In this document: piece after piece, positions 1 to 64,000 of the stretch
How positions within the stretch are numbered: the stretch's first letter is position 1
Layout of the letters: the number at the start of each line of letters is the position of its first letter
Source: an uncultured Methylopila sp.
Lineage (GTDB): Bacteria > Pseudomonadota > Alphaproteobacteria > Rhizobiales > Methylopilaceae
Reading direction: 5' to 3'
Length of the DNA: 64,000 nucleotides
NCBI GenBank assembly: GCA_902168115.1
Contig: CABHPB010000072.1
Location: forward strand, 1 to 64,000
Translations under genes and position numbers: made by a program
The notes under the pieces: model-generated
Told to the model about the DNA's origin: nothing
The model's input: the letters and a program-made list of their open reading frames with translations, nothing else
The model's database searches: none

Positions 1-39
1 CGCTGACTCCCCTCCCCTCAAGGGGGAGGGGAGTCAGCG
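1..39. repeat. Perfect 17-bp inverted repeat (REP-like hairpin)
   Basis: Positions 1-17 and 23-39 are exact reverse complements around a TCAAG loop. The stop codon of the methyltransferase gene lies in the right arm, so the hairpin forms at the 3' end of that transcript and may end or protect it. The core (CCCTCCCC, short loop, GGGGAGGG) recurs near 35557, 35675 and 42158. No T-run can be judged because the window ends here. Confidence 0.75.
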
Positions 40-834
40 CGTCATCGCGTAGAGGGCGACGGCGCTCGTCGCGGCGACGTTGAGGCTGTCGAAGCCGGCC
101 GCCATGTCGATCCGCGCCGTCCGCGCCCGCGTCATCAGCGCCTCGGACAAGCCGGGACCCTCCGCCCCGAGCAGCAGCGCCATGCGCGGCGCGCGGGCGA
201 TTTCGTGCAGCTGCACGTCGCCTGCCGGGCTGAGCGCGACGGTCTCGAACTTCGCCGCCTCCAGCGCGTCCAGCATCTCTTCGCCCGAACCGCCTCGCGC
301 AAAGGGCGTGATCAGGCTGGCGCCGACCGAGACGCGGATCGCCTTGCGGTAGAGCGGGTCGCAGCAGGCGCCGTCGAGCAGCACGGCGTTCGCCCCGAAG
401 GCGGCGGCGTTGCGAAAGATCCCGCCGACATTGTCGTGGTTCGACACGCCCGACAGCGCGACGACGAGCGCCTTTTCAGGCAGCCCCGCGAGCAGAGCCG
501 ACGCGCCCTCGTCCGGCGCGCGCCGGCCGATCGCCAGCACGCCGCGATGGATGTGGAAGCCGACCACGGCGTCCATGACAGCTTGCGCGGCGACATAGAG
601 CGGGACGTCCGGCGACAGAGGGTCGAGCAGGTCGCCGAGGTTATCGAGCCGTTTTTCGGAGACGAGCACGCTTTCCGCCGCGTGCCGGCATCGCCCCGAC
701 AGCAGCAGGCGCAGCACCACCTCGCCCTCGGCCACGAACCGCTCGCCGTGCCCCACGACGTCCCGCTCCTTCACGGCGCGATAGGGCGCGATGCGTGGGT
801 CGTCGGGGTCGGTGATAGGGATGGCGTCGCTCAC
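34..834 (-). CDS. TrmH/SpoU-family RNA 2'-O-methyltransferase
   Basis: Predicted SAM-dependent 2'-O-ribose methyltransferase acting on tRNA or rRNA in the cytoplasm; the target base cannot be read from sequence. The 266-residue protein has an N-terminal substrate-binding region and the three SpoU motifs of the knotted SPOUT fold: NHDNVGGIFRNAAAFG (about 131-146), LLLGAEGPGLSE (about 222-233) and DSLNVAATSAVALY (about 249-262). It starts with GTG at 834. This GTG overlaps the TGA stop of the ABC-F gene by four bases (GTGA), which indicates translational coupling. Length and motif order are normal for the family. Confidence 0.9.
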   Translation of the reverse strand: MSDAIPITDPDDPRIAPYRAVKERDVVGHGERFVAEGEVVLRLLLSGRCRHAAESVLVSEKRLDNLGDLLDPLSPDVPLYVAAQAVMDAVVGFHIHRGVLAIGRRAPDEGASALLAGLPEKALVVALSGVSNHDNVGGIFRNAAAFGANAVLLDGACCDPLYRKAIRVSVGASLITPFARGGSGEEMLDALEAAKFETVALSPAGDVQLHEIARAPRMALLLGAEGPGLSEALMTRARTARIDMAAGFDSLNVAATSAVALYAMTR

Positions 835-2645
835 CCCGCGGCGAGCTCTTCCCGCAGCATTTCGAGCTCGAGCCAGCGGTCCTCCGCGGACGACCGCTCG
901 GAGGACGCCTTTTCGAGCGCGGCGGTGGCGGCCTCAAAACCCTTCGGGTCGCGCGCATAAAGCGCGGGGTCGGCGAGCGTCTTCTCGTGCCGGGCCATCT
1001 CCGCCTCGAGCTCCTCGATGCGCCTCGGCAGCGTGTCGAGCGCGTGCTGGTCCTTGAACGACAGCTTTTTGCGCGCGATCGGAGCGGCGGGGGACGACCC
1101 GGATTTCTCCGCGCGCGCCGGGGCGGCGCGCTCCACCGTCCGCGCCTGCACGCCCTGGCCGCGCTGCGCGACCATGTCGGAATAGCCGCCGGCGTACTCC
1201 ACCCAGCGCCCGTCGCCCTCGGCGACGATCACCGCCTCGACGGTGCGGTCCAAAAAATCGCGGTCGTGGCTGACGAGGATGACCGTGCCGGGATGGTCGG
1301 CGACCATCTCCTGCAACAGGTCCAGCGTCTCGAGGTCGAGGTCGTTGGTCGGCTCGTCGAGCACCAGCAGGTTGGCGGGCGTCGCGAGCGCCTTGGCGAG
1401 CAGCAGCCGGCCGCGCTCGCCGCCCGACAGCGCCTTGACGGGCGATCCGGCCTGCTCGGGCGCGAACAGAAAGTCCTTCATGTAGCTCATGACGTGCTTG
1501 GTCCCGCCGCCGACGTCGACCGTGTCGCCGCCGCCGCCGGTGAGCGCGTCCTTGAGGCTCATCTCGGGATCGAGGCTCGACCGGCGTTGGTCGATCGTCG
1601 CGATCTCGACAGTCGAGCCGATCCGCACCACGCCGCTGTCCGGCTTCAGCTGTCCGGTGAGCAGGTTGATCAGGGTGGTCTTGCCGGCGCCGTTCGCCCC
1701 GACCAGCCCGATCCGGTTCCCGCGCGCGACGCGGGTCGAGAAGTCCTTCACGATCGGCCGCTCGCCGAAGGACTTCGAGACGGCCTTGGCCTCCAGCACC
1801 AGCGCGCCCGAAGTTTCGCCCTCGGTGACGGTGAGCTTCACCGAGCCTTGCGCGCGGGTCGCGGTCCGGCGCTGCTCGCGCATGTCGTCGAGCCGGGCGA
1901 GGCGCCCGACATTGCGCTTGCGGCGGGCGGTGACGCCGTAGCGCAGCCAGTCCTTCTCGCGCTCGATCTGGCGGTCGAGCTTGTGCCGGTCGAGCTCCTC
2001 CTGCGCCAGCGCCTCGTCGCGCCACGCCTCGAAGGCTCCAAAACCCTTGCCGAGGCGGCGGGTGCGGCCGCGGTCGAGCCAGAGCGTGCTCCGCGTCAGA
2101 TTTTCAAGGAAGCGCCGGTCGTGGCTGATCAGCACCAGCGCCGAGCGCGAGCTCTTCAGCTCCTCCTCCAGCCACTCGATCGCCGGCAGGTCGAGATGAT
2201 TTGTCGGCTCGTCCAGCAGCAGGATGTCCGGCTCCGGCGCAAGCGCGCGGGCGAGCGCGGCGCGGCGCGCCTCGCCGCCGGACAGCTTCGAGGTGTCGGC
2301 GTCGGGGCTGAGCCCGAGGGCGTCGAGCAGATATTGCGCGCGATGGCCGTCGTCGCCAGCTTCCAGCCCCGCCTCGACGAAGGAAAGCGCCGTCGGGAAG
2401 CCGGAAAAGTCGGGCTCCTGAGCGAGATAGCGGACCGTGGCGCCGGGCTGGATGAAGCGCGTCCCGTCGTCGGCCTCGACCGCCCCGGCGGCGATCTTCA
2501 AGAGGGTGGACTTGCCCGAGCCGTTGCGGCCGACCAGCCCGAGCCGCTCGCCGGGCGAGACGGAGATCTCCGCGCCGTCGAGCAGCGGCTTGCCGCCGAA
2601 GGTGAGGCGGATGTCCTTGAGGAGGAGGAGAGGGGGCGCGGCCAT
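831..2645 (-). CDS. uup: ABC-F family ATPase, Uup-like
   Basis: Soluble duplicated ATP-binding-cassette protein of the ABC-F class, a group that works on ribosomes or DNA rather than in transport. It shows Walker A GRNGSGKST and signature LSGGEARRAALARAL in the first half, GANGAGKTT and LSGGERGRLLLAKAL in the second. A C-terminal charged coiled-coil segment (ELEAEMARHEKTLADPA and after) is typical of Uup. There are no membrane segments. I chose the ATG at 2645 (604 residues, MAAPPLLLLKD), since the 12 upstream in-frame residues look non-native. It is coupled to the downstream methyltransferase. The Uup assignment rests on the C-terminal extension; another ABC-F paralogue is possible. Confidence 0.88.
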   Translation of the reverse strand: MAAPPLLLLKDIRLTFGGKPLLDGAEISVSPGERLGLVGRNGSGKSTLLKIAAGAVEADDGTRFIQPGATVRYLAQEPDFSGFPTALSFVEAGLEAGDDGHRAQYLLDALGLSPDADTSKLSGGEARRAALARALAPEPDILLLDEPTNHLDLPAIEWLEEELKSSRSALVLISHDRRFLENLTRSTLWLDRGRTRRLGKGFGAFEAWRDEALAQEELDRHKLDRQIEREKDWLRYGVTARRKRNVGRLARLDDMREQRRTATRAQGSVKLTVTEGETSGALVLEAKAVSKSFGERPIVKDFSTRVARGNRIGLVGANGAGKTTLINLLTGQLKPDSGVVRIGSTVEIATIDQRRSSLDPEMSLKDALTGGGGDTVDVGGGTKHVMSYMKDFLFAPEQAGSPVKALSGGERGRLLLAKALATPANLLVLDEPTNDLDLETLDLLQEMVADHPGTVILVSHDRDFLDRTVEAVIVAEGDGRWVEYAGGYSDMVAQRGQGVQARTVERAAPARAEKSGSSPAAPIARKKLSFKDQHALDTLPRRIEELEAEMARHEKTLADPALYARDPKGFEAATAALEKASSERSSAEDRWLELEMLREELAAG

Positions 2646-2685
2646 GGGCTGCGTGATAGGCGGCGCCGAAAGCGCCCGCAAGGCC

Positions 2686-4056
2686 TCAGCCGACGGCCGC
2701 CGCCTTCGGGTTCATGCCGATCTTGGGCTTTTCCGAAGCGAGCCTCACCGCGATGCGGACCGCGCCGTCGTCGAGCTGCTCGATGGCGGTGCCGAGCTGG
2801 TCGGCATAGGCCCCCATGAGCCTCTGCGACAGGCCGCCCTCCGGCAGCCAGCCGGGCTGCGGGCCCGAGATCAGCAGGGCGATCTGCCCGTCCTCGCTGC
2901 TCGACGCGACGACGCTCGCGGACTGACAGGCGGAGGCTGCGGCGCTCAGCAGCTCCATGATGAGCAAAGCGAGCGAGACAGCCCGGTCGAGGTCGACCTC
3001 GCCGGCGTCCTTCGGAAAATCGGCCGAGACCTCGAAGCGTCGCCCGCCGACCGCCTGCCGCGCCTGCTGGGCGACGTCACGCACGAGCGCCGCCACCTCG
3101 ACATGGCCGATCTCGCCGGAGGCGTAGGAGACCTTGTAAGCGGCCGCCATCGCCCGGACCCGGTCCTCCGGGGCCCGCAGGATCGCGCTCAGCGTCTCGG
3201 GCGCCTCCTGCCGCTGCAAGGCGAGCAGGCTGGCGATCATCTGGAAGTTGTTCTTCACGCGATGATGCAGCTCGCGCAGCAGGCGGTCGCGGTCCTCGAC
3301 CGCCGAGGTCAGGGCGTTCGACCGTTCCTCAACGCGCAGCGCCATGGCGTCGAGCGCTTCGCCGAGCTGCATCAACTCGTCGGGAGCGCCCTTCAGCGCG
3401 GCCGAGCGGGTCGCGATCCGCGCGCCGTCGGAGGCCGCCGCGGCGGACTTCAGCACCCGGATCCAGCGCAGCACGAAGCGTTCGATGCCGAACAGCACGA
3501 GGCCGACGCACAGCAGGATCATCAGCGCCGGCAGCGCGAGCGCCAGCATCAGCCACAGCGTCTTGTTGCGGGCCATCAGATCGAACGGCGTGGCGGCGAT
3601 CGCGAACGCCTGGCCGGTCTTCACGGGCGCGACCGCATAGCGATAGGCCCGTCCATCGGCCCCGCGCGCCTTGAGAATGCGCTTGTCGGCGGTCGCCATC
3701 GTCGGCAGGCCGTTGGCGGGCAGCCAGTCGCGCCCGAAGGGCGAGACCTCCTCGTCGAGCGCCAGCGGCGACCCGTCCTTGGCGACGACGGCGGCGGCGA
3801 TCTCGAACCGCGACCCCCGGTCCTTGAAGATCTGGTCGCGCATGCCGGATTCGAGCGGCGCGCCGTCACCCTTCATGCCCGAGGCGCGCGCCGCGACCAG
3901 CGTAGCCGCCTGCACGAGGCGGTCCCTGTCCGCGACGTCCGCGAGCTGCGACTGGTTCACGCCGATCCAGACCGCCAGCGCGATGACCGGAACGTTCGCC
4001 GCGATCAGGAGAAGCGCGATGCGGCTGCGAAGCGTGTTGAACGAGGGAAGGGTCAT
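2686..4056 (-). CDS. Membrane HisKA_2-type sensor kinase, probable PhyK-like stress sensor
   Basis: 456 residues. A first membrane helix (about 13-33) is followed by a periplasmic stretch of about 130 residues, a second helix (about 167-190), a HAMP-like linker, and a HisKA_2 dimerisation box LHHRVKNNFQMIASLLALQ with the likely phosphoacceptor His265. It lies 24 bases after ecfG, as expected for a kinase feeding PhyR, and I infer that role from position. The ATPase domain is odd: the N-box reads LIMELLSAAASA, keeping the Glu but lacking the usual Asn residues. Either the domain has diverged or the protein works mainly as a phosphatase or phosphotransfer protein. It begins at ATG 4056. Confidence 0.8.
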   Translation of the reverse strand: MTLPSFNTLRSRIALLLIAANVPVIALAVWIGVNQSQLADVADRDRLVQAATLVAARASGMKGDGAPLESGMRDQIFKDRGSRFEIAAAVVAKDGSPLALDEEVSPFGRDWLPANGLPTMATADKRILKARGADGRAYRYAVAPVKTGQAFAIAATPFDLMARNKTLWLMLALALPALMILLCVGLVLFGIERFVLRWIRVLKSAAAASDGARIATRSAALKGAPDELMQLGEALDAMALRVEERSNALTSAVEDRDRLLRELHHRVKNNFQMIASLLALQRQEAPETLSAILRAPEDRVRAMAAAYKVSYASGEIGHVEVAALVRDVAQQARQAVGGRRFEVSADFPKDAGEVDLDRAVSLALLIMELLSAAASACQSASVVASSSEDGQIALLISGPQPGWLPEGGLSQRLMGAYADQLGTAIEQLDDGAVRIAVRLASEKPKIGMNPKAAAVG

Positions 4057-4080
4057 GTCGGGTCGGGGCGCCGGCTGGGA

Positions 4081-4638
4081 TCAGCCGCCCCCGGCTCCTG
4101 CCCCCAAGGCGGCCCTCAGCTCGGCGTCGAGGCCAATCTCGCCGGCGTCGAGATTGAGACGCTTGGCGAGCGCGTTGCGCGCCCGGTTGACGCGGCTCTT
4201 CACGGTCCCGACCGCGCAGCCCGAGATCTCGGCGGCTTCCTCATAGGAGAACTCGGCCGCGCCGATGAGGATCAGCGCCTCGCGCTGCTCTTCGGGAAGC
4301 TCCCCGAGCGCCTTGCGGAAGTCGACGAGATCCATGTGGCCGTTCTGCTGCGGGGCGACCGCGACGCCCTCGGCGAAGACGCCGTCGGTGTCCTGGACCT
4401 CGCGGCGCCGGCGCCGGATGTCGGAAATGTAGACGTTGCGCAGGATGGTGAAGAGCCAGGCGCGCATGTTCGTGCCCTCGGTGAAGCTGCCGAGGTTGCG
4501 CCAGGCCTTGACGAGGGTTTCCTGAACGAGGTCGTCCGCGCGGTCCATCTGGCCGGCGAGCGAGACGGCGAACGCGCGCAGACTCGGGATGTGCACGAGC
4601 AGTTCGTCCCGCGGAGCGGGCGGCTTAGGCTCTGTCAT
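4081..4638 (-). CDS. ecfG: EcfG-type sigma factor of the general stress response
   Basis: ECF sigma factor of 185 residues. Region 2 contains ADDLVQETLVKAWRNLGSF and RAWLFTILRN; region 4 contains LPEEQREALILIGAAEFSYE and the helix-turn-helix around EEAAEISGCAVGTVKSRV. In alphaproteobacteria EcfG directs RNA polymerase to stress promoters (GGAAC-16/17-CGTT) and is held inactive by NepR until PhyR is phosphorylated. The ATG at 4638 overlaps the nepR stop (ATGA), so the two are coupled and made in proportion. Identification rests on the sigma domains plus direct linkage to nepR and phyR. Confidence 0.92.
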   Translation of the reverse strand: MTEPKPPAPRDELLVHIPSLRAFAVSLAGQMDRADDLVQETLVKAWRNLGSFTEGTNMRAWLFTILRNVYISDIRRRRREVQDTDGVFAEGVAVAPQQNGHMDLVDFRKALGELPEEQREALILIGAAEFSYEEAAEISGCAVGTVKSRVNRARNALAKRLNLDAGEIGLDAELRAALGAGAGGG

Positions 4639-4838
4639 CGCGTGCGCGACTGGCGAACGTCGTTGTCGTCCTGGCCGTTGCTCGGGTCTTCCCGGCGGTC
4701 GAGCTCCGCCAGCAATTCCATGAACCGATCCGGCACGGGTTGATTGAGGATATCGACGTAACCCGCCCGCAGTTGCCGGCCGATATGGGCCTGAACGTCG
4801 GTGTCGAGTTGCAATGCCCCGCCCTTGCGCTGCGTCAT
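4635..4838 (-). CDS. nepR: NepR anti-sigma factor
   Basis: 67-residue acidic protein with the NepR core: IGRQLRAGYVDILNQPVPDR (about 20-39) followed by FMELLAELDRRE. NepR binds EcfG and blocks it; phosphorylated PhyR sequesters NepR through its sigma-like domain. I chose the ATG at 4838 because it has AGGAAAG about 5-8 bases upstream and gives the usual NepR length; a longer in-frame extension to 4991 is Arg-rich and non-native. The stop overlaps the ecfG start. A candidate sigma-EcfG promoter lies about 120 bases upstream, which would make the operon autoregulated. Confidence 0.93.
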   Translation of the reverse strand: MTQRKGGALQLDTDVQAHIGRQLRAGYVDILNQPVPDRFMELLAELDRREDPSNGQDDNDVRQSRTR

Positions 4839-4955
4839 GCTCACTTTCCTACGCGGCCCGCCGAGACTGACGAGGCGCGGCGTTCCCCACTTTTCGGTCC
4901 CGACTCCGGCCGGAACCGTACGAAGCCCGCCACGCAAGTTGGCGGCCGGACGCTT

Positions 4956-4981
4956 AACTTTCGCTAACGTTCTAGAGTTCC
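4956..4981 (-). promoter_or_regulatory. Candidate sigma-EcfG promoter of nepR-ecfG
   Basis: On the minus strand GGAAC (4977-4981) is followed after exactly 17 bases by AGTT (4956-4959). The known EcfG consensus is GGAAC-N16/17-CGTT, so nine bases are compared and eight agree. It is oriented towards nepR, with a leader of roughly 110 bases. Autoregulation of nepR-ecfG is the rule in studied alphaproteobacteria. Confidence 0.65.
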
Positions 4982-5100
4982 CTGCCGACATGGACAGATC
5001 GCCGCATGAAAATGCGACGGGATCGCACAGGATTCTGTGTCCCGCCCATCAAAAGAGCGACTGAGCGTCTCAAATCGAAGCCGGACTGGCGCGCCCGGCT

Positions 5101-5424
5101 TCACTTGACTTCCGACGCCCACGGGCCGGCCGGGCTCAACGTCGAGACCGTGCCCTTTTCGACTGTCGTCGTCCGGGCCGCCTGATCGACGGTAAGCTGG
5201 CCTGCCGCGCCGGCGACCGGAACAGCTGGCGCGATCCTCGCGGACTTGACCGCGAGAGGCGCAGTCGTCGCGGTCGGCGCCGCGCCGCCTTCGGACAGCG
5301 CCAGCACGGCCGCGGCGGCAGCCACGGCGACGAGCGCAGACCGGAAGATCATCCCCGACGTAAGGCGCCCCGATACGGTCCGTAGCGTCCTATGGTCGAG
5401 CGAACTGTGGCTCAGGTAAGCCAT
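5101..5424 (-). CDS. Small exported or membrane-anchored protein in the stress cassette
   Basis: 107 residues, not recognised. A basic N-terminus is followed by one hydrophobic segment (about 25-45, FRSALVAVAAAAAVLALSEG), then a Thr/Ala/Val-rich tail with no conserved motif that I can name. It may be a signal anchor or a cleaved signal peptide. ATG 5424 is preceded by AAGGA at a good distance. It sits between phyR and nepR on the same strand, with a candidate stress promoter just upstream, so it is probably part of the stress regulon. Function unknown. Confidence 0.6.
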   Translation of the reverse strand: MAYLSHSSLDHRTLRTVSGRLTSGMIFRSALVAVAAAAAVLALSEGGAAPTATTAPLAVKSARIAPAVPVAGAAGQLTVDQAARTTTVEKGTVSTLSPAGPWASEVK

Positions 5425-5491
5425 GGTCGCATCCTTGTCATCGGAACGTCGCGCGGTCGTCGACAGGACGCCGCCCGATCATTGCGGCCAC

Positions 5492-5516
5492 AACGCGCAG
5501 CGGGCCCGGAAGTTTC
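5492..5516 (-). promoter_or_regulatory. Candidate sigma-EcfG promoter upstream of the small exported gene
   Basis: On the minus strand GAAAC (5512-5516) is followed by 16 bases and then a perfect CGTT (5492-5495). One mismatch to the GGAAC -35 consensus. It points at the gene starting at 5424. It overlaps the 5501-5528 hairpin, so promoter and 3' hairpin of phyR would share sequence. Confidence 0.4.
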
Positions 5517-5528
5517 CATCCGGGCCCG
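5501..5528 (-). terminator. 10-bp hairpin downstream of phyR
   Basis: CGGGCCCGGA (5501-5510) and TCCGGGCCCG (5519-5528) form a perfect 10-bp stem with an 8-base loop, about 30 bases past the phyR stop. There is no T-run on either strand, so it is at best a weak intrinsic terminator; an RNA-stabilising or processing role is possible. Confidence 0.45.
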
Positions 5529-5557
5529 CCATACGTATTCGTACGGATGCGACGGGG

Positions 5558-6355
5558 TCAGGCGCTCGCGCGCGCGGCGCCTCGTTTCGCACGGGCGCCG
5601 AAGAACAGCGCCTGGCTGACGATCGCCTTCACGGTCGAGGTCTGGAACGGCTTCGTCACGAGGAAGACCGGCTCCGGGCGCTCGCCCGAGAGCAGGCGCT
5701 CGGGATAGGCCGTGATGAAGATCACGGGGACCTCGAGGTCCGGCAGCATCTCCTGCACCGCTTCAAGGCCCGACGAGCCGTCGGCGAGCTGGATGTCGGC
5801 CAGAACCAGGCCCGGCTTCGACTTCGCGGCTAGGGCGACCGCCTCGGTGTGGGTGCGCGCGGTGCCGACGACGCGATGGCCGAGGCTCTCTACCAGCTTG
5901 GCGAGATCCATCGCGATGATCGGCTCGTCCTCGATGATCAGCACGTCGGTCGCGACCTGCTCGGCGATCTCCCGGCCGGCCTCGTCGATCGCGCTCGCGA
6001 TCTCCGACTCGCTGAGGCCAAGGATGCGGCCGGCCTCGGACGGGGTGAAGCCCTCGACCGACACGAGCAGGAAGACCTGCCGCGAGCGCGGCGTCAGCGC
6101 CTCGATCGTACGCTCGGACTGCTGCGCTTCCGCGCCGGTCTCGACGTTGAGCGCGACCGACGACCAGATGCGGGAGAAGATCGCATAGAGGCCGACGCGA
6201 GGGTCGACCCCCGAGGGAAAGATCGAGGGGTCGGCGATGAGGGCCTTGAGCACCGCCGCGACATAGGCGTCGCCGCTGTCCTGGCGCCCGGTCAGGGCGC
6301 GGGCGTAGCGACGCAGGAAGGGCAGGTGCGGGGCGATTGTGTCGGCGAGAGCCAT
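5558..6355 (-). CDS. phyR: PhyR general stress response regulator (anti-anti-sigma)
   Basis: 265-residue fusion diagnostic of PhyR: an N-terminal sigma-like domain of the EcfG type (about 1-135, with TPRSRQVFLLVSVEGFTPSE) and a C-terminal receiver domain. The receiver shows the acidic pair (IEDEP), the phosphoacceptor Asp187 (VLADIQLADG), the FITAYPERLL motif of the FAT GUY receiver group, and Lys235 (TKPF). Phosphorylation exposes the sigma-like domain, which binds NepR and frees EcfG. Start ATG 6355 has only a weak ribosome site. Here phyR lies on the same strand as nepR-ecfG with one gene between, whereas many relatives have it divergent. Confidence 0.95.
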   Translation of the reverse strand: MALADTIAPHLPFLRRYARALTGRQDSGDAYVAAVLKALIADPSIFPSGVDPRVGLYAIFSRIWSSVALNVETGAEAQQSERTIEALTPRSRQVFLLVSVEGFTPSEAGRILGLSESEIASAIDEAGREIAEQVATDVLIIEDEPIIAMDLAKLVESLGHRVVGTARTHTEAVALAAKSKPGLVLADIQLADGSSGLEAVQEMLPDLEVPVIFITAYPERLLSGERPEPVFLVTKPFQTSTVKAIVSQALFFGARAKRGAARASA

Positions 6356-6453
6356 TTAGACCAGTGTCCGGGATAGGGTCAGAGAGCGCGGGATTTCCCG
6401 GCTCGTCGCATCATGGTGCGCGCGGGCCAGAGAGCAAGGGCCCGGTACCGATG

Positions 6454-7062
6454 TCAACGTCCGAGGGCGTCGGCCGGGATCCGGGCCTCCATGACGAGAG
6501 GGGCCTCGGACAGGCGATAGAGCGCGCCCGAAAGGTTGCGCGCCAGCCCCTCGGCGATCGACCAGCCGAGATCGTCGCCCGCGCCGGCCGGATCGGCCGC
6601 GCCGGTCTTCGCCGCGACGCGCATCACCAGAACGCCCCCGTCCTCGCGGATCGCGATCTCCGCCGCGCCGGCGTCGTCGGCAAGACCCCGGCGGAACAGA
6701 GCGATCACGAGTTCGCCGAGAACGCGGCTGATCGCGTCGGCCCTCGCCGCGGACACGCGCGCCGGGGCGCCCTCCAGCGCGACGCTCCGCCGCCGCTCGG
6801 GGTCGAGCGCTTCGATCAGCCGGGACGCGAGCTCGGGCAGGTCGAGGACGACGTGCGATCCGGCCTGCGCCGCGTCGCCTGACGAGAAGGTCAGCGCCTC
6901 GAAGCGCGCGCGCAGGTCGACGAAGGCCTCGCGGCAGGCGCCCGGCGGCATGCGCCGGCCGAACAGCCCGACCAGACTCGTCATGTTCTGGATCTGGTTC
7001 CTGTGACGATGCTGCAGCGTCGCCAGAGGGTCGTCGCCGGACCGGTTCGGATCAACTTCCAT
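6454..7062 (-). CDS. HisKA_2-like protein with degenerate ATPase domain
   Basis: 202 residues, no membrane segment and no sensor domain. The N-terminus carries LQHRHRNQIQNMTSLVGLF, which matches the HisKA_2/HWE pattern (HRxKNxxQ) with His18 as candidate phosphoacceptor. The rest resembles a HATPase fold, but the N-box is LGELVIALFRRGL without the catalytic Asn, while a glycine-rich segment (GAGDDLGWSIAEGLARNL) remains. It could be a phosphotransfer protein, a pseudokinase partner of PhyR, or a diverged kinase. Its place directly upstream of phyR, 98 bases away on the same strand, supports a stress-signalling role. Confidence 0.6.
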   Translation of the reverse strand: MEVDPNRSGDDPLATLQHRHRNQIQNMTSLVGLFGRRMPPGACREAFVDLRARFEALTFSSGDAAQAGSHVVLDLPELASRLIEALDPERRRSVALEGAPARVSAARADAISRVLGELVIALFRRGLADDAGAAEIAIREDGGVLVMRVAAKTGAADPAGAGDDLGWSIAEGLARNLSGALYRLSEAPLVMEARIPADALGR

Positions 7063-7095
7063 GGCATGGGATTTATCTCTTATTGCGCAGCCGCC

Positions 7096-7113
7096 CTATG
7101 TCATCCGACATAG
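7096..7113. promoter_or_regulatory. Palindrome in the divergent 6454/crp intergenic region
   Basis: CTATGTC-ATCC-GACATAG is a perfect 7-bp inverted repeat with a 4-base spacer, the geometry of FNR/FixK-family operators (arms separated by four bases) though not their TTGAT sequence. It lies 22 bases before the Crp/Fnr-family start and 33 bases before the divergent start at 7062, so a protein bound here could control both. Confidence 0.45.
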
Positions 7114-7134
7114 CGAGGCAGCGGAATTTGGTTG

Positions 7135-7917
7135 ATGTCAGCAGCGATTGATCGTCCCATGGCCGCGGGCGCTGGAGTTCCGTCGCAGATGTACGTCCGT
7201 TGCGCTGCTTGCCCTCTGCGAGTGCGTCCCGCTTTTCTGCAGAAGAGCGATGAAGAGGTCGCGCTCATCGAGACCTGGAAGAGCGATCATCTGCGTCTTG
7301 AGGCCGGCGCGGAATTCATTCATCCGGAACAGACCGATCCGGAACTCTTCACGCTGTTTTCGGGCTGGGCGTTCCGTTACAAGGAGCTCGCCGACGGACG
7401 GCGGCAGATCCTCAACTTCGCCTTGCCCGGCGACCTGATCGGGCTGCAGTCCTCCATGTTCGGCAAGTCGCCCTACGGGGCCGTCGCGCTGACCGACGTC
7501 GAGCTGTGCCTGCTCCCCCGCCGCAAGCTCGGCCGGCTGTTCGAGCGCTACCCGGAACTCGGCTACGAGGTGACCTGGCTCGGCGCGCGGGCCGAGTCGC
7601 TGGTCGACGAGAACCTGCTCAGCGCGGGCCGGCGCGGGGCCGCCGAACGGATCGCGGCGCTCGTCGCGGGTCTCTACAAGCGCGCCGAAACGCTCGGGCT
7701 CGTGGAGGACGGGACGCTCGAGCTTCCGCTCACCCAGCAGCACATCGCCGACGCGCTCGGCCTGTCGCTCGTCCACACCAACAAGACGCTCGCGCGGCTG
7801 CGCGCGCAGAAGCTGTTCGGGATCTCGGAGGGGCGCCTCATCGTCCACAACCTGCGCGGCGTGAGCCGGTTCGCCCAGCATTTCGAGGACGATATCACCC
7901 CACGCCCGATGATCTGA
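7135..7917 (+). CDS. Crp/Fnr-family transcriptional regulator
   Basis: 260 residues. An N-terminal cyclic-nucleotide-binding-like beta barrel (about 40-150, with FSGWAFRYKELADGRRQIL and LPGDLIGL) is joined by a dimer helix to a C-terminal Crp-type helix-turn-helix with LTQQHIADALGLSLVHTNKT as the recognition region. Two cysteines near the N-terminus (CAAC) are too few for an FNR-type 4Fe-4S cluster, so oxygen sensing is unlikely by that route. The ATG at 7135 has GGAA upstream; a TTG directly before it is ignored. It is transcribed divergently from the kinase-like gene at 6454 across a palindrome. The effector is unknown. Confidence 0.85.
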   Translation: MSAAIDRPMAAGAGVPSQMYVRCAACPLRVRPAFLQKSDEEVALIETWKSDHLRLEAGAEFIHPEQTDPELFTLFSGWAFRYKELADGRRQILNFALPGDLIGLQSSMFGKSPYGAVALTDVELCLLPRRKLGRLFERYPELGYEVTWLGARAESLVDENLLSAGRRGAAERIAALVAGLYKRAETLGLVEDGTLELPLTQQHIADALGLSLVHTNKTLARLRAQKLFGISEGRLIVHNLRGVSRFAQHFEDDITPRPMI

Positions 7918-7947
7918 CGGCGGCCGATCCGGCGACGAGTTTTAACC

Positions 7948-7970
7948 GTTCAACTGCATTTTTGTTGAAC
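7948..7970. repeat. 7-bp inverted repeat before galE
   Basis: GTTCAAC (7948-7954) and GTTGAAC (7964-7970) are separated by TGCATTTTT. The segment is locally AT-rich within a 137-base gap between the Crp/Fnr gene and galE. It could be an operator or a weak hairpin with a short T-run in its loop; nothing decides between them. Confidence 0.3.
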
Positions 7971-8054
7971 ATGAAGACCTTGCGCCCAATGTTCGATCGG
8001 GTCGGTCGCGCGCGCTCGTCGGGAGCGCGCCGCCACGGACGTCTGGACTCCGCG

Positions 8055-9053
8055 ATGACCGTCTTGGTGACCGGCGGCGCCGGGTACATCGGCAGCCACA
8101 TGACCCTCGCCCTCATGGACGCGGGCCGCGCCGTCGTCGTGCTCGACGACCTGTCGACCGGCTTCCGCAGCGCGGTGCCCGACGGCGTTCTCTTCGTCGA
8201 AGGCTGCGTCAGCGACGACCGCCTCGTGCGCACGATCATCGCCGAGCACGGCGTCGACGCCATCGTCCACTTCGCCGGCTCGATCGTCGTGCCGGATTCG
8301 GTGCGCGACCCGCTCGACTACTACCTGAACAACACGGTCCGCTCGCGCGCGCTGATCGCGGCGGCGGTCGCCGGCGGCGTGAAGCGCTTCGTGTTCTCCT
8401 CGACGGCGGCGGTCTACGGCGAGTCCGGCGGCGAGCCGCTCGACGAGGCCGCGCTGCTCGCGCCCGTCTCGCCCTACGGCGCCTCCAAGCTGATGACCGA
8501 GCGCATGCTGGCGGACTCCTCGGCCGCCTACGGGCTGCGCTACGTCGCGCTGCGCTACTTCAACGTGGCGGGCGCCGACCCGAGCGGGCGCTCGGGGTCG
8601 TCGAGCGCGCGCGCGACCCATCTCATCAAGCTCGCGACCCAGGTCGCGATCGGCAAGCGCGACAGCCTGCAAATCTACGGCGAGGACTATCCGACGCCAG
8701 ACGGCACGTGCCTGCGCGACTACATCCACGTCACCGACCTCGCCGAGGCGCACATGCTCGCGCTCGACCATCTGGCGCGCGGCGGCGGCGATCTCGTCGC
8801 CAATTGCGGCTACGGGCGCGCGGCCTCCGTGCGGGAGGTGATCGCGTCGGTGAAGCGGGTGTCCGGCTACGATTTCCCGGTCGACTCCGCGCCCCGGCGC
8901 GCCGGCGATCCGGCGGCGCTGGTCGCCCGGCCGGACCGCGCCAGAACCGTGCTTGGCTGGCGACCGCGCTTCGACGATCTCGACGTCATCGTCGCCCATG
9001 CGCTCGCATGGGAGAAGGCGCTTCCGGCGCCAGCGCCTGTGGCGGCGGCGTGA
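8055..9053 (+). CDS. galE: UDP-glucose 4-epimerase
   Basis: 332-residue short-chain dehydrogenase/reductase enzyme that interconverts UDP-glucose and UDP-galactose with bound NAD. Visible features are the nucleotide loop VTGGAGYIGSHM at the N-terminus, the catalytic Ser/Thr region SSTAAVYG, the YGASK Tyr-Lys pair, and the substrate-binding segments LRYFNVAGADPSG and CLRDYIHVTDLA. I chose ATG 8055 because it begins right at the Rossmann fold. An in-frame ATG at 7971 would add 28 Arg-rich residues. Supplying UDP-galactose for surface glycans fits the downstream genes, but UDP-arabinose or another 4-epimer cannot be excluded. Confidence 0.9.
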   Translation: MTVLVTGGAGYIGSHMTLALMDAGRAVVVLDDLSTGFRSAVPDGVLFVEGCVSDDRLVRTIIAEHGVDAIVHFAGSIVVPDSVRDPLDYYLNNTVRSRALIAAAVAGGVKRFVFSSTAAVYGESGGEPLDEAALLAPVSPYGASKLMTERMLADSSAAYGLRYVALRYFNVAGADPSGRSGSSSARATHLIKLATQVAIGKRDSLQIYGEDYPTPDGTCLRDYIHVTDLAEAHMLALDHLARGGGDLVANCGYGRAASVREVIASVKRVSGYDFPVDSAPRRAGDPAALVARPDRARTVLGWRPRFDDLDVIVAHALAWEKALPAPAPVAAA

Positions 9054-9063
9054 GAGCTGCGCG

Positions 9064-10512
9064 GTGACCGCGCCGGCCGAGGCCGCGCCGGGCGCCGTCC
9101 GGATCGACATCCCCGCGCGCATGGACCGGCTGCCATGGTCGCGCTTCCATCTGCTCGTGGTGATCGCGCTCGGCGTGACCTGGGTGCTCGACGGGCTCGA
9201 GGTGACGATCGTCGGCGCGCTCGCGCCGCGCCTGCAGGACAAGGCCTCGCTCGGCCTCACCGAAGCCGAGATCGGCGCGCTGGCGTCGTCCTACCTCGTC
9301 GGCGCCGTCATCGGCGCGCTCGGCTTCGGCTGGCTGACCGACCGCTTCGGGCGCAAGCTGATCTTCTTCACGACTCTCGGGATCTACGTGGCGGGCGTCG
9401 CGCTGTCCGCGATCGCCTGGGACTTCTGGAGCATGGCGGCCTTCCGCCTGCTGACGGGGATCGGGATCGGCGGCGAATACGCGGCGGTGAACTCCGCGAT
9501 CGACGAGCTGATGCCGGCGCGGCTGCGCGGGCGGGTCGCGCTGATCGTCAACGGCAGCTTCTGGGCCGGGGCCGCGCTCGGCTCGCTCGCGAGCGTCGCG
9601 CTGCTCGACGTCTCGCTGTTCTCGGTCGACGTCGGCTGGCGGCTCGGCTTTGCGATCGGGGCCGCGCTCGGCCTACTGATCCTGTTCACCCGCCGCTTCG
9701 TGCCGGAGAGCCCGCGCTGGCTCGCCTGCCATGACCGCATCCCGGAGGGTGAGGCCGTCACCGCGGAGATCGAGCGGCAGGTCGTCGAGGAAAAGGGCGC
9801 GGACCTGCCGCCCGCGAAGGGCGAACTGCTGATCCATCCGCAGAAGACCTTCGGCTTCGGGCTGATCTTCTCGTCTATGCTCGGGCAGTATCGCGGCCGC
9901 TCCGCGCTGGTCCTCGTGCTGATGATCGCGCAGGCATTTCTCTACAACGCGATCTTCTTTTCCTACGGGCTGATCCTGACCAAGTTTCACGGGGTGCCGG
10001 AGGCCCATGTCGGGCTCTATCTCGTGCCCTTCGCCATCGGGAACGTGATCGGCCCGATCGTGCTTGGGCCGTTTTTCGACACGGTCGGCCGGCGCCGCAT
10101 GATCTTCGCGACCTACGTGGTCTCCGGCGTTCTTCTGCTCGTCACCGGCTATCTGTTCGCGCTCGGCGCGCTCGGGCCGGTGAGCGAGACGGCGGCCTGG
10201 TGCGTGATCTTCTTCTTCGCCTCGGCGGCGGCGAGCTCGGCCTATCTCACCGCGAGCGAGGTGTTTCCGCTCGAGGTCCGGGCGCTCGCGATCGCCGCCT
10301 TCTACGCCGTCGGCACCGGTCTCGGCGGGGTCGTGGCCCCCTACGTCTTCGGCGTGCTGATCGGAGGCGGGGACGTCTGGCCGATCTTCTGGGGCTACGC
10401 CTTCGCGGCCGCGCTGATGATCGTCGCCGGCGTCGCGGCCCTCATTTGGGGGATAGACGCGGAGGGCCGATCTCTGGAAGAAATCGCCGCGCCCTTGTCG
10501 CAGGCCCGATAG
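9064..10512 (+). CDS. MFS transporter (sugar/organic acid porter type)
   Basis: About 482 residues with roughly 12 hydrophobic segments. It contains the MFS signature between helices 2 and 3 (GWLTDRFGRKL) and its half-repeat GPFFDTVGRRRM after helix 8, plus RLLTGIGIGGEYAAVNS in helix 4, typical of the sugar-porter/aromatic-acid symporter branches. The substrate cannot be assigned. The GTG at 9064, 10 bases after galE, gives a short cytoplasmic N-terminus; ATG 9121 is an alternative. Close spacing suggests co-transcription with galE. Confidence 0.85.
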   Translation: MTAPAEAAPGAVRIDIPARMDRLPWSRFHLLVVIALGVTWVLDGLEVTIVGALAPRLQDKASLGLTEAEIGALASSYLVGAVIGALGFGWLTDRFGRKLIFFTTLGIYVAGVALSAIAWDFWSMAAFRLLTGIGIGGEYAAVNSAIDELMPARLRGRVALIVNGSFWAGAALGSLASVALLDVSLFSVDVGWRLGFAIGAALGLLILFTRRFVPESPRWLACHDRIPEGEAVTAEIERQVVEEKGADLPPAKGELLIHPQKTFGFGLIFSSMLGQYRGRSALVLVLMIAQAFLYNAIFFSYGLILTKFHGVPEAHVGLYLVPFAIGNVIGPIVLGPFFDTVGRRRMIFATYVVSGVLLLVTGYLFALGALGPVSETAAWCVIFFFASAAASSAYLTASEVFPLEVRALAIAAFYAVGTGLGGVVAPYVFGVLIGGGDVWPIFWGYAFAAALMIVAGVAALIWGIDAEGRSLEEIAAPLSQAR

Positions 10513-10602
10513 CGCCCTTCATACCGGCGCCGATACGGCGCAGCATGCGGTCGACGAAGACCCCGTGCGCCGACGGCGACGACCTCCCACCGCTGGACCG
10601 AG

Positions 10603-11814
10603 ATGACCGAGCACGCGCCCGAGAAGAAGCCGACGGACGCCCCAGCCTCGTCGCTGCGGGACTGGCGGATCGACTTCTTCCGCGGGCTCGCGATCGTGTT
10701 CATCCTCTGGAACCACTCGGCCGAGAACGTGCTGAGCTGGTTCACGACGCGCCACTACGGCCTGTCCGATTCCGCCGAACTGTTCGTCTTCCTGTCGGGC
10801 TACGCGATGGCGACGATGTTCCTGGCGAAGTTCCTCGTCAGGCCGGTGACCGCGCTGCCTTACGCGGTGATGCGGGCTTTCACGCTCTACATCCACCACA
10901 TCGCGGCCTTTATCATCATCGCGACGCTGGCCTCGACCTATCGCGGCTGGGCCGGATCGAGCGTGATGGAGCGCGACCTCTTCATCCGGCCGTTCTTCGT
11001 GGCGACCGAGACGGTGATGCCGAAGCTCGCGACGCTGGCCTATCTGCCGCCGCTGCTCGACATCCTGCCGCTCTACATCCTGCTGACGCTGCTGATCGGC
11101 GTGCTGTTCTTCCTGTTCCGCGAGCGCTGGGCCTACTACGTCGCCTTCGCGATCCCGGTCTGGGCGATCGCCTGGTTCACGGGGCTGAACTTCTCGTCCT
11201 ATCCGGACACGCGCCTGTGGAGCCTCAACCCGCTCTCATGGCAGGCGGTGTTCCTCGCCGGCTTCTGCGTGTGCCTGATGCGCGACGAGCCGTGGCTGCG
11301 CCGGGTCGCAGCCTCGCCGGTGACGTTCGCGATCTCGGTCGCCATCCTCGTCGTGGGGCTGATCGGCGCCGCGCCGTGGGCGCAGCTCGGCATCGTCGAC
11401 TGGAAGGTGAGCTGGCTGCCCGGCTGGTTCGACAAGATGTACGCCTCGCCGGTGCGCCTGATCCATTTCCTCGCGATGGCGCACGTCACCACCGTGCTGC
11501 TCAAGAAGGACAACCCGATCGGGAACTCCGTCTTCGCCCGTTCGATGATCCTGATCGGCCGCCGCAGCCTGCCGTTGTTCGTGATCTGCACGGTGTTCGC
11601 GGCGACCAGCTACGCCGTCTTCGAATGGTTCGGGCGGTCCTACCTCGTCCAGATCGTGTACGAGGGCGGGATGGCGCTGGTGCTGGTCGGGCTCGCCTCC
11701 ATCGCCAACACGGTGGGCGAGGCGACGCGCGGCAAGCCGCAAAGCGCGCCCGCGCGCGCCACGGCCCAGAGCGCCGCCGTCGAGCGGCCGGAGCTCGCCG
11801 CGCGTCACGCCTGA
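10603..11814 (+). CDS. OpgC-like membrane acyltransferase
   Basis: 403 residues with about ten hydrophobic segments, opening with RDWRIDFFRGLAIVFILWNH, the hallmark of the OpgC/acyltransferase-3 related family. OpgC proteins add succinyl groups to osmoregulated periplasmic glucans at the inner membrane. The conserved ELFVFLSGYAMA block follows. It starts at ATG 10603, 90 bases after the MFS gene. Position between galE and secreted lectin-oxidases suggests work on an envelope or exported glycan. Family assignment is firm; the exact acceptor and acyl group are inference. Confidence 0.82.
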   Translation: MTEHAPEKKPTDAPASSLRDWRIDFFRGLAIVFILWNHSAENVLSWFTTRHYGLSDSAELFVFLSGYAMATMFLAKFLVRPVTALPYAVMRAFTLYIHHIAAFIIIATLASTYRGWAGSSVMERDLFIRPFFVATETVMPKLATLAYLPPLLDILPLYILLTLLIGVLFFLFRERWAYYVAFAIPVWAIAWFTGLNFSSYPDTRLWSLNPLSWQAVFLAGFCVCLMRDEPWLRRVAASPVTFAISVAILVVGLIGAAPWAQLGIVDWKVSWLPGWFDKMYASPVRLIHFLAMAHVTTVLLKKDNPIGNSVFARSMILIGRRSLPLFVICTVFAATSYAVFEWFGRSYLVQIVYEGGMALVLVGLASIANTVGEATRGKPQSAPARATAQSAAVERPELAARHA

Positions 11815-12009
11815 CAGCCCAAGCGGCGCGATCGGAAATGGTTCCGGATCAATGATTTGCGCGAAATTGCCCGAAAAACGCATGTATTCGGGCTATCAGC
11901 GTTAATCTTTACGCGCCAATTCGATTGTCGTTTCAGAAAATTTGACTGAGTTTTTCTCGGAAAACTGGCCGCAGTTGGAGTGCGGACGGCTTTTCCGGGG
12001 GGACTCACG

Positions 12010-14358
12010 ATGAACGGACTGCGCGCTTTGGCGTCGGCGGGGGCGGTGTTTTTCGGCTGCGTCGCGTTCGGGAACGACGCCGCGGCTCAGACGATCCCGT
12101 CGGCCGGGCAGATCAAGTCGCCGTTCAGCGGCCTCTGCGCCGAGATTTCGGGCGCCTCGACCGCGATCGGGGCGAGGGCCGTCCAGCAGGCCTGCGGCTC
12201 GGGAGCGCAGCAGCAGTGGGAGTTCCGCGCCAGCGCCGCGGGCGGCCACCAGATCGTCAACCGCAACAGCAACCTGTGCCTCGGCGTCGCCGGGGCCTCG
12301 GTGGTGCAGGGGACCGCGAGCGAGCAGCAGGCCTGCACTGGCGGGGCCGGCCAGCGCTGGAGCATCGTCGCAAGCGGCGCGGTCGTGGAGATCCGCAACG
12401 TCAATTCCGGCCAGTGCCTCGAGATCGGCGGGGCCTCGACCTCGCCGGGCGCGACGCTGAGCCAGTGGAACTGCGCCGGCGCCGCGCAGCAGACGTGGAC
12501 GCTCGCTCCGTCGGCCGCGCCGGGCGGCGGACTGCTCGTCAACCGCAACAGCGGCATGTGCGCCCACATCCCCGGCGCCAGCAAGGCGCAGCTGACCGCG
12601 CTCACCCAGTGGACCTGCGCGCAGCAGGCGCATCTGCTGTGGGATTTCCGGCCGGCGACGGGCGGCGCCTACCAGATCGTCAACCGCAACAGCGGCCTGT
12701 GCCTCGACGTCAACGGCGCCTCCAAGGCCGACGGCGCGACGGCGATCCAGTATCCGTGCGGGACGCAGGCCAACCAGCTCTGGACCATGCGTCCGAAGGC
12801 CGACTCCGTCGAGCTCGTCGCCGTCCATTCCGGCAAGTGCCTCGACGTCGAGGGCGGCTCGATCGACCACAGCGGCAAGATCCTGCAGTGGACATGCAAC
12901 AGCGGCGCGAACCAGCAGTGGACGGTCCTGGGCGCCGCCGCTCCCTCCGCCTGGACGGCCCGCCTTCCGCTGCCGATCGTGCCAGTCGCGGCCTCGGTGC
13001 TGAGAAACGGCAAGATCCTGACCTGGTCGGCCTATGACCGCTTCGCCTTCGGCGGCGACCAGGGCAAGACCTTCACCGCCATCTTCGACCCGGCGACCAA
13101 CTCGGCCTCCGAGCGGCTCGTGTCGAACACCGGCCACGACATGTTCTGCCCCGGCACCTCGGTGCTGGCCGACGGCCGGATCCTCGTGACCGGCGGCTCC
13201 TCGAGCAGCAAGGCGAGCATCTACGACCCGACGTCCAACGCCTGGACGGCGACCACCCGCCTCAACGTGCCGCGCGGCTATCAGGGCGACACGCTGCTCT
13301 CGACCGGCGACGTGTTCACGGTCGGCGGCTCGTGGAGCGGCGGGCAGGGCGGCAAGGTCGGCGAGGTCTGGAGCCGCTCGGCCGGCACGTGGCGCAGGCT
13401 GACCGGCGTCAGCGGCGAGTCGATGGCCGCGACCGATCCGGGCGGGATCTATCGCGGCGACAACCACATGTGGCTCTACGGCGCGGCCAACGGCTACGTC
13501 TTCCAGGCCGGCCCGAGCCAGATGATGCACTGGGTCAACACCGCCGGGACCGGAACGGTCTCGAACGCGGGCCTGCGCGGCGACGACGCCTATTCGATGA
13601 ACGGCAACGTCGTGATGTACGACGCCGGCAAGCTGCTCAAGATGGGCGGCGCGCCCGGCTACGAGGCTCGGCTCGCCAAGCCGGCGGCCTACGTGATCGA
13701 CTTCTCGCGCGGCCCCGGCCAGCCGGTCGCGGTGACGCGGCAGAAGCCGATGGCGTTCCCGCGCGCCTTCGCCAACGCGGTCGCTCTGCCGAACGGCGAG
13801 GTCGTCGTCATGGGCGGCCAGACCTATCCGACGCCGTTCAGCGACGCCCGCGCCATCATGATCCCCGAGATCTGGTCGCCGTCGAGCGGCGCCTTCACGC
13901 GGCTCGCCGACATGACCATCCCGCGCACCTATCACAGCGTCGCCGGGCTGATGCTCGACGGGCGCGTCTTCGTGGGCGGCGGCGGGCTCTGCGGCTCCTG
14001 CGCGACCAACCACGCCGACATCCAGATCCTGACGCCGCCCTACCTGCTTAACGCCGACGGCTCGGCGGCGGCGCGGCCGACGATATCGAGCGCGCCGACC
14101 ACTGGAACCTGGGGGCAGACGGTGACTGTCGGCGCGACCGGCGCGAGCGCCTTCGCCCTGGTGCGGCTCAGCTCGACCACGCACTCGGTCAACAACGACC
14201 AGCGCCGCTTGCCTCTGGCGATCGCCTCGTCGAGCGGCTCGAGCTTCCGGCTCCAGCTGCCGTCCGATCGCGGCACGCTGCTGCCGGGCGACTGGATGCT
14301 GTTCGCGATGAACGGCGCAGGCACGCCGAGCCTCGCCAAGATCATCCGGGTGCAGTGA
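12010..14358 (+). CDS. Secreted ricin-lectin/galactose-oxidase-like copper radical oxidase (large)
   Basis: 782 residues. A signal peptide (about 1-27, ending DAAAQ) is followed by six QxW subdomains (QQQWEF, GQRWSI, QQTWTL, HLLWDF, NQLWTM, NQQWTV), i.e. two ricin B beta-trefoils (about 30-315). Then come a seven-bladed kelch-type oxidase domain and a C-terminal Ig-like DUF1929 domain. All copper/radical residues of fungal galactose oxidase are present: Cys380 (DMFCPG), Tyr424 (RGYQG), Trp442 (GGSWSGG), Tyr641-His642 (RTYHS) and His725 (THSVNNDQRR). The Cys-Tyr (44) and Tyr-Trp (18) spacings equal those of the fungal enzyme. Expected reaction: alcohol to aldehyde with O2 to H2O2, outside the cytoplasm. 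Start ATG 12010 follows a GGGGGGA site. Confidence 0.9.
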   Translation: MNGLRALASAGAVFFGCVAFGNDAAAQTIPSAGQIKSPFSGLCAEISGASTAIGARAVQQACGSGAQQQWEFRASAAGGHQIVNRNSNLCLGVAGASVVQGTASEQQACTGGAGQRWSIVASGAVVEIRNVNSGQCLEIGGASTSPGATLSQWNCAGAAQQTWTLAPSAAPGGGLLVNRNSGMCAHIPGASKAQLTALTQWTCAQQAHLLWDFRPATGGAYQIVNRNSGLCLDVNGASKADGATAIQYPCGTQANQLWTMRPKADSVELVAVHSGKCLDVEGGSIDHSGKILQWTCNSGANQQWTVLGAAAPSAWTARLPLPIVPVAASVLRNGKILTWSAYDRFAFGGDQGKTFTAIFDPATNSASERLVSNTGHDMFCPGTSVLADGRILVTGGSSSSKASIYDPTSNAWTATTRLNVPRGYQGDTLLSTGDVFTVGGSWSGGQGGKVGEVWSRSAGTWRRLTGVSGESMAATDPGGIYRGDNHMWLYGAANGYVFQAGPSQMMHWVNTAGTGTVSNAGLRGDDAYSMNGNVVMYDAGKLLKMGGAPGYEARLAKPAAYVIDFSRGPGQPVAVTRQKPMAFPRAFANAVALPNGEVVVMGGQTYPTPFSDARAIMIPEIWSPSSGAFTRLADMTIPRTYHSVAGLMLDGRVFVGGGGLCGSCATNHADIQILTPPYLLNADGSAAARPTISSAPTTGTWGQTVTVGATGASAFALVRLSSTTHSVNNDQRRLPLAIASSSGSSFRLQLPSDRGTLLPGDWMLFAMNGAGTPSLAKIIRVQ

Positions 14359-14486
14359 TGACACTGCGCAAAAGAGGCGCGATGCGGCTGGCCCTGTTTT
14401 GCGCGACGGTGGCGATGCTCGCCGCCTTCGCGCCCTCGACCGCGCCCGAGGCTCCGGTCGTCCCGGGCGAGACGCTCGTCGACTGA
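14358..14486 (+). CDS. 42-residue coupled small ORF with a hydrophobic segment
   Basis: The ATG at 14358 shares its A with the TGA stop of the large oxidase (TGATG), a classic coupling junction. It encodes 42 residues: a basic start (MTLRKRGAMR), one hydrophobic stretch (LALFCATVAMLAAFA), then a short Pro/Val-rich acidic tail. It could be a small exported or membrane peptide helping secretion or maturation of the oxidase. It could also be a chance ORF in GC-rich DNA. No equivalent follows the second oxidase. Confidence 0.4.
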   Translation: MTLRKRGAMRLALFCATVAMLAAFAPSTAPEAPVVPGETLVD

Positions 14487-14611
14487 GATGACGGCGTTAG
14501 CGTTTCGTTAGGCCTGTCGGCACTTTGGCGTCGGTCCTTGAAGAAATTTTATCGCTGACTTGGCATTGATTTCGGCCGTACGGGCGCGTGGCGCCGCGGC
14601 AGGAAACCGAG

Positions 14612-16552
14612 ATGACGACTCCGCGCGCATTCGTTGTTGCGCTCGCCGTGGCGTGCGGGTTCGGCGCCGTGCCGGCCGCGGCGCAGACAATTCCCGCCGC
14701 CGCCGACGATCAGGGCGTCCTGCTGGTCGGGCGCTACGCCGGCAAATGCGTCTCGCCTTCCGGCGAGAGCACGATCGCCGGCGCCCGGCTCGTCCAGACG
14801 ACATGTTTCGACCGGTCCGCGATGACCTGGAGCGTCGTACCGGCGACAGGCGGCTCGAGGCTCGTCAACCGCGCTTCGGGCCTGTGCGCCGTCGTCGTCG
14901 GCGGTTCCTCGGCGGACGAGGCCGCGGTCGCGCAAGCCCCCTGCGCCCAGCCCGGGACGATCGGCCTCTGGACCGTGCGCGCCAGCGCGGACTGGGTCGT
15001 CATCGCGTCGGTCCAGAGCGGCAAGTGCCTCGGCGTCAAGGACGCGTCGATCGAGGAGGCGGGGCCCCTCGTGCAGTGGACCTGCGTCGACGAGCCGAGC
15101 CAGCAATGGACCATGTCCGGGCCCGGCGCGCCGTCCGAGTGGGGACCGAAGATCGCGATGCCGATCGTGCCGGTCGCCGCCTCGACGTTGCGCAACGGCA
15201 AGGTGCTGACCTGGTCGTCCTGGAGCCGGTTCCAGTTCGCGCCGGACCTCGGCAAGACCTTCACTTCGATCTTCGATCCCGAGACCGGAACGGCGACCGA
15301 AAAACTCGTGACCAAGACCGGCCACGACATGTTCTGCCCCGGCACCTCCATGCTGGCGGACGGGCGCATCCTTGTGACCGGCGGCGAGTCAGCCTCCAAG
15401 GCCAGCATCTACGATCCGAAGACCAACAAGTGGTCGGCGACTGGCGAGCTCAACGTCGCGCGCGGGTACAACGGCGACACGGCGCTCTCGACGGGAGAGG
15501 CGCTCACCATCGGCGGCTCTTGGAGCGGCGGCCTCGGCGGCAAGATCGGCGAGGTCTGGAACCCGAAGACGGGAACCTGGCGCAAGCTGAAGGGCGTGTC
15601 TGGCGACGCGCTCGCAGCGGACGACCCCCTCGGCGATATGCTCGGCGACCAGCACATGTGGCTGTTCGGAGCTGACGACGGCTGGGCCTTCCACGCCGGC
15701 CCGAGCGCCGAGATGCACTGGGTGGACACGGCGGGGAAGGGGCGCATCGTCGCCGCCGGCAAGCGCGGCGACGACCCCTACAGCCAGAACGGCAACGTCG
15801 TGATGTACGAGGCCGGCAAGCTCCTGAAGGTCGGCGGCGCGCCGTCCTATCAGGTCGCGATGGCCACCAGCTCGGCCTACACGATCGACTTCTCGCGCGG
15901 ACCGGGAGGCCCGGTGAAGGTCGTCAGGCAGAAGCCGATGGCGTTCCCGCGCTCCTTCGCGAATTCGGTGGTGCTGCCGACCGGCGAAGTCGTGGTGGTG
16001 GGCGGGCAGGCCGTCCCCATCACCTTCACCGACTCGCACGCCGCCATGCTGGCGGAGATCTGGTCGCCCAAGACGAAGTCCTTCACGCGCCTCGCGGCCC
16101 TGTCGACGCCGCGCAACTATCACAGCATCGCGGTGCTGCTGACCGACGGGCGGGTGCTCGCCGGCGGCGGGGGCCTGTGCGGCGAGGGCTGCGCCGCCAA
16201 CCACCCGGACGTCGAGATCCTGACGCCGCCCTATCTGCTGAACGCCGACGGCTCGCCCGCCCCGCGTCCGACGATCGTCAAGGCGCCGAAGAAGGCGACG
16301 TGGGGCGAGACGATCGCGGTCCAGGCGGAAGGCTACGCGAAGTCCTTCGCGCTCATCCGCCTCAACGCCGCGACCCACTCGCTCAACAACGACCAGCGCC
16401 GGATGTCCGTGAAGGTGATGTCGGCCGACGGACCGAGCTTCCGGCTCAAGATGCCGAAGGACCGCGGAATGCTGCTGCCCGGCGACTGGATGCTGTTCGC
16501 CATGACCGAGAAGGGCACGCCGAGCGTGGCGAAAATTCTTCGCGTGCAGTGA
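14612..16552 (+). CDS. Secreted ricin-lectin/galactose-oxidase-like copper radical oxidase (small)
   Basis: 646-residue paralogue of the upstream oxidase. A signal peptide (about 1-25, ending PAAAQ) leads to a single ricin-type trefoil with three degenerate W repeats (MTWSVV, GLWTVR, QQWTMS), then the oxidase propeller and C-terminal DUF1929 domain. Active-site residues are all kept: Cys242, Tyr286, Trp304, Tyr503-His504 and His589. The 44-, 18- and 85-residue spacings match Fusarium galactose oxidase. ATG 14612 has AGGAAA five to six bases upstream. It probably arose by tandem duplication and has lost or never gained the second trefoil. The substrate is unknown; galactose-type sugars or simple alcohols/glyoxal are the family precedents. 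Confidence 0.9.
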   Translation: MTTPRAFVVALAVACGFGAVPAAAQTIPAAADDQGVLLVGRYAGKCVSPSGESTIAGARLVQTTCFDRSAMTWSVVPATGGSRLVNRASGLCAVVVGGSSADEAAVAQAPCAQPGTIGLWTVRASADWVVIASVQSGKCLGVKDASIEEAGPLVQWTCVDEPSQQWTMSGPGAPSEWGPKIAMPIVPVAASTLRNGKVLTWSSWSRFQFAPDLGKTFTSIFDPETGTATEKLVTKTGHDMFCPGTSMLADGRILVTGGESASKASIYDPKTNKWSATGELNVARGYNGDTALSTGEALTIGGSWSGGLGGKIGEVWNPKTGTWRKLKGVSGDALAADDPLGDMLGDQHMWLFGADDGWAFHAGPSAEMHWVDTAGKGRIVAAGKRGDDPYSQNGNVVMYEAGKLLKVGGAPSYQVAMATSSAYTIDFSRGPGGPVKVVRQKPMAFPRSFANSVVLPTGEVVVVGGQAVPITFTDSHAAMLAEIWSPKTKSFTRLAALSTPRNYHSIAVLLTDGRVLAGGGGLCGEGCAANHPDVEILTPPYLLNADGSPAPRPTIVKAPKKATWGETIAVQAEGYAKSFALIRLNAATHSLNNDQRRMSVKVMSADGPSFRLKMPKDRGMLLPGDWMLFAMTEKGTPSVAKILRVQ

Positions 16553-16635
16553 CGGCTGCGCGCGGCGGTTACGACTCCTTTGCCCGTGCGGGCGTAGCCT
16601 GACCAGCGACGCCGAACCTGCCGAGGTTGATTCAG

Positions 16636-17205
16636 ATGCGCGTGCAAGCCTCGATCCGCGCCGCGGTTTTCGCGATCGCCGCCGGCCTGTTCGGAGCGCT
16701 GGCGATCGCCGGCGCCGACGCCGATCCGATGACGCCGGGGCCCTTCACCCTGACCGCGGTCGACGGCTCGACGGTGGACGGGGCGGACCTCGACGGAAAA
16801 CCCTACGGGCTGATGTTCGGCTTCACCCATTGCCCGGACGTCTGCCCGACGGCGCTGGCCGAACTGACGACGGCGCTCGCCGCCTCGCCCAGGCTGCCTA
16901 AGGAGTTCCACGTCTATTTCGTCGCGATCGATCCGGAGCGCGACACGCCGAAGGCGCTCGGCGCCTATCTCTCCGCGTTCGATCCGCGGATCGTCGGCCT
17001 GACCGGCTCCCGCGAGGACGTCGCGACGGCGACGCAGGCCTTCGGGGCCGTCGCGCGCAAGCTGACGTTCAAGTCCGGCGACTACACGATGGAGCACACC
17101 GCGGCGCTCTACCTCGTCAACGGCGACGGCATGATCGCGGATCGGGTCTCCTTCAAGGAGCCGTCGGACGAGATGGCGCGGCGCATCGCCGCCGTGGCGC
17201 GCTGA
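16636..17205 (+). CDS. Sco1/SenC-type copper chaperone
   Basis: 189 residues with an N-terminal signal or anchor (about 5-28) and a thioredoxin-like Sco domain. The copper ligands are visible: CPDVC (FTHCPDVCPTA) and the distal histidine in YTMEHTAALYLVN. Sco proteins deliver copper, usually to cytochrome oxidase, across the periplasmic face. I see no oxidase subunit genes here. Instead the gene follows two copper radical oxidases by 83 bases on the same strand, so I infer that it loads them, as reported for Sco and GlxA in Streptomyces. ATG 16636 is chosen (GAGG nine bases upstream) over TTG 16627. Confidence 0.88.
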   Translation: MRVQASIRAAVFAIAAGLFGALAIAGADADPMTPGPFTLTAVDGSTVDGADLDGKPYGLMFGFTHCPDVCPTALAELTTALAASPRLPKEFHVYFVAIDPERDTPKALGAYLSAFDPRIVGLTGSREDVATATQAFGAVARKLTFKSGDYTMEHTAALYLVNGDGMIADRVSFKEPSDEMARRIAAVAR

Positions 17206-17439
17206 AAACCGGCGACCTCGACCGGGCGACTTGCGCCGGCCTTCGCGCATGCGAAAGATGAGACTTTCGGATGGCCGCCGCCGGCGGCCGCACGGGGTCT
17301 CAACCGGATGTCCGCAGGCAAGTCGCCGTCGAACAAGAAAACGTCTTCGAGCAGGAAGCCTGCGATCGCCGGCACGGTATCGGCGAAGGCGCGGAAAGCC
17401 GCCCCGAAGAACGGGGCGCCCGCTGCCGAGGACGCGCTG

Positions 17440-20400
17440 ATGACTGCCCGCAAGATCACCAAGCTGCTCGTCGCCAACCGCTCGGAGATCGCGATCCGCG
17501 TGTTCCGCGCCGCGACCGAGCTCGGCATCCGCACGGTCGCGATCTACGCCGAGGAGGACAAGCTCTCGCTTCACCGCTTCAAGGCCGACGAGGCCTATCA
17601 GGTGGGCAAGGGCATGGGTCCGCTCGAGGCTTATCTGTCGATCCCCGAGGTGATCCGCGTCGCCAAGGACGCCGGCGTCGACGCCATCCATCCGGGCTAT
17701 GGCTTCCTCTCGGAAAGCCCCGAATTCGCCGACGCCTGCGCCGAGGCCGGCATCCTGTTCGTCGGTCCGTCCGCCGACACCATGCGCGCGCTCGGCAACA
17801 AGGTGGCGGCGCGCAACCTCGCCATCGCGAACGGCGTGCCGGTGATGCCGGCGACCGATCCGCTTCCCGACGACGAGAAGGAGATCAAGAAACTCGCCGA
17901 GGAGATCGGCCTTCCGGTGATGCTGAAGGCCTCCTGGGGCGGCGGCGGGCGCGGCATGCGCGTCATCCGCGACATGGCCAAGCTCCCGCAGGAGGTGAAG
18001 AACGCCAAGCGCGAGGCCAAGTCCGCCTTCGGCAAGGACGACGTCTATCTCGAGAAGCTCGTCGAGAAGGCCCGCCACGTCGAGGTGCAGATCCTCGGCG
18101 ACCGGCACGGCAACGCCGTGCACCTGTTCGAGCGCGACTGCTCGGTGCAGCGCCGCCACCAGAAGGTCGTGGAGCGCGCCCCGGCGCCCTATCTCGACGA
18201 CGCGCGCCGCGCCGCGCTCTGCCAGAGCGCGCTGAAACTCGCCCGCGCGACCGATTATCTCGGCGCCGGCACGGTCGAGTACCTGATGGACGCCGACACC
18301 GGCGAGTTCTACTTCATCGAGGTCAATCCGCGCGTCCAGGTCGAGCACACGGTGACCGAGGTCGTCACCGGCGTCGACATCGTGAAGGCGCAGATCCGGC
18401 TTGTGGAAGGCGCGCCGATCGGCTCGGAGGAATCGGGCGTTCCGGCGCAGGACCAGCTTCGGCTCAACGGCCACGCGCTTCAGTGCCGGGTGACGACCGA
18501 GAACCCGGAAGACAACTTCATCCCGGACTACGGCCGCATCTCGGCCTATCGCGGCGCCATGGGCTTCGGCATCCGCATCGACGGCGGCACGGCCTATTCG
18601 GGCGCGGTCATCACCCGTTTCTACGATCCGCTGCTGGAGAAGGTGACCGCCTGGGCGCCGACGGCCGAGGAAGCCTGCAAGCGCATGAGCCGCGCGCTGC
18701 GCGAGTACCGCATCCGCGGCGTCGCGACGAACCTCGCCTTCCTCGAGAACGTCGTCGAGCACCCGATCTTCCTCGCGGGCGAGACCACGACCCGCTTCAT
18801 CGACGACACGCCCGAGCTGTTCGAGTTCTCCAAGCGCCAGGATCGCGCGACCCGGCTGCTCACCTACATCGCCGACGTCACCGTCAACGGCCATCCCGAG
18901 ACCAAGGACCGCGCGAAGCCGAAGCCCGGCGCGCTCGCGCCGAAGGCGCCGATCTTCGCGACCGCGAAGGAGGAGGCGGGGCCCGCGAGCGGCCATCTCG
19001 ACCTTGCGCCGGGCTCGCGCCAGCTGCTCGACAAGCTCGGCCCGAAGAAGTTCGGCGAGTGGATGCGCAAGCAGAAGGCCGTGCTCGTCACCGACACGAC
19101 CATGCGCGACGCGCACCAGTCGCTGCTCGCGACCCGCATGCGGACCTTCGACATCGCGGCCTCGGCGAGCTCCTACGCGACCGGCCTGCCGAACCTGCTG
19201 AGCCTGGAATGCTGGGGCGGCGCGACCTTCGACGTCGCCATGCGCTTCCTGACCGAAGACCCGTGGGAGCGGCTGCACAAGATCCGCGAGGGCGCGCCCA
19301 ACATCCTGCTGCAGTGCCTCGTGCGAGGCTCGAACGGCGTCGGCTACGCCAACTATCCGGACAACGTCGTGAAGCGCTTCGTCCACGAAGCGGCGGCGAA
19401 CGGCATGGACGTCTTCCGCGTGTTCGACTGCCTCAACTGGCTCGACAACATGCAGGTGACGATCGAGGCGGTGAACGAGGCCGGCAAACTGTGCGAGGCC
19501 TCGATCTGCTACACGGCCGACATCTTCGACGCGTCGCGCTCGAAGTATGACCTGAAGTACTACGTCAAGCTGGCTAAGAAGCTTGAGAAATCCGGCGCGC
19601 ACGTCCTCTGCGTCAAGGACATGGCCGGCCTGCTGAAGCCCGCCGCCGCCCGCGTGCTGGTCAAGGCGCTGCGCGAGGAGATCGGCCTGCCGGTGCACCT
19701 TCACACCCACGACACCTCGGGCGTCGCCGGCGCTTCCGTTCTCGCGGCGGTCGACGCCGGCGTCGACGCGATCGACGTCGCGATGGACGCCATGTCCGGC
19801 ATGACCTCGCAGGCCTGTCTCGGCTCGGTCGCCGCCGCGCTGAAAAATTCTCCGCGCGATCCGGAGCTCGACGCCGACGCGATCCGCCAGATCTCGCTCT
19901 ATTGGGAGGCGGCGCGCGCGCAATACGCCGCCTTCGAGAGCGACCTGCTGGCGCCGGCCTCGGAGGTCTATCTCCACGAGATGCCGGGCGGGCAGTTCAC
20001 CAACCTCAAGGAGCAGGCCCGCTCCATGGGGCTGGAGCGGCGCTGGAACGAGGTCGCCAAGACCTATCGCGACGTCAACGACATGTTCGGCGACATCATT
20101 AAGGTGACGCCGACCTCGAAGGTCGTCGGCGACATGGCGCTGGTCATGGTCTCGGCCGGCCTCACCCGCGCGGAGGTCGAGGATCCGAAGGTCGAGGTGT
20201 CCTTCCCCGAAAGCGTCGTCCAGCTGATGAAGGGCGAGCTCTCCATGCCGCCGGACGGCTTCCCGGAGAAGATCCAGAAGAAAGTCCTGAAGGGCGAGAA
20301 GCCGCTCAAGGAGCGCGCCGGCGCGCTGATGAAGCCGGCGGACTTCGACGCGGTCCGCAAGGAGGCCGAGGAGAAGGTCGACAGGAAGATCACCGACGCC

Positions 20401-20925
20401 GAGCTCGCCTCCTACCTCATGTACCCAAAGGTGTTCTCCGACTTCGCCGCGCAGGAGAAGAAATACGGGCCGGTCTCCTGTCTGCCGACGCCGGTGTTCT
20501 TCTACGGCGTCCACGCCGGCGACGAGATCTCGGTCGAGATCGAGCGCGGCAAGGTGCTGGTGATCCGCTGCCAGGGCGTCGGCGAGACCGACGAGGAGGG
20601 GCAGGTCCGCGTCTTCTTCGAGCTCAACGGCCAGCCGCGCAGCGTGAAGGTGCCGAACCGCACCGCCGCCAATGTCCGCGAGGCGCGCAAGAAGGCGACC
20701 GACGGCGACCCGTCCCATGTCGCGGCCCCCATGCCGGGCATCATCTCGACTGTCTCGGTCAAGGAGGGCCAGAAGGTCGAGCAGGGTGACGTGATCTGCT
20801 CGATCGAGGCCATGAAGATGGAGACCGCGCTCCACGCCGAGCGGGGCGGCGTGATCAAGGAGGTGCTGGTCTCGCCCGGCACGCCGGTCGACGCCAAGGA
20901 CCTGCTGGTCGTGATCGGGGACTGA
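17440..20925 (+). CDS. pyc: Pyruvate carboxylase
   Basis: 1161-residue single-chain, biotin-dependent enzyme making oxaloacetate from pyruvate, bicarbonate and ATP. Domains in order: biotin carboxylase (KLLVANRSEIAIRVFRAA, ATP-grasp loop ASWGGGGRGMR, EVNPRVQVEHTVTE), HMGL-like carboxyltransferase (TTMRDAHQSLLATRMR, HTHDTSG), PYC/OADA domain and a C-terminal biotinyl domain with the attachment motif EAMKME. I chose ATG 17440, with GAGGA seven bases upstream, which starts just before the conserved domain. An upstream in-frame ATG at 17308 would add 44 Lys/Ala-rich residues with a poor ribosome site. It is a cytoplasmic anaplerotic enzyme. Confidence 0.95.
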   Translation: MTARKITKLLVANRSEIAIRVFRAATELGIRTVAIYAEEDKLSLHRFKADEAYQVGKGMGPLEAYLSIPEVIRVAKDAGVDAIHPGYGFLSESPEFADACAEAGILFVGPSADTMRALGNKVAARNLAIANGVPVMPATDPLPDDEKEIKKLAEEIGLPVMLKASWGGGGRGMRVIRDMAKLPQEVKNAKREAKSAFGKDDVYLEKLVEKARHVEVQILGDRHGNAVHLFERDCSVQRRHQKVVERAPAPYLDDARRAALCQSALKLARATDYLGAGTVEYLMDADTGEFYFIEVNPRVQVEHTVTEVVTGVDIVKAQIRLVEGAPIGSEESGVPAQDQLRLNGHALQCRVTTENPEDNFIPDYGRISAYRGAMGFGIRIDGGTAYSGAVITRFYDPLLEKVTAWAPTAEEACKRMSRALREYRIRGVATNLAFLENVVEHPIFLAGETTTRFIDDTPELFEFSKRQDRATRLLTYIADVTVNGHPETKDRAKPKPGALAPKAPIFATAKEEAGPASGHLDLAPGSRQLLDKLGPKKFGEWMRKQKAVLVTDTTMRDAHQSLLATRMRTFDIAASASSYATGLPNLLSLECWGGATFDVAMRFLTEDPWERLHKIREGAPNILLQCLVRGSNGVGYANYPDNVVKRFVHEAAANGMDVFRVFDCLNWLDNMQVTIEAVNEAGKLCEASICYTADIFDASRSKYDLKYYVKLAKKLEKSGAHVLCVKDMAGLLKPAAARVLVKALREEIGLPVHLHTHDTSGVAGASVLAAVDAGVDAIDVAMDAMSGMTSQACLGSVAAALKNSPRDPELDADAIRQISLYWEAARAQYAAFESDLLAPASEVYLHEMPGGQFTNLKEQARSMGLERRWNEVAKTYRDVNDMFGDIIKVTPTSKVVGDMALVMVSAGLTRAEVEDPKVEVSFPESVVQLMKGELSMPPDGFPEKIQKKVLKGEKPLKERAGALMKPADFDAVRKEAEEKVDRKITDAELASYLMYPKVFSDFAAQEKKYGPVSCLPTPVFFYGVHAGDEISVEIERGKVLVIRCQGVGETDEEGQVRVFFELNGQPRSVKVPNRTAANVREARKKATDGDPSHVAAPMPGIISTVSVKEGQKVEQGDVICSIEAMKMETALHAERGGVIKEVLVSPGTPVDAKDLLVVIGD

Positions 20926-20949
20926 GGACCGATCTGGCCCTGTGAATAG

Positions 20950-20985
20950 CGGGAGCGCGCGAGGCGAATCGCCTTGCCGCTCCCG
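20950..20985 (+). terminator. Compound hairpin between pyc and dnaG
   Basis: CGGGAGCG (20950-20957) pairs with CGCTCCCG (20978-20985), and an inner AGGCGA/TCGCCT pair extends the structure. It lies 24 bases past the pyc stop. No T-run follows, so termination strength is uncertain. Confidence 0.45.
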
Positions 20986-21048
20986 GCGGACGGTCGGACG
21001 ACCTATATTGAGGGCCGATCCTCACCGACCCGAATCGCCGCGCGCCCG

Positions 21049-22962
21049 ATGCGTTTCACGCCAAGCTTCCTCGACGAACTGCGCCAGCGGCTTCCGGTTT
21101 CGGACGTCGTGGGCCGGCGCGTCAAGCTGAAGCGGCAGGGGCGGGAATATGCCGGCCTGTCGCCCTTCAACGCCGAGAAGACGCCGTCCTTCTTCGTCAA
21201 TGACCAGAAGGGCTTCTATCACTGCTTCTCGTCCGGCAAGCACGGCGATGTCTTCAAGTTCCTGATGGAGGTCGAGGGCGTCTCCTTCCCCGAGGCGGTC
21301 GAGCGGATCGCCGAGATGGCGGGCGTGCCGATGCCCAAGGACACGCCCGAGGAGGCGCGCCGCGCCGAGGCGCGGGCGAGCCTGCTCGACGTCATGGAGA
21401 TGGCGGCGAAGTTCTTCGAGGCGCAGCTTCAGGACCGCGTCGGCGCCTCCGCGCGCGGCTATCTGGCCGGCCGCGCGCTCAGCCCCGCGACCCAGCGCGA
21501 TTTCCGCATGGGATACGCGCCAAACGACCGGACGGCGCTGAAGCGCCATCTTGCGTCCAAGGGCGTGCCGGTCGCCGACATGGTCGAGGCGGGACTGCTG
21601 GTTTCGGGCGAGGACGTGCCGGAGCCGTTCGACCGTTTTCGCGACCGCGTCATCTTCCCGATCCAGGATCGCGGCGGCCGGGTTATCGCCTTCGGCGGCC
21701 GCGCCATGCAGGCGGATGTGCCCGCAAAATACCTGAACTCGCCGGAGACGCCGCTCTTCCACAAGGGCGCGACGCTCTACAACCATCACCGCGCCCGCGC
21801 GGCCGCCCACAACGCGGGGACCGTCGTCGCCGTCGAGGGCTATGTCGACGCTATCGCGCTGTCGGCGGCGGGCGTCGGCCATGTCGTCGCCCCTCTCGGC
21901 ACGGCGCTGACGAGCGACCAGCTCGAACTGCTCTGGCGCATGGCGCCGGAGCCGATCCTCTGCTTCGACGGCGACAAGGCCGGCCGTCGCGCGGGCTTCC
22001 GCGCGATCGAGACGGCGCTGCCGCTGCTCCAGCCGGGCCGCTCGCTCCGCTTCGCCTTCCTGCCCGAGGGGCAGGACCCGGACGATCTTGTGCGCGCCGA
22101 AGGGGCCGGCGCCGTCGAGGCCGCCTTCGCCTCCGCCGCGCCGCTGGTCGACATGCTGTGGGCGCGCGAGTTCGACGCCGGGCCGACGGACACGCCCGAG
22201 CGGGCGGCCGCCTTCGAGCGACGGCTGCGGGAGGCGCTCGCCGCGATCCGCGACGAGACGGTGAAGCGGCACTACCAGATCGCGATCGAGAGCCGGCTCG
22301 CGCGGTTCGGCCGGCCCGAGCCCGCGCGGCGCGGCGCCGCCGGGCCCCGGCAGGCCTCGGGCGCGCGACGATCCGGCCAGCCGCGCCGCGGCGCGCCGGC
22401 GGAGGCGCCGATCGCGCCCTCGGCGCTGCTGCGGCAGAGCCCGATGGTCGGCGCCGGCGCCGGACGGCTCGCGGCCCGCGAGGTCGCGCTGGTGGTCGCT
22501 ATGATCGAGCATCCGGCCTTGCTCGACGAACTGGCCGAAGCCTTCGCCGAACTCGAGTTCGGCGCCCGCGAGCTCGACCGCCTGCGGCGCGCGGCGCTCG
22601 ACGCCTATGCGGGCGGCGCGTCCGACGGCGCGGCGATGCGCGAGGCGATCGTGGCGTCGGGCGAGGGCGCGGCGCTGGAGCGGGCCGACGCCGCGCGGCT
22701 CGCCGGCGATTGGTGGGCGGGACCGGAGGCTGATCCGAGGGACGCATCAATGGGCTGGCGTCACGCCTGCGCCTTGCACTACAAGGTGCGGGCTCTAAAT
22801 ACGGAGCTCCGAGCGGCCGAGCAGGATTTCGGGCGGGATTTCACGGACGGCAATTTCCGCCGGATCGTCGAAATTCAGCGCCAGCTCGCCACGACGGAAG
22901 GTGCGGAGGCGGCCATCGAGGGATTTGGCGGAGCCTCTGGCCGGACGGTCAGGCCGATCTGA
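21049..22962 (+). CDS. dnaG: DNA primase
   Basis: 637-residue primase that lays RNA primers at replication forks. The N-terminal zinc-binding-type domain (1-95), catalytic core and Toprim domain (VVAVEGYVDAIAL with the key Glu, LCFDGDKAGRRA with the metal-binding acids) and a C-terminal helicase-interaction region are in the normal order. The zinc site is unusual: of the four CHCC ligands only Cys59 remains (Ser38, Asn41, Ser62 replace the others in GLSPFN and YHCFSSG). ATG 21049 begins directly at the conserved MRFTPSFLDELR. The dnaG-rpoD neighbourhood is the usual macromolecular synthesis arrangement. Confidence 0.95.
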   Translation: MRFTPSFLDELRQRLPVSDVVGRRVKLKRQGREYAGLSPFNAEKTPSFFVNDQKGFYHCFSSGKHGDVFKFLMEVEGVSFPEAVERIAEMAGVPMPKDTPEEARRAEARASLLDVMEMAAKFFEAQLQDRVGASARGYLAGRALSPATQRDFRMGYAPNDRTALKRHLASKGVPVADMVEAGLLVSGEDVPEPFDRFRDRVIFPIQDRGGRVIAFGGRAMQADVPAKYLNSPETPLFHKGATLYNHHRARAAAHNAGTVVAVEGYVDAIALSAAGVGHVVAPLGTALTSDQLELLWRMAPEPILCFDGDKAGRRAGFRAIETALPLLQPGRSLRFAFLPEGQDPDDLVRAEGAGAVEAAFASAAPLVDMLWAREFDAGPTDTPERAAAFERRLREALAAIRDETVKRHYQIAIESRLARFGRPEPARRGAAGPRQASGARRSGQPRRGAPAEAPIAPSALLRQSPMVGAGAGRLAAREVALVVAMIEHPALLDELAEAFAELEFGARELDRLRRAALDAYAGGASDGAAMREAIVASGEGAALERADAARLAGDWWAGPEADPRDASMGWRHACALHYKVRALNTELRAAEQDFGRDFTDGNFRRIVEIQRQLATTEGAEAAIEGFGGASGRTVRPI

Positions 22963-23147
22963 CGCGCGGCGGTCCTGAGCGGTCGGGACCGGCGATCGCG
23001 TTTGTCGCCGTTGGACCTGTTTGGTTAACAGAGGCGTAAGGCGATCGAGCCGTAACTGAGTTGATGTGAGTCGTCACGCTCCGGGAAGAGCGGAGCGGCG
23101 ATGGCTGGAGAGGATCGGCGGCGCGGCCGGTCCGGAGACGAGAACGA

Positions 23148-25145
<1,998 letters not shown>

Positions 25146-25172
25146 AGAACCGCGCAGGCGATCGACGTGTTC

Positions 25173-25200
25173 AAAGGGCCGCTCGAAAGAGCGGCCCTTT
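25173..25200 (+). terminator. Intrinsic terminator of rpoD
   Basis: AAAGGGCCGCTC (25173-25184) and GAGCGGCCCTTT (25189-25200) form a perfect 12-bp stem with a GAAA tetraloop, 27 bases past the rpoD stop. The stem ends in TTT and the A/T flanks would serve in either direction. Confidence 0.85.
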
Positions 25201-25394
25201 CGCGTTACCTTCTGGAGATGAACGCCCCGACCGCCCTTGCCGAAGGCCTGCCGCGCCGCCGCTTCCTCGAGGATCTCTGAGGTCGGCGGTCTACCGTCGT
25301 ATCCTCGCAAACGGCCTTTTGAACGTCGGCCGGTTCACGAAGCGTCTTTGGTCGCCACATAAGGGCGCGAAGCCTCGCAACGTCTGGACGTGAC

Positions 25395-26033
25395 ATGAAG
25401 CGCAATCTCTTCGCCCTGGCGGCGGCCGCCCTGATCGCGGCCTCCGGACCCGTCCTCGCGCAGGACAAGGGCGCGGGCTCCGCGGCCGGCATGCCCGGCG
25501 CGCGGGACACCGGCCGCGTGAAGGCGGGGACCTACAAGGCCGACCCGAACCACACCCAGGTCGCATGGTCCGTGGACCACATGGGGTTCTCGACGCTGTT
25601 CGGCATGTTCGGACAGATCACCGGAACGCTCGCGCTCGATCCGGCGAAGCCGAACGACGCCAGGCTCGAGATCGAGGTCCCGATGTCGGGGCTGGTCGTG
25701 ACGTCGGAAAAGTTCTCGCAGCATCTGCGGAGCGCCGAGATCCTCGACGCCGCGAAGTTCCCGAACGCGACGTTCAAATCCACGTCGATCGAGGTCTTGG
25801 GAGACAAGGCCAAGGTGACGGGCGACCTCACGGTCCATGGCGTCACGAAGCGCGTGAAGCTCGACGCCGCCTTCCACGGCGCCGGCGTCAACCCGATGAC
25901 CAAGGCGGAGACGGTCGGTTTCTCCGCCACGGCGCGCGTCAAGCGCAGCGAGTTCGGTCTCGGCTATGCGAGCCCGGTCGTGTCCGACGACGTCGAGGTG
26001 ACGATCGTCGCGGCCTTCGAGCGCCAGCCCTGA
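25395..26033 (+). CDS. YceI-family periplasmic lipid-binding protein
   Basis: 212 residues. A signal peptide (about 1-22, ending VLA-QDK) is followed by a YceI lipocalin-like beta barrel: YKADPNHTQVAWSVDHMGFS, then FGQITGTLALDP, LRSAEILDAAKFPNATFKST and the GDLTVHGVTKRVKLDAAF block. Family members bind isoprenoid quinone-like lipids in the periplasm and are often induced by acid, osmotic or other stress. It stands alone, convergent with the chemoreceptor gene (7 bases between stops). The 249 bases upstream hold the rpoD terminator and otherwise only promoter space. Confidence 0.9.
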   Translation: MKRNLFALAAAALIAASGPVLAQDKGAGSAAGMPGARDTGRVKAGTYKADPNHTQVAWSVDHMGFSTLFGMFGQITGTLALDPAKPNDARLEIEVPMSGLVVTSEKFSQHLRSAEILDAAKFPNATFKSTSIEVLGDKAKVTGDLTVHGVTKRVKLDAAFHGAGVNPMTKAETVGFSATARVKRSEFGLGYASPVVSDDVEVTIVAAFERQP

Positions 26034-26040
26034 CCGAGCG

Positions 26041-27375
26041 TCAGTAAGCGCCGCTCTCGACGACCTTCGCGATCTCCTGCAGCGCCTTCTCGGCCTTCTC
26101 GAAGCTCGCGGAGGCGACGCCCCAGTCCTGCGTCTTCGCGGCCGAGATCATCCGGTCGATTTCGGAGCGGGCCGTGTCGCGCAGGCGCATGACCGCCGCA
26201 GGGCGCTGGTCGGCGGGGAGCGAGTCCAGCTTGGCGCCGAACGGCTCGGAGCGCTCGGCCGCCGAGGCGCCGATCAGGATCGAGCCGAGACGGCGACGCT
26301 CGACCGCGGCGTCCGCCGACAGGCGCATCAGGGCGTAGTCGGCGAGGCCGAACTTCTCGGCGGCGTCGACCGCCGCCATGGCGGTCGTCTCGGCGCCGAC
26401 CATCGCGTTGAGCGCGTCGCCGATCTCGCCGCGGGTCTTGGAGGCGAGCGAGGCGATGCGCGAGACGCTCTCGGAGATCTCGTTGGTGGCGGCGCGCTGC
26501 TGGCCAAGCACCTCGGCAAGCGCCTGCATGCGCGCGCTGATGCCGGCGACCTGCATGCCGACCGTCTCGACGCGGTCGCCGGTGGCGCGGATGCGAGCGT
26601 CGCCGGTCGAGACCGCTTCAGTGCTGTCGGCGGTGGCGCGCTTGATGGCGTTGGTCTCTTCCGTGAGCGTCGTGATGCGCGCGCGGATCTGCTCGGTCGC
26701 CTTGGCGGTCTGGCCGGAGAGCGACTTCACCTCGTTCGCGACGACCGCGAAGCCGCGGCCGGCTTCGCCGGCGCGCGCCGCCTCGATGGTGGCGTTGAGC
26801 GCGAGCAGATTGGTCTGGGAGGAGATGGCTTCGATCGCGTCGGCCATTTCGGCGATCTGGCGCACCGCGTCCTCGAGCACGCCGATGCGCGCCGAGATCG
26901 CGCCGACGCTCTCGCGAATGGTGCCCATGGAGCCCGCGGCCTGGCGCATCTCGCCGAGGCAGCCGCTGGTCTCCTCGCTCGCGGCGATGGCGTCGCTCGA
27001 GCCGTCGTTGCTCATGGCGGACAGTTCGGCGATGGAACTCGCGAGTTCCTCGACCGCGCCGGCGATCGTGCCCGCGCCGTCGGCGACCTGGCGCACGTCG
27101 TGGGTGACCCAGCCGATCGAGGCGCTGGTGGAAGCCGCCTGCTTGGCGAAGCCGAGCAGGTTCTGGAGTTCGGTCTTGCCACGGCGGGCGAGTTCGGCCG
27201 CGAAGGAGCGCAGCGCGACGCCGACGTCGCCGGAGGGCCAGTCGGCCGAATCCTGGCCGCGGCGCATCGCCTCGAGCGCCGCCACCAGCGCCGCCGTGTC
27301 GACCACGTCCTTTTCGACGGTCGTAGCAGGCTGCGCCGCCGCCGCAGGCGCCGCGCGCCTCAATCCGAACGCCAT
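26041..27375 (-). CDS. Soluble methyl-accepting chemotaxis-like protein
   Basis: 444 residues without any membrane segment. Residues about 60-330 form a long coiled coil with the MCP hairpin tip: [40 protein letters not shown], which binds CheA/CheW. The N-terminus has an Ala/Pro-rich linker and the C-terminal 100 residues form a separate helical domain that I do not recognise; it lacks the His/Cys pattern of a CZB zinc domain. It probably senses an intracellular signal or controls a chemotaxis-like cascade, with no che genes nearby. ATG 27375 follows GGGGGA. Confidence 0.85.
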
Positions 27376-27499
27376 GCCGAATCCCCCAACTTATCCGCCG
27401 CCCGACGGCGTTTTCTCTGCTCAAATCTTTCGCAGAAGGGCGTTAATGGAGAGTATTCGCGCGGCGCGGTATTTGAGTGTTCAATGGACCGGAAGTTGT

Positions 27500-27524
27500 G
27501 GCGCGGCCGAGTATCGGCCGCGCC
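27500..27524 (-). terminator. 11-bp hairpin after the DUF1428 gene
   Basis: GGCGCGGCCGA (27500-27510) and TCGGCCGCGCC (27514-27524) pair perfectly with a 3-base loop, 10 bases beyond the stop at 27535 on the minus strand. No T-run follows, so any effect on termination may need Rho. Confidence 0.5.
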
Positions 27525-27534
27525 CCGGACGCCC

Positions 27535-28260
27535 TCAGGCGTCGAACAGAGGTTCGAATCCGCCATAGACCAGCCGCTTCATTCCGTCGGCCGGAAGCGC
27601 GGCGGGGTCCTGCCGCGCCATGCGCGGATCCTGCATGACTTTTTCCCAACCCGCGTCGCGCGCGCTCTTGGAGGGCCACTCGACCCAGCCGTAGACGACC
27701 GTCTCGCCGCCCGCCGCCTGCACGGCGCCCTTGTAGTCGGTGACCTTGCCGTCCGGGACGTCGTCGCCCCAGGCGTCGACCACCCGGATCGCGCCGTGCT
27801 CGCGGAACATCTCGCCGACGGAGGCCGCCCAGTCGCGATAGGCGTCCCTGGCGCCGCTCGGCGCCGGCAGAAGGGTGGCGTCGACGTAGCCCGTCCGGCC
27901 TTCGCCGCCGAGATCCACGATCGGGGAAAAGCCTGCGAAGATCATCCGCATGCCGTCGAACGGCATGTCGGTCGCCGCCTCGCGCATGCGCGGGTCGGTC
28001 ATGATCTTCTCGTTGGCGGCGTCGCGGGTCGCCTTGTCGGGATATTCGATCCAGGAAAACACCACGACCTCGTCCTCCTTCGCCTTCACGGCGCGGCGGA
28101 AGTCGGTCAGCTTGCCGTCGGGGACGTCGACGCCCCAGGTCTCGACCAACCGCGTCGCGCCGAACTCCTTGAACAGCGGCGCGACCTCGGCGACGTGGCG
28201 GGCGTAGACCTCCTTGTTGGCGGCCGGCACCGCCGCGACGAAGCCTTCGAGATACCCCAT
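27535..28260 (-). CDS. Tandem-duplicated DUF1428 (YbaA-like) protein
   Basis: 241 residues made of two similar halves of about 115 residues. Half one runs MGYLEGFVAAVPAANKEVYA to PFDGMRMIFAGFSPI; half two runs TGYVDATLLPAPSGARDAYR to PADGMKRLVYGGFEPL. Both carry the DUF1428 landmarks W-G-D-D/VPDGK-TD, W-x-E(Y/W)P-x-K and DPRM. Members are usually single-domain dimeric alpha-beta proteins of unknown function, so this looks like a fused dimer. ATG 28260 has GGAGGAG six bases upstream. It stands alone and is transcribed from a locally AT-rich promoter region (28320-28365). Confidence 0.85.
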   Translation of the reverse strand: MGYLEGFVAAVPAANKEVYARHVAEVAPLFKEFGATRLVETWGVDVPDGKLTDFRRAVKAKEDEVVVFSWIEYPDKATRDAANEKIMTDPRMREAATDMPFDGMRMIFAGFSPIVDLGGEGRTGYVDATLLPAPSGARDAYRDWAASVGEMFREHGAIRVVDAWGDDVPDGKVTDYKGAVQAAGGETVVYGWVEWPSKSARDAGWEKVMQDPRMARQDPAALPADGMKRLVYGGFEPLFDA

Positions 28261-28411
28261 GCCGTTCTCCTCCATTGCCTGTCTCGGACGCCGGCCGGCC
28301 CCGCGTTAAGCCTGACGCTGGCGTCGTCATTTGTGTTGATATCAACCTATATCGAGATTGCAAGTCACGAGATCGGCGCCGGGACGGGGCGGGACGATGG
28401 ACCAGCGCGGC

Positions 28412-29788
28412 TCAGACGACGTCGCGCAGGGCCTTGGGACCGGCCGCGAGGATCGCCGCCAGCGTCTCCAGCGCCGCCGCGAGACGAGCGCGTTCGGGAA
28501 CGGCGCCGAGCGAGACGCGCACGGCCTCCACGGCCGGGCCGCCGGCCCGGAAAGCGTCGGACGGCGTGACCGCAAGGCCATGGCGCCGGGCCCTTTCCGC
28601 GAGGCCATGGCGGTCCCACCCGCCGGTCAGCGGCAGCCACAGGTGAAGCCCGCTGGGATGCGCGATCGCCGCCGGCAGCGCGGCGCGCGCGAGCGACTGG
28701 CGCGCCTCGGCCTCGGCCCGCACGCCGGCGAGGAGGTCGGCCGCGACGCCGTCCCGTATCCAGCCGCAGACCAGCGCCGACATCAGCGGCGGCGCCATCA
28801 GCGAGACCGCGCGCAGTGCGTTCGCCAGGCGCTCGCGCGAAGCGGCGTCGGGCGCGACGACGAAGGCGATGCGTAGGCCGGGCGTCAGGCACTTCGAGAC
28901 CGTCGCGACATGGAAGGTGGTCGCCGGCGCGAGCGTCGCGAAGGCCTGCGGCGCGTCTTGCGCGAGCGGCGAGTACGGGTCGTCCTCGATGATCGTGAGC
29001 CCGTGGCGGACGACTACGTCGGCGATCGCCCGCCGCCGCGCCTCCGGCATCGTGGCGGCGGTCGGGTTCGCGATCGCCGGATTGAGATAGACGAAGCGCG
29101 CGCCCTGCCGCGCCCGCATTGCGGCTTGAAGGCTGTCTGGGCGCATGCCGTCGGCGTCGGTCTCGACGGCGATCGCCGCAAGCCCGAACTGGGCGGCCGC
29201 CGACAGCAGGCCGGGATAGACCATCGGCTCGCACAGGACCGCGGCGTCAGGCCCGGTCGCGCCCGACAGGATCGCCGCGATCGCCGACTGCGCGCCGGCC
29301 GCGACCAGCACGCGCTCGGGATCGACCGTTCCGAGCGTGCGGCGGAGCCACGCCGCGCCGGCCGCGCGTTCCGCCGACGATCCGGCGCCGGGATGGTAGG
29401 ACATCAGCAGGTCGAGGTTCGAGCGCGCCGAGATTTCCGCGACTCCCCGCGCGACCAGTTCGGCGAGCCGCACGCCCTTTGGCGCCGGCGGGATGTTCAT
29501 GGAGAGGTCGAGCGGCGGCGCGGCGGGATCGCGGCGCGGCGCGACGAAGGAGCCGCGCCCGGTGACGGCGTCGATCAGGTTGCGACGGCGCGCTTCGGCG
29601 TAGGCCCGGGTGACGGTCGTAAAATCGACGCCGATCGCGTCGGCGAGCGCGCGCTGGGGCGGAAGTCGGTCGCCCTCGCGGAGCGATCCGTTCTCGAGGC
29701 CCGCCTCGATGGCCTCCACGATCTGGAGGTAGAGCGGCCCGCCCGACGGCGAGATCGCAGGCGTCCAGCCTCCAGTTCCGGCAGTCAT
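28412..29788 (-). CDS. MocR/PdxR-type regulator (GntR HTH fused to aminotransferase domain)
   Basis: 458 residues. The N-terminal winged helix of the GntR family (about 20-80, LREGDRLPPQRALADAIGVD, FTTVTRAYAEARRRNLI, TGRGSFV) is joined to a fold-type I PLP-binding domain. The PLP domain shows IEDDPYSPL and the lysine segment TVSKCLTPGLRI. MocR regulators use PLP or an amino compound to control vitamin B6, amino-acid or osmolyte genes. It lies downstream of the BCCT transporter on the same strand, separated by a hairpin. I chose ATG 29788 with GGAG upstream. The regulated gene is unknown. Confidence 0.88.
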   Translation of the reverse strand: MTAGTGGWTPAISPSGGPLYLQIVEAIEAGLENGSLREGDRLPPQRALADAIGVDFTTVTRAYAEARRRNLIDAVTGRGSFVAPRRDPAAPPLDLSMNIPPAPKGVRLAELVARGVAEISARSNLDLLMSYHPGAGSSAERAAGAAWLRRTLGTVDPERVLVAAGAQSAIAAILSGATGPDAAVLCEPMVYPGLLSAAAQFGLAAIAVETDADGMRPDSLQAAMRARQGARFVYLNPAIANPTAATMPEARRRAIADVVVRHGLTIIEDDPYSPLAQDAPQAFATLAPATTFHVATVSKCLTPGLRIAFVVAPDAASRERLANALRAVSLMAPPLMSALVCGWIRDGVAADLLAGVRAEAEARQSLARAALPAAIAHPSGLHLWLPLTGGWDRHGLAERARRHGLAVTPSDAFRAGGPAVEAVRVSLGAVPERARLAAALETLAAILAAGPKALRDVV

Positions 29789-29850
29789 GCGCCGCGCTCC
29801 GCCGACCCTGCAATCCGGCGACTGTATGCGGGCGATGCCGCCGAGCAAAC

Positions 29851-29880
29851 GGGGACTGCGCGGAGATCCGCGCCGTCCCC
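29851..29880 (-). terminator. Hairpin terminator after the BCCT transporter gene
   Basis: GGGGAC-t-GCGCGGA pairs with TCCGCGC-c-GTCCCC around a two-base loop, giving a 13-bp stem with one mismatch, 7 bases past the stop at 29888. The minus strand continues with a short T-rich stretch (GTTTG). Confidence 0.6.
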
Positions 29881-29887
29881 AGCCTCG

Positions 29888-31477
29888 TCAGGCCGTCAGG
29901 TGCTGGTCGGCCGGCCGGGCGTGCGCCGCGATGGCGGAGGCCGAGTCCGGCGCGCCGTAGTTGGTGTGTTCCTCAAGGTCGTCCAGCAGCGCGTGATAGA
30001 GCGAGACGCACAGCCCCGCCATCACCAGCAGGAACGGCGCGGCCACGATGATCGAGGCCGTCTGCAGCGCGTTGAGGCCGCCCATCATCAGCAGGATCGA
30101 GGCGGACGCGCCGGCGAGGACGCCCCAGAGCACGACCACCCACTTCGCCGGTTCCAGCGTGCCGCGCGCCGACAGCATGCCCATCACCACCGAGCCGGCG
30201 TCGGCGCCGGAGATGAAGAACACCCCGACCAGGAACATCGCCACGACGCAGGAGATCGTCGCGCCCGGATATTGCTCGAGCAGGGAGAACAGGGCGATGG
30301 CGCTGTCCTGCTTGACCGCCTCGACGAGGCCGCCGGCGCCGTAGAGCTCCGAATGCAGCGCCGCGCCGCCCATCACGGCGAACCACACGAAGGTCACCGC
30401 GCTCGGGGCGAGCAGCACGCCCACCACGAACTCCCGGATGGTGCGGCCGCGCGAGATGCGGGCGATGAACACGCCGACGAACGGCGCCCAGGACACCCAC
30501 CAGGCCCAGTAGAAGATCGTCCAGCTGCCGAGCCATTTGCCATCGGAGAAGGCGGCGGTGCGGAACGACATGCCGATGATGTCTCGGACATAGTCGCCGA
30601 TCGACTCTGCGAACGTGTTCATGATGAACACCGTCGGGCCGACGACCGCGAGGAACAGCAGCAGGAAGATCGCCACCACCATGTTCATGTTGGACAGGAA
30701 CTGGATGCCCTTTCCGACGCCGGAGACGGCGGACAGGATGAACAGCACGGTCATGACGATGATGATGGCGAGCGAGATGCCGACCGACGTCCCGGTGCCC
30801 CAGAGGAAGTTCATGCCGGTGTTGATCTGCTGGGCGCCGAGGCCGAGCGATGTCGCGGTCCCGAACAGCGTCGCGAACAGCGCGAGGATGTCGATCGCCT
30901 TGCCGAGCGGGCCGTCGGCGAGGTCGCCGATCAGCGGGCGGAAGGCGCTCGAGATCAGGTTCGGATAGCCGCGCCGGAAGGTGAAGTAGGCGATGGCGAG
31001 GCCGGTGACGGCGTAAATCGCCCACGGGTGCAGCGCCCAGTGGAAGTACGAGTACTTCATGGCGAGCAGCGCCGCTTCCTTGGTCTGCGGCTGCGCGAGA
31101 CCGTGCGGCGGCGTGCCGAAATGCGAGATCGGCTCGGCGACGCCCCAGAACATCAGGCCGATGCCCATGCCGACGCTGAACATCATGCAGACCCAAGAGG
31201 TGGTCGAGAACTCGGGCTGTTCGTCGTCAAGACCCAGCCTGATGTCGCCGAACCGGCTGAAGGCGAGGTAGAGCGCGAAGATCAGGAAGATCGCGCTTGA
31301 AACGACGAACGACCAGCCGAAGTCCTCGATCACGGTCTTCAACACGGAGCCGGCGATCGCCGAGAGGCTGTCCGGCCAGATCGCGCCCCAGGCGACAAAT
31401 GCGATCGAGACGGCGACGGCCGGCCCGAAGACCCACGGATCGACGCTGCTTGACTCGCTGCTATTGCTATCTGTCAC
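29888..31477 (-). CDS. BCCT-family betaine/choline/carnitine transporter
   Basis: 529 residues with about 12 hydrophobic segments. Family landmarks include MFSVGMGIGLMFWGVAEPI near helix 3 and FYWAWWVSWAPFVGVFIARI with the aromatic betaine-binding box in helix 8. BCCT carriers take up quaternary amines with Na+ or H+. It ends the gbc-dgc-etf gene run, so glycine betaine or a related methylamine is the likely substrate. The start is GTG 31477 with GGGGATAGG upstream. The C-terminal tail is short (about 20 residues after the last helix), so no long osmosensing domain is evident. Confidence 0.92.
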   Translation of the reverse strand: MTDSNSSESSSVDPWVFGPAVAVSIAFVAWGAIWPDSLSAIAGSVLKTVIEDFGWSFVVSSAIFLIFALYLAFSRFGDIRLGLDDEQPEFSTTSWVCMMFSVGMGIGLMFWGVAEPISHFGTPPHGLAQPQTKEAALLAMKYSYFHWALHPWAIYAVTGLAIAYFTFRRGYPNLISSAFRPLIGDLADGPLGKAIDILALFATLFGTATSLGLGAQQINTGMNFLWGTGTSVGISLAIIIVMTVLFILSAVSGVGKGIQFLSNMNMVVAIFLLLFLAVVGPTVFIMNTFAESIGDYVRDIIGMSFRTAAFSDGKWLGSWTIFYWAWWVSWAPFVGVFIARISRGRTIREFVVGVLLAPSAVTFVWFAVMGGAALHSELYGAGGLVEAVKQDSAIALFSLLEQYPGATISCVVAMFLVGVFFISGADAGSVVMGMLSARGTLEPAKWVVVLWGVLAGASASILLMMGGLNALQTASIIVAAPFLLVMAGLCVSLYHALLDDLEEHTNYGAPDSASAIAAHARPADQHLTA

Positions 31478-31515
31478 AGACCTATCCCCATGTTCCTGTT
31501 GTCTTTTTTTGTGAT

Positions 31516-31572
31516 CGAGCGATGCGCGGACCGTGACGCGAACGTCTGCGTCGGCCGCTTCTCCATCGCTCG
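31516..31572 (-). repeat. Long-spaced 9-bp inverted repeat in the BCCT leader
   Basis: CGAGCGATG (31516-31524) and CATCGCTCG (31564-31572) are perfect complements 39 bases apart, inside the 139-base etfB-BCCT gap. They could base-pair in the leader RNA or mark a pair of protein sites. Confidence 0.3.
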
Positions 31573-31616
31573 TCAGTTCGATGCGTCGTGCGTTGCGTCC
31601 TTCCAGAGATGAAGGG

Positions 31617-32405
31617 TTATGCCGTCGGCCCGGTCGCGCCGGCGCCCGCGGGCGCCAGCACGCCGACCCGGCGCAGGAATGCGAGAACCTCCTTCGCCGC
31701 GTCCTCGGGCGTCGGACCGTCGAGAATCTTCGCGCCGCCCGCGGTCGCCTCGCCGGTGACCGCCTTGAGCCGGTCGGCGGCCGAGCCGCCCGCGGCGCGC
31801 ATCATCTTCGGGCGCTTGCGGTAGGGCCGCTCTTCCGGCGCGGGCGCGACGGCTGCGAGGTCGGCCGCGGCGGCGTCGACGCGTTCGATCGAGCCGCGGC
31901 GCGCCTTGCCGAAGGCGTAGGGCAGGGGCGCCGGCGCGTTCGGATGGACGGTGACGACGAGCGGCGTGCGCACGACAAGGCGGCGCAGCGCGCCCTTCGG
32001 CAGCGCCTGGTCGACCTCGACGAGGCCGTCTCCGGCCGGCCGGATCGCGACAGCGTCCGGGACGATCGGCACGCCGAGCCGGGCCGCGACCGCGTAGGGC
32101 GCGAGGCCCGTTTCCTCGCCGCCCTGGCCGCGCCGTCCGGCGAGCACGACGTCGGGCGCTTCAGTCGCGATGCGGGCGACGAGCGGGCCGATCGGGTCCG
32201 GTCCGCCGGCGCAGGCGAGATGGACCGCGCGGTCGAGCCCGTGGCCGAGCGCCGCCTCGGCCGGAAAGGCGTCCGGACCGACATGCAGGCCAATCGACGC
32301 GCCGAGCTCCGCCGCGATCCGGATGGCCTGCGCCTCTGTCCTCGGAAGCGCGGGCTTGCCGGAGACCGGGTGCCGTCCGACCGAGAGGAGGACGACGAGC
32401 TTCAC
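31617..32405 (-). CDS. etfB: Electron transfer flavoprotein beta subunit, dimethylglycine pathway
   Basis: 262 residues of the ETF beta/FixA family (MKLVVLLSVGRHPVSGKPAL, GGPDPIGPLVA, VLAGRRGQGGEETG). With EtfA it carries electrons from dimethylglycine dehydrogenase DgcAB towards the quinone pool. The C-terminal part with Pro/Ala-rich linker and KKR-type basic patch is typical of the betaine-locus ETF branch. GTG 32405 overlaps the etfA stop by four bases (GTGA). It is the last gene of the coupled dgcB-etfA-etfB set. Confidence 0.88.
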   Translation of the reverse strand: MKLVVLLSVGRHPVSGKPALPRTEAQAIRIAAELGASIGLHVGPDAFPAEAALGHGLDRAVHLACAGGPDPIGPLVARIATEAPDVVLAGRRGQGGEETGLAPYAVAARLGVPIVPDAVAIRPAGDGLVEVDQALPKGALRRLVVRTPLVVTVHPNAPAPLPYAFGKARRGSIERVDAAAADLAAVAPAPEERPYRKRPKMMRAAGGSAADRLKAVTGEATAGGAKILDGPTPEDAAKEVLAFLRRVGVLAPAGAGATGPTA

Positions 32406-33616
32406 GGCCGGTCCCCCCGCTCGCGCTCAAGCTCTTTCAGGATCGCCGGCATCACGAGCTGTGCGTCCTGGATGATCCCGAGGCCAGCGCGCGCGATCAT
32501 GGCGGCGTGGAGGTCGGTGTTGACGGCGACGATGTGCTCGCAGTCGGCGACGCCCTGCAGGTGCTGGGGCGCGCCCGCGATGCCGAGCGCGAAGTAGCAG
32601 GTCGCGCCGAGCACGGTGCCCGAGGCGCCCACCTGCCGGTCGCGCGGCATCAGGCCCGCGTCGCAGAGCACGCGGCTCGCGCCGGGCGTCGCGCCTAGCG
32701 CCGCCACGACGCGGGCGAACAGGTCGAGGTCGGTGACGCCGTTTCCGGCGGAGACGACGAAGTCGGCGAGGGCGAGCGGCACGGTCGCCGGATCGGCCGG
32801 AATGAGCCGCGCCGAGACGATCGCCCCGGCTGCGCCGGTCCGGTCGGTGGAAAGTTCGACCGTCTCGAGCCGCGCCTCCCGCGGAGCGCCGGCATAGGAG
32901 GCGACGCAATCCGCCGCCACGGTGACGAGGCGCGTCGGCGCCGAGCGCTGCTCGACCTTGCGGCATCTCGCGGGGCGACCGAGCGCGGATGCGGAGACCT
33001 GCTCGGCGTCTGCGAAGAGCGGCTCCCCGGTCAGGACCGCGACACGGCGCGCGAGGTCGCCGCCGTCCGCGGATTCGGCGAACAGCACGTGTCTGGGATC
33101 GAGGGCGCGCATCGCCGCCACGATTTCCGCCGCGCGGCCGTCGGGATCGTAGGCGTCGGGGTCGCGCGCCGCGATCGCAATGCGGTCCGCTCCGGCGGGG
33201 CCGAGATCGGGCGAGGCCGCACCGACCAACGCGAACGTCGCGCCGGTCTTTCCGGCGAGCTCGCGGGCGGCGCCGAACAGCTGGCGGTCGTGCTCGCCGA
33301 GCCGCCCGCCGGCCATGTCCGGCGCGACGAGGACTAAAAAGTCCGGGTTCTCAACAATAACAGGCTTCGGCGGCGCCTTTTCGGCCGGCCGCTCCGGCGC
33401 GTGAGCGGCCAGGACCGGGACAACGCCGAACTGCGAGCGGTCGAGCCTCAGCCGCGCCGCGCCCGGAACGCGCTGGGAGGCGGCTTCCGTGCGGGGGTCG
33501 CGGCGCGGGCGGCGGCTCGCGGAGGCCTTCGCCCCGAGGTCGTAGCGCGGCCGCTCGGCGCCGGCGGTTCGGGCCGCTGCGCGCTCGGCGCGGGGATCGC
33601 GGCGCGGGCGCGTCAC
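32402..33616 (-). CDS. etfA: Electron transfer flavoprotein alpha subunit, dimethylglycine pathway
   Basis: 404 residues. The C-terminal FAD-binding half is standard ETF alpha: GASGTVLGATCYFALGIAG and QHLQGVADCEHIVAVNTD. The N-terminal domain holds FLVLVAPDMAGGRL. Before it lies an extension of about 80 residues rich in Arg and Ala with two RRDPR motifs, longer than in housekeeping EtfA and seemingly a feature of the betaine-locus ETFs. The start is a GTG at 33616 overlapping the dgcB stop by four bases; longer in-frame starts up to 33856 lie within dgcB and look non-native. Confidence 0.88.
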   Translation of the reverse strand: MTRPRRDPRAERAAARTAGAERPRYDLGAKASASRRPRRDPRTEAASQRVPGAARLRLDRSQFGVVPVLAAHAPERPAEKAPPKPVIVENPDFLVLVAPDMAGGRLGEHDRQLFGAARELAGKTGATFALVGAASPDLGPAGADRIAIAARDPDAYDPDGRAAEIVAAMRALDPRHVLFAESADGGDLARRVAVLTGEPLFADAEQVSASALGRPARCRKVEQRSAPTRLVTVAADCVASYAGAPREARLETVELSTDRTGAAGAIVSARLIPADPATVPLALADFVVSAGNGVTDLDLFARVVAALGATPGASRVLCDAGLMPRDRQVGASGTVLGATCYFALGIAGAPQHLQGVADCEHIVAVNTDLHAAMIARAGLGIIQDAQLVMPAILKELERERGDRP

Positions 33617-35526
33617 GCGGCGGCCCTCCGCGGTTCGTCGGCGCGGCTGGCCTCGACAGCCATCAGCACTAGTTCGGCGACGTCCCTGACCTCGGCGCTC
33701 CGGCCCGTGACGCCCTCCAGCATCGCCGTGCAGGTCGGGCAGGCGACAGCGACGACCGAGGCGCCGGTCTCGGCGGCCTGGGCCATGCGGATGTCCGGAA
33801 TGCGGGCGTCTCCGGGCACGTCCGCGACCGGCGCGCCGCCGCCCCCGCCGCAGCACATCGAGCGCCTGCCGTGGCGGGCCATCTCGACGCGGGAGAGGCC
33901 GATGCGGTCGAGCAGCTTCCGGGGCGCTTCGGTCTCGCCGTTGTAGCGGCCGAGATAGCAGGGGTCGTGATAGGTGACGGTCCCGGCGTCGAGCTTGCCC
34001 GGCGCGAGCTTTCCCCCGTCGATCAGCTCGAGCAGGAAAGCGGTGTGGTGGACGACCTCGAAGTCGTCGCCGAAGGCCCGGTACTCGTTCCGCAGCGCAT
34101 GCAGCGCATGCGGGTCGGACGTCACGATCCGGTTGAACCGATATTTCCTCAGCGTCTCGATGTTGGCGCGGGCGAGCGCCTGATAGGTCGCCTCGTCGCC
34201 GAGCCGCCGGGCGAGGTCGCCCGTGTCCCGCTCCTCCTCGCCGAGCGTCGCGAAGTCCACGCCGGCCTCGTGAAACAACTTGAGCAGAGCCCTGAGCGTG
34301 CGGCCGTAGCGCAGGTCATAGGCGCCGTCGCCGAGCCAGAGCAGCACGTCGGCCGCGCCGCGCTTCGAGATGACCGGCAGCTCGATCCCGGCCGCGAAGT
34401 CGCCGCGCGCGGACAGCGGCCGCCCGCCCGGCTCGTCGGCCTCGCGCAGGTTCGCCAGCGTCTCGAAGCTCTTCTGCGGCGGCGCGCCGAGTTCGAGCGT
34501 CTGGTGACGGCGCAGCGAAACGATGGCGTCGACGTGCTCGATCATCATCGGGCACTCTTCCACGCAGGCACGGCAGGTCGTGCAGCTCCACAGCGTATCG
34601 GGATGGATCTTGGCGTCCGGACCGATGACCTTGAACAGCGGGCCGGCCTCGCCCGCGACGTCGCGGGCGTTAGGGTAGGGGCTGCCGGCATAGGCCGGGC
34701 CGTCGGGCGCGAGGCTCGCGACGAGATCCTGGATCAGCCGCTTGGGGTTGAGCGGCTGGCCGGCGGCGAAGGCCGGGCAGGCGGTCTCGCAGCGGCCGCA
34801 CTGGATGCAGGCGTCGAAGCCGAGCAGGCGGTTCCAGGTGAAGTCCGCCGGCAGTTCCGCGCCGAGCTTCGGCGCATCAAGGTCGAGCGGGACGAGGGCG
34901 GCGTCGGGCTTGTCCTGCTCGAAGCGCTGCTGGCGCGGATGCGCGATGAGATGCAGCGCCCCCGCCACCGCATGGCGCATCGGCCCGCCCTTCACCTCAT
35001 AGGCGAGGCCGAGCCCGCCAGCCGCCGCGACGAGCAGCGCGATGGGAAGCACGGCGTTTCCGGGGCCCGCCAACGCGATCGAAAGCGCCGCGACGGTTCC
35101 GCCCGCGGCATAGGCCAGCAGCAGGATGGGCAGGCGCTGGAAGCGCCCCTTGGACAGGCGCTTCGGGGTCTTCGGATAGCGGCGGGCGCCGACCAGCAGC
35201 GAGCCGGCGAGCGTGATGGCGAAGGCGAGCGCCACGACGCCCCAGTAAAGGTGCGACCCCGCAAGAGGGGGCAGGATCGCGAAGGCGGTGAGGACGGTCG
35301 CGGCGAGCAGCCCGCCGGCGACGATCGCGTGCATGCGCGAGGCGTAAGCGTCGCGGGCGACGACGTGATGGACGTCGACCAGGTAGCGCTTCGGCAGCTT
35401 GGCGAGACCCGAGACCCAGTCGACCGGCGCCGCGGCGCCGAGCCGCCAGAGCGCGGCGCGCCGGAGCGCCTGCGCGGTCGCGAGCCCGGCCATCAGGAAG
35501 GCGAGGGCGGCGAAGGCGTATGTCAT
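33613..35526 (-). CDS. dgcB: DgcB-type membrane Fe-S oxidoreductase of dimethylglycine demethylation
   Basis: 637 residues. The N-terminal third has several membrane helices. Then come two 4Fe-4S motifs (CIQCGRCETACP and CTTCRACVEECP) and two cysteine-rich CCG-type domains (YHDPCYLGRYNG, MCCGGGGGAP, ACPTC). This layout matches the heterodisulfide-reductase-like subunit DgcB, which works with DgcA to remove a methyl group from dimethylglycine. ATG 35526 is chosen over GTG 35532 because AGGGAGGG stands seven bases before it. It is coupled to etfA by a GTGA overlap. Confidence 0.88.
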   Translation of the reverse strand: MTYAFAALAFLMAGLATAQALRRAALWRLGAAAPVDWVSGLAKLPKRYLVDVHHVVARDAYASRMHAIVAGGLLAATVLTAFAILPPLAGSHLYWGVVALAFAITLAGSLLVGARRYPKTPKRLSKGRFQRLPILLLAYAAGGTVAALSIALAGPGNAVLPIALLVAAAGGLGLAYEVKGGPMRHAVAGALHLIAHPRQQRFEQDKPDAALVPLDLDAPKLGAELPADFTWNRLLGFDACIQCGRCETACPAFAAGQPLNPKRLIQDLVASLAPDGPAYAGSPYPNARDVAGEAGPLFKVIGPDAKIHPDTLWSCTTCRACVEECPMMIEHVDAIVSLRRHQTLELGAPPQKSFETLANLREADEPGGRPLSARGDFAAGIELPVISKRGAADVLLWLGDGAYDLRYGRTLRALLKLFHEAGVDFATLGEEERDTGDLARRLGDEATYQALARANIETLRKYRFNRIVTSDPHALHALRNEYRAFGDDFEVVHHTAFLLELIDGGKLAPGKLDAGTVTYHDPCYLGRYNGETEAPRKLLDRIGLSRVEMARHGRRSMCCGGGGGAPVADVPGDARIPDIRMAQAAETGASVVAVACPTCTAMLEGVTGRSAEVRDVAELVLMAVEASRADEPRRAAA

Positions 35527-35556
35527 GCGCACGCCCTCCCTCGCAAAGTCTCGATC

Positions 35557-35697
35557 TTCCCTGCCCCTTGAGGGGAGGGGTCGGCGGCGGGGGTGCGGGC
35601 GGGACCTCTTTCAATCAAGGCGACGCCTGTTCCCGCGCTTTCCGGGGCCCGCAGCGATTCACCCCTCACCCCGACCCTCTCCCTCAAGGGGAGAGGG
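35557..35697. repeat. Pair of oppositely oriented REP-like elements
   Basis: In the dgcA-dgcB gap, one element (35562-35592) reads GCCCCTTGAGGGGAGGGG then TCGGCGGCGGGGGTG. A second (35661-35697) is the same pattern reversed: CACCCCGACCCTCTCCCTC then AAGGGGAGAGGG. Each forms a hairpin. Head-to-head pairs resemble BIME units. They share the core with 1-39 and 42158-42185. They may stabilise the upstream dgcA mRNA end. Confidence 0.7.
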
Positions 35698-35748
35698 GGG
35701 CGGAGGCGTCGAGCCTGAAAATTCGCGGACCCGCCCATCCGCATCGCC

Positions 35749-37794
35749 TCAAAGATCCTTGCAGAGACGCAGGGCGTCGTAGATGGCGGCGTGGATGTTG
35801 CGGCCGGCGACGGCGTCGCCGATGCGGTAGAGCGCGTAGCCGGCCGACAGGTCGAAAGGCTGCGGCTCGCCGCGCACGATCGCGTCGAGGTCGGTCTGGC
35901 CGTGGTTGATCGATCCGGCCTTGAGCGCGCGATAGACCGCGTCGACCGGCGTCGTCCCGTGGTCGACGACGACATGGTCGACGACGCGCTCTTCCTCGGC
36001 GTCCGTCATGGTGTTGCGGAGCGCCGCGATCAGCCGGTTGCCTTCCGGGTAGATCTCGATGAGCTCCATGTTCGGCGTCATGACGACCCCGAGCTTGTAG
36101 AGCTCGCGCAGGTGAATCGGCTGGTTGGTGGTGCCGACCTCTTCCGCCACCATGCGGTCGTGGGTCGCGAGCTCGACGAGGCAGCCGCGCTTGGCGAGTT
36201 GTTCCGCCGTAGACGAAGCGGCGTGGCCGCCGATCTCGTCATAGAGCAGCACCGTGCCGGACGGCTCCTTGGCGCCTTCGAGCACCTCCCAGCATGTCGT
36301 CGCGTGCTCTTCCGCGCCCCTGGCGTGGCCGCGCGAGGCCCTGCCGCCGGTCGCGACGATCACGACGTCGGGCTTTTCGGCGAGAATCTTCTCCTCGGTC
36401 GCCTCGACACCGAAGCGCACGTCGACGCCGAGCTTCTGCACCTGGCCGATCAGCCAGCGGGTGACGCCCGACATCGCCTCGCGCCAGCCGGCCTTGGACA
36501 GCACGTTGATCTGGCCGCCCGCCGTTGGGTTCTTCTCGAACAGCACGACCTGATGGCCGCGCTCGGCCGCGACGCGCGCGGCCTCGAGGCCGCCGGGGCC
36601 GGCGCCGACGATGACGACCTTGCGGCGCACGTCCGCCTTGCGGATCTCGTGCGGCATGCCGAAAGCCTCGCGGCCGGTCGCGGCGTTCTGGATGCAGAGC
36701 GCGTCGCCGCCGACATAGATGCGGTCGATGCAGTAGCCGGCGCCGACGCACTGCCGGATGTCGTCGGCGCGGCCTTCCGAGAGCTTCTTGACGAGGTGCG
36801 GGTCGGCGATGTGGGCGCGGGTCATGGCGACCATGTCGACATGGCCTTCCGAAACGGCGCGGGCGGCGGTCGCGAGATCGGTCACGCGCTGGGCGTGGAA
36901 CACCGGCACGTCGACCTCGCGCTTGATGGCGCTCGGCAGGAACAGGAAGGGCGCGACCGGGAACGACATGTTCGGCAGCGAGATGGCGTGGGCCATGTGG
37001 TCGCGCGCCTGGCCGCCGAGCACGTTGACGAAGTCGACCAGCCCGCGCCGGGCGTATTCGGCCGCGATGGCGAGGCAGTCTTCCTGGCTAAGGCCGTCCG
37101 CGACCATCTCGTCGCCGGTCATGCGGATGCCGATGACGTAGTCGTCGCCGACCTCGGCGCGCATCGCCTCCAGCACCTCCATGCCGAAGCGCATGCGGTT
37201 TTCCAGGCTCCCGCCATACTTGTCGGTGCGCTGGTTGACCGCTGGCGACCAGAACTGGTCGATCAGGTGACCATGCGCGGCCGAGACCTCGCAGCCGTCG
37301 AGCCCGCCCTGCTTGCAGCGCCGCGCGGCGTCGGCGAACGACTTCACGATCCGCGCGATGTCCTCCTCCTCGATCTCCTTCGGGATCGTGCGGGAGGCCG
37401 GCTCGCGGCGGACCGAGGGCGAGACGGTCGGGAACCAGTTCTCGGTGTCCCACTTGGTGCGGCGGCCCATGTGGGTCAGCTGGATCATCAACTTGGCGCC
37501 GTGCGCGTGCACGCGGTCGGCGAATTGCCGGAAGAAAGGCACGACGCTGTCGTCGGCGACGGAGATCTGGTTCCAGGGCGCCGCGGGGCTGTCGATCGCG
37601 ACCGAGGACGAGCCGCCGAACATGGTCAGTCCGATGCCGCCCTTGGCCTTTTCCGCGTGATAGGCCTGGTAGCGCTCCTGCGGCTTGCCGTCCTTGCCGT
37701 AGCCGGGCGCGTGGCTGGTCGACATCACGCGGTTGCGGATCGTCAGGCCCTTGATTGTCAGCGGCTTCAGCAATGCGTCGGCGTTGGCGATCAC
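35749..37794 (-). CDS. dgcA: DgcA-type dimethylglycine demethylase (OYE-like flavoprotein)
   Basis: 681-residue enzyme of the trimethylamine-dehydrogenase/2,4-dienoyl-CoA reductase family. An N-terminal FMN TIM barrel (about 1-340, IQLTHMGRRTKW, GCEVSAAHGHLIDQFWSP) is followed by a 4Fe-4S cluster segment (CVGAGYCIDRIYVGGDALC) and FAD/NAD-binding domains (VVIVGAGPGGLEAARVAAER). It demethylates dimethylglycine to sarcosine with DgcB, passing electrons to EtfAB. GTG 37794 has GGAG eight bases upstream. It follows gbcB by 52 bases. Confidence 0.9.
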   Translation of the reverse strand: MIANADALLKPLTIKGLTIRNRVMSTSHAPGYGKDGKPQERYQAYHAEKAKGGIGLTMFGGSSSVAIDSPAAPWNQISVADDSVVPFFRQFADRVHAHGAKLMIQLTHMGRRTKWDTENWFPTVSPSVRREPASRTIPKEIEEEDIARIVKSFADAARRCKQGGLDGCEVSAAHGHLIDQFWSPAVNQRTDKYGGSLENRMRFGMEVLEAMRAEVGDDYVIGIRMTGDEMVADGLSQEDCLAIAAEYARRGLVDFVNVLGGQARDHMAHAISLPNMSFPVAPFLFLPSAIKREVDVPVFHAQRVTDLATAARAVSEGHVDMVAMTRAHIADPHLVKKLSEGRADDIRQCVGAGYCIDRIYVGGDALCIQNAATGREAFGMPHEIRKADVRRKVVIVGAGPGGLEAARVAAERGHQVVLFEKNPTAGGQINVLSKAGWREAMSGVTRWLIGQVQKLGVDVRFGVEATEEKILAEKPDVVIVATGGRASRGHARGAEEHATTCWEVLEGAKEPSGTVLLYDEIGGHAASSTAEQLAKRGCLVELATHDRMVAEEVGTTNQPIHLRELYKLGVVMTPNMELIEIYPEGNRLIAALRNTMTDAEEERVVDHVVVDHGTTPVDAVYRALKAGSINHGQTDLDAIVRGEPQPFDLSAGYALYRIGDAVAGRNIHAAIYDALRLCKDL

Positions 37795-37846
37795 AGGCGT
37801 CGCTCCGAAGCGGCGTTAAGGGTCGGACGGTCCTCGCGGGGCCCGG

Positions 37847-38980
37847 TCAGCGTTCGACGACGAGATCGCTCGTCGGTCTGGAGCAGCACAGCAGCGCCAT
37901 GCCCTGGTCGATCTCGCGCTGGCGGATGCCGCCGGCGTGCTTCATGTCGACGGTCCCGGAGGCGAGCTTCGACTTGCAGGTGCCGCACAGGCCCTTGGTG
38001 CAGGACGAGGGCAGCCGCATGCCGGCCTTCCGCGCGGCGTCGAGCACCGTCATGTTCTCCGGGCAGTCGATGAAGCGCTTGGTCTTCGAGAACTCGACCC
38101 GGTAGGTCCGGACCTCGGCAGGCGCGGCCTCGGCCTCGAAGGTCTCTGCGGCCTGCTCCGCCGCCGCCAGCTCGGCGCCGGACAGCTCCTCGAAGTTGAA
38201 GCTCTCCTCGTGGTGCCGGTTCATATCGAAGCCGGCGTCCGCCAGCATCTTCTTCACGCCCGCCATGTACGGCGCGGGACCGCAGACGAAGACCTCGCGC
38301 TCGCGGAAGTCCGGAACGGCGAGCGCCAGCATCGGCAGGCTGATGCGGCCGGTGAAGCCGTGCCAGCGCTCGGCCGGCGCGTCGCGCTCGCACACGGGCA
38401 CGAACTGGAAGCCGGGGTCGCGCGCGGCCATCAGCTCAAGCTCGGCGCGGAACACGATGTCGGCCGGCGTGCGCGCCGAATGCACGAACACGACGTCGCG
38501 CGGCTCGGCGAGGTCGTGGAAGGTCCGCGACATCGACATCATCGGCGTGACGCCGCTGCCGCCGGACAGGAACAGGTACTTCTTCGCCGGGTGCTCGAAG
38601 CAGGAGAACTCGCCCATCGGGCCGAGCGCGCGCACCTCCTTGCCCGGCTGCATGTTGTCGTGCAGCCAGTTTGAGACGGGCCCGCCGGCGACGCGCTTCA
38701 CCGTGATGGACACGACGTCCGGCCGCGTCGGCGCGGAGGAGATCGTGTAGCAGCGGTGGATGGTCTCGGATCCGACCTCAAAGGCGAAGGTCAGGAATTG
38801 GCCGGGCTTGTAGTCGAAGCGCTGCGGCGTGCGGGCGCCGAACACGAAGGTCCTGACGTCGGGCGTCTCCTGCCGAACGGCCCGGCAGACCAGCACGTCG
38901 TCCGCTTCCGCGTTCCATGCGCCGGGAGCGGTCAGGCGCTCCGAAGCGGGCTCGGCCGATCCGTTGAGGCCGCTGCTCAC
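37847..38980 (-). CDS. gbcB: GbcB glycine betaine monooxygenase reductase
   Basis: 377 residues. A ferredoxin-NADP reductase-like part binds FAD (RCYTISSAP) and NAD(P)H (FLSGGSGVTPMMSMSR, VFVCGPAPYM). A C-terminal plant-type 2Fe-2S ferredoxin has SSCTKGLCGTCKSKL and a distal Cys in LLCCSRP. It feeds electrons to the GbcA oxygenase. GTG 38980 overlaps the gbcA stop by four bases, so both are made together. Confidence 0.92.
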   Translation of the reverse strand: MSSGLNGSAEPASERLTAPGAWNAEADDVLVCRAVRQETPDVRTFVFGARTPQRFDYKPGQFLTFAFEVGSETIHRCYTISSAPTRPDVVSITVKRVAGGPVSNWLHDNMQPGKEVRALGPMGEFSCFEHPAKKYLFLSGGSGVTPMMSMSRTFHDLAEPRDVVFVHSARTPADIVFRAELELMAARDPGFQFVPVCERDAPAERWHGFTGRISLPMLALAVPDFREREVFVCGPAPYMAGVKKMLADAGFDMNRHHEESFNFEELSGAELAAAEQAAETFEAEAAPAEVRTYRVEFSKTKRFIDCPENMTVLDAARKAGMRLPSSCTKGLCGTCKSKLASGTVDMKHAGGIRQREIDQGMALLCCSRPTSDLVVER

Positions 38981-40242
38981 GAGCGCCGCCCCACATAGTC
39001 GGCCATGCGGCCGCAGTACCAGTTCACGAATTTCTCGACGAGCATCTCGGTGTGCGGCGAGTAGGGGCCGGGCTCGTAGGCCGGGCTCTCCATGCTGCTC
39101 TGGCAGTAGCCGACGAGGGTCGAATCCTGGTCGTTGGTCGCGAGCCAGACCGAGGTCAGGTTCTCGAGGTCGTAGTCGACGCCCTCGACCGCATCCTTGT
39201 GGACGAGCCACTTGGTCCTGAGCAGGGAATGCGTCGCGTCGACCGGCAGCACCGAGAAGGTGACGATGTGGTCGCCGAGGAAGTGGTGCCAGCTGTTCGG
39301 CTGGGTCCAGACCGACAGGCCGCCGATCTTGGCGTTGGTGAGGTCGCCGAGCAGCTTCCTGCAGGCCGCCTTGGTGTCGATGGTGTGGCTCTCGCCATCG
39401 CCGTCGAGCGGCAGGCGCTCGGTGCGAAAGCCCGTGACCATCGTGTCGAGTTCGTCGATCTCCTTCGACGGCAGGCCGCTCGCCTCCCAGTCCTTGTGGT
39501 TGTCGCGGATCAGGCAGCCGTAGCGCTCGGCGTTGGCGCGGTCATGGTCGTCCATCTCCTCCGGCGAGAAGCCGAAGCCGTAGGCGAACAGCGGGACGGT
39601 GAGCTCGGGATGGTTCGCCCCGCAGTGATAGCACTCGCGGTTGTTCTCCATCGTGAGCTTCCAGTTGCCCGGCTCGACGATGTCGGACTGGAAGGCGACC
39701 TTCGTGTTCCGGACGTTGTGGGGAGCGATGTACGGGCCGAGGCGGCGCGCGACGTCGTCGAAGTCGGCCGGCGGCTCGTCGGCGAGGCAGATGAAGAGCA
39801 GGCCCTCGAGCGAACGGATGTGGACAGGCTTCAGACTGTGGCTGCAGGCCTTGAAGTCCGGGCCCATGTGCTCGGCGTGGAGCAGCGAGCCGGCGAGATC
39901 GTAGGTCCAGGAATGGTAGCGGCAGACGAGGTTGCCGACCGTGCCCTTCTCCTCGTGGACGAGGCGGGCGCCGCGGTGGCGGCAGACGTTGTGAAACGCG
40001 CGGACCTGCTCGTCGTCGTCGCGGACGATCAGGACCGATGCGCCGGCGACCTCGACGGTCATGACGTCGCCCGGCTCGGCGACGTCCGGTTCGACGCCGA
40101 CATAGATCCAGTTGCGCTTGAAGATCCCTTCCATGTCCGCCTGGAAGATTTCCGGATCGCGATAGAACGCCGCCGGCAGCGTGTAGCCGCGCTTGCGGTC
40201 GCGAAGGAGCTGCTGGAGGGGCGTTTGGGTCACGTCGAGCAT
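38977..40242 (-). CDS. gbcA: GbcA Rieske-type glycine betaine monooxygenase
   Basis: 421 residues. The N-terminal Rieske domain has ligands Cys87-His89 and Cys107-His110 (CRHRGARLV, CRYHSWTY). The catalytic domain has the mononuclear iron site around ENNRECYHCGANHPEL with His206 and His211. With GbcB it oxidatively removes a methyl group from glycine betaine, yielding dimethylglycine and formaldehyde. It is first in the gbcA-gbcB-dgcA-dgcB-etfA-etfB-BCCT run. A choline or carnitine monooxygenase would look similar, but linkage to dgc and sox genes favours glycine betaine. Confidence 0.92.
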   Translation of the reverse strand: MLDVTQTPLQQLLRDRKRGYTLPAAFYRDPEIFQADMEGIFKRNWIYVGVEPDVAEPGDVMTVEVAGASVLIVRDDDEQVRAFHNVCRHRGARLVHEEKGTVGNLVCRYHSWTYDLAGSLLHAEHMGPDFKACSHSLKPVHIRSLEGLLFICLADEPPADFDDVARRLGPYIAPHNVRNTKVAFQSDIVEPGNWKLTMENNRECYHCGANHPELTVPLFAYGFGFSPEEMDDHDRANAERYGCLIRDNHKDWEASGLPSKEIDELDTMVTGFRTERLPLDGDGESHTIDTKAACRKLLGDLTNAKIGGLSVWTQPNSWHHFLGDHIVTFSVLPVDATHSLLRTKWLVHKDAVEGVDYDLENLTSVWLATNDQDSTLVGYCQSSMESPAYEPGPYSPHTEMLVEKFVNWYCGRMADYVGRRS

Positions 40243-40469
40243 CGTTGGGCTCCGCGCATCGCCGGGCGCCGTATCCCGCGCCCTTGGAACGATTATGATC
40301 GCGCCGTTCCGCCACGCTGGCTTGCGAGCGACATCGACTTTTGAAAGCGCGACTTCGCCCTTCGACAGCGCTTATGCTGCGAACGAGGCGCGAGCGATGC
40401 CTTCGTGGTATTTTAAGGCATGCATAGTCGCCCCCATGGTGATGTGAGGTCGGGATTAGAGAGGGTAGG

Positions 40470-40739
40470 ATGCGCGACACCGCTTATGCGCGAGAGATAG
40501 CTAGCGCCAATATCGGAGGCCACTGTATCGAGAAGATTTATGTAAAAGCGCAGAATCAGGAGGAGATACGGTTCTCGTGGTGGAAGGGTGGCAAATTTGC
40601 GCCGCGCCCCCTTGATCTCCCGGAAGATGAGCTTTTAAGATTATTTGATCTATCCATAAAAAATGGAGTTTTTTCCAATAATTTCCTTAACGCTCTATTG
40701 AGCGCAATGAATTCTGCGAAGAATTCAGGAAAATTCTAG
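40470..40739 (+). CDS. AT-rich hypothetical protein, probably acquired
   Basis: 89 residues, not recognised. It is predicted cytoplasmic, with a basic/aromatic middle (RFSWWKGGKFAPRPLDLPED) and an amphipathic C-terminal half (ELLRLFDLSIKNGVFSNNFL). Codon use differs sharply from its neighbours: AAA, ATA, TTA and TTT are common, and 40621-40680 has only about a quarter G+C against roughly two thirds around it. GAGAGGGTAGG precedes ATG 40470. The ORF is alone on the plus strand between gbcA and sdaA. The 227 bases before it also carry some AT-rich sequence and the gbcA promoter. It may be a recent insertion or an orphan gene. Confidence 0.5.
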   Translation: MRDTAYAREIASANIGGHCIEKIYVKAQNQEEIRFSWWKGGKFAPRPLDLPEDELLRLFDLSIKNGVFSNNFLNALLSAMNSAKNSGKF

Positions 40740-40778
40740 ACATCTTAGACTTCAGACTCTCGGCGAAGCGCGGAAGCT

Positions 40779-42125
40779 TCAGCAGGCGGCGACGTTGACC
40801 GCGAGACCGCCGAGCGAAGTCTCCTTGTACTTCGCCGCCATGTCGTGGCCGGTCTGGCGCATCGTCTCGATCACCTCGTCGAGCGTCACCCGGTGGTCAC
40901 CGTCGCCCCGCAGGGCGAGGGAGGCGGCGACGACGGCCTTGTTGGCGCCGAAGGCGTTGCGCTCGATGCAGGGCACCTGAACCAGCCCGCCGATCGGATC
41001 GCAGGTCATGCCGAGATGGTGCTCCATGGCGATCTCGGCGGCGTTCTCGATCTGGGCAGGCGTGCCGCCGAGGATCGAGGCGAGCCCGGCGGCGGCCATG
41101 GCGGCGGCGGAGCCGACCTCGCCCTGGCAGCCGACCTCGGCGCCCGAGATCGAGGCGCGCTTCTTGATGAGGCCGCCGATCGCGGCGGCGACAAGCAGAT
41201 ACTCGCGGCCCTTCTCGACGCTCCAGTCCGGGCAGAAGTCGCGGGCGTAGCGCATCACCGCCGGCACGATTCCGGCGGCGCCGTTGGTCGGCGCTGTCAC
41301 GACGCGCCCGCCCGAGGCGTTCTCCTCGTTGACCGCGATCGCGAAGACGGAAATCCAGTCGACGATCTCATGGGCAGGACGGCTGTTCAGCCAGGAGCCT
41401 GCGCTCAGTTGTTCATGCAGCTTCTTGGCGCGGCGGCGCACCTTCAGCCCGCCCGGCAGGATGCCCTCCTGCTTCAGCCCGCGCTCAATGCAGCCGAACA
41501 TCGCCTCGGCGATGGCGTCGATCCCCTCGGCGATCTCGGCCTCGCTGCGCAGCCCGAACTCGTTCTCGAGCTGGACCGCCGCGATGGAGCGCTGCTCGCG
41601 CTCGCAGATCTCGAGCAGCTCCGCGACGCTCTCGAACGGTTTGCGCGAGGGGCCGTGGTCGAGCGATTCGCTTTCGCCTTCCGCTACGACAAAGCCGCCG
41701 CCGATCGAGTAGTAGACCGTCTCGGCGAGCACCGCGCCGTCCCCGGACAGCGCACGAAAACGCATGCCGTTGGTGTGGCGCGGCAGGATCTGTTCGAAGT
41801 CGAAGACGAGGTCGGCGGCCGGATCGAACTCAGGACCGTCCGGAGCGAGGCGCCTGGTCTCGCCGAGCTGCGCGACGAGCGGGCCGACGATGTCCGGATC
41901 GATCGTCGCCGGTTCGTGGCCGAGCAGGCCGAGGAAAATCGCGACGTCGGTGCCGTGCCCGCGGCCCGTCCAGGCCAGCGAGCCGAAGATCTCCGCCCTG
42001 ATCCGCGCCACGCCCTCGATGGTCCGGGCGTGGTCCCGGAAGCGCTTGCCCGCGACCATCGGGCCGACGGTGTGCGAGCTCGACGGACCGATGCCGATCT
42101 TGAAGATGTCGAAGACGGAGATCAT
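40779..42125 (-). CDS. sdaA: L-serine dehydratase, single-chain iron-sulfur type
   Basis: 448 residues. Both domains of the bacterial enzyme are present in one chain: beta ([33 protein letters not shown]) and alpha ([18 protein letters not shown]). The 4Fe-4S cysteines lie in [28 protein letters not shown]. It converts serine to pyruvate and ammonia. In betaine catabolism glycine is turned to serine by serine hydroxymethyltransferase and then to pyruvate by this enzyme, so its place behind soxBDAG makes sense. ATG 42125 is chosen because it starts directly at the conserved domain. Confidence 0.93.
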
Positions 42126-42157
42126 TCGGGGATCCGGCGAGGGGAGCGGCGGTTTCC

Positions 42158-42185
42158 GTCCCCCTCCAGCAAGGGGGAGGGGAGC
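42158..42185. repeat. REP-like element in the soxG-sdaA gap
   Basis: TCCCCCTCCAGCAAGGGGGA (hairpin arms CCCCCT and AGGGGG) followed by GGGGAGCAGCGGTGAGG. It matches the core of the elements at 1-39 and 35557-35697 and lies between the soxG stop and the sdaA start. Confidence 0.55.
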
Positions 42186-42204
42186 AGCGGTGAGGCCACT
42201 CCAT

Positions 42205-42783
42205 TCAGGCCGCGTTCTGAAGCCCGAACGCCGCCTCGACAAGAAAGCCGTGAGCGTAGGTCGAGAACGACCGCCAGACCTCGACGCGGTAGGACGGCTC
42301 GGCGCCGGCGCGGATCAGCACGATCTCGCATTTGCCGAGCAGCGTGCGCGTCGCCGAGCCCGCCGGGAACGCCGCGTCGGACAAGTCGAGCGGACAGCCG
42401 GCGTTCAGCGCGATCGCGGCGTTCGCGCCCGAAATCTCCAGCGAGACGTTGCGGTGGGAGACCGAGACCAGCGAATGCGGCCGGTCCCTCAGCGTCGCCT
42501 CGACCTCCTCGGCGATCAGCTGCGCGTCGGCCTCCGGGCCGCCGATCAGCCACTCGTCCGGGCCGAGCCGTGCGGACCAGCGGCCGCCGCGGACGACGAT
42601 CGAGTTGATTTTCTGGTCGAGCGCGAAGCCCGCGGCGTCGGCCGGCGCGCCGGCCTTGACGCGCAGGGAGAAGCGCGCTTCCGGCTTCAGCTGGCGGACG
42701 GTGACGCCGCCCGGCAGGGATGCGGGTTTGGCCGCCCCGTCGAGCGGCGAGACGCGACGGGCGTAGAGGCTGTCGTCAAGCAT
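42205..42783 (-). CDS. soxG: Sarcosine oxidase gamma subunit
   Basis: 192 residues of the SoxG family, with an aminomethyltransferase-like fold (FSLRVKAGAPADA, WLIGGPEADAQL, SVSHRNVSLEISG, LNAGCPLDLSDAAFPAGSAT). It is the fourth subunit of the heterotetrameric enzyme that oxidises sarcosine to glycine. ATG 42783 overlaps the end of soxA by eight bases. The family has low identity, and assignment leans partly on the soxBDAG order, which is canonical. Confidence 0.93.
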   Translation of the reverse strand: MLDDSLYARRVSPLDGAAKPASLPGGVTVRQLKPEARFSLRVKAGAPADAAGFALDQKINSIVVRGGRWSARLGPDEWLIGGPEADAQLIAEEVEATLRDRPHSLVSVSHRNVSLEISGANAAIALNAGCPLDLSDAAFPAGSATRTLLGKCEIVLIRAGAEPSYRVEVWRSFSTYAHGFLVEAAFGLQNAA

Positions 42784-45760
42784 TGATGCGCTCTCCCTTG
42801 GCGTCGAAGAACACCGGATCGACCACGCTGACGCGGGTGAAGCCGCCGGGCGTCGTCACGAACAGCGATGTCCCCATGAGCGCGCGGCCGTCCGCGACCA
42901 CGGCGAGGGCGATGGAGCGGCCGACGTTCGGGCTGTCGTAGCTCGACGTGACGTGGCCGAGCATCTTCATCGGGATCGGCTGGTTCGGGTCGGCGACGAC
43001 CTGCGCGCCTTCTTCGAGCACCAGCGAAGGGTCGTCGGCGAACAGGCCGACGAGCTGCTTGCGGCCGGAGGCGACGAGGTCCTGGCGGGCGAGCGAGCGC
43101 TTGCCGACGAAGTCCGCCTTGGCCTTGGCGATCATGCCGGCGAGGCCGACGTCGTCCGGCGTCACCGTGCCGTCGGTCTCCTGGCCGACGATGATGTAGC
43201 CCTTCTCGGCGCGCAGCACGTGCATGGTCTCGGTGCCGTAGGGCGTGATCCCGAACTTCCTGCCGCTCTCGTAGATCGCCTCCCAGACGGCGCGTCCGTA
43301 GTCGGCCGGCACGTTGATCTCGAAGCCGAGCTCGCCGGTGAAGGAGACGCGGAACAGCCGGGTCGGCGCGCCGCAGATCCGGCCCTCGCGCATCGCCATG
43401 TGCGGGAAGGCTTCAGGCGACAGGTCGATGTCGGAGACGAGCGGCGCGATGGTCTCGCGCGCCTTCGGACCCTGGACGGCGATGACGGCCCATTCCTCGG
43501 TGATCGAGGTGAGGAAGACGTTCAGGTCCGGCCACTCGGTCTGGAGGTAGTCCTCCATGTGGTTGAGCACCCGCGCGGCGCCGCCGGTCGTGGTGGTGAC
43601 GTGGAAGCGGTCCTGCGCGACGCGCGCCACGACGCCGTCATCCATGATGTAGCCGTCTTCCTTCAGCATCAGCCCGTACCGGCATTTCCCGGGTTCGAGC
43701 TTCAGCCACGGATTGACGTACATCCGGTTCATGAACTCGGCGGCGTCGGGGCCGACGACCTCGATCTTGCCGAGCGTCGAGGCGTCGAAGACGCCGACCC
43801 CGTCGCGCACCGCCTTGCACTCGCGCGCGACCGCCGCGTGCATGTCCTCGCCGGCCTTCGGGAAATACCAGGCGCGGCGCCACAGGCTCACCGGCTCGAA
43901 CTTCGCGCCGTGCTCGACCGCCCAGTCGTGGATCGGGGTGGTGCGGATCGGGTCGAACAGCGCGTCGCGCGCCGGCCCGACCAGCGCGCCGAAGGTGGTC
44001 GGCGTGTAGGGCGGGCGGAAGGTCGTGGTGCCGACCGAGGGCAGCGGCCTGTCGAGCTGCCCGGCGACGATCCCGAGCGCGTTCATGTTCGACATCTTGC
44101 CCTGATCGGTCGCCATGCCGGTCGTGGTGTAGCGCTTGACGTGCTCGATCGACTGGAAGCCCTCGCGCACCGCAAGCTTGATGTCCTTGGCGGTGACGTC
44201 GTTCTGGAAGTCGATGAAGGCGCGGACCTTCGCCGGATTGGCGTCGGTCGGCATGACGCGGACCGGCTGGAAGCCCTTGAGGGTCGGCGTCGCCTCGAAG
44301 CGCGCGGTCGCGGCCGAGCCGGCGGCCTTCGCGCCGGCGGCGTAGCCGGCCGTCAGGCAGCGTGCGAGGTCGTAGTCGCCATGCGAGGCGCCGACGGTCG
44401 TCTCGGCCTGCGCCGAGGTTCCCGGCAGGAAGGCGTCGAGCGCCTCGTCGTAAGCCAGCTTGCCGCGCGACTGCGAGAACAGGTGGACGGTCGGCGTCCA
44501 GCCGCCCGATATGCCGACGCAGTCGCAATCGAGCGTGCGGCGCGGGCCGATGGCGCCGGCGCCCGTCACCGGCGCGACGATCAGGCCCTTCACGCGCTTG
44601 GCGCCGACCGTCCCAATCACGGTGTGGGCGGTCAGAACCTCGACGCCCGCGGCGCGGGCCTTGGCGAGCTCGGGGCCGCAGTCGGCCTCGAGCCGAAGAT
44701 CGGAGATCGTGACGTGCGCGCCGGCGCGCTTGGCGTCGACGGCGGCCTGATAGGCCGAGGCGCCGCTGGTCGCGAAGACGATCTTGCGGCCGGGCAGCAC
44801 GCCGTAGCGGTTGACGAAGACGCGCACGCTCTCGGCGAGCAGTACGCCCGGACGGTCGTTGTCGGCGAAGACCAGCGGCCGCTCGAGGCTGCCGGCGGCG
44901 ATCACGACATGGCCGGCGCGCACCTGCCACAGGCGCTCGCGCGGCGCGCCCTTCGGGTCGACGACGTGGTCGGTGACCCGCTCGGTCATCGCGACGTGGT
45001 TGTGATTGTAGTAGCCGAACACGGTGGTGCGCGGCAGCAGGATGACGTTCTCGCGGGCGTCGAGGACGGCGAGCGTCTCCTTCACCCATTCGGCGGCCGG
45101 CTTGCCGTCGATGGTCTCCTCGCTCGCATGCAGCAGCGAGCCGCCGGGCTCCGCTTGCTCGTCGGCGACGATGACGCGCTTTCCGGTCTCGGACGCCGCA
45201 AGCGCCGCGGCGAGGCCGGTCGGCCCCATGCCGACGACGAGCACGTCGCAATGGGCGTGGCGGTTGGCGTATCGGTCGGCGTCCGGAACGTCCGGCGCGA
45301 CGCCGAGGCCGGCCGCGGCGCGGATGAAGGGCTCGTAGACCTTGTCCCAGAAGGACCGCGGCCACATGAAGGTCTTGTAGTAGAAGCCCGCGACGAACAC
45401 CGGCGAGAACAGGTCGTTGACCGCGCCGACGTCGAAGTTCAGCGACGGCCAGTGGTTCTGCGATTTCGTGACCAGCCCCTCGCGCAGCTCGACCACCGAG
45501 GCGCGGTTGTTCGGGTCGGTGCGGCCGGGACCGCGGCTGACCGACAGCAGCGCGCTCGGCTCGTCGGAGCCGTGACTCATGATGCCGCGCGGGCGGTGAT
45601 ACTTGAACGAGCGCCCGACGAAGTGGACGCCGTTCGCGAGCAGCGCCGAGGCGAGCGTATCGCCCTGGTAGCCCTCGATCTTCGAGCCGTTGAAGGTGAA
45701 GCTGACGGGCTTCGAGCGGTCGATGCGCCCGCCCGAGGGGAGCCGGAAATGCTGCGCCAT
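42776..45760 (-). CDS. soxA: Sarcosine oxidase alpha subunit
   Basis: 994 residues. An N-terminal ferredoxin-like fold (GYQGDTLASALLANGVHFVG) leads to an NAD-binding Rossmann domain (CDVLVVGMGPTGLAAALAAS) and a C-terminal GcvT-like folate-binding aminomethyltransferase domain (GVFDASTLGKIEVVGPDAAE, EWAVIAVQGPKARE). The complex oxidises sarcosine and passes the C1 unit to tetrahydrofolate as 5,10-methylene-THF, releasing glycine and H2O2. Its ATG at 45760 shares its A with the TGA of soxD (TGATG junction). Confidence 0.95.
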   Translation of the reverse strand: MAQHFRLPSGGRIDRSKPVSFTFNGSKIEGYQGDTLASALLANGVHFVGRSFKYHRPRGIMSHGSDEPSALLSVSRGPGRTDPNNRASVVELREGLVTKSQNHWPSLNFDVGAVNDLFSPVFVAGFYYKTFMWPRSFWDKVYEPFIRAAAGLGVAPDVPDADRYANRHAHCDVLVVGMGPTGLAAALAASETGKRVIVADEQAEPGGSLLHASEETIDGKPAAEWVKETLAVLDARENVILLPRTTVFGYYNHNHVAMTERVTDHVVDPKGAPRERLWQVRAGHVVIAAGSLERPLVFADNDRPGVLLAESVRVFVNRYGVLPGRKIVFATSGASAYQAAVDAKRAGAHVTISDLRLEADCGPELAKARAAGVEVLTAHTVIGTVGAKRVKGLIVAPVTGAGAIGPRRTLDCDCVGISGGWTPTVHLFSQSRGKLAYDEALDAFLPGTSAQAETTVGASHGDYDLARCLTAGYAAGAKAAGSAATARFEATPTLKGFQPVRVMPTDANPAKVRAFIDFQNDVTAKDIKLAVREGFQSIEHVKRYTTTGMATDQGKMSNMNALGIVAGQLDRPLPSVGTTTFRPPYTPTTFGALVGPARDALFDPIRTTPIHDWAVEHGAKFEPVSLWRRAWYFPKAGEDMHAAVARECKAVRDGVGVFDASTLGKIEVVGPDAAEFMNRMYVNPWLKLEPGKCRYGLMLKEDGYIMDDGVVARVAQDRFHVTTTTGGAARVLNHMEDYLQTEWPDLNVFLTSITEEWAVIAVQGPKARETIAPLVSDIDLSPEAFPHMAMREGRICGAPTRLFRVSFTGELGFEINVPADYGRAVWEAIYESGRKFGITPYGTETMHVLRAEKGYIIVGQETDGTVTPDDVGLAGMIAKAKADFVGKRSLARQDLVASGRKQLVGLFADDPSLVLEEGAQVVADPNQPIPMKMLGHVTSSYDSPNVGRSIALAVVADGRALMGTSLFVTTPGGFTRVSVVDPVFFDAKGERINA

Positions 45761-46053
45761 CACGCCCTCGCCTCGGTGGTGGTCGACTTGGGCTTGCCGC
45801 CCATCGGATAGGTCTCGACGAAGCGGTCGCTCACGGTGTCGCGCAGCGCGTTGAACCAGCGGCCGCAGCCATGCTGGTGGATCCAGCGCTCGGCGTGGAC
45901 GCCGCGCGGATTGGCGCGGACGAACAGGTACTCGGACCAGTCCTGGTCGCCGACGTCGACGGGCTTTTCGGGCCGGGCGACATGGGCCTGTCCGCCGCAG
46001 CGGAACTCGGTCTCTGGCCTCAGGCCGCAGCAGGGGCAGTCGATCAGCAGCAT
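45760..46053 (-). CDS. soxD: Sarcosine oxidase delta subunit
   Basis: 97 residues with the zinc-binding pattern CPCCGLRPETEFRCGG near the N-terminus, then DWSEYLFVRANPRGVHAERW and IHQHGCGRWFNALRDTV. SoxD is a small structural subunit holding zinc in the heterotetramer. It is 17 bases after soxB and coupled to soxA. ATG 46053 gives the usual length. Confidence 0.95.
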   Translation of the reverse strand: MLLIDCPCCGLRPETEFRCGGQAHVARPEKPVDVGDQDWSEYLFVRANPRGVHAERWIHQHGCGRWFNALRDTVSDRFVETYPMGGKPKSTTTEARA

Positions 46054-46070
46054 GGCGGACGGCCTCGGGG

Positions 46071-47324
46071 TCAGTGGGCGACGGCGGCCGCGGCCGCTTC
46101 GTCGATGAGGCGGCCGGTGCGGAACCGGTCGAGCGTGAAGGGGGCGTTGATCTTGTGCGGCTCGCCGGTCGCGAGCGTGTGCGCGAAGACGTGGCCGGAG
46201 CCCGGCGTCGCCTTGAAGCCGCCGGTGCCCCATCCACAGTTTACGAACAGGTTTTGAACAGGCGTCCTGCCGATGATCGGCGAGCGGTCGGGCGTGACGT
46301 CCACCACGCCGCCCCAGGAGCGCAGCATCTTCATGCGCGTGAACTGCGGGAACATCTCGCAGATCGCGTCGAGCGTGTGGTTGGTGATGTGCAGGCCGCC
46401 CTGCTGGGAGTAGCTGACATACTGGTCGGTGCCGGCGCCGATCACGAGCTCGCCCTTGTCGGACTGCGACAGGTAGGCATGCACGGCGTTCGACATGACG
46501 ACGCACGGGAAGCACGGCTTCACCGGCTCCGACACCAGCGCCTGCAGCGGATAGCTCTCGAGCGGCATGCGCACGCCCGCCATCTGCATGACGACCGAGG
46601 TGTTGCCGGCCGCGACGACGCCGATGCGCTTGGCGCCGATGTAGCCGCGGGTGGTCTCGACGCCGACGGCGGCGCCGGACGCGTCGCGGCGGATGCCCTT
46701 GACCTCGCAGTTCTGGATGATGTCGACGCCGCGCGAGTCCGCGCCGCGGGCGTAGCCCCAGGCGACCGCGTCGTGGCGCGCCGTGCCGGCCCGGCGCTGC
46801 AGCGCGCCGCCCATGACCGGATAGCGGATGTCCTGCGAGATGTTGATCGGCGGGCAGAACGCCTTGCACTCCTCGGTCGACAGCCACTCGTTGTCGATGC
46901 CGTTGAGGCGGTTGGCGTAGACGTGCCGCTTGAAGCTTTGAACGTCATGGACGTTGTGCGCGAGCATCAGGACGCCGCGCTGGGAAAACATGACGTTGTA
47001 GTTGAGCTCCTGGCTGAGGCCCTCCCAGAGCTTCAGCGCGTGCTCGTAGATGCCGGCGCTCTCGTCGTAGAGATAGTTCGAGCGGATGATCGTGGTGTTG
47101 CGGCCGGTGTTGCCGCCGCCGATCCAGCCCTTCTCGATCACCGCGACATTGGTGATCCCGTGCTGGCTGGCGAGATAATAGGCGGTCGCGAGGCCATGCC
47201 CGCCGCCGCCGACGATGACGACGTCGTAGGACGGCTTCGGATCCGGCGCGCGCCACTGGCGCTGCCAGCCCTGATGCGCGTTCAGCGCTTCCGAGATGAG
47301 GGACCGGTAAGAAAAACGCCGCAT
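46071..47324 (-). CDS. soxB: Sarcosine oxidase beta subunit
   Basis: 417-residue flavoprotein of the DAO family: FAD loop [40 protein letters not shown], the covalent-FMN histidine region [17 protein letters not shown], and the C-terminal [14 protein letters not shown]. It carries the site that oxidises sarcosine. ATG 47324 has GGGAGG seven bases upstream and matches the conserved [13 protein letters not shown] start. First gene of the soxBDAG-sdaA run; its promoter shares the 191-base gap with the divergent gbdR. Confidence 0.96.
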
Positions 47325-47356
47325 CGAGAGGCCTCCCGTGACCGGTTGAAGATGCT

Positions 47357-47373
47357 CCCGGCGCAGCGCCGGG
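47357..47373. promoter_or_regulatory. Palindrome in the soxB-gbdR divergent control region
   Basis: CCCGGCGC-A-GCGCCGGG is a perfect 8-bp inverted repeat, 32 bases upstream of the soxB start, within the 191-base region (47325-47515) separating soxB from gbdR. It might be an operator or an RNA hairpin in the soxB leader. I could not identify a GbdR consensus with confidence. Confidence 0.3.
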
Positions 47374-47515
47374 GCTTCATCCAAGGCGACCGCGATTTTC
47401 CCATTCGCGACATGCGCGCAGAGCCGGCGTCGCCGCGGCATAAGTCGTTGACCGCGCGGCGCGCCGGCCGGAATATGGAACAAGTCGAATTCGTGACGTT
47501 GCGTCGGATGGGGCG

Positions 47516-48511
47516 ATGAGGGCGACAAGCAGCGCGCCGGCGCCGGTCGATCGGCCTACGACGGTCGGCTTCCTGCTGATCGACCGGTTCTCGATGATCG
47601 CCTTCTGCTCGGCGATCGAACCGCTGCGTCTCGCCAACCGCGCCGCCGGGCGCGACCTCTACGGCTACCGGGTCTATTCCGAGGACGGACAGGGCGCCCG
47701 CGCCTCCAACGGCCTGGTCGTCAATGTCGTCGGCGCCTTCCCGGAAGCCGCCGACGACGTGCTGATCGTGTGCGGCGGCGTCGACATCCAGGCCGCCGAT
47801 CCCCGCCAGGCGACGACGGCGCTGCGCCGCGCCGTGACGCGCGGCGGCGTCATCGGGGCGGTCTGCACCGGGACCCACCTTCTCGCCAAGGCGGGCCTGC
47901 TGGACGGCTACCGCGCCACGATCCACTGGGAGAATCTCGAGGGGCTGCTGTGCGAGCATTCCGAGCTCGACGTCGGCTCGGACCTGTTCGAGATCGACCG
48001 CAACCGCATGACATGCGCGGGCGGGGCCGCGGCGACCGACATGATGCTCGCCGTCATCAGCCGGGACCACGGCGCGGAGATCGCTTCGGAGGTCGCCGAT
48101 CAGCTCATCCATCATCGGATCCGCGACGCCGGCGAGCGCCAGCGGATGGACCTGCGCATGAGCCTCGGGGTCGCCCATCCGAAGCTGCTCAAGGTCGTGC
48201 AGCTGATGCAGGACAACGTCGCCGAGCCGATCGGCTGCCATGACCTCGCGGCCGCGGTTCATCTGTCCACGCGCCAGCTCGAGCGGCTGTTCTTCAAGTA
48301 TCTCAACCAGTCGCCCGCAAAGCATTACCTGAAGATCAGGCTGGACCGGGCGCGCAACCTGATCCGGCAGACGGCGCAGCCGCTGCTGACGATCGCGATG
48401 GACTGCGGCTTCACCTCGGCCTCGCACTTCTCGAAAGCCTATGTCGACCATTTCGGCCAGCCGCCGAGCGCCGAGCGCAAGGCGACGCAGCGCTTCGCGA
48501 AGGCGGGCTAA
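47516..48511 (+). CDS. gbdR: GbdR-like AraC-family activator of betaine catabolism
   Basis: 331 residues. An N-terminal DJ-1/glutamine-amidotransferase-like domain ([56 protein letters not shown]) is joined to a C-terminal AraC double helix-turn-helix ([40 protein letters not shown]). GbdR senses glycine betaine or dimethylglycine and activates gbc, dgc and sox operons. Divergence from soxB supports the role. Other members of this regulator family (for example for carnitine) look alike, so specificity is inferred from context. ATG 47516. Confidence 0.87.
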
Positions 48512-48534
48512 GAGCTTCTCGGTTCAAACGAAAA

Positions 48535-48557
48535 CGCCCGGCCGCTTGGGCCGGGCG
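48535..48557 (-). terminator. Terminator between gbdR and the porin gene
   Basis: CGCCCGGCC (48535-48543) and GGCCGGGCG (48549-48557) make a 9-bp stem with a 5-base loop. On the minus strand the hairpin is followed by TTTTCGTTTG, so it ends the porin transcript. It could also stop gbdR reading from the other side. Confidence 0.75.
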
Positions 48558-48586
48558 TGGTGTAGTTCGCGGGCATGCGGTGTTTC

Positions 48587-49939
48587 TCAGAAGTAGAAGC
48601 CCACATTGACGATGATGGCCTTCTTCCACTTGTCGTCGCCGCCCTGCGCGAGGCCGCCGGTGAACTGGCCGGCGCCGACATAGGGGTCGTTCCTGCCGAG
48701 TATGCCTTCCGAATAGATGACCAGCCGCGGATCCTTCTTCCAGGTCCAGGCGACGCCGAGGATGTAGCGCTCGGAGGTCTTGAAGGCGGCCTTGTCCTTC
48801 ACGAAGGCGCTGTAGTTCAGGTAGGGCATCAGGTCGAAGCCGCCGATCGGCTGCTGGATCTTGTAGTTGACCTCGCCCGAGAAGAAGTTGCCGCGCGTCG
48901 CGAGGTTGTACGAAGCGTCGTAGCCGCCGATTGTGATCATGTCGTCGCGGCCGGGATTCTTGGCCTTGATGTCCTGGCGGACGTAGATACCCTTGAAGCC
49001 CCAGTTGTTCCACGTCGCGTTGAAGTGGACGGCCTCGAGGTTCTTGTGGCCGTCGCGGCCGTTGTCGAGGTTGTGCACCTGCGACCACCAGGCCGACAGG
49101 CCGCCCGTGAAGGACGCGACGTCGTTCTTAAAGAAGGTGTGCTCGACGCGGCCGACCACCATGTTGCGCTCGTGGTTGTTCGAGCCGTTCGGGACGTAGC
49201 TGTCGGCCTTGACCATGTTGGCCGAGTAGCGCGCGCTGTCGCGGCTGATGCCGATCGCGTCGGGGGCGGCGGTCGGGTAGAAGCCGACGTCCCAGGTCCA
49301 GCGCTCGTCGGCGTGGCTGTACTTGACGCCGAGGTTGTAGACCTCCTCGAGGCCCTGCGCGAAGCCGAGGCTTTCGATGAAGCTCGTGCCGTAATAGGGC
49401 GTCAGGCCGAAGGGCGCCTGGTTGATGCCGGCGACGATGCTGTCCTGGCCGGTGATCTTGTAGCCGCCATAGGCCCACATCGGGAACTGGACCTCGCCCG
49501 GATACTTCTCGTAGCCGTTCTTGTGCCCGTAGATGAAGCTGCCGCCGTAGAAGCGCCACTGCGCAGCGCCGAAGAAGGTGCTGGAGTCGTACTTCAGCTT
49601 GAAGGCCAGCGTGTCGAAGGACAGGTGGCTGGACTGGAAGCTGGGTCCGGAATTGAACCGCGTGTCGAACCGGGCGCGGATCGCGCCGCCGAGGGTCAGC
49701 TTGCCGTCGTTCGAGATCAGCGGACGCTTGGCCGGCGCCGCGGCCGGGGTCTCCGCGGGCTCCGCGACGACGGCTTTGCCGGTCTGGGCGCGCTTGCGGG
49801 TCTTTTTCGGCTGGGACGCCTTGGCGTCTTCGGGGTCGACCGTGGTCTGCCGGGTTTGGGCGTGGACGACGTCCGCCGCGGCGAAGGCCGCAAGGGTGGA
49901 CCCGACGAGAGCGACCGCAAGCAATCCCCGATGCAGCAT
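48587..49939 (-). CDS. Outer-membrane porin, OprO/P-like
   Basis: 450 residues. A signal peptide (about 1-27, ending VVHAQ) and a Lys/Pro/Ala-rich linker (28-75) precede a beta barrel: LTLGGAIRARFDTRFNSGPS, LAFKLKYDSSTFFGAAQWRF, many aromatic-girdle pairs, and a C-terminal strand ending in Phe (KAIIVNVGFYF), the outer-membrane sorting signal. The N-terminal linker may bind peptidoglycan. The solute is unknown. It is convergent with gbdR; a link to betaine uptake is possible but unproven. The 173 bases upstream to the ilvA stop hold its promoter. Confidence 0.82.
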   Translation of the reverse strand: MLHRGLLAVALVGSTLAAFAAADVVHAQTRQTTVDPEDAKASQPKKTRKRAQTGKAVVAEPAETPAAAPAKRPLISNDGKLTLGGAIRARFDTRFNSGPSFQSSHLSFDTLAFKLKYDSSTFFGAAQWRFYGGSFIYGHKNGYEKYPGEVQFPMWAYGGYKITGQDSIVAGINQAPFGLTPYYGTSFIESLGFAQGLEEVYNLGVKYSHADERWTWDVGFYPTAAPDAIGISRDSARYSANMVKADSYVPNGSNNHERNMVVGRVEHTFFKNDVASFTGGLSAWWSQVHNLDNGRDGHKNLEAVHFNATWNNWGFKGIYVRQDIKAKNPGRDDMITIGGYDASYNLATRGNFFSGEVNYKIQQPIGGFDLMPYLNYSAFVKDKAAFKTSERYILGVAWTWKKDPRLVIYSEGILGRNDPYVGAGQFTGGLAQGGDDKWKKAIIVNVGFYF

Positions 49940-50112
49940 CGAATTGATTCCCCGACTTATTCCCGATCGCTCGGGATCCCCGATGCGATCGACTTTAGGC
50001 GGGGACGGCGAGCCGGCTTACGTTCAGCCGACACGAAATTGCCACATGCCGACACGGATTCCGCCGTGATCGGAAGGTGTTGCGTCAGGGCATCGGCCGG
50101 GGGTCGCCGGTA

Positions 50113-51627
50113 TCAGGACGCTCGCAGGAACAGGCCGTAAGCCGGGTTCTCTGTCTCGTCCTCGTAGGGGTAGCCGAGCGCTGCGAGCCGGTCCCTGAAC
50201 CGGTCGCGGTCGTCCTGCGGCACCTTCAGCCCGACCAGCACCCGGCCGTAATCCGCGCCATGGTTGCGGTAGTGGAACAGAGTGATGCTCCAGTCCGTCC
50301 CGACGGCGTCGAGGAATTTCGCGAGCGCGCCCGGCCGCTCCGGGAACTCGCAGCGCAGCACGACCTCGTCGGTCAGTCCCGGCATGCGGCCGCCGACCAT
50401 GTACCGGATGTGGAGCTTGGCGGTTTCGTCCGCGCTGATATCCAGTACGCGATACCCTTCCGCCTCCAGCGCGGCGAGCAGTTCGGTCTTCTCGCGGCGC
50501 GCGTCGGCGAACTTCAGGCCGACGAAGACATGGGCGTCCGGTCCGGTCGCTGCGCGGTAGTTGAATTCGGTGATGGTGCGCCCGCCGATCAGCTCGACGA
50601 ACCGGCGATAGCTGCCGCGGACTTCGGGGATCGTGACAGCGAACAGGACCTCGCGCGCCTCGCCGAGCTCGGCGCGCTCGGCGACATGGCGCAGCCGGTC
50701 GAAGTTCATGTTGGCGCCGCTGTTGATCGCGATCAGCGCGCCGTCACTGCCGCCGCCGCGCGCGGCGTATGACTTCAGCCCTGCGAGCGACAGCGCGCCG
50801 GCGGGCTCGGCCAGCACGCGCGTGTCCTCGAAGATGTCCTTCACCGCGCCGCAGATCTCGTCGGTGTCGGCCGTCACGACCTCGTCGAGCAGCTCCCGGC
50901 AAATTCTGAAGGTTTCCTCGCCGGCCTGCTTCACCGCGACGCCGTCGGCGAACAGTCCGACTCGGTCGAGCGTGACGCGAGAGCCGCTTTCGATCGCCGC
51001 CTTCATCGAGGCGGCGTCTGCGGGCTCGACGCCGATCACCTTCACGTCCGGCCGCAGGAACTTGACGTAGGACGCGACGCCAGCGGCGAGCCCGCCGCCG
51101 CCGATCGGCACGAAGATCGCCTCGATCGGCCCGGGGTGCTGTTGCAGGATCTCGACCGCGATGGTGCCCTGTCCGGCGATCACGTCCGGGTCGTCGTAGG
51201 GGTGAATGAAGGTCAGGCCCTGCTCGGAGCCGATCGTCCTCGCATAGGCGTAGGCGTCGTCGAAGGTGTCGCCGTTCAGCGCGACCTCGCCGCCGAAGTG
51301 GCGCACGGCGTCGACCTTGATGGTCGGGGTCGTCACCGGCATCACCACGACCGCCCGGATGCCGAGACGCTTCGCCGACAGCGCTACGCCCTGCGCGTGG
51401 TTGCCGGCGGACGCACAGACGACGCCGGCGCGTCGCTCGGCCTCGGTCAGGCTGGAGATCTTGTTGTAGGCGCCGCGGATCTTGAAGGAGAAGACCGGCT
51501 GCAGGTCTTCCCGCTTCAGCAGGACGTCGCGGCCGAGCCGGCCGGACAGACGCACCATGCGGTCGGTCGGCGTCCATGCCGCGACGTCGTAGACGCGCGC
51601 GTCGAGGATCTCGCGGACATATCGCAT
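50113..51627 (-). CDS. ilvA: Threonine dehydratase (biosynthetic, ACT-regulated)
   Basis: 504-residue PLP enzyme converting threonine to 2-oxobutanoate for isoleucine. The PLP lysine lies in FSFKIRGAYNK, the phosphate-binding loop is IGGGGLAAGV, and the asparagine loop is CASAGNHAQGVA. The C-terminal third (about 330-504) has two ACT-like regulatory lobes (EVLFAVTIPEVRGSYRRFVE, EVVLRCEFPERPGALAKFLD), so feedback by isoleucine is expected. ATG 51627 follows GGAG. Confidence 0.93.
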   Translation of the reverse strand: MRYVREILDARVYDVAAWTPTDRMVRLSGRLGRDVLLKREDLQPVFSFKIRGAYNKISSLTEAERRAGVVCASAGNHAQGVALSAKRLGIRAVVVMPVTTPTIKVDAVRHFGGEVALNGDTFDDAYAYARTIGSEQGLTFIHPYDDPDVIAGQGTIAVEILQQHPGPIEAIFVPIGGGGLAAGVASYVKFLRPDVKVIGVEPADAASMKAAIESGSRVTLDRVGLFADGVAVKQAGEETFRICRELLDEVVTADTDEICGAVKDIFEDTRVLAEPAGALSLAGLKSYAARGGGSDGALIAINSGANMNFDRLRHVAERAELGEAREVLFAVTIPEVRGSYRRFVELIGGRTITEFNYRAATGPDAHVFVGLKFADARREKTELLAALEAEGYRVLDISADETAKLHIRYMVGGRMPGLTDEVVLRCEFPERPGALAKFLDAVGTDWSITLFHYRNHGADYGRVLVGLKVPQDDRDRFRDRLAALGYPYEDETENPAYGLFLRAS

Positions 51628-51695
51628 CAGGCGGAACTCCGTGCGCCGCCGGATGCGGGCGGCGCACATTGATCAGAACGGCGGGGCGCCGTCAT

Positions 51696-51718
51696 GCCCG
51701 TCGAACCGGTCGACGGGC
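51696..51718 (-). terminator. 9-bp hairpin after the L,D-transpeptidase gene
   Basis: GCCCGTCGA (51696-51704) and TCGACGGGC (51710-51718) pair perfectly around ACCGG, 13 bases beyond the stop at 51732. No T-run follows. Confidence 0.45.
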
Positions 51719-51731
51719 GCCGCGGATCGCC

Positions 51732-52337
51732 TCAGCGCACCACGACCTTGGCGCCCATCGGCACGCGCTCGTAGAGGTCGACCACGTCGAAGTTGATCAT
51801 CCGGATGCAGCCGGACGACATCGCCTTGCCGATCGTCAGCGGCTCGTTGGTGCCGTGGATGCGGAACAGTGTGTCCTTGCCGTCGCGATAGAGATACATC
51901 GCGCGCGCGCCGAGCGGGTTCTCGGGGCCGCCGGACATTCTGAGCGGCAGGTCGGGGCGGCGCTCCAGCATCTCGGGGGGCGGGACCCAGTCCGGCCATT
52001 CCTGCTTGTTGCCGACCTTCGCCTCGCCCGACCAGCCGAAGCCTTCCTTGCCGACGCCGACGCCGTAGCGGATCGCGCGGCCGTCCGGCTCGACGAGGTA
52101 GAGATACTTCTCGGCGGTGTCGATCACGATCGTGCCCGGCGCTTCGCCAGTCGGATCAACGACTTCCGTCTTGCGGTACTGGACCGGAAGCGCGCTCGGA
52201 TAGCTCTTCGACATCGCGAAGGCGACGGCTTCCGAGCCCGCGTTCGGGGAATCCATGGTCGCCGAGCAGCCGGCGAGGCTTAACGCCGCCGCGATTGCGA
52301 GCGCCGCCCGGGTGAAACGAAGTGCTGATGTCGTCAT
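51732..52337 (-). CDS. L,D-transpeptidase (YkuD) lipoprotein
   Basis: 201 residues. The lipobox LAGC with Cys24 marks a lipoprotein. The YkuD domain runs from about 65: PGTIVIDTAEKYLYLVEPDG, then the catalytic block RIHGTNEPLTIGKAMSSGCI with the active Cys. These enzymes make meso-DAP to meso-DAP cross-links in peptidoglycan or attach outer-membrane proteins to it, in the periplasm. It is divergent from amt across 356 bases. Confidence 0.92.
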   Translation of the reverse strand: MTTSALRFTRAALAIAAALSLAGCSATMDSPNAGSEAVAFAMSKSYPSALPVQYRKTEVVDPTGEAPGTIVIDTAEKYLYLVEPDGRAIRYGVGVGKEGFGWSGEAKVGNKQEWPDWVPPPEMLERRPDLPLRMSGGPENPLGARAMYLYRDGKDTLFRIHGTNEPLTIGKAMSSGCIRMINFDVVDLYERVPMGAKVVVR

Positions 52338-52541
52338 GTTCTGCCCTGGCGCCGTCCGCGGCTGGTTCCGCGGCCCGGAAGACTTCCGTCTTCCACCTCA
52401 TTCAAGAAACGATAACGGTAAGTTTTTCGTAGCCGTTCCGGAAGCCGGCGACCAGCCCGCGGATTGGTCATCCGAGTGGCCATGTGGCCACACTGCCCAC
52501 CGTGCCAACCGATGTTTCTTTAGGCGAAACGTTTCTGACAC
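52338..52541. other. Left part of the 356-base ldt-amt gap
   Basis: This stretch holds the leader and presumed promoter of the minus-strand L,D-transpeptidase gene. The motif GTGGCCA occurs twice around 52486-52500. I see no gene in it. The rest of the gap (52542-52693) carries the amt control elements listed separately. Confidence 0.6.
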
Positions 52542-52556
52542 GCACAGTTGTTGTGC
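52542..52556 (+). promoter_or_regulatory. NtrC-like enhancer site upstream of amt
   Basis: GCAC-AGTTGTT-GTGC fits the NtrC consensus GCAC-N7-GTGC exactly in the conserved arms. It lies 67 bases upstream of the sigma-54 promoter, a normal enhancer distance. It would place amt under nitrogen control. Confidence 0.55.
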
Positions 52557-52560
52557 CGTC

Positions 52561-52594
52561 GACCGACAGATCACGTATCCGTGATCTGTCGGTC
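52561..52594. repeat. Perfect 15-bp inverted repeat between enhancer and promoter
   Basis: GACCGACAGATCACG (52561-52575) and CGTGATCTGTCGGTC (52580-52594) are exact complements around TATC. It ends 28 bases before the sigma-54 -24 element. It may be an operator, a terminator of upstream reading, or a DNA-shape element for looping. It is too perfect for chance. Confidence 0.7.
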
Positions 52595-52622
52595 TGCAAG
52601 GTTCGCAACGATCCAGCTCAGC

Positions 52623-52638
52623 TGGCACGGCCGTTGCC
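52623..52638 (+). promoter_or_regulatory. Sigma-54 promoter of amt
   Basis: TGGCACG (52623-52629), four bases, TTGC (52634-52637): a full match to the RpoN consensus TGGCACG-N4-TTGC. The start of transcription would be near 52650, about 45 bases before the amt ATG. Confidence 0.8.
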
Positions 52639-52693
52639 TCCCGAACCCTTCGAGTCGCGCGTGCGGCTCGACGATCAAACGGGGGTCGGCCAT

Positions 52694-54106
52694 ATGACGG
52701 AACAGCTTGGCGCGCTGACGACGATATTCACCGAGTTCTACTTCTTCCTGACCGTCGTGTTGATGTTCTTCATCCACGTCGGCTTCTGCATGTACGAGGT
52801 CGGCGCCGCCCGTACGAAGAACGTCCAGCACACGTTGCTGAAGAACACCATGGCGATCCCGCTGGTCGGGCTGTGCTTCTTCCTGTTCGGCATGTGGATC
52901 TATATCGCCTTCCAGGGCTGGCCGGTGACGAGCCTGTCGCTCAGCCTCTCGACCGGCTTCGAGCCATGGTCGCAGAAGATCGCTCCGAATCTTTCGGACC
53001 GCATCTCGGGCGTGTTCTGGGCGGCCTTCGCGCTGTTCGGCATGACGGCGGCCTCGATCGTCTCGGGCTCGCTGATCGAGCGGACCAAGACCTCCGCCTT
53101 TTTCATCATCGCGATCTATGTCGGCGCGATCGCCTGGGTGGTTCCGGCGGCGTGGGGCTGGGCCGGCAACGGCTGGATGGCCCAGTATCTCGGCTTTCAC
53201 GACCAGTACTGCTCGGCCGTCCTGCACTCGGTCGCGGGCTTTGCGACGCTCGGCGTCCTGATGCATCTCGGCCCGCGCATCGGCAAGTTCGCCGCCGACG
53301 GCACGCCGCGCGAGATCCCGCCGCACAATCCCTGGCTGGTCACGATCGGCCTGTTCATGATCTTCATCGGCTTCTGGGGTTTTTACGCCGCCTGCCACAT
53401 CCCGATCGCGAACGTCGCGGCCGAGGGCGCAACGCCCTACTTCACCGCGACCAACATCTACGGCGTGCCGATCACCCTTTCCGGCGTCGTGATGAACTTC
53501 TCGCTCGCCCTCTTCGGCGGCATGGTCACCGCCTACATCGTGTCCAAGGGCAACCCGTTCTGGACCTATTCGGGCGGCCTGACCGGCCTGATCTCGGCCT
53601 CGGCCGGCAACGACCTCTACCACCCGGTCATCGCGCTGGTGATCGCGGTCGCAGGCACGGTGATGGCCTACAAGCTGCACTACTGGCAGGAGAAGAAGTT
53701 CAAGATCGACGACGCCGTCGGCGCGGTCTCGGTCCACGGCTATTGCGGCCTGTTCGGCGGCGTGGTCGCAGGCTTCGCGCTCTGGGGCTATCCGGCGATC
53801 ATGCCGTCCGCCGGCACGGCGGTCGCGCTCGGCGAGGGCGTCGGCTGGTTCGGCGTGAACGCCGAGGGCCTGCCGATCGTCACGCCGTTCGGCAACATCA
53901 TCGGATCGCTGGTCTTCGCCCTCGGCTTCGGCCTGCTGCCGGGCTGGGCGCTGGGCAAGATCCTGTCCTCGCTCGGCATGCTGCGCGTGTCTCCCGAGAA
54001 GGAACTGCTTGGCCTCGACGGCAGGCACGTTCCGACGACCTACCCGGCGCATTCGGGCCTGGAGGCCGAGTTCGAGGCCATCCAGCGCGCCGAAGCCAAG
54101 ATCTGA
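52694..54106 (+). CDS. amt: Ammonium transporter (Amt family)
   Basis: 470 residues with about 11 hydrophobic segments. It shows the Amt pore histidines in CSAVLHSVAGFATLG and AVSVHGYCGLFGGVVAG. The N-terminus lacks the long signal-like first helix of E. coli AmtB and sequence is somewhat diverged, so it belongs to a less-studied Amt branch. It moves ammonium across the inner membrane for assimilation. ATG 52694 follows a GGGGG site and the sigma-54/NtrC control elements. No glnK is seen next to it; the following gene is a 70-residue membrane protein. Confidence 0.9.
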   Translation: MTEQLGALTTIFTEFYFFLTVVLMFFIHVGFCMYEVGAARTKNVQHTLLKNTMAIPLVGLCFFLFGMWIYIAFQGWPVTSLSLSLSTGFEPWSQKIAPNLSDRISGVFWAAFALFGMTAASIVSGSLIERTKTSAFFIIAIYVGAIAWVVPAAWGWAGNGWMAQYLGFHDQYCSAVLHSVAGFATLGVLMHLGPRIGKFAADGTPREIPPHNPWLVTIGLFMIFIGFWGFYAACHIPIANVAAEGATPYFTATNIYGVPITLSGVVMNFSLALFGGMVTAYIVSKGNPFWTYSGGLTGLISASAGNDLYHPVIALVIAVAGTVMAYKLHYWQEKKFKIDDAVGAVSVHGYCGLFGGVVAGFALWGYPAIMPSAGTAVALGEGVGWFGVNAEGLPIVTPFGNIIGSLVFALGFGLLPGWALGKILSSLGMLRVSPEKELLGLDGRHVPTTYPAHSGLEAEFEAIQRAEAKI

Positions 54107-54130
54107 CGTCCGCTTCCAAGGAGAAAACCC

Positions 54131-54343
54131 ATGAGCACAGGCATCACGTCCGTCGCCAACCTTGCGGATCTCGCGGCGGTCTATCCCTTCGCGGGCTATG
54201 AGTGGCTGTTCACGCTGATCGTGGTCGGCTTTACGCTGTACTTCATCGCGGCGCAGATCTCGATGGACAAGGAAGAGTCTGCCGAGGCCGTGTCGACGAC
54301 GATCCCGGCGACGCCGGCGACCACGATCGTCCCGGCGGAGTAA
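54131..54343 (+). CDS. Small single-helix membrane protein after amt
   Basis: 70 residues, not recognised. A polar N-terminus (MSTGITSVANLADLAAVYPF) leads to one membrane helix (about 24-42, WLFTLIVVGFTLYFIAA), then an acidic, Thr/Pro-rich tail. AAGGAG precedes the ATG at 54131, 24 bases after the amt stop, so the two are surely co-transcribed. It may be an accessory subunit or a regulator of Amt instead of the usual GlnK partner. I do not know a family for it. Confidence 0.7.
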   Translation: MSTGITSVANLADLAAVYPFAGYEWLFTLIVVGFTLYFIAAQISMDKEESAEAVSTTIPATPATTIVPAE

Positions 54344-54382
54344 GCGCTGCGGCCGACCTCTGGTCGGCCAGCTCGAGACGGC

Positions 54383-54415
54383 GAGGGCCCGGTCGCATGT
54401 CGCGGCCGGGCCCTC
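54383..54415 (+). terminator. Terminator of the amt operon
   Basis: GAGGGCCCGG (54383-54392) and CCGGGCCCTC (54406-54415) form a 10-bp stem, 40 bases past the small membrane protein stop. It is followed by CTTCGTCTTC, a weak pyrimidine tail. Confidence 0.65.
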
Positions 54416-54478
54416 CTTCGTCTTCAGAAATCCGCGCGGCGCCTGGTAGCGCCCGCCGCAGTCGGACTCCGAAAAGGC

Positions 54479-54757
54479 TTACTTCGCCTTTCCGGACGTC
54501 GTCGACGTGGTCGTGTTCGTCGTGCTGTCGGCCTTGTTGTGGCCGGGCGCGTTCTCGCTGTTGCCCGGGCCTGCCGGATCGTGGCCCGGCGCAGCGCCGC
54601 TCGCCCCCGGCGCAGTGGTGGTGGACGTGCTGGTCGAGCTTTTGTCGCTCATGCCCGAAGAATCGCTCTTGGCCTTGTCACCGGCCATGGCCCCGACGCT
54701 CGCGCCGAGCAGGATCGCGGAGGCGCAGGCGATGGTGCGGATGGGAGCGAAAGTCAT
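54479..54757 (-). CDS. Small secreted Ser/Thr-rich protein
   Basis: 92 residues. A signal peptide (about 1-25, SAILLGASVGAMAGD) is followed by a low-complexity mature part rich in Ser, Thr, Gly, Asp and Lys (SSTSTSTTTAPG, STTNTTTSTTSGKAK) with two PGH-type repeats. It has no recognisable domain. It is likely an intrinsically disordered periplasmic or surface protein. It is between the convergent amt terminator and the acyl-CoA synthetase gene, 119 bases downstream of the latter on the same strand. Confidence 0.6.
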   Translation of the reverse strand: MTFAPIRTIACASAILLGASVGAMAGDKAKSDSSGMSDKSSTSTSTTTAPGASGAAPGHDPAGPGNSENAPGHNKADSTTNTTTSTTSGKAK

Positions 54758-54876
54758 GTGGCGTCTCTCCTGGGGCGGTTCATGTTCCGCCGCTGTCTGT
54801 CTGCCGACCCTCGCGTCCCCAACCCTCCAGACGCGGCTTCGTTCCGGATCGCCATGACAATAATAAGAATACGGTA

Positions 54877-56499
54877 TTACCCCTCTCGGGCGCGGTCGCG
54901 CAGCAAGTATTTCTGCACCTTGCCGGTCGAGGTTTTCGGAAGCTCGTCAAAAATCACGGTTTTCGGCGCCTTGAAGCGGGCGAGGCGCTCCTGGCACCAG
55001 CCGATCAGCTCTTCCTCGCTCGCCGATTTGCCGGGCTTCAGTTCGACGAAGGCGCAAGGCGTCTCGCCCCACTTGTCGTCGGGCTTCGCGACCACCGCGA
55101 CCGCCGCGACGGCGGGGTGCTTGTAGAGCGCGTCCTCGACCTCGATGGAGGAGATGTTCTCGCCGCCCGAGATGATGATGTCTTTGGAGCGGTCCTTGAT
55201 CTGCACGTATTTGTCGGGGTGGCGGACGCCGAGGTCGCCCGAGTGGAACCAGCCGCCGCGGAAGGCGGCCTCGGTGGCCTTCGGGTTCTTGAGATAGCCC
55301 TTCATCACCACGTTGCCGCGGAACATGAGTTCGCCGATTGTCTCGCCGTCGTCGGGGACGAACTCCATAGTCTCCGGGTCGATGACGCGAAAATCCTCGA
55401 GCGCGGCGTATCGGACGCCCTGCCGCGCCTTGCGCTTGGCCTGGCCGGGCAGGTCGAGGTCGGACCAGTCCTCGTGCCAGTCGTTCACGACCGCCGGACC
55501 GTAGGTCTCTGTCAGGCCGTAGAGATGGGTCACCTCGAAGCCGGCGTCCTTCATGCCGGCCAGAACGGCCTCGGGCGGAGGCGCGGCGGCGCTGAAGAAC
55601 GCCACGACATGCGGCAGCGGCTTCTTCTCTTCGTCCGGCGCGTTGATCAGCGTCGCCATGACGATCGGCGCGCCGCAGAGATGGGTGACCTTGTGCTCGG
55701 CGATCGCCTCGTACATCGCCTTGGCGCGCACCTGTCTGAGGCACACGTGCGTCCCGGCCGTGACCGACACCGACCAGGTGAAGCACCAGCCGTTGCAATG
55801 GAACATCGGCAGCGTCCAGAGATAGATCGGATGCTTGCCCATGTTGCCGGTCACCACGTTGCCGGTGGCGAGCAGATGCGCGCCGCGGTGGTGATAGACG
55901 ACGCCCTTCGGATCGCCCGTGGTGCCGGAGGTGTAGTTCAGGGAGATCGCGTCCCACTCATCGCCGGCCCAGACCGGCGCCTCGTCGGGCTCGGCCTCGG
56001 CGAGCAGCGCCTCGTAGTCGAGATCGGAGATCGCCTCGCCGTCGCCATTGTATTCGGGGTCGCTGACGGTCACGAGCAGCGGCTTGACCTTGGCCTTGCC
56101 GAGCGCCTCGCGCATCACCTTGGTGTATTCGCGGTCGACGATCAGGACCTTGGAATCGGCGTGGTCGAGCGTGAAGGCGAGGATGTCTGCGTCGAGCCGG
56201 GTGTTCAGCGTGTTCAGCACGCCGCTGGTCATCGGCACGCCGTAGTGCGCCTCGAGCATTTCCGGCGTGTTGGCGAGAAGGACCGAGACGGTGTCGCCGC
56301 GCTTGACGCCGCGCTTGACGAGCGCCGCCGCAAGCCGGCGCGAGCGGTCCCAGAACTCGGCGTAGGTGCGCCGGAGCGGCCCGTGGATGACGGCGACGCG
56401 CTCGGGAAACACCATGGCCGAGCGCGACAGGAAGCCGATCGGCGTCAGCGGCTGGTAGTTGGCCGGGGTCTTGGGAAGATCGTCGTAGGGCGTCGTCAT
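54877..56499 (-). CDS. Acyl-CoA synthetase (AMP-forming)
   Basis: 540 residues of the adenylate-forming superfamily: P-loop-like YTSGTTGDPKGVVYHH, the A5 region HLYGLTETYGPAV, the hinge block WFHSGDLGVRHPDKYVQIKD and the C-terminal catalytic lysine in PKTSTGKVQKYLLR. It activates a carboxylic acid (medium-chain, branched or aromatic) to its CoA thioester. It resembles the AlkK/DmdB-like group; the substrate cannot be fixed. It lies next to a large inverted repeat. Confidence 0.9.
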   Translation of the reverse strand: MTTPYDDLPKTPANYQPLTPIGFLSRSAMVFPERVAVIHGPLRRTYAEFWDRSRRLAAALVKRGVKRGDTVSVLLANTPEMLEAHYGVPMTSGVLNTLNTRLDADILAFTLDHADSKVLIVDREYTKVMREALGKAKVKPLLVTVSDPEYNGDGEAISDLDYEALLAEAEPDEAPVWAGDEWDAISLNYTSGTTGDPKGVVYHHRGAHLLATGNVVTGNMGKHPIYLWTLPMFHCNGWCFTWSVSVTAGTHVCLRQVRAKAMYEAIAEHKVTHLCGAPIVMATLINAPDEEKKPLPHVVAFFSAAAPPPEAVLAGMKDAGFEVTHLYGLTETYGPAVVNDWHEDWSDLDLPGQAKRKARQGVRYAALEDFRVIDPETMEFVPDDGETIGELMFRGNVVMKGYLKNPKATEAAFRGGWFHSGDLGVRHPDKYVQIKDRSKDIIISGGENISSIEVEDALYKHPAVAAVAVVAKPDDKWGETPCAFVELKPGKSASEEELIGWCQERLARFKAPKTVIFDELPKTSTGKVQKYLLRDRAREG

Positions 56500-56658
56500 T
56501 CGGCGGTCTCTATCGGTCGATCGAAGTTGGTGATCGGGGCGCGATCGATAGCAATGCGCGGGCGCTGGGCCAAGACGCTTTTCGGCGGGGCTGGAGCTTT
56601 AGGGGCGCGAGCCGGCCAGGCCAATTGAACGCTCGGCGAATATGTGGACGCGGAGGCC

Positions 56659-56769
56659 GACTGCGTGCTTCGAGACGGCGCTTCGCGCCTCCTCAGCATG
56701 AGGACCGCCGCGAGACTGAACCTGCCTTATGCTGAGGAGCGCCGAAGGCGCGTCTCGAAGCACGCAGTC
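56659..56769. repeat. Large imperfect inverted repeat (about 45-base arms)
   Basis: The left arm (56659-56703) begins GACTGCGTGCTTCGAGAC and ends CCTCAGCATGAGG. The right arm (56725-56769) begins CCTTATGCTGAGG and ends GTCTCGAAGCACGCAGTC. The outer 18 bases pair perfectly. The type (CTTCGAGACG...CCTCAGCATGAGG) is widespread in Hyphomicrobiales genomes. It fills the acs-glgA gap, 5 bases past the glgA stop. Confidence 0.8.
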
Positions 56770-56773
56770 CGTT

Positions 56774-58216
56774 TCAGTCCGCGAGTTCGCGGAACAGCTC
56801 TGCGTAGCGCCTGGCGCTCGCGCTCCACGACACGTCGCTCGCCATGCCGTTGGCCTGCAGGCGCGACCAGGCCGGGCGATCGGCCCAGAGCGCTGCCGTC
56901 CGGCGGAGCGCGGCGTCGAGCGCGGACTGGCAGACGGGCGAGAACTGGACGCCGGTCGCGACCCCGGCCGCAACGCCCGCGGGGTTGGCGTCGATCACGG
57001 TGTCCGCGAGCCCGCCGACCCGCGCGACGACCGGGACCGCGCCGTAGCGCAGCGCGCAGAGCTGAGTGAGGCCGCAGGGCTCGAAGCGGGACGGAACCAG
57101 GATCGCGTCGGCGCCGGCCTGCATCAGATGCGCGAGGTCCTCGTCATAGCCGATGAAGGCGCCGATGCGGCCGGGATGGGCGGCGGCGAGGTTGCGGTAG
57201 CGATCCTCCAGCCAGCCGTCGCCGGCGCCGATCAGCGCGAGATTGGCCCCGAGCTCGAGGATGAGCGGCACGGCTTCGGCGAGCAGGTCGAGGCCCTTCT
57301 GCACGGACAGGCGGCTGACGACGCCGAAGGTGAGGCGGTCGGGGTTTTGGTCGAGGCCGAAGCGCTCCGCGAGGGCGCGGCGGTTTTCTGCGCGGCCCGA
57401 GAGGTCGCGGGCCGAATAGCGCGCGGGGATGCGCTGGTCCGTCTCGGGGTTCCAGACCTCGCCGTCGATGCCGTTGAGGATGCCCGAGACGGTCGCGGCG
57501 CGGCCCGAGAGCAGGCCGTCGAGCCCGACGCCGCCGTCCGGCTCCAGGATCTCGCAGGCGTAGGTCGGGGAGACCGTGGTGACGCGGTCGGCGTGATAGA
57601 GCGCGGATTTGAGGAAGCCGATTCCGCCGTAATATTCGACGCCGTCGACCGACAGCGCTTCAGGCGGCAGCCTGAGGTCGGACGAGAGCGTGATCGGAAA
57701 CCAGCCCTGGAAGGCGATGTTGTGGATGGTCGCAACGATCGCCGGCCGGGGGCGCGGGTCATGCGCGATATAGGCCGCGGCCAGTCCCGCCTGCCAATCG
57801 TGCAGATGCACGACTTGCGGCAGCGGCAGCCCCGCGGCGCCGTGCGCGACCTCGTTCGCGACGAATCCGAGCGCGGCGAAGCGCTGCGCGTTGTCGGTCC
57901 AGTCGCGCCCGTCCGGCCCGCCATAAGGCCCGCCGCCGCGGTCGTAGAGATGGGGCGCGTCGAGGACGAGCAGGTCGAGGCCATCGTGCTCGGCGGCGAC
58001 CAATGAGGCCGGCCCGCCGAACAGGGCGTCGAACCGCGCGACGGTCTCGCCGCCCTGCAGCGACGAGAGCACCTTGCGATAGCCCGGCAGCAGGGTCGTT
58101 ACCTCGACGCCGTGCGGCCTGAGCGCGCCGGGCAGGGCGCCGGCGACGTCGGCGAGCCCGCCGGTCTTGATCAGCGGGAAGAGTTCGGAGGCGACGGCGA
58201 GGACGGGGAGGGACAT
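56774..58216 (-). CDS. glgA: Glycogen synthase
   Basis: 480 residues of GT5. The N-terminal KTGGLADVAGALPGAL motif binds ADP-glucose, and the C-terminal domain shows VPSRFEPCGLTQLCALRYGA. It elongates glycogen from ADP-glucose in the cytoplasm. Length is normal. ATG 58216. It follows glgC by 85 bases, and the order glgP-glgC-glgA is on one strand. Confidence 0.95.
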   Translation of the reverse strand: MSLPVLAVASELFPLIKTGGLADVAGALPGALRPHGVEVTTLLPGYRKVLSSLQGGETVARFDALFGGPASLVAAEHDGLDLLVLDAPHLYDRGGGPYGGPDGRDWTDNAQRFAALGFVANEVAHGAAGLPLPQVVHLHDWQAGLAAAYIAHDPRPRPAIVATIHNIAFQGWFPITLSSDLRLPPEALSVDGVEYYGGIGFLKSALYHADRVTTVSPTYACEILEPDGGVGLDGLLSGRAATVSGILNGIDGEVWNPETDQRIPARYSARDLSGRAENRRALAERFGLDQNPDRLTFGVVSRLSVQKGLDLLAEAVPLILELGANLALIGAGDGWLEDRYRNLAAAHPGRIGAFIGYDEDLAHLMQAGADAILVPSRFEPCGLTQLCALRYGAVPVVARVGGLADTVIDANPAGVAAGVATGVQFSPVCQSALDAALRRTAALWADRPAWSRLQANGMASDVSWSASARRYAELFRELAD

Positions 58217-58301
58217 GGGCGCGGCGCCTGTGGGACTGACGTGAGCTTACAGCCCACCGACCCGGGAATCGCAAGCGACGCGCAGGGTGGAAGATGGTCG
58301 G

Positions 58302-59564
58302 CTACAGCCGGTCGACCATCGCCTGGGTGATCAGGCACACGCCCTTCTCGGTGCGCCGGAACCGCGCCGCGTCGAGCTCCGGGTCCTCGCCGACGACGAG
58401 GCCTTCCGGAATCTTCACGCGGCTGTCGATCACCACGTTCTTCAGCCGCGCCTTACGGCCGATGTCGACGTAAGGCAGGATCACCGCGCGGTCGACGTCG
58501 GCGTAGGAGTTGACCCGCACCCCCGTGAACAGCAGCGACTCCTTCACGCCCGAGCCCGAGATGATGCAGCCGCCCGAGACGAGCGAGGAGATCGCCCGGC
58601 CGCGCCGGTCGTCATTGTCGTGGATGAATTTGGCGGGCGGGGTGATCTCGGAAAAGGTCCAGATCGGCCAGTCGTTGTCGTAGAGGTCGAGCCCGGGCAC
58701 GAAGTCGGTGAGGTCGACATTGGCCTCGAAATAGGCGTCGACCGTGCCGACGTCGCGCCAGTAGGGCTCGCCCTCCGCCTTCGAGCGGACGCAGGAGCGC
58801 GAGAAGTGGTGGGCGATCGCCTTGCCGCCCTTCACGATCGCCGGGATCAGGTCCTTGCCGAAGTCGTGGGACGAGTTCGGGTCCTCGGCGTCCTTGCGCA
58901 GGAGGTCGAACAGGAACTTGGTGTCGAAGACGTAGATGCCCATCGAGGCGAGCGCCATGTCGGGCTTGCCGGGCATGGCGGGCGGGTCGGCGGGCTTTTC
59001 GAGGAAGTCGACGATCCGGTTGCTGTCGTCGACATGCATGACGCCGAAGCCCGAGGCCTCCTCGCGCTTCACCTCGAGGCAGCCGACGGTGACGTCCGCG
59101 CAGTTCTCGACGTGCTGCGCGAGCATCTGCTCGTAGTCCATCTTGTAGATGTGGTCGCCCGCCAGCACGATGATGTGGCGGGGCGCGTAGTCCTCGACGA
59201 TGTCGATGTTCTGGTAGACCGCGTCGGCCGTGCCGAGATACCAGGCGTCCTCGGAGACGCGCTGGCTCGCCGGCAGGATGTCGAAGCTCTCGTTGCGCTC
59301 GGTGCGGAAGAAGTTCCAGCCGCGCTGCAGGTGCCGGATCAGGCTGTGCGCCTTGTACTGGGTCGCGACGCCGATGCGGCGGATGCCGGAATTGAGCGCG
59401 TTCGACAGCGCGAAGTCGATGATCCGCGTCTTGCCGCCGAAATACACGGCGGGCTTCGCCCGCCTGTCCGTGAGCTCCATGAGGCGCGAGCCGCGCCCTC
59501 CCGCGAGCACGAACGCCATCGCCCCACGCGCATAGGGCGGGCCGGGTGGAAACTCATGCGGCAT
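58302..59564 (-). CDS. glgC: Glucose-1-phosphate adenylyltransferase
   Basis: 420 residues: nucleotidyltransferase loop [20 protein letters not shown], substrate segment [20 protein letters not shown], the [13 protein letters not shown] region and C-terminal left-handed beta-helix repeats. It makes ADP-glucose from ATP and glucose-1-phosphate, the committed step to glycogen. ATG 59564 follows GGGGGAGC. 48 bases after glgP. Confidence 0.96.
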
Positions 59565-59612
59565 GCGTATGCTCCCCCAGGCGCTGCGGCCGGTTCCCGA
59601 AAGCCCGTTTGG

Positions 59613-62117
59613 TCAGGCGTTGTCGGGGACGACGTCCCAGATCTCCCTGGCGTATTCACCTATGGTCCGGTCGGACGAAAACCATCCCACCCTCGCCGTG
59701 TTGATGATGCTCGACGTCATCCAGGCCGGCCTGTCGCGCCACTTCTTGTAGACCTGCCGCTGGGCGGCGAAGTAGGCGTCGAAGTCCGCGGTCACGAGGA
59801 AGGTGTCGTGGTTCAGCAGGCTCTCGACGAAGCCGCGGTAGCGGTTGGGATCGTCGGGCGAGAACACGCCGCCGCTGATCGAGTCGAGCACCTGGCGCAG
59901 GGTCGATGAGGCCTCGACAGCGACGCGCGCGTCGTAGCCGCGGCGCTTGCGCGCCTCGACCTCCTGTGCGGTCAGGCCGAAGATGAAGATGTTGTCGTCG
60001 CCGACATGCTCCTTGATCTCGACGTTCGCGCCGTCGAGCGTGCCGATCGTCAGCGCCCCGTTGAGCGCGAGCTTCATGTTGCCGGTGCCCGAGGCCTCGA
60101 GCCCCGCTGTTGAGATCTGCTCGGACAGGTCCGCCGCCGGGATGATGCGCTCGGCGAGGCTGACATTGTAGTTCGGCAGGAAGGCGACCTTGAGCAGGCC
60201 GCGCAGCGTCGGGTCGGAGTTGACGGTGCGGGCGATGTCGTTGGCGAGCTTTATGATGAGCTTGGCCGTGTGGTAGCTCGCCGCCGCCTTGCCGGCGAAG
60301 ATCTTCACCCGCGGCATCCAGGCTCGCATCGGCTGGGCCCGCATCGCGTTGTAGATCGCGACCGTCTCCAGCAGGTTGAGCAGCTGGCGCTTGTATTCGT
60401 GGATGCGCTTGATCTGGACGTCGAACAGGGCGTCCGGGTCGACATAGACCTCGTTGCGCTCCTGGATGATCTTCGCGAGCGCCAGCTTGTTCTCGCGCCG
60501 CGCGGCCATGATCTTGTCCTGCAGGCCGGAATCGCCCGCAAGCGGGATCAGCTTTTCCAGATGCTTCGGATCGTCGAGGAACGCCGGTCCGATCGCCTCC
60601 GTGATGACCGAGGTCAGGCCCGGATTGGCCTGCGCCAGCCAGCGGCGGAAGGTGATGCCGTTGGTCTTGTTGACGATCCGATCCGGGTGCAGCCCGTGCA
60701 GGTCGCGGAACACGGTCTGCTTCATCAGCTCGGTGTGGAGCGCGGACACCCCGTTCACCTTGTGCGAGCCGGTGAAGGCGAGCACGCCCATCCGCACGCG
60801 CCGGCCGTTCTGCTCGTCGATCAGCGAGATGGTCGACAGCAGTCCGTCGTCGCCGGGGCGTTTTTCGCGCGCAGCTTCGAGTTCGAGCGCGTTGATCAGG
60901 TAGATGATCTGCATGTGGCGCGGCAGCAGCCGCTCCATCAGCGGCACCGGCCAGCTTTCGAGCGCCTCCGGCAGCAGCGTGTGGTTGGTGTAGGAGCAGG
61001 TTGCGACCGTGATCTTCCACGCGTCGGCCCACGGCGTGCCGTGGATGTCGACGAGGATGCGCATCAGCTCCGGCACCGCGATCGTGGGGTGCGTGTCGTT
61101 GAGCTGGATCGCGACGTGCTCGGCAAGCGAACTGACGTCGCCGTTCTCGGCGATGTGGCGGTGGATCAGGTCCTGCAGCGACGCCGAGGTGAAGAAGTAT
61201 TCCTGCCGGAGCCGCAGCTCCTGGCCGGCGGGCGTCTCGTCGGACGGATAGAGGATCTTCGAGATCGACTCGATCCGCACCCGGTCGGAGAGCGCGCCGA
61301 CATAGTCGCCGCGGTTGAAGGCGTCGAGGGAGATCGGGTCGGGCGCCCGGGCGGACCAGAGGCGCAGCGTGTTGACGTGCTTGCCGCGCCAGCCGACCAC
61401 GGGCGTGTCGAAGGCGACCGCCTCGACCGTCTCGGCCGGCCGCCAGACGTGCCGCGGCTCCGGTCCCTGCATCACCTGCTCGACATAGCCGCCGAAGCCG
61501 ATCGGATAGTCGATCTCGGGGTGCGGGAACTCCCAGGGGTTGCCGAAGCTCAGCCAGTCTTCCGGATATTCCTGCTGCCAGCCGTCGCGCATGCCCTGGC
61601 GGAACAGGCCGTGGTCGTAGCGGATGCCGTAGCCGAAGGCCGGCACGCCGATGGAGGCCATCGAATCCATGAAGCAGGCGGCGAGGCGCCCGAGGCCGCC
61701 GTTGCCAAGGGCGGCGTCCGGTTCGGCGGTGCGGACCTTGTCGAGATCGACGCCGAGCGCCGCCAGCGCCTCGCGGGTCTCGTCGGTCAGGCCGAGATTG
61801 TGGAGCGCGTCGAACAGCAGGCGCCCGATCAGGAACTCCAGCGACAGGTAATAGACGCGCTTGGCGGGCTTGGGCTTTTCCGGGTCATGCTCGAGCGCCC
61901 AGCGGTCGACGATGCGGTCGCGGACCGCCAGCGCGGTGGCGACGAACCAGTCGCGGTTGCTCGCGGTCGCCGGCGTGCGGCCGACCGAATAGGTCAGCTC
62001 GGCGAGGATTTCCTTCGAGAGCTTCTTGACGTCGGCGTTGTGGTCCGGCGCGTCCGCGGGCGCTGCTCCCCGAACCGGTCGGACGGTCTCCGGGGATGCG
62101 ACTGCTGCGTCGGTCAT
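59613..62117 (-). CDS. glgP: Glycogen/maltodextrin phosphorylase
   Basis: 834 residues of GT35. Landmarks are LSLEFLIGRLLFDALHNLGL, the N-terminal catalytic region and the PLP-binding lysine in ASGTGNMKLALNGAL with GTLDGANVEI after it. It releases glucose-1-phosphate from glycogen. I chose ATG 62117 (GGAGAGG upstream), since the longer in-frame start is Arg-rich. It leads the glgP-glgC-glgA run; no branching or debranching enzyme gene is in the window. Confidence 0.95.
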   Translation of the reverse strand: MTDAAVASPETVRPVRGAAPADAPDHNADVKKLSKEILAELTYSVGRTPATASNRDWFVATALAVRDRIVDRWALEHDPEKPKPAKRVYYLSLEFLIGRLLFDALHNLGLTDETREALAALGVDLDKVRTAEPDAALGNGGLGRLAACFMDSMASIGVPAFGYGIRYDHGLFRQGMRDGWQQEYPEDWLSFGNPWEFPHPEIDYPIGFGGYVEQVMQGPEPRHVWRPAETVEAVAFDTPVVGWRGKHVNTLRLWSARAPDPISLDAFNRGDYVGALSDRVRIESISKILYPSDETPAGQELRLRQEYFFTSASLQDLIHRHIAENGDVSSLAEHVAIQLNDTHPTIAVPELMRILVDIHGTPWADAWKITVATCSYTNHTLLPEALESWPVPLMERLLPRHMQIIYLINALELEAAREKRPGDDGLLSTISLIDEQNGRRVRMGVLAFTGSHKVNGVSALHTELMKQTVFRDLHGLHPDRIVNKTNGITFRRWLAQANPGLTSVITEAIGPAFLDDPKHLEKLIPLAGDSGLQDKIMAARRENKLALAKIIQERNEVYVDPDALFDVQIKRIHEYKRQLLNLLETVAIYNAMRAQPMRAWMPRVKIFAGKAAASYHTAKLIIKLANDIARTVNSDPTLRGLLKVAFLPNYNVSLAERIIPAADLSEQISTAGLEASGTGNMKLALNGALTIGTLDGANVEIKEHVGDDNIFIFGLTAQEVEARKRRGYDARVAVEASSTLRQVLDSISGGVFSPDDPNRYRGFVESLLNHDTFLVTADFDAYFAAQRQVYKKWRDRPAWMTSSIINTARVGWFSSDRTIGEYAREIWDVVPDNA

Positions 62118-62279
62118 TCGGTCCTCTCCGTTGTTGCGCGGCCGACCGGGCCTGGCTCGGCGGCGTCGGCCGGCCCCGGCAAAGGATTGCTGCAACGCAG
62201 TAGACGACGCCTGGGGGCGTGAGGGCAAGGGGCGCGGGGATCGCCCGCGCATTTGATCCTTCGAACCGGCGCAGCGGAC

Positions 62280-62311
62280 AAAAAAAGAGGCGGGCCCGCA
62301 AGGGCCCGCCT
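62280..62311 (-). terminator. Intrinsic terminator of xoxF
   Basis: AGGCGGGCCC (62288-62297) and GGGCCCGCCT (62302-62311) pair perfectly around GCAA. On the minus strand the hairpin is followed by CTTTTTTTG, the classical T-run. It stands 92 bases past the xoxF stop. Confidence 0.92.
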
Positions 62312-62403
62312 GTCCACAGACTGCCTGGAAAGAGGGAGCTGACCAGGATTGGCGTGGAAGTGAGAGGGGATCGGGCCGTGGTTCCGGCCCGATCCGATGT
62401 CGA

Positions 62404-64000
62404 TCAGTTCGTCGGCAGGGTGAAGACCGTCATCTGGCCGCCGAGAGCGGTGTACTGCGACAGGGCCGCATAGCCGCCGACCGCGCCGAGGCCGTCGGTC
62501 GCGTTGGTGAGGCCCGCCGCAAGGCCGATGCCCGCCCAGCCGCCGACGCCCGAAAGCACCGCGACGTACTGCTTGCCCTTGTGCTCGTAGGTCATGACGT
62601 TGCCGATGATCCCGGACGGCGTCTTGAACTTGTAGAGCTCCTTGCCGGTCTTGGCGTCGACCGCCTTCAGATAGCCTTCGAGCGTGCCGTAGAAGACGAT
62701 CCCGCCAGCGGTCGCCAGAGCGCCGGACCACACGGAGAACTGCTCCTTGTTGGACCAGACGATCTTACCCTTCTTGCCGTCCCAGGCGATGAAGTTGCCC
62801 ATGCCGCCATGGCTGTTGGGGGCCGGATACATGGAAAGGGTCGCGCCGACGTAAGGCTGACCTGCGGTGTACGAGACCTTGAAGGGCTCGTAGTCCATGC
62901 AGACGTGGTTGGTCGGAACGTAGAACAGCTCGGTCTCCGGCGAGTACGCCGCAGGCTGCTGGTCCTTGGTGCCGAGCGCCGCCGGGCAGATGCCCTGCGA
63001 GTTCACGTCCTCGCCGTTCTGCTCGGTCGAATACTTCGACACGACCAGCGGACGGCCGTAGTCCTTCGAGGACTTGTCCATCTCCACCTTTGTGGCCCAG
63101 TTCACGACCGGATCGAATTTCTCGGCGACGAGAAGCTCGCCGGTCTCGCGATCGAGCGTGTAGCCGAAGCCGTTACGGTCGAAATGGGTGAGAAGCTTGC
63201 GCTCCTTGCCGTCGATCTTCTGGTCCGTGAGGATCATCTCATTGACGCCGTCGAAGTCCCACTCGTCATGGGGCGTCATCTGGTAGACCCACTTGGCCAT
63301 GCCGGTGTCAGGGTCGCGGGCCCAGATCGTCATCGACCATTTGTTGTCGCCAGGACGCTGCTTGGGGTTCCAGGTCGAGGGGTTGCCGGACCCGTAATAG
63401 ATCAGGTTGAGCTTCGGATCGTACGAGTACCAGCCCCAGGTGGTGCCGCCGCCGGTCTTCCACTGGTCGCCTTCCCAGGTCTTCAGCGACGAGTCTTTGC
63501 CGACCGGCTTGCCGAGCGACATCGTCTTCTCGCCATCGACGAGGATCTGGTCGTCCGGCCCGACCGAGTAGCCGCGCCACGCCTTCGAGCCATCCTTCAG
63601 ATTGTAAGCGGTGACGCTGCCCTGGACGCCGAACTCGCCGCCGGAAATGCCGACGATCACCTTGTCCTTCACGGGAAGAACCGTGGCGGTGTTGGTCTCG
63701 CCCTTCTTCGGGTCGCCGTTGACGACCGACCACTTCTTCTGGCCCGTCTTGGCGTCGAGCGCGACGACGGTCGTGTCGGCCTGATGCAGCAGGATCATGT
63801 TGTCGGCGTAGGCGAGCCCACGGTTGACCGTGTCGCAGCACATCACCGGGATCACATTCGGATCCTGCTTCGGCTCGTACTTCCAGACGATCTTGCCGCC
63901 CTCGTCGAGGTTCAGGGCGAACACGTTGTTCGGGAAGGGCGTGTGGACGTACATCATGTTGCCGACGACGAGCGGCGAGCCCTCGTGTCCGCGCAGAACG
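62404..64000 (-). CDS. xoxF: XoxF-type PQQ methanol dehydrogenase, partial (runs off the right edge)
   Basis: About 531 residues are visible, the C-terminal part of a periplasmic PQQ alcohol dehydrogenase; the first ~90 residues lie outside. The visible start reads [17 protein letters not shown]. The vicinal cysteines of the active-site disulfide are in [10 protein letters not shown], and W-motif propeller blades follow. The catalytic block [13 protein letters not shown] has the extra Asp two residues after the catalytic Asp (DFD), where calcium-type MxaF has Ala. That is the lanthanide signature of XoxF. It oxidises methanol in the periplasm. A strong terminator follows, so no xoxG/J is co-transcribed downstream in this window. 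Confidence 0.95.

What the first reader, a model, noticed from the sequence alone, without database searches (positions are those of the whole stretch)
12010..17205. Tandem lectin-tethered copper radical oxidases with a Sco chaperone: candidate undescribed extracellular glycan-oxidation system
Two secreted proteins combine ricin-type lectin domains with a complete galactose-oxidase catalytic domain (Cys-Tyr cofactor, stacking Trp, axial Tyr, two His). A copper chaperone gene follows on the same strand. Galactose-oxidase-like enzymes are best known in fungi and in Streptomyces (GlxA); a lectin-fused pair in a Gram-negative alphaproteobacterium is unusual. Seen: motifs and spacing. Inference: it oxidises a galactose-containing surface or environmental glycan and makes H2O2.
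Basis: partly seen in the sequence, partly recalled or inferred. Interest (0 to 1): 0.8.

Follow-up and report, generated by a model that had tools for sequence, protein, structure and literature searches.

The report
Twin lectin-galactose oxidases with copper chaperone
A bacterium of the Methylopila group carries two sugar-binding copper oxidases of the galactose oxidase family, apparently exported, next to what looks like their own copper-loading helper; the enzyme type is known, but the movable gene set, the second enzyme's changed pocket and the separate helper lineage are new variations.

Summary
P1 (12010-14358) and P2 (14612-16552) carry signal peptides, ricin-type lectin domains (two in P1, one in P2) and complete copper-radical-oxidase domains. 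Models superpose on galactose oxidases at 1.2-1.3 A over ~475 residues. They belong with true galactose oxidases, nearest the solved Pseudoarthrobacter enzyme, not with GlxA.

Refinements: (1) P1 keeps the Trp/Arg pair that marks galactose 6-oxidases; P2 has Leu for the Arg, as does only its ortholog among 32 complete lectin-fused domains. (2) The Sco gene belongs to a separate clade: 11 of 11 members lie beside a CRO (100/99). (3) CRO(s)+sco sits between opgC and pyc in 5 of 13 congeners; the other 8 have the empty site. (4) 8 of 8 CRO-bearing congeners have a type II secretin, against 1 of 5 others: export outside is likely, not shown.

Lectin-CRO fusions occur in many bacteria, and a CRO-Sco link is in print for Streptomyces and Burkholderia, so this is a new variant of a known kind. 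Side finding: 28 of 30 CRO frames of at least 1,400 aa carry two haem-c motifs.

The parts
12010..14358 (+). P1: two ricin-B trefoils + galactose-oxidase-type copper radical oxidase domain, 782 aa, stop included
   Evidence: ORF; Pfam; PDB phmmer; AlphaFold2 pLDDT 93.2, pTM 0.81; VIA-align Z 65.2, 1.3 A/481 to 9g8h
12010..12087 (+). P1 Sec-type signal peptide, read by eye (cleavage ...AAA/QTIP)
   Evidence: sequence; same AAAQTIP junction in P2; no signal-peptide program was run
12103..12504 (+). P1 trefoil 1 (residues ~32-165); the Asp of the sugar sites is absent in all three subdomains (CAEI, CLGV, CLEI)
   Evidence: that this Asp marks sugar-binding subdomains is recalled
12529..12927 (+). 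P1 trefoil 2 (residues ~174-306); keeps CLDV in beta and gamma subdomains (residues 231, 277)
   Evidence: aligned with ThreeFoil 3pg0 and S. lividans CBM13 1knl
12937..14355 (+). P1 catalytic domain (kelch propeller + E-set), residues 310-782
13147..13149 (+). P1 Cys380 = GalOx C228 (thioether partner of Tyr424 at 13279-13281 = Y272)
13333..13335 (+). P1 Trp442 = W290
13453..13455 (+). P1 Arg482 = R330, galactose-recognition residue
   Evidence: role from PMC11267884 (passages)
13930..13935 (+). P1 Tyr641-His642 = Y495-H496; His725 = H581 at 14182-14184
14612..16552 (+). P2: one ricin-B trefoil + copper radical oxidase domain, 646 aa, stop included
   Evidence: AlphaFold2 pLDDT 92.7, pTM 0.93; VIA-align Z 65.3, 1.2 A/479 to 9g43
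14720..15121 (+). P2 trefoil (residues ~37-170), no such Asp in any subdomain (CVSP, CAVV, CLGV), only one QxW left
15335..15337 (+). P2 Cys242 = C228; Tyr286 15467-15469 = Y272; Trp304 15521-15523 = W290
15638..15643 (+). P2 Met343-Leu344 in place of Y329-R330: galactose-recognition residues lost
16118..16123 (+). P2 Tyr503-His504 = Y495-H496; His589 = H581 at 16376-16378
16627..17205 (+). sco: Sco-family copper chaperone with an N-terminal leader (by eye), CPDVC (from 16831) and His157 (17095) intact; member of a CRO-linked Sco clade
10603..11814 (+). left border gene opgC (not part of the unit)
17308..20925 (+). right border gene pyc, pyruvate carboxylase (not part of the unit)

Best explanation
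The three genes form one unit for exported copper radical oxidases that is gained, lost or moved as a block. P1 and P2 cross the inner membrane with Sec-type signals (read from sequence), fold in the periplasm, receive copper from the CRO-linked Sco protein (inferred), and copper then makes the Cys-Tyr cofactor by itself (established for galactose oxidase, recalled). The folded enzymes are then most likely released by the type II secretion system (inferred from co-occurrence). P1 docks on a glycan through its second trefoil and oxidises the C6 hydroxyl of terminal galactose to an aldehyde, making H2O2 (inferred from R482/W442). P2 is a duplicate whose lectin sites look decayed and whose Arg is replaced by Leu; it most likely oxidises another primary alcohol, not galactose (inferred). 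Shown: predicted folds, residues, gene linkage, empty sites, phylogeny. Not shown: any activity, copper transfer, or export.
For: Residues and folds. C228/Y272/Y495/H496/H581 kept in 91 of 91 full-length catalytic domains of this family examined, the window's two included; 8 partial rows were dropped first. R330: 30 of 32 complete lectin-fused domains have Arg; the two without are P2 and its ortholog in 'Chelatococcus sambhunathii' S14. Duplication within the group: P2 + S14 P2 (100/100) sister to P1 + S14 P1 + both G007 copies, joined 99/98. Sco beside lectin-CRO in 7 of 7 congeners that carry one; CRO-linked Sco form one clade of 11 against 28 other Sco, support 100/99. Empty site opgC-pyc in 8 of 8 congeners lacking the unit there. 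GspD over cut-off in 8 of 8 CRO-bearing and 1 of 5 CRO-less congeners, p 0.007. Sco is needed for GlxA maturation at low copper in S. lividans (PMC4736821, passages and section 17 seen).
Against: No biochemical data. P1 has Glu at GalOx Q406 and Gly at Q326, so activity on galactose may be weak. R330 is 'necessary but not sufficient' (PMC11267884). One further lectin-fused copy, the interrupted one of C. methanolivorans, has Tyr at R330; it was among the dropped rows. The lectin reading rests on a recalled Asp rule. 8 of 26 lectin-CRO loci of genome contigs showed no Sco in the stretch held, and in G221 the Sco is divergently transcribed. The Sco trees carry long-branch warnings, and the CRO tree flags P2 for odd letter make-up. 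The type II link is a co-occurrence among related genomes; 4 of 19 order genomes with CRO-like matches lack GspD, all four remote matches of 27-33% identity, though three other remote ones (G121, G207, G214) have it. No sigma-70-type promoter match was found, so operon status is open. Five of 13 congeners have no CRO, so the function is accessory.
Confidence: 0.75

Rival explanations
1. Both enzymes are plain galactose 6-oxidases, the second copy giving only dosage.
For: W290, F194, Q406 and F464 equivalents and all copper ligands are kept in P2; congener G007 carries two P1-like copies that both keep Arg.
Against: P2 lost Y329 and R330 (Met/Leu, and Ser/Leu in the ortholog), a change found in no other of the 32 complete lectin-fused domains, and sits on a stem branch of 0.35 changes per column.
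Confidence: 0.15
2. P2 is decaying: a catalytically idle or structural paralogue.
For: Degenerate lectin sites and lost recognition residues; some other CRO copies in the genus look broken by frame changes or stops (G004).
Against: The frame is intact with coding-like composition, all six catalytic-centre residues are kept, the model is confident, and the ortholog in S14 keeps the same features at 93% identity over the catalytic domain.
Confidence: 0.1
3. The system modifies the cell's own glycan (as GlxA does in Streptomyces) instead of an environmental one; the neighbour opgC hints at periplasmic glucans.
For: opgC is the gene immediately upstream; the bacterial CROs with described phenotypes (GlxA, FbfB) act in morphogenesis (PMC3543389 passages).
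Against: opgC is present in 13 of 13 congeners and is followed directly by pyc in 8 of 8 without the unit there; in M. capsulata and Methylopila sp. Yamaguchi the unit lies elsewhere, so the neighbourhood is positional. A cslA-like gene was not specifically sought.
Confidence: 0.25
4. The main purpose is H2O2 production (antagonism or feeding a peroxidase); the sugar is only fuel.
For: CRO chemistry makes H2O2; relatives fuse or pair CROs with peroxidase-type modules (PMC9770985 and PMC4736821 passages).
Against: None of the neighbours scanned (MFS transporter, opgC, pyc) is a peroxidase; the one CCP_MauG match in the own genome is on another contig.
Confidence: 0.2

Closest known systems
Galactose oxidase of Pseudoarthrobacter siccitolerans (PDB 9g43, 9g8h)
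   Same: Bacterial; same catalytic fold, 49-53% identical over ~480-500 residues, all metal/cofactor residues and Arg (P1)
   Different: P2 lacks the Arg. Its N-terminal domain was not analysed here; the stretch printed looks by eye like the end of an F5/8C (CBM32) domain, not a trefoil. Only PDB titles and sequence were seen; searches found no paper on it in the held library.
Fusarium graminearum galactose oxidase (AA5_2, 1gof)
   Same: C228, Y272, W290, Y495, H496, H581; P1 also F194, Y329, R330, F464; 1.3 A over 474 residues
   Different: Fungal, CBM32 (PMC12355970 passage) instead of ricin-B/CBM13; P1 has Glu for Q406 and Gly for Q326
GlxA of Streptomyces lividans (4unm)
   Same: Copper radical oxidase outside the cytoplasm; Sco needed for its copper loading (PMC4736821)
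   Different: Only 25-27% identity, 2.5-2.6 A over ~445 residues; buried site and cslA operon (PMC4736821 passages); NCBIfam GlxA model far below cut-off
Gox-sco gene pairs of Burkholderia and Frankia noted in PMC4736821
   Same: CRO gene beside a sco gene
   Different: In the loci seen here Burkholderiales carry a divergent Sco (TGCSxxCP[ILV]Q type) whereas the Methylopila group and Methylobacterium carry CPD[VI]C Sco of a separate clade. The paper's supplementary figure was not seen.
FbfB of Stigmatella aurantiaca
   Same: Galactose-oxidase-like protein of a Gram-negative bacterium with a described phenotype (fruiting bodies; PMC3543389 passages)
   Different: Not compared by sequence here

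Membership tests
Galactose oxidase / AA5 copper radical oxidases | Cys-Tyr pair, axial Tyr, two His, stacking aromatic residue | tested here: met
   for P1 and P2
Galactose oxidase / AA5 copper radical oxidases | Kelch propeller plus C-terminal E-set domain supplying the last His | tested here: met
   Pfam; models and superpositions (blades not counted)
Galactose oxidase / AA5 copper radical oxidases | Thioether cross-link and oxidase activity with H2O2 | not testable with these tools
   needs protein
Galactose 6-oxidases (functional group), applied to P1 | W290/R330 pair (PMC11267884) | tested here: met
   W442/R482
Galactose 6-oxidases (functional group), applied to P2 | W290/R330 pair | tested here: not met
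   W304 but L344
AA5_2 subfamily in CAZy | Placement in the CAZy subfamily tree | not tested
   CAZy models not at hand; [quoted passage not shown]
GlxA equivalog (NF052501) | Score over the curated cut-off of 800 bits | tested here: not met
   127.1 and 147.9 bits
Ricin-B lectin / CBM13 | Beta-trefoil fold | tested here: met
   Pfam; P1 trefoil 2 Z 28.1, 0.8 A over 138 to 3pg0; P2 Z 26.8, 1.1 A over 138
Ricin-B lectin / CBM13 | Sugar-site Asp (recalled rule) | tested here: inconclusive
   present in 2 of 3 subdomains of P1 trefoil 2, in 0 of 3 of trefoil 1 and 0 of 3 of P2
SCO1/SenC copper chaperones | PF02630 over cut-off, CxxxC and downstream His | tested here: met
   148.1 bits against 22.8; CPDVC and His157
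SCO1/SenC copper chaperones | Copper delivery to the linked oxidase | not testable with these tools
   needs knock-out or transfer assay

The most novel reading that the evidence does not exclude
Bacteria have made copper radical oxidases into portable export modules: CRO loci travel with their own Sco paralogue, split off from the housekeeping Sco, that loads copper in the periplasm before the folded enzyme leaves by type II secretion. In this lineage the oxidase duplicated and the second copy switched substrate (Arg to Leu), giving a secreted two-enzyme set of galactose oxidase plus a different alcohol oxidase. A parallel solution in the same genus and in Burkholderiales fuses the H2O2-making CRO to a C-terminal di-haem, peroxidase-like part in one chain of roughly 1,650-2,550 residues, with a second, divergent Sco type.
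Probability: 0.4. Interest if true: 0.72.

Novelty: new variant of a known kind. Interest (0 to 1): 0.52.

Why it matters
It makes a testable case that Sco proteins have branched into enzyme-specific chaperones for secreted copper enzymes, and that copper loading of an exported radical oxidase happens before outer-membrane transit. It also offers a natural pair of closely linked oxidases (65% identical catalytic domains) that differ at the known specificity position, and a lectin-targeted bacterial source of galactose oxidase for glycan labelling.

Tried and rejected
Rejected: that the proteins are GlxA-like; that opgC or pyc are partners; that the architecture is unique to this genus or to alphaproteobacteria (26 catalytic rows with a ricin-B domain, all N-terminal, out of 79 full rows from 78 loci).

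Led nowhere: no relative in viral contigs; no promoter-like site in 11600-17400 and one terminator-like site, fewer than the shuffle mean of 2.6. Paper searches, of which I saw listings: the Pseudoarthrobacter enzyme, CRO with di-haem peroxidase or fusion, Sco with galactose oxidase, Methylopila with galactose oxidase; apart from PMC4736821 none of the listed titles or abstract starts describes this system. That covers only the held open-access library and the rows listed. The 2007 genome-based Sco study cited as reference 60 in PMC4736821 was not looked up and may already list galactose-oxidase neighbours. A beta-proteobacterial copper-proteome survey (PMC6769254) does not contain the word galactose.

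Limits of counts: the genome-contig scan used two strict peptide patterns and kept the best 80 of 215 confirmed stretches (79 loci), so shares are of near relatives only. Sco counts use my own profiles built from these loci, which could miss actinobacterial Sco; some loci are cut short by contig ends. The genus Sco count (E <= 1e-10) does not see the divergent Sco type that G008 has beside its long CRO. In one search the label 'linked' needed two changes only because the Methylobacterium nonmethylotrophicum Sco was labelled otherwise; its locus L181 shows a CRO match 417 bp away in the same call. Of the 28 Sco outside the clade, 24 (congeners, G027, G110, G221, G247) lie far from every CRO place listed; the 4 of Methylobacterium were not checked. 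The E <= 1e-80 line for 'close' CRO in the secretin test was set after seeing the data; p values ignore kinship; that searches drew the same 397 genomes is taken from the matching handles. The 'galE' query (window 8021-9050) was read in a wrong frame, matched no Pfam family, and is not used.
Full report
What is there. The window belongs to a 4.1-Mb draft genome. Gene order is galE-like, MFS transporter, opgC, P1, P2, sco, pyc, dnaG-like (the galE and dnaG names are by eye). P1 has two ricin-B trefoils and P2 one, each protein then having a kelch propeller and the galactose-oxidase E-set domain. Both begin with a hydrophobic leader ending in the same AAAQTIP junction, read by eye.

Catalytic site. 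Aligned to Fusarium galactose oxidase, both proteins keep C228, Y272, W290, Y495, H496 and H581. AlphaFold2 models are confident (P1 pLDDT 93.2, P2 92.7). P2 superposes on 9g43 with Z 65.3, 1.2 A over 479 residues and on 1gof with 64.9, 1.3 A over 474; P1 on the galactose complex 9g8h with 65.2, 1.3 A over 481 and on 1gof with 65.1, 1.3 A over 474; GlxA (4unm) is clearly further (44.1 and 44.6, 2.5-2.6 A over 444-445).

Specificity. PMC11267884 (passages seen) calls the W290/R330 pair the key indicator of galactose 6-oxidase activity, with R330 necessary but not sufficient. P1 keeps it (W442/R482), with Y481 and F610 also kept but Glu at Q406 and Gly at Q326. P2 keeps Trp but has Met-Leu for Y329-R330. 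Across 91 full-length catalytic domains (8 partial rows dropped), Arg is kept in 30 of 32 lectin-fused domains; the two exceptions are P2 and its S14 ortholog. One of the dropped rows, the interrupted C. methanolivorans copy, has Tyr there. Among lectin-less domains in frames under 1,300 aa Arg is kept in 28 of 29; in frames of 1,400 aa or more in 16 of 30. The tree of 55 domains puts P2 with its S14 ortholog (100/100) as sister of P1, S14 P1 and both G007 copies (99/98), with a stem of 0.35; the program flags P2 for odd letter make-up. So the duplication appears to predate the split of window, S14 and G007, and G007 has either lost P2 and re-duplicated P1 or converted it.

Lectins. P1 trefoil 2 keeps CLDV in two subdomains, aligned with ThreeFoil and the S. 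lividans xylan-binding CBM13; trefoil 1 and the P2 trefoil keep none. That this Asp marks live sugar sites is recalled knowledge. I read this as one working lectin in P1 and degenerate ones elsewhere.

The unit and its mobility. Of 13 congeners, 8 have a CRO: lectin-type in 7 (G000, G010, G007, G011, G004, G002, G009; in G004 and G009 the frame is interrupted), two copies in tandem in 3 of these (G000, G010, G007). Other genera of the family: 0 of 5 genomes. In the order: 19 of 397 genomes, 10 of 141 genera at E <= 1e-30. In five congeners (G000, G010, G007, G011, G004) the unit lies between opgC and pyc; in the 8 others opgC and pyc are neighbours with 70-281 bp between aligned ends; two of those 8 (G002, G009) carry CRO+sco elsewhere. 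The unit CRO(s)+sco therefore moves or is lost as one.

A separate Sco. A Sco gene lies directly beside the lectin-CRO in 7 of 7 congeners, and in G027, G221 (divergently transcribed) and Methylobacterium terricola. Of the 6 congeners without a lectin-CRO, 5 have one Sco at E <= 1e-10 and G003 has three; those with a lectin-CRO have two, except G004 with five matches, two of them apparently pieces of one gene. In a tree of 39 Sco proteins the CRO-linked ones form a clade of 11 with 100/99 support; the member first labelled otherwise has a CRO match 417 bp away, so 11 of 11 are linked. Internal order of the clade is weak, several branches are long, and the program warns of long branches meeting. 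The own genome's other Sco lies on contig C23; what it serves was not tested. Among the 79 genome-contig loci a Sco-family gene lies within 2 kb of the longest CRO frame in 44, and S14 (2.2 kb from P1, beside its P2) makes 45: 18 of 26 lectin loci, 21 of 26 long-frame loci, 6 of 27 others. By my sorting of the record titles, 23 of the 79 are Actinobacteria and 0 of these has one. The second, divergent Sco type was tested in four samples (Burkholderia, Undibacterium, an Acetobacteraceae MAG and congener G008); 4 of 4 pass the Pfam cut-off for SCO1-SenC. The idea of a Sco-CRO link is not new: Sco is required for GlxA maturation at low copper, and PMC4736821 mentions Gox-sco neighbours in certain Burkholderia and a sco homologue beside the cslA-glxA cluster in Frankia. 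What I did not find in the listings of two searches is a separate clade of CRO-linked Sco in alphaproteobacteria.

Export. A type II secretin (TIGR02517 over cut-off) occurs in 9 of 13 congeners: 8 of 8 with a CRO and 1 of 5 without (Fisher p 0.007). In the order sample of 397 genomes 64 have a secretin at E <= 1e-90. Of the 12 with a close CRO (E <= 1e-80, line set afterwards) 12 do, against 52 of 385 (p 1e-10, kinship ignored); outside the genus 4 of 4 against 51 of 380 (p 4e-4). Of all 19 CRO-like genomes 15 do, against 49 of 378; the four without (G264, G294, G295, G334) are remote matches, but so are three with it. This favours release by type II secretion but does not show it.

What it most likely does. 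P1: lectin-guided galactose 6-oxidase giving an aldehyde and H2O2 outside the cell. P2: a substrate-shifted alcohol oxidase. Sco: periplasmic copper loading of both. Physiological purpose is open between acting on outside glycans, on the cell's own surface, and H2O2 production.

Novelty. The enzyme class, lectin fusion and Sco partnership each have precedents, so I file it as a new variant of a known kind. The added points are the separate Sco clade, the empty-site evidence for a mobile unit, the natural Arg-to-Leu switch in a tandem copy, and the type II secretin link.

Side finding. In three congeners (G002, G008, G009) and in G110, and in many Burkholderiales, a second CRO type is a single frame of about 1,650-2,550 aa with the CRO towards the N-terminus, followed in the two scanned by Ig, F5/8C, PKD and propeller-like domains (PA14 in one) and a C-terminal part with two CxxCH motifs about 130 residues apart (two motifs in 28 of 30 CRO frames of at least 1,400 aa; none in 61 of 61 shorter ones). 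Two were Pfam-scanned: that of Sphaerotilus natans passes the CCP_MauG cut-off (38.8 against 25.6 bits) and falls just short for RoxA-like (26.6 against 26.7); that of G008 passes RoxA-like (34.4 against 26.7) and falls just short for CCP_MauG (24.9). A genome-wide CCP_MauG search of the congeners found the long CRO only in G009 and, beside a broken CRO, in G004, so the peroxidase reading is tentative. An H2O2 producer and a likely H2O2 user in one chain recalls the CRO-peroxidase partnerships of Colletotrichum (PMC9770985) and Streptomyces (PMC4736821), of which I saw passages.

Noticed in passing
L050 5636-10720 (-), L051 9278-14395 (+), L052 8703-13787 (+), L049 5064-10163 (-); also L084, L131 and others: Giant CRO proteins with two CxxCH haem motifs in the C-terminal part (28 of 30 CRO frames of at least 1,400 aa); Pfam CCP_MauG or RoxA-like matches over cut-off in the two scanned; divergent Sco nearby. 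No such match in the window's genome.
   Followed up: partly
G000:C50:5403-7331 and order-wide genomes: Type II secretin tracks CRO presence in the genus (8 of 8 against 1 of 5) and in the order sample (15 of 19 against 49 of 378).
   Followed up: partly
window 14358-14486 (+): Short frame overlapping the P1 stop codon, hydrophobic start (42 aa); not kept as such in S14 or G007. Possibly a leftover of a lost sco leader from a CRO-sco tandem duplication; speculation.
   Followed up: partly
L039 8722-9015: In congener G007 the region before the second CRO resembles by eye the region before P1 in the window, as if the duplication took the upstream region along.
   Followed up: no
L043 9705-10428 (-), L044, L045, L046, L053: Several CRO copies (Methylopila sp. 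Yamaguchi, C. methanolivorans, G247) are interrupted by frame changes or stops; sequencing error or decay not told apart.
   Followed up: no
G003:C16:825810-826232 and G003:C7:101696-102094: A congener without CRO has three Sco genes, two of them outside both the CRO-linked clade and the main housekeeping group.
   Followed up: no
window 62407-63999 (-), 42779-46240 (-), 38980-40371 (-), 40782-42314 (-): One-carbon-type surroundings: PQQ methanol/ethanol dehydrogenase family, sarcosine oxidase alpha family, a glycine betaine monooxygenase-like oxygenase below cut-off, L-serine ammonia-lyase.
   Followed up: no
G000:C109:74913-75362: The own genome has one CCP_MauG-type match, on another contig than the CRO unit.
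   Followed up: no
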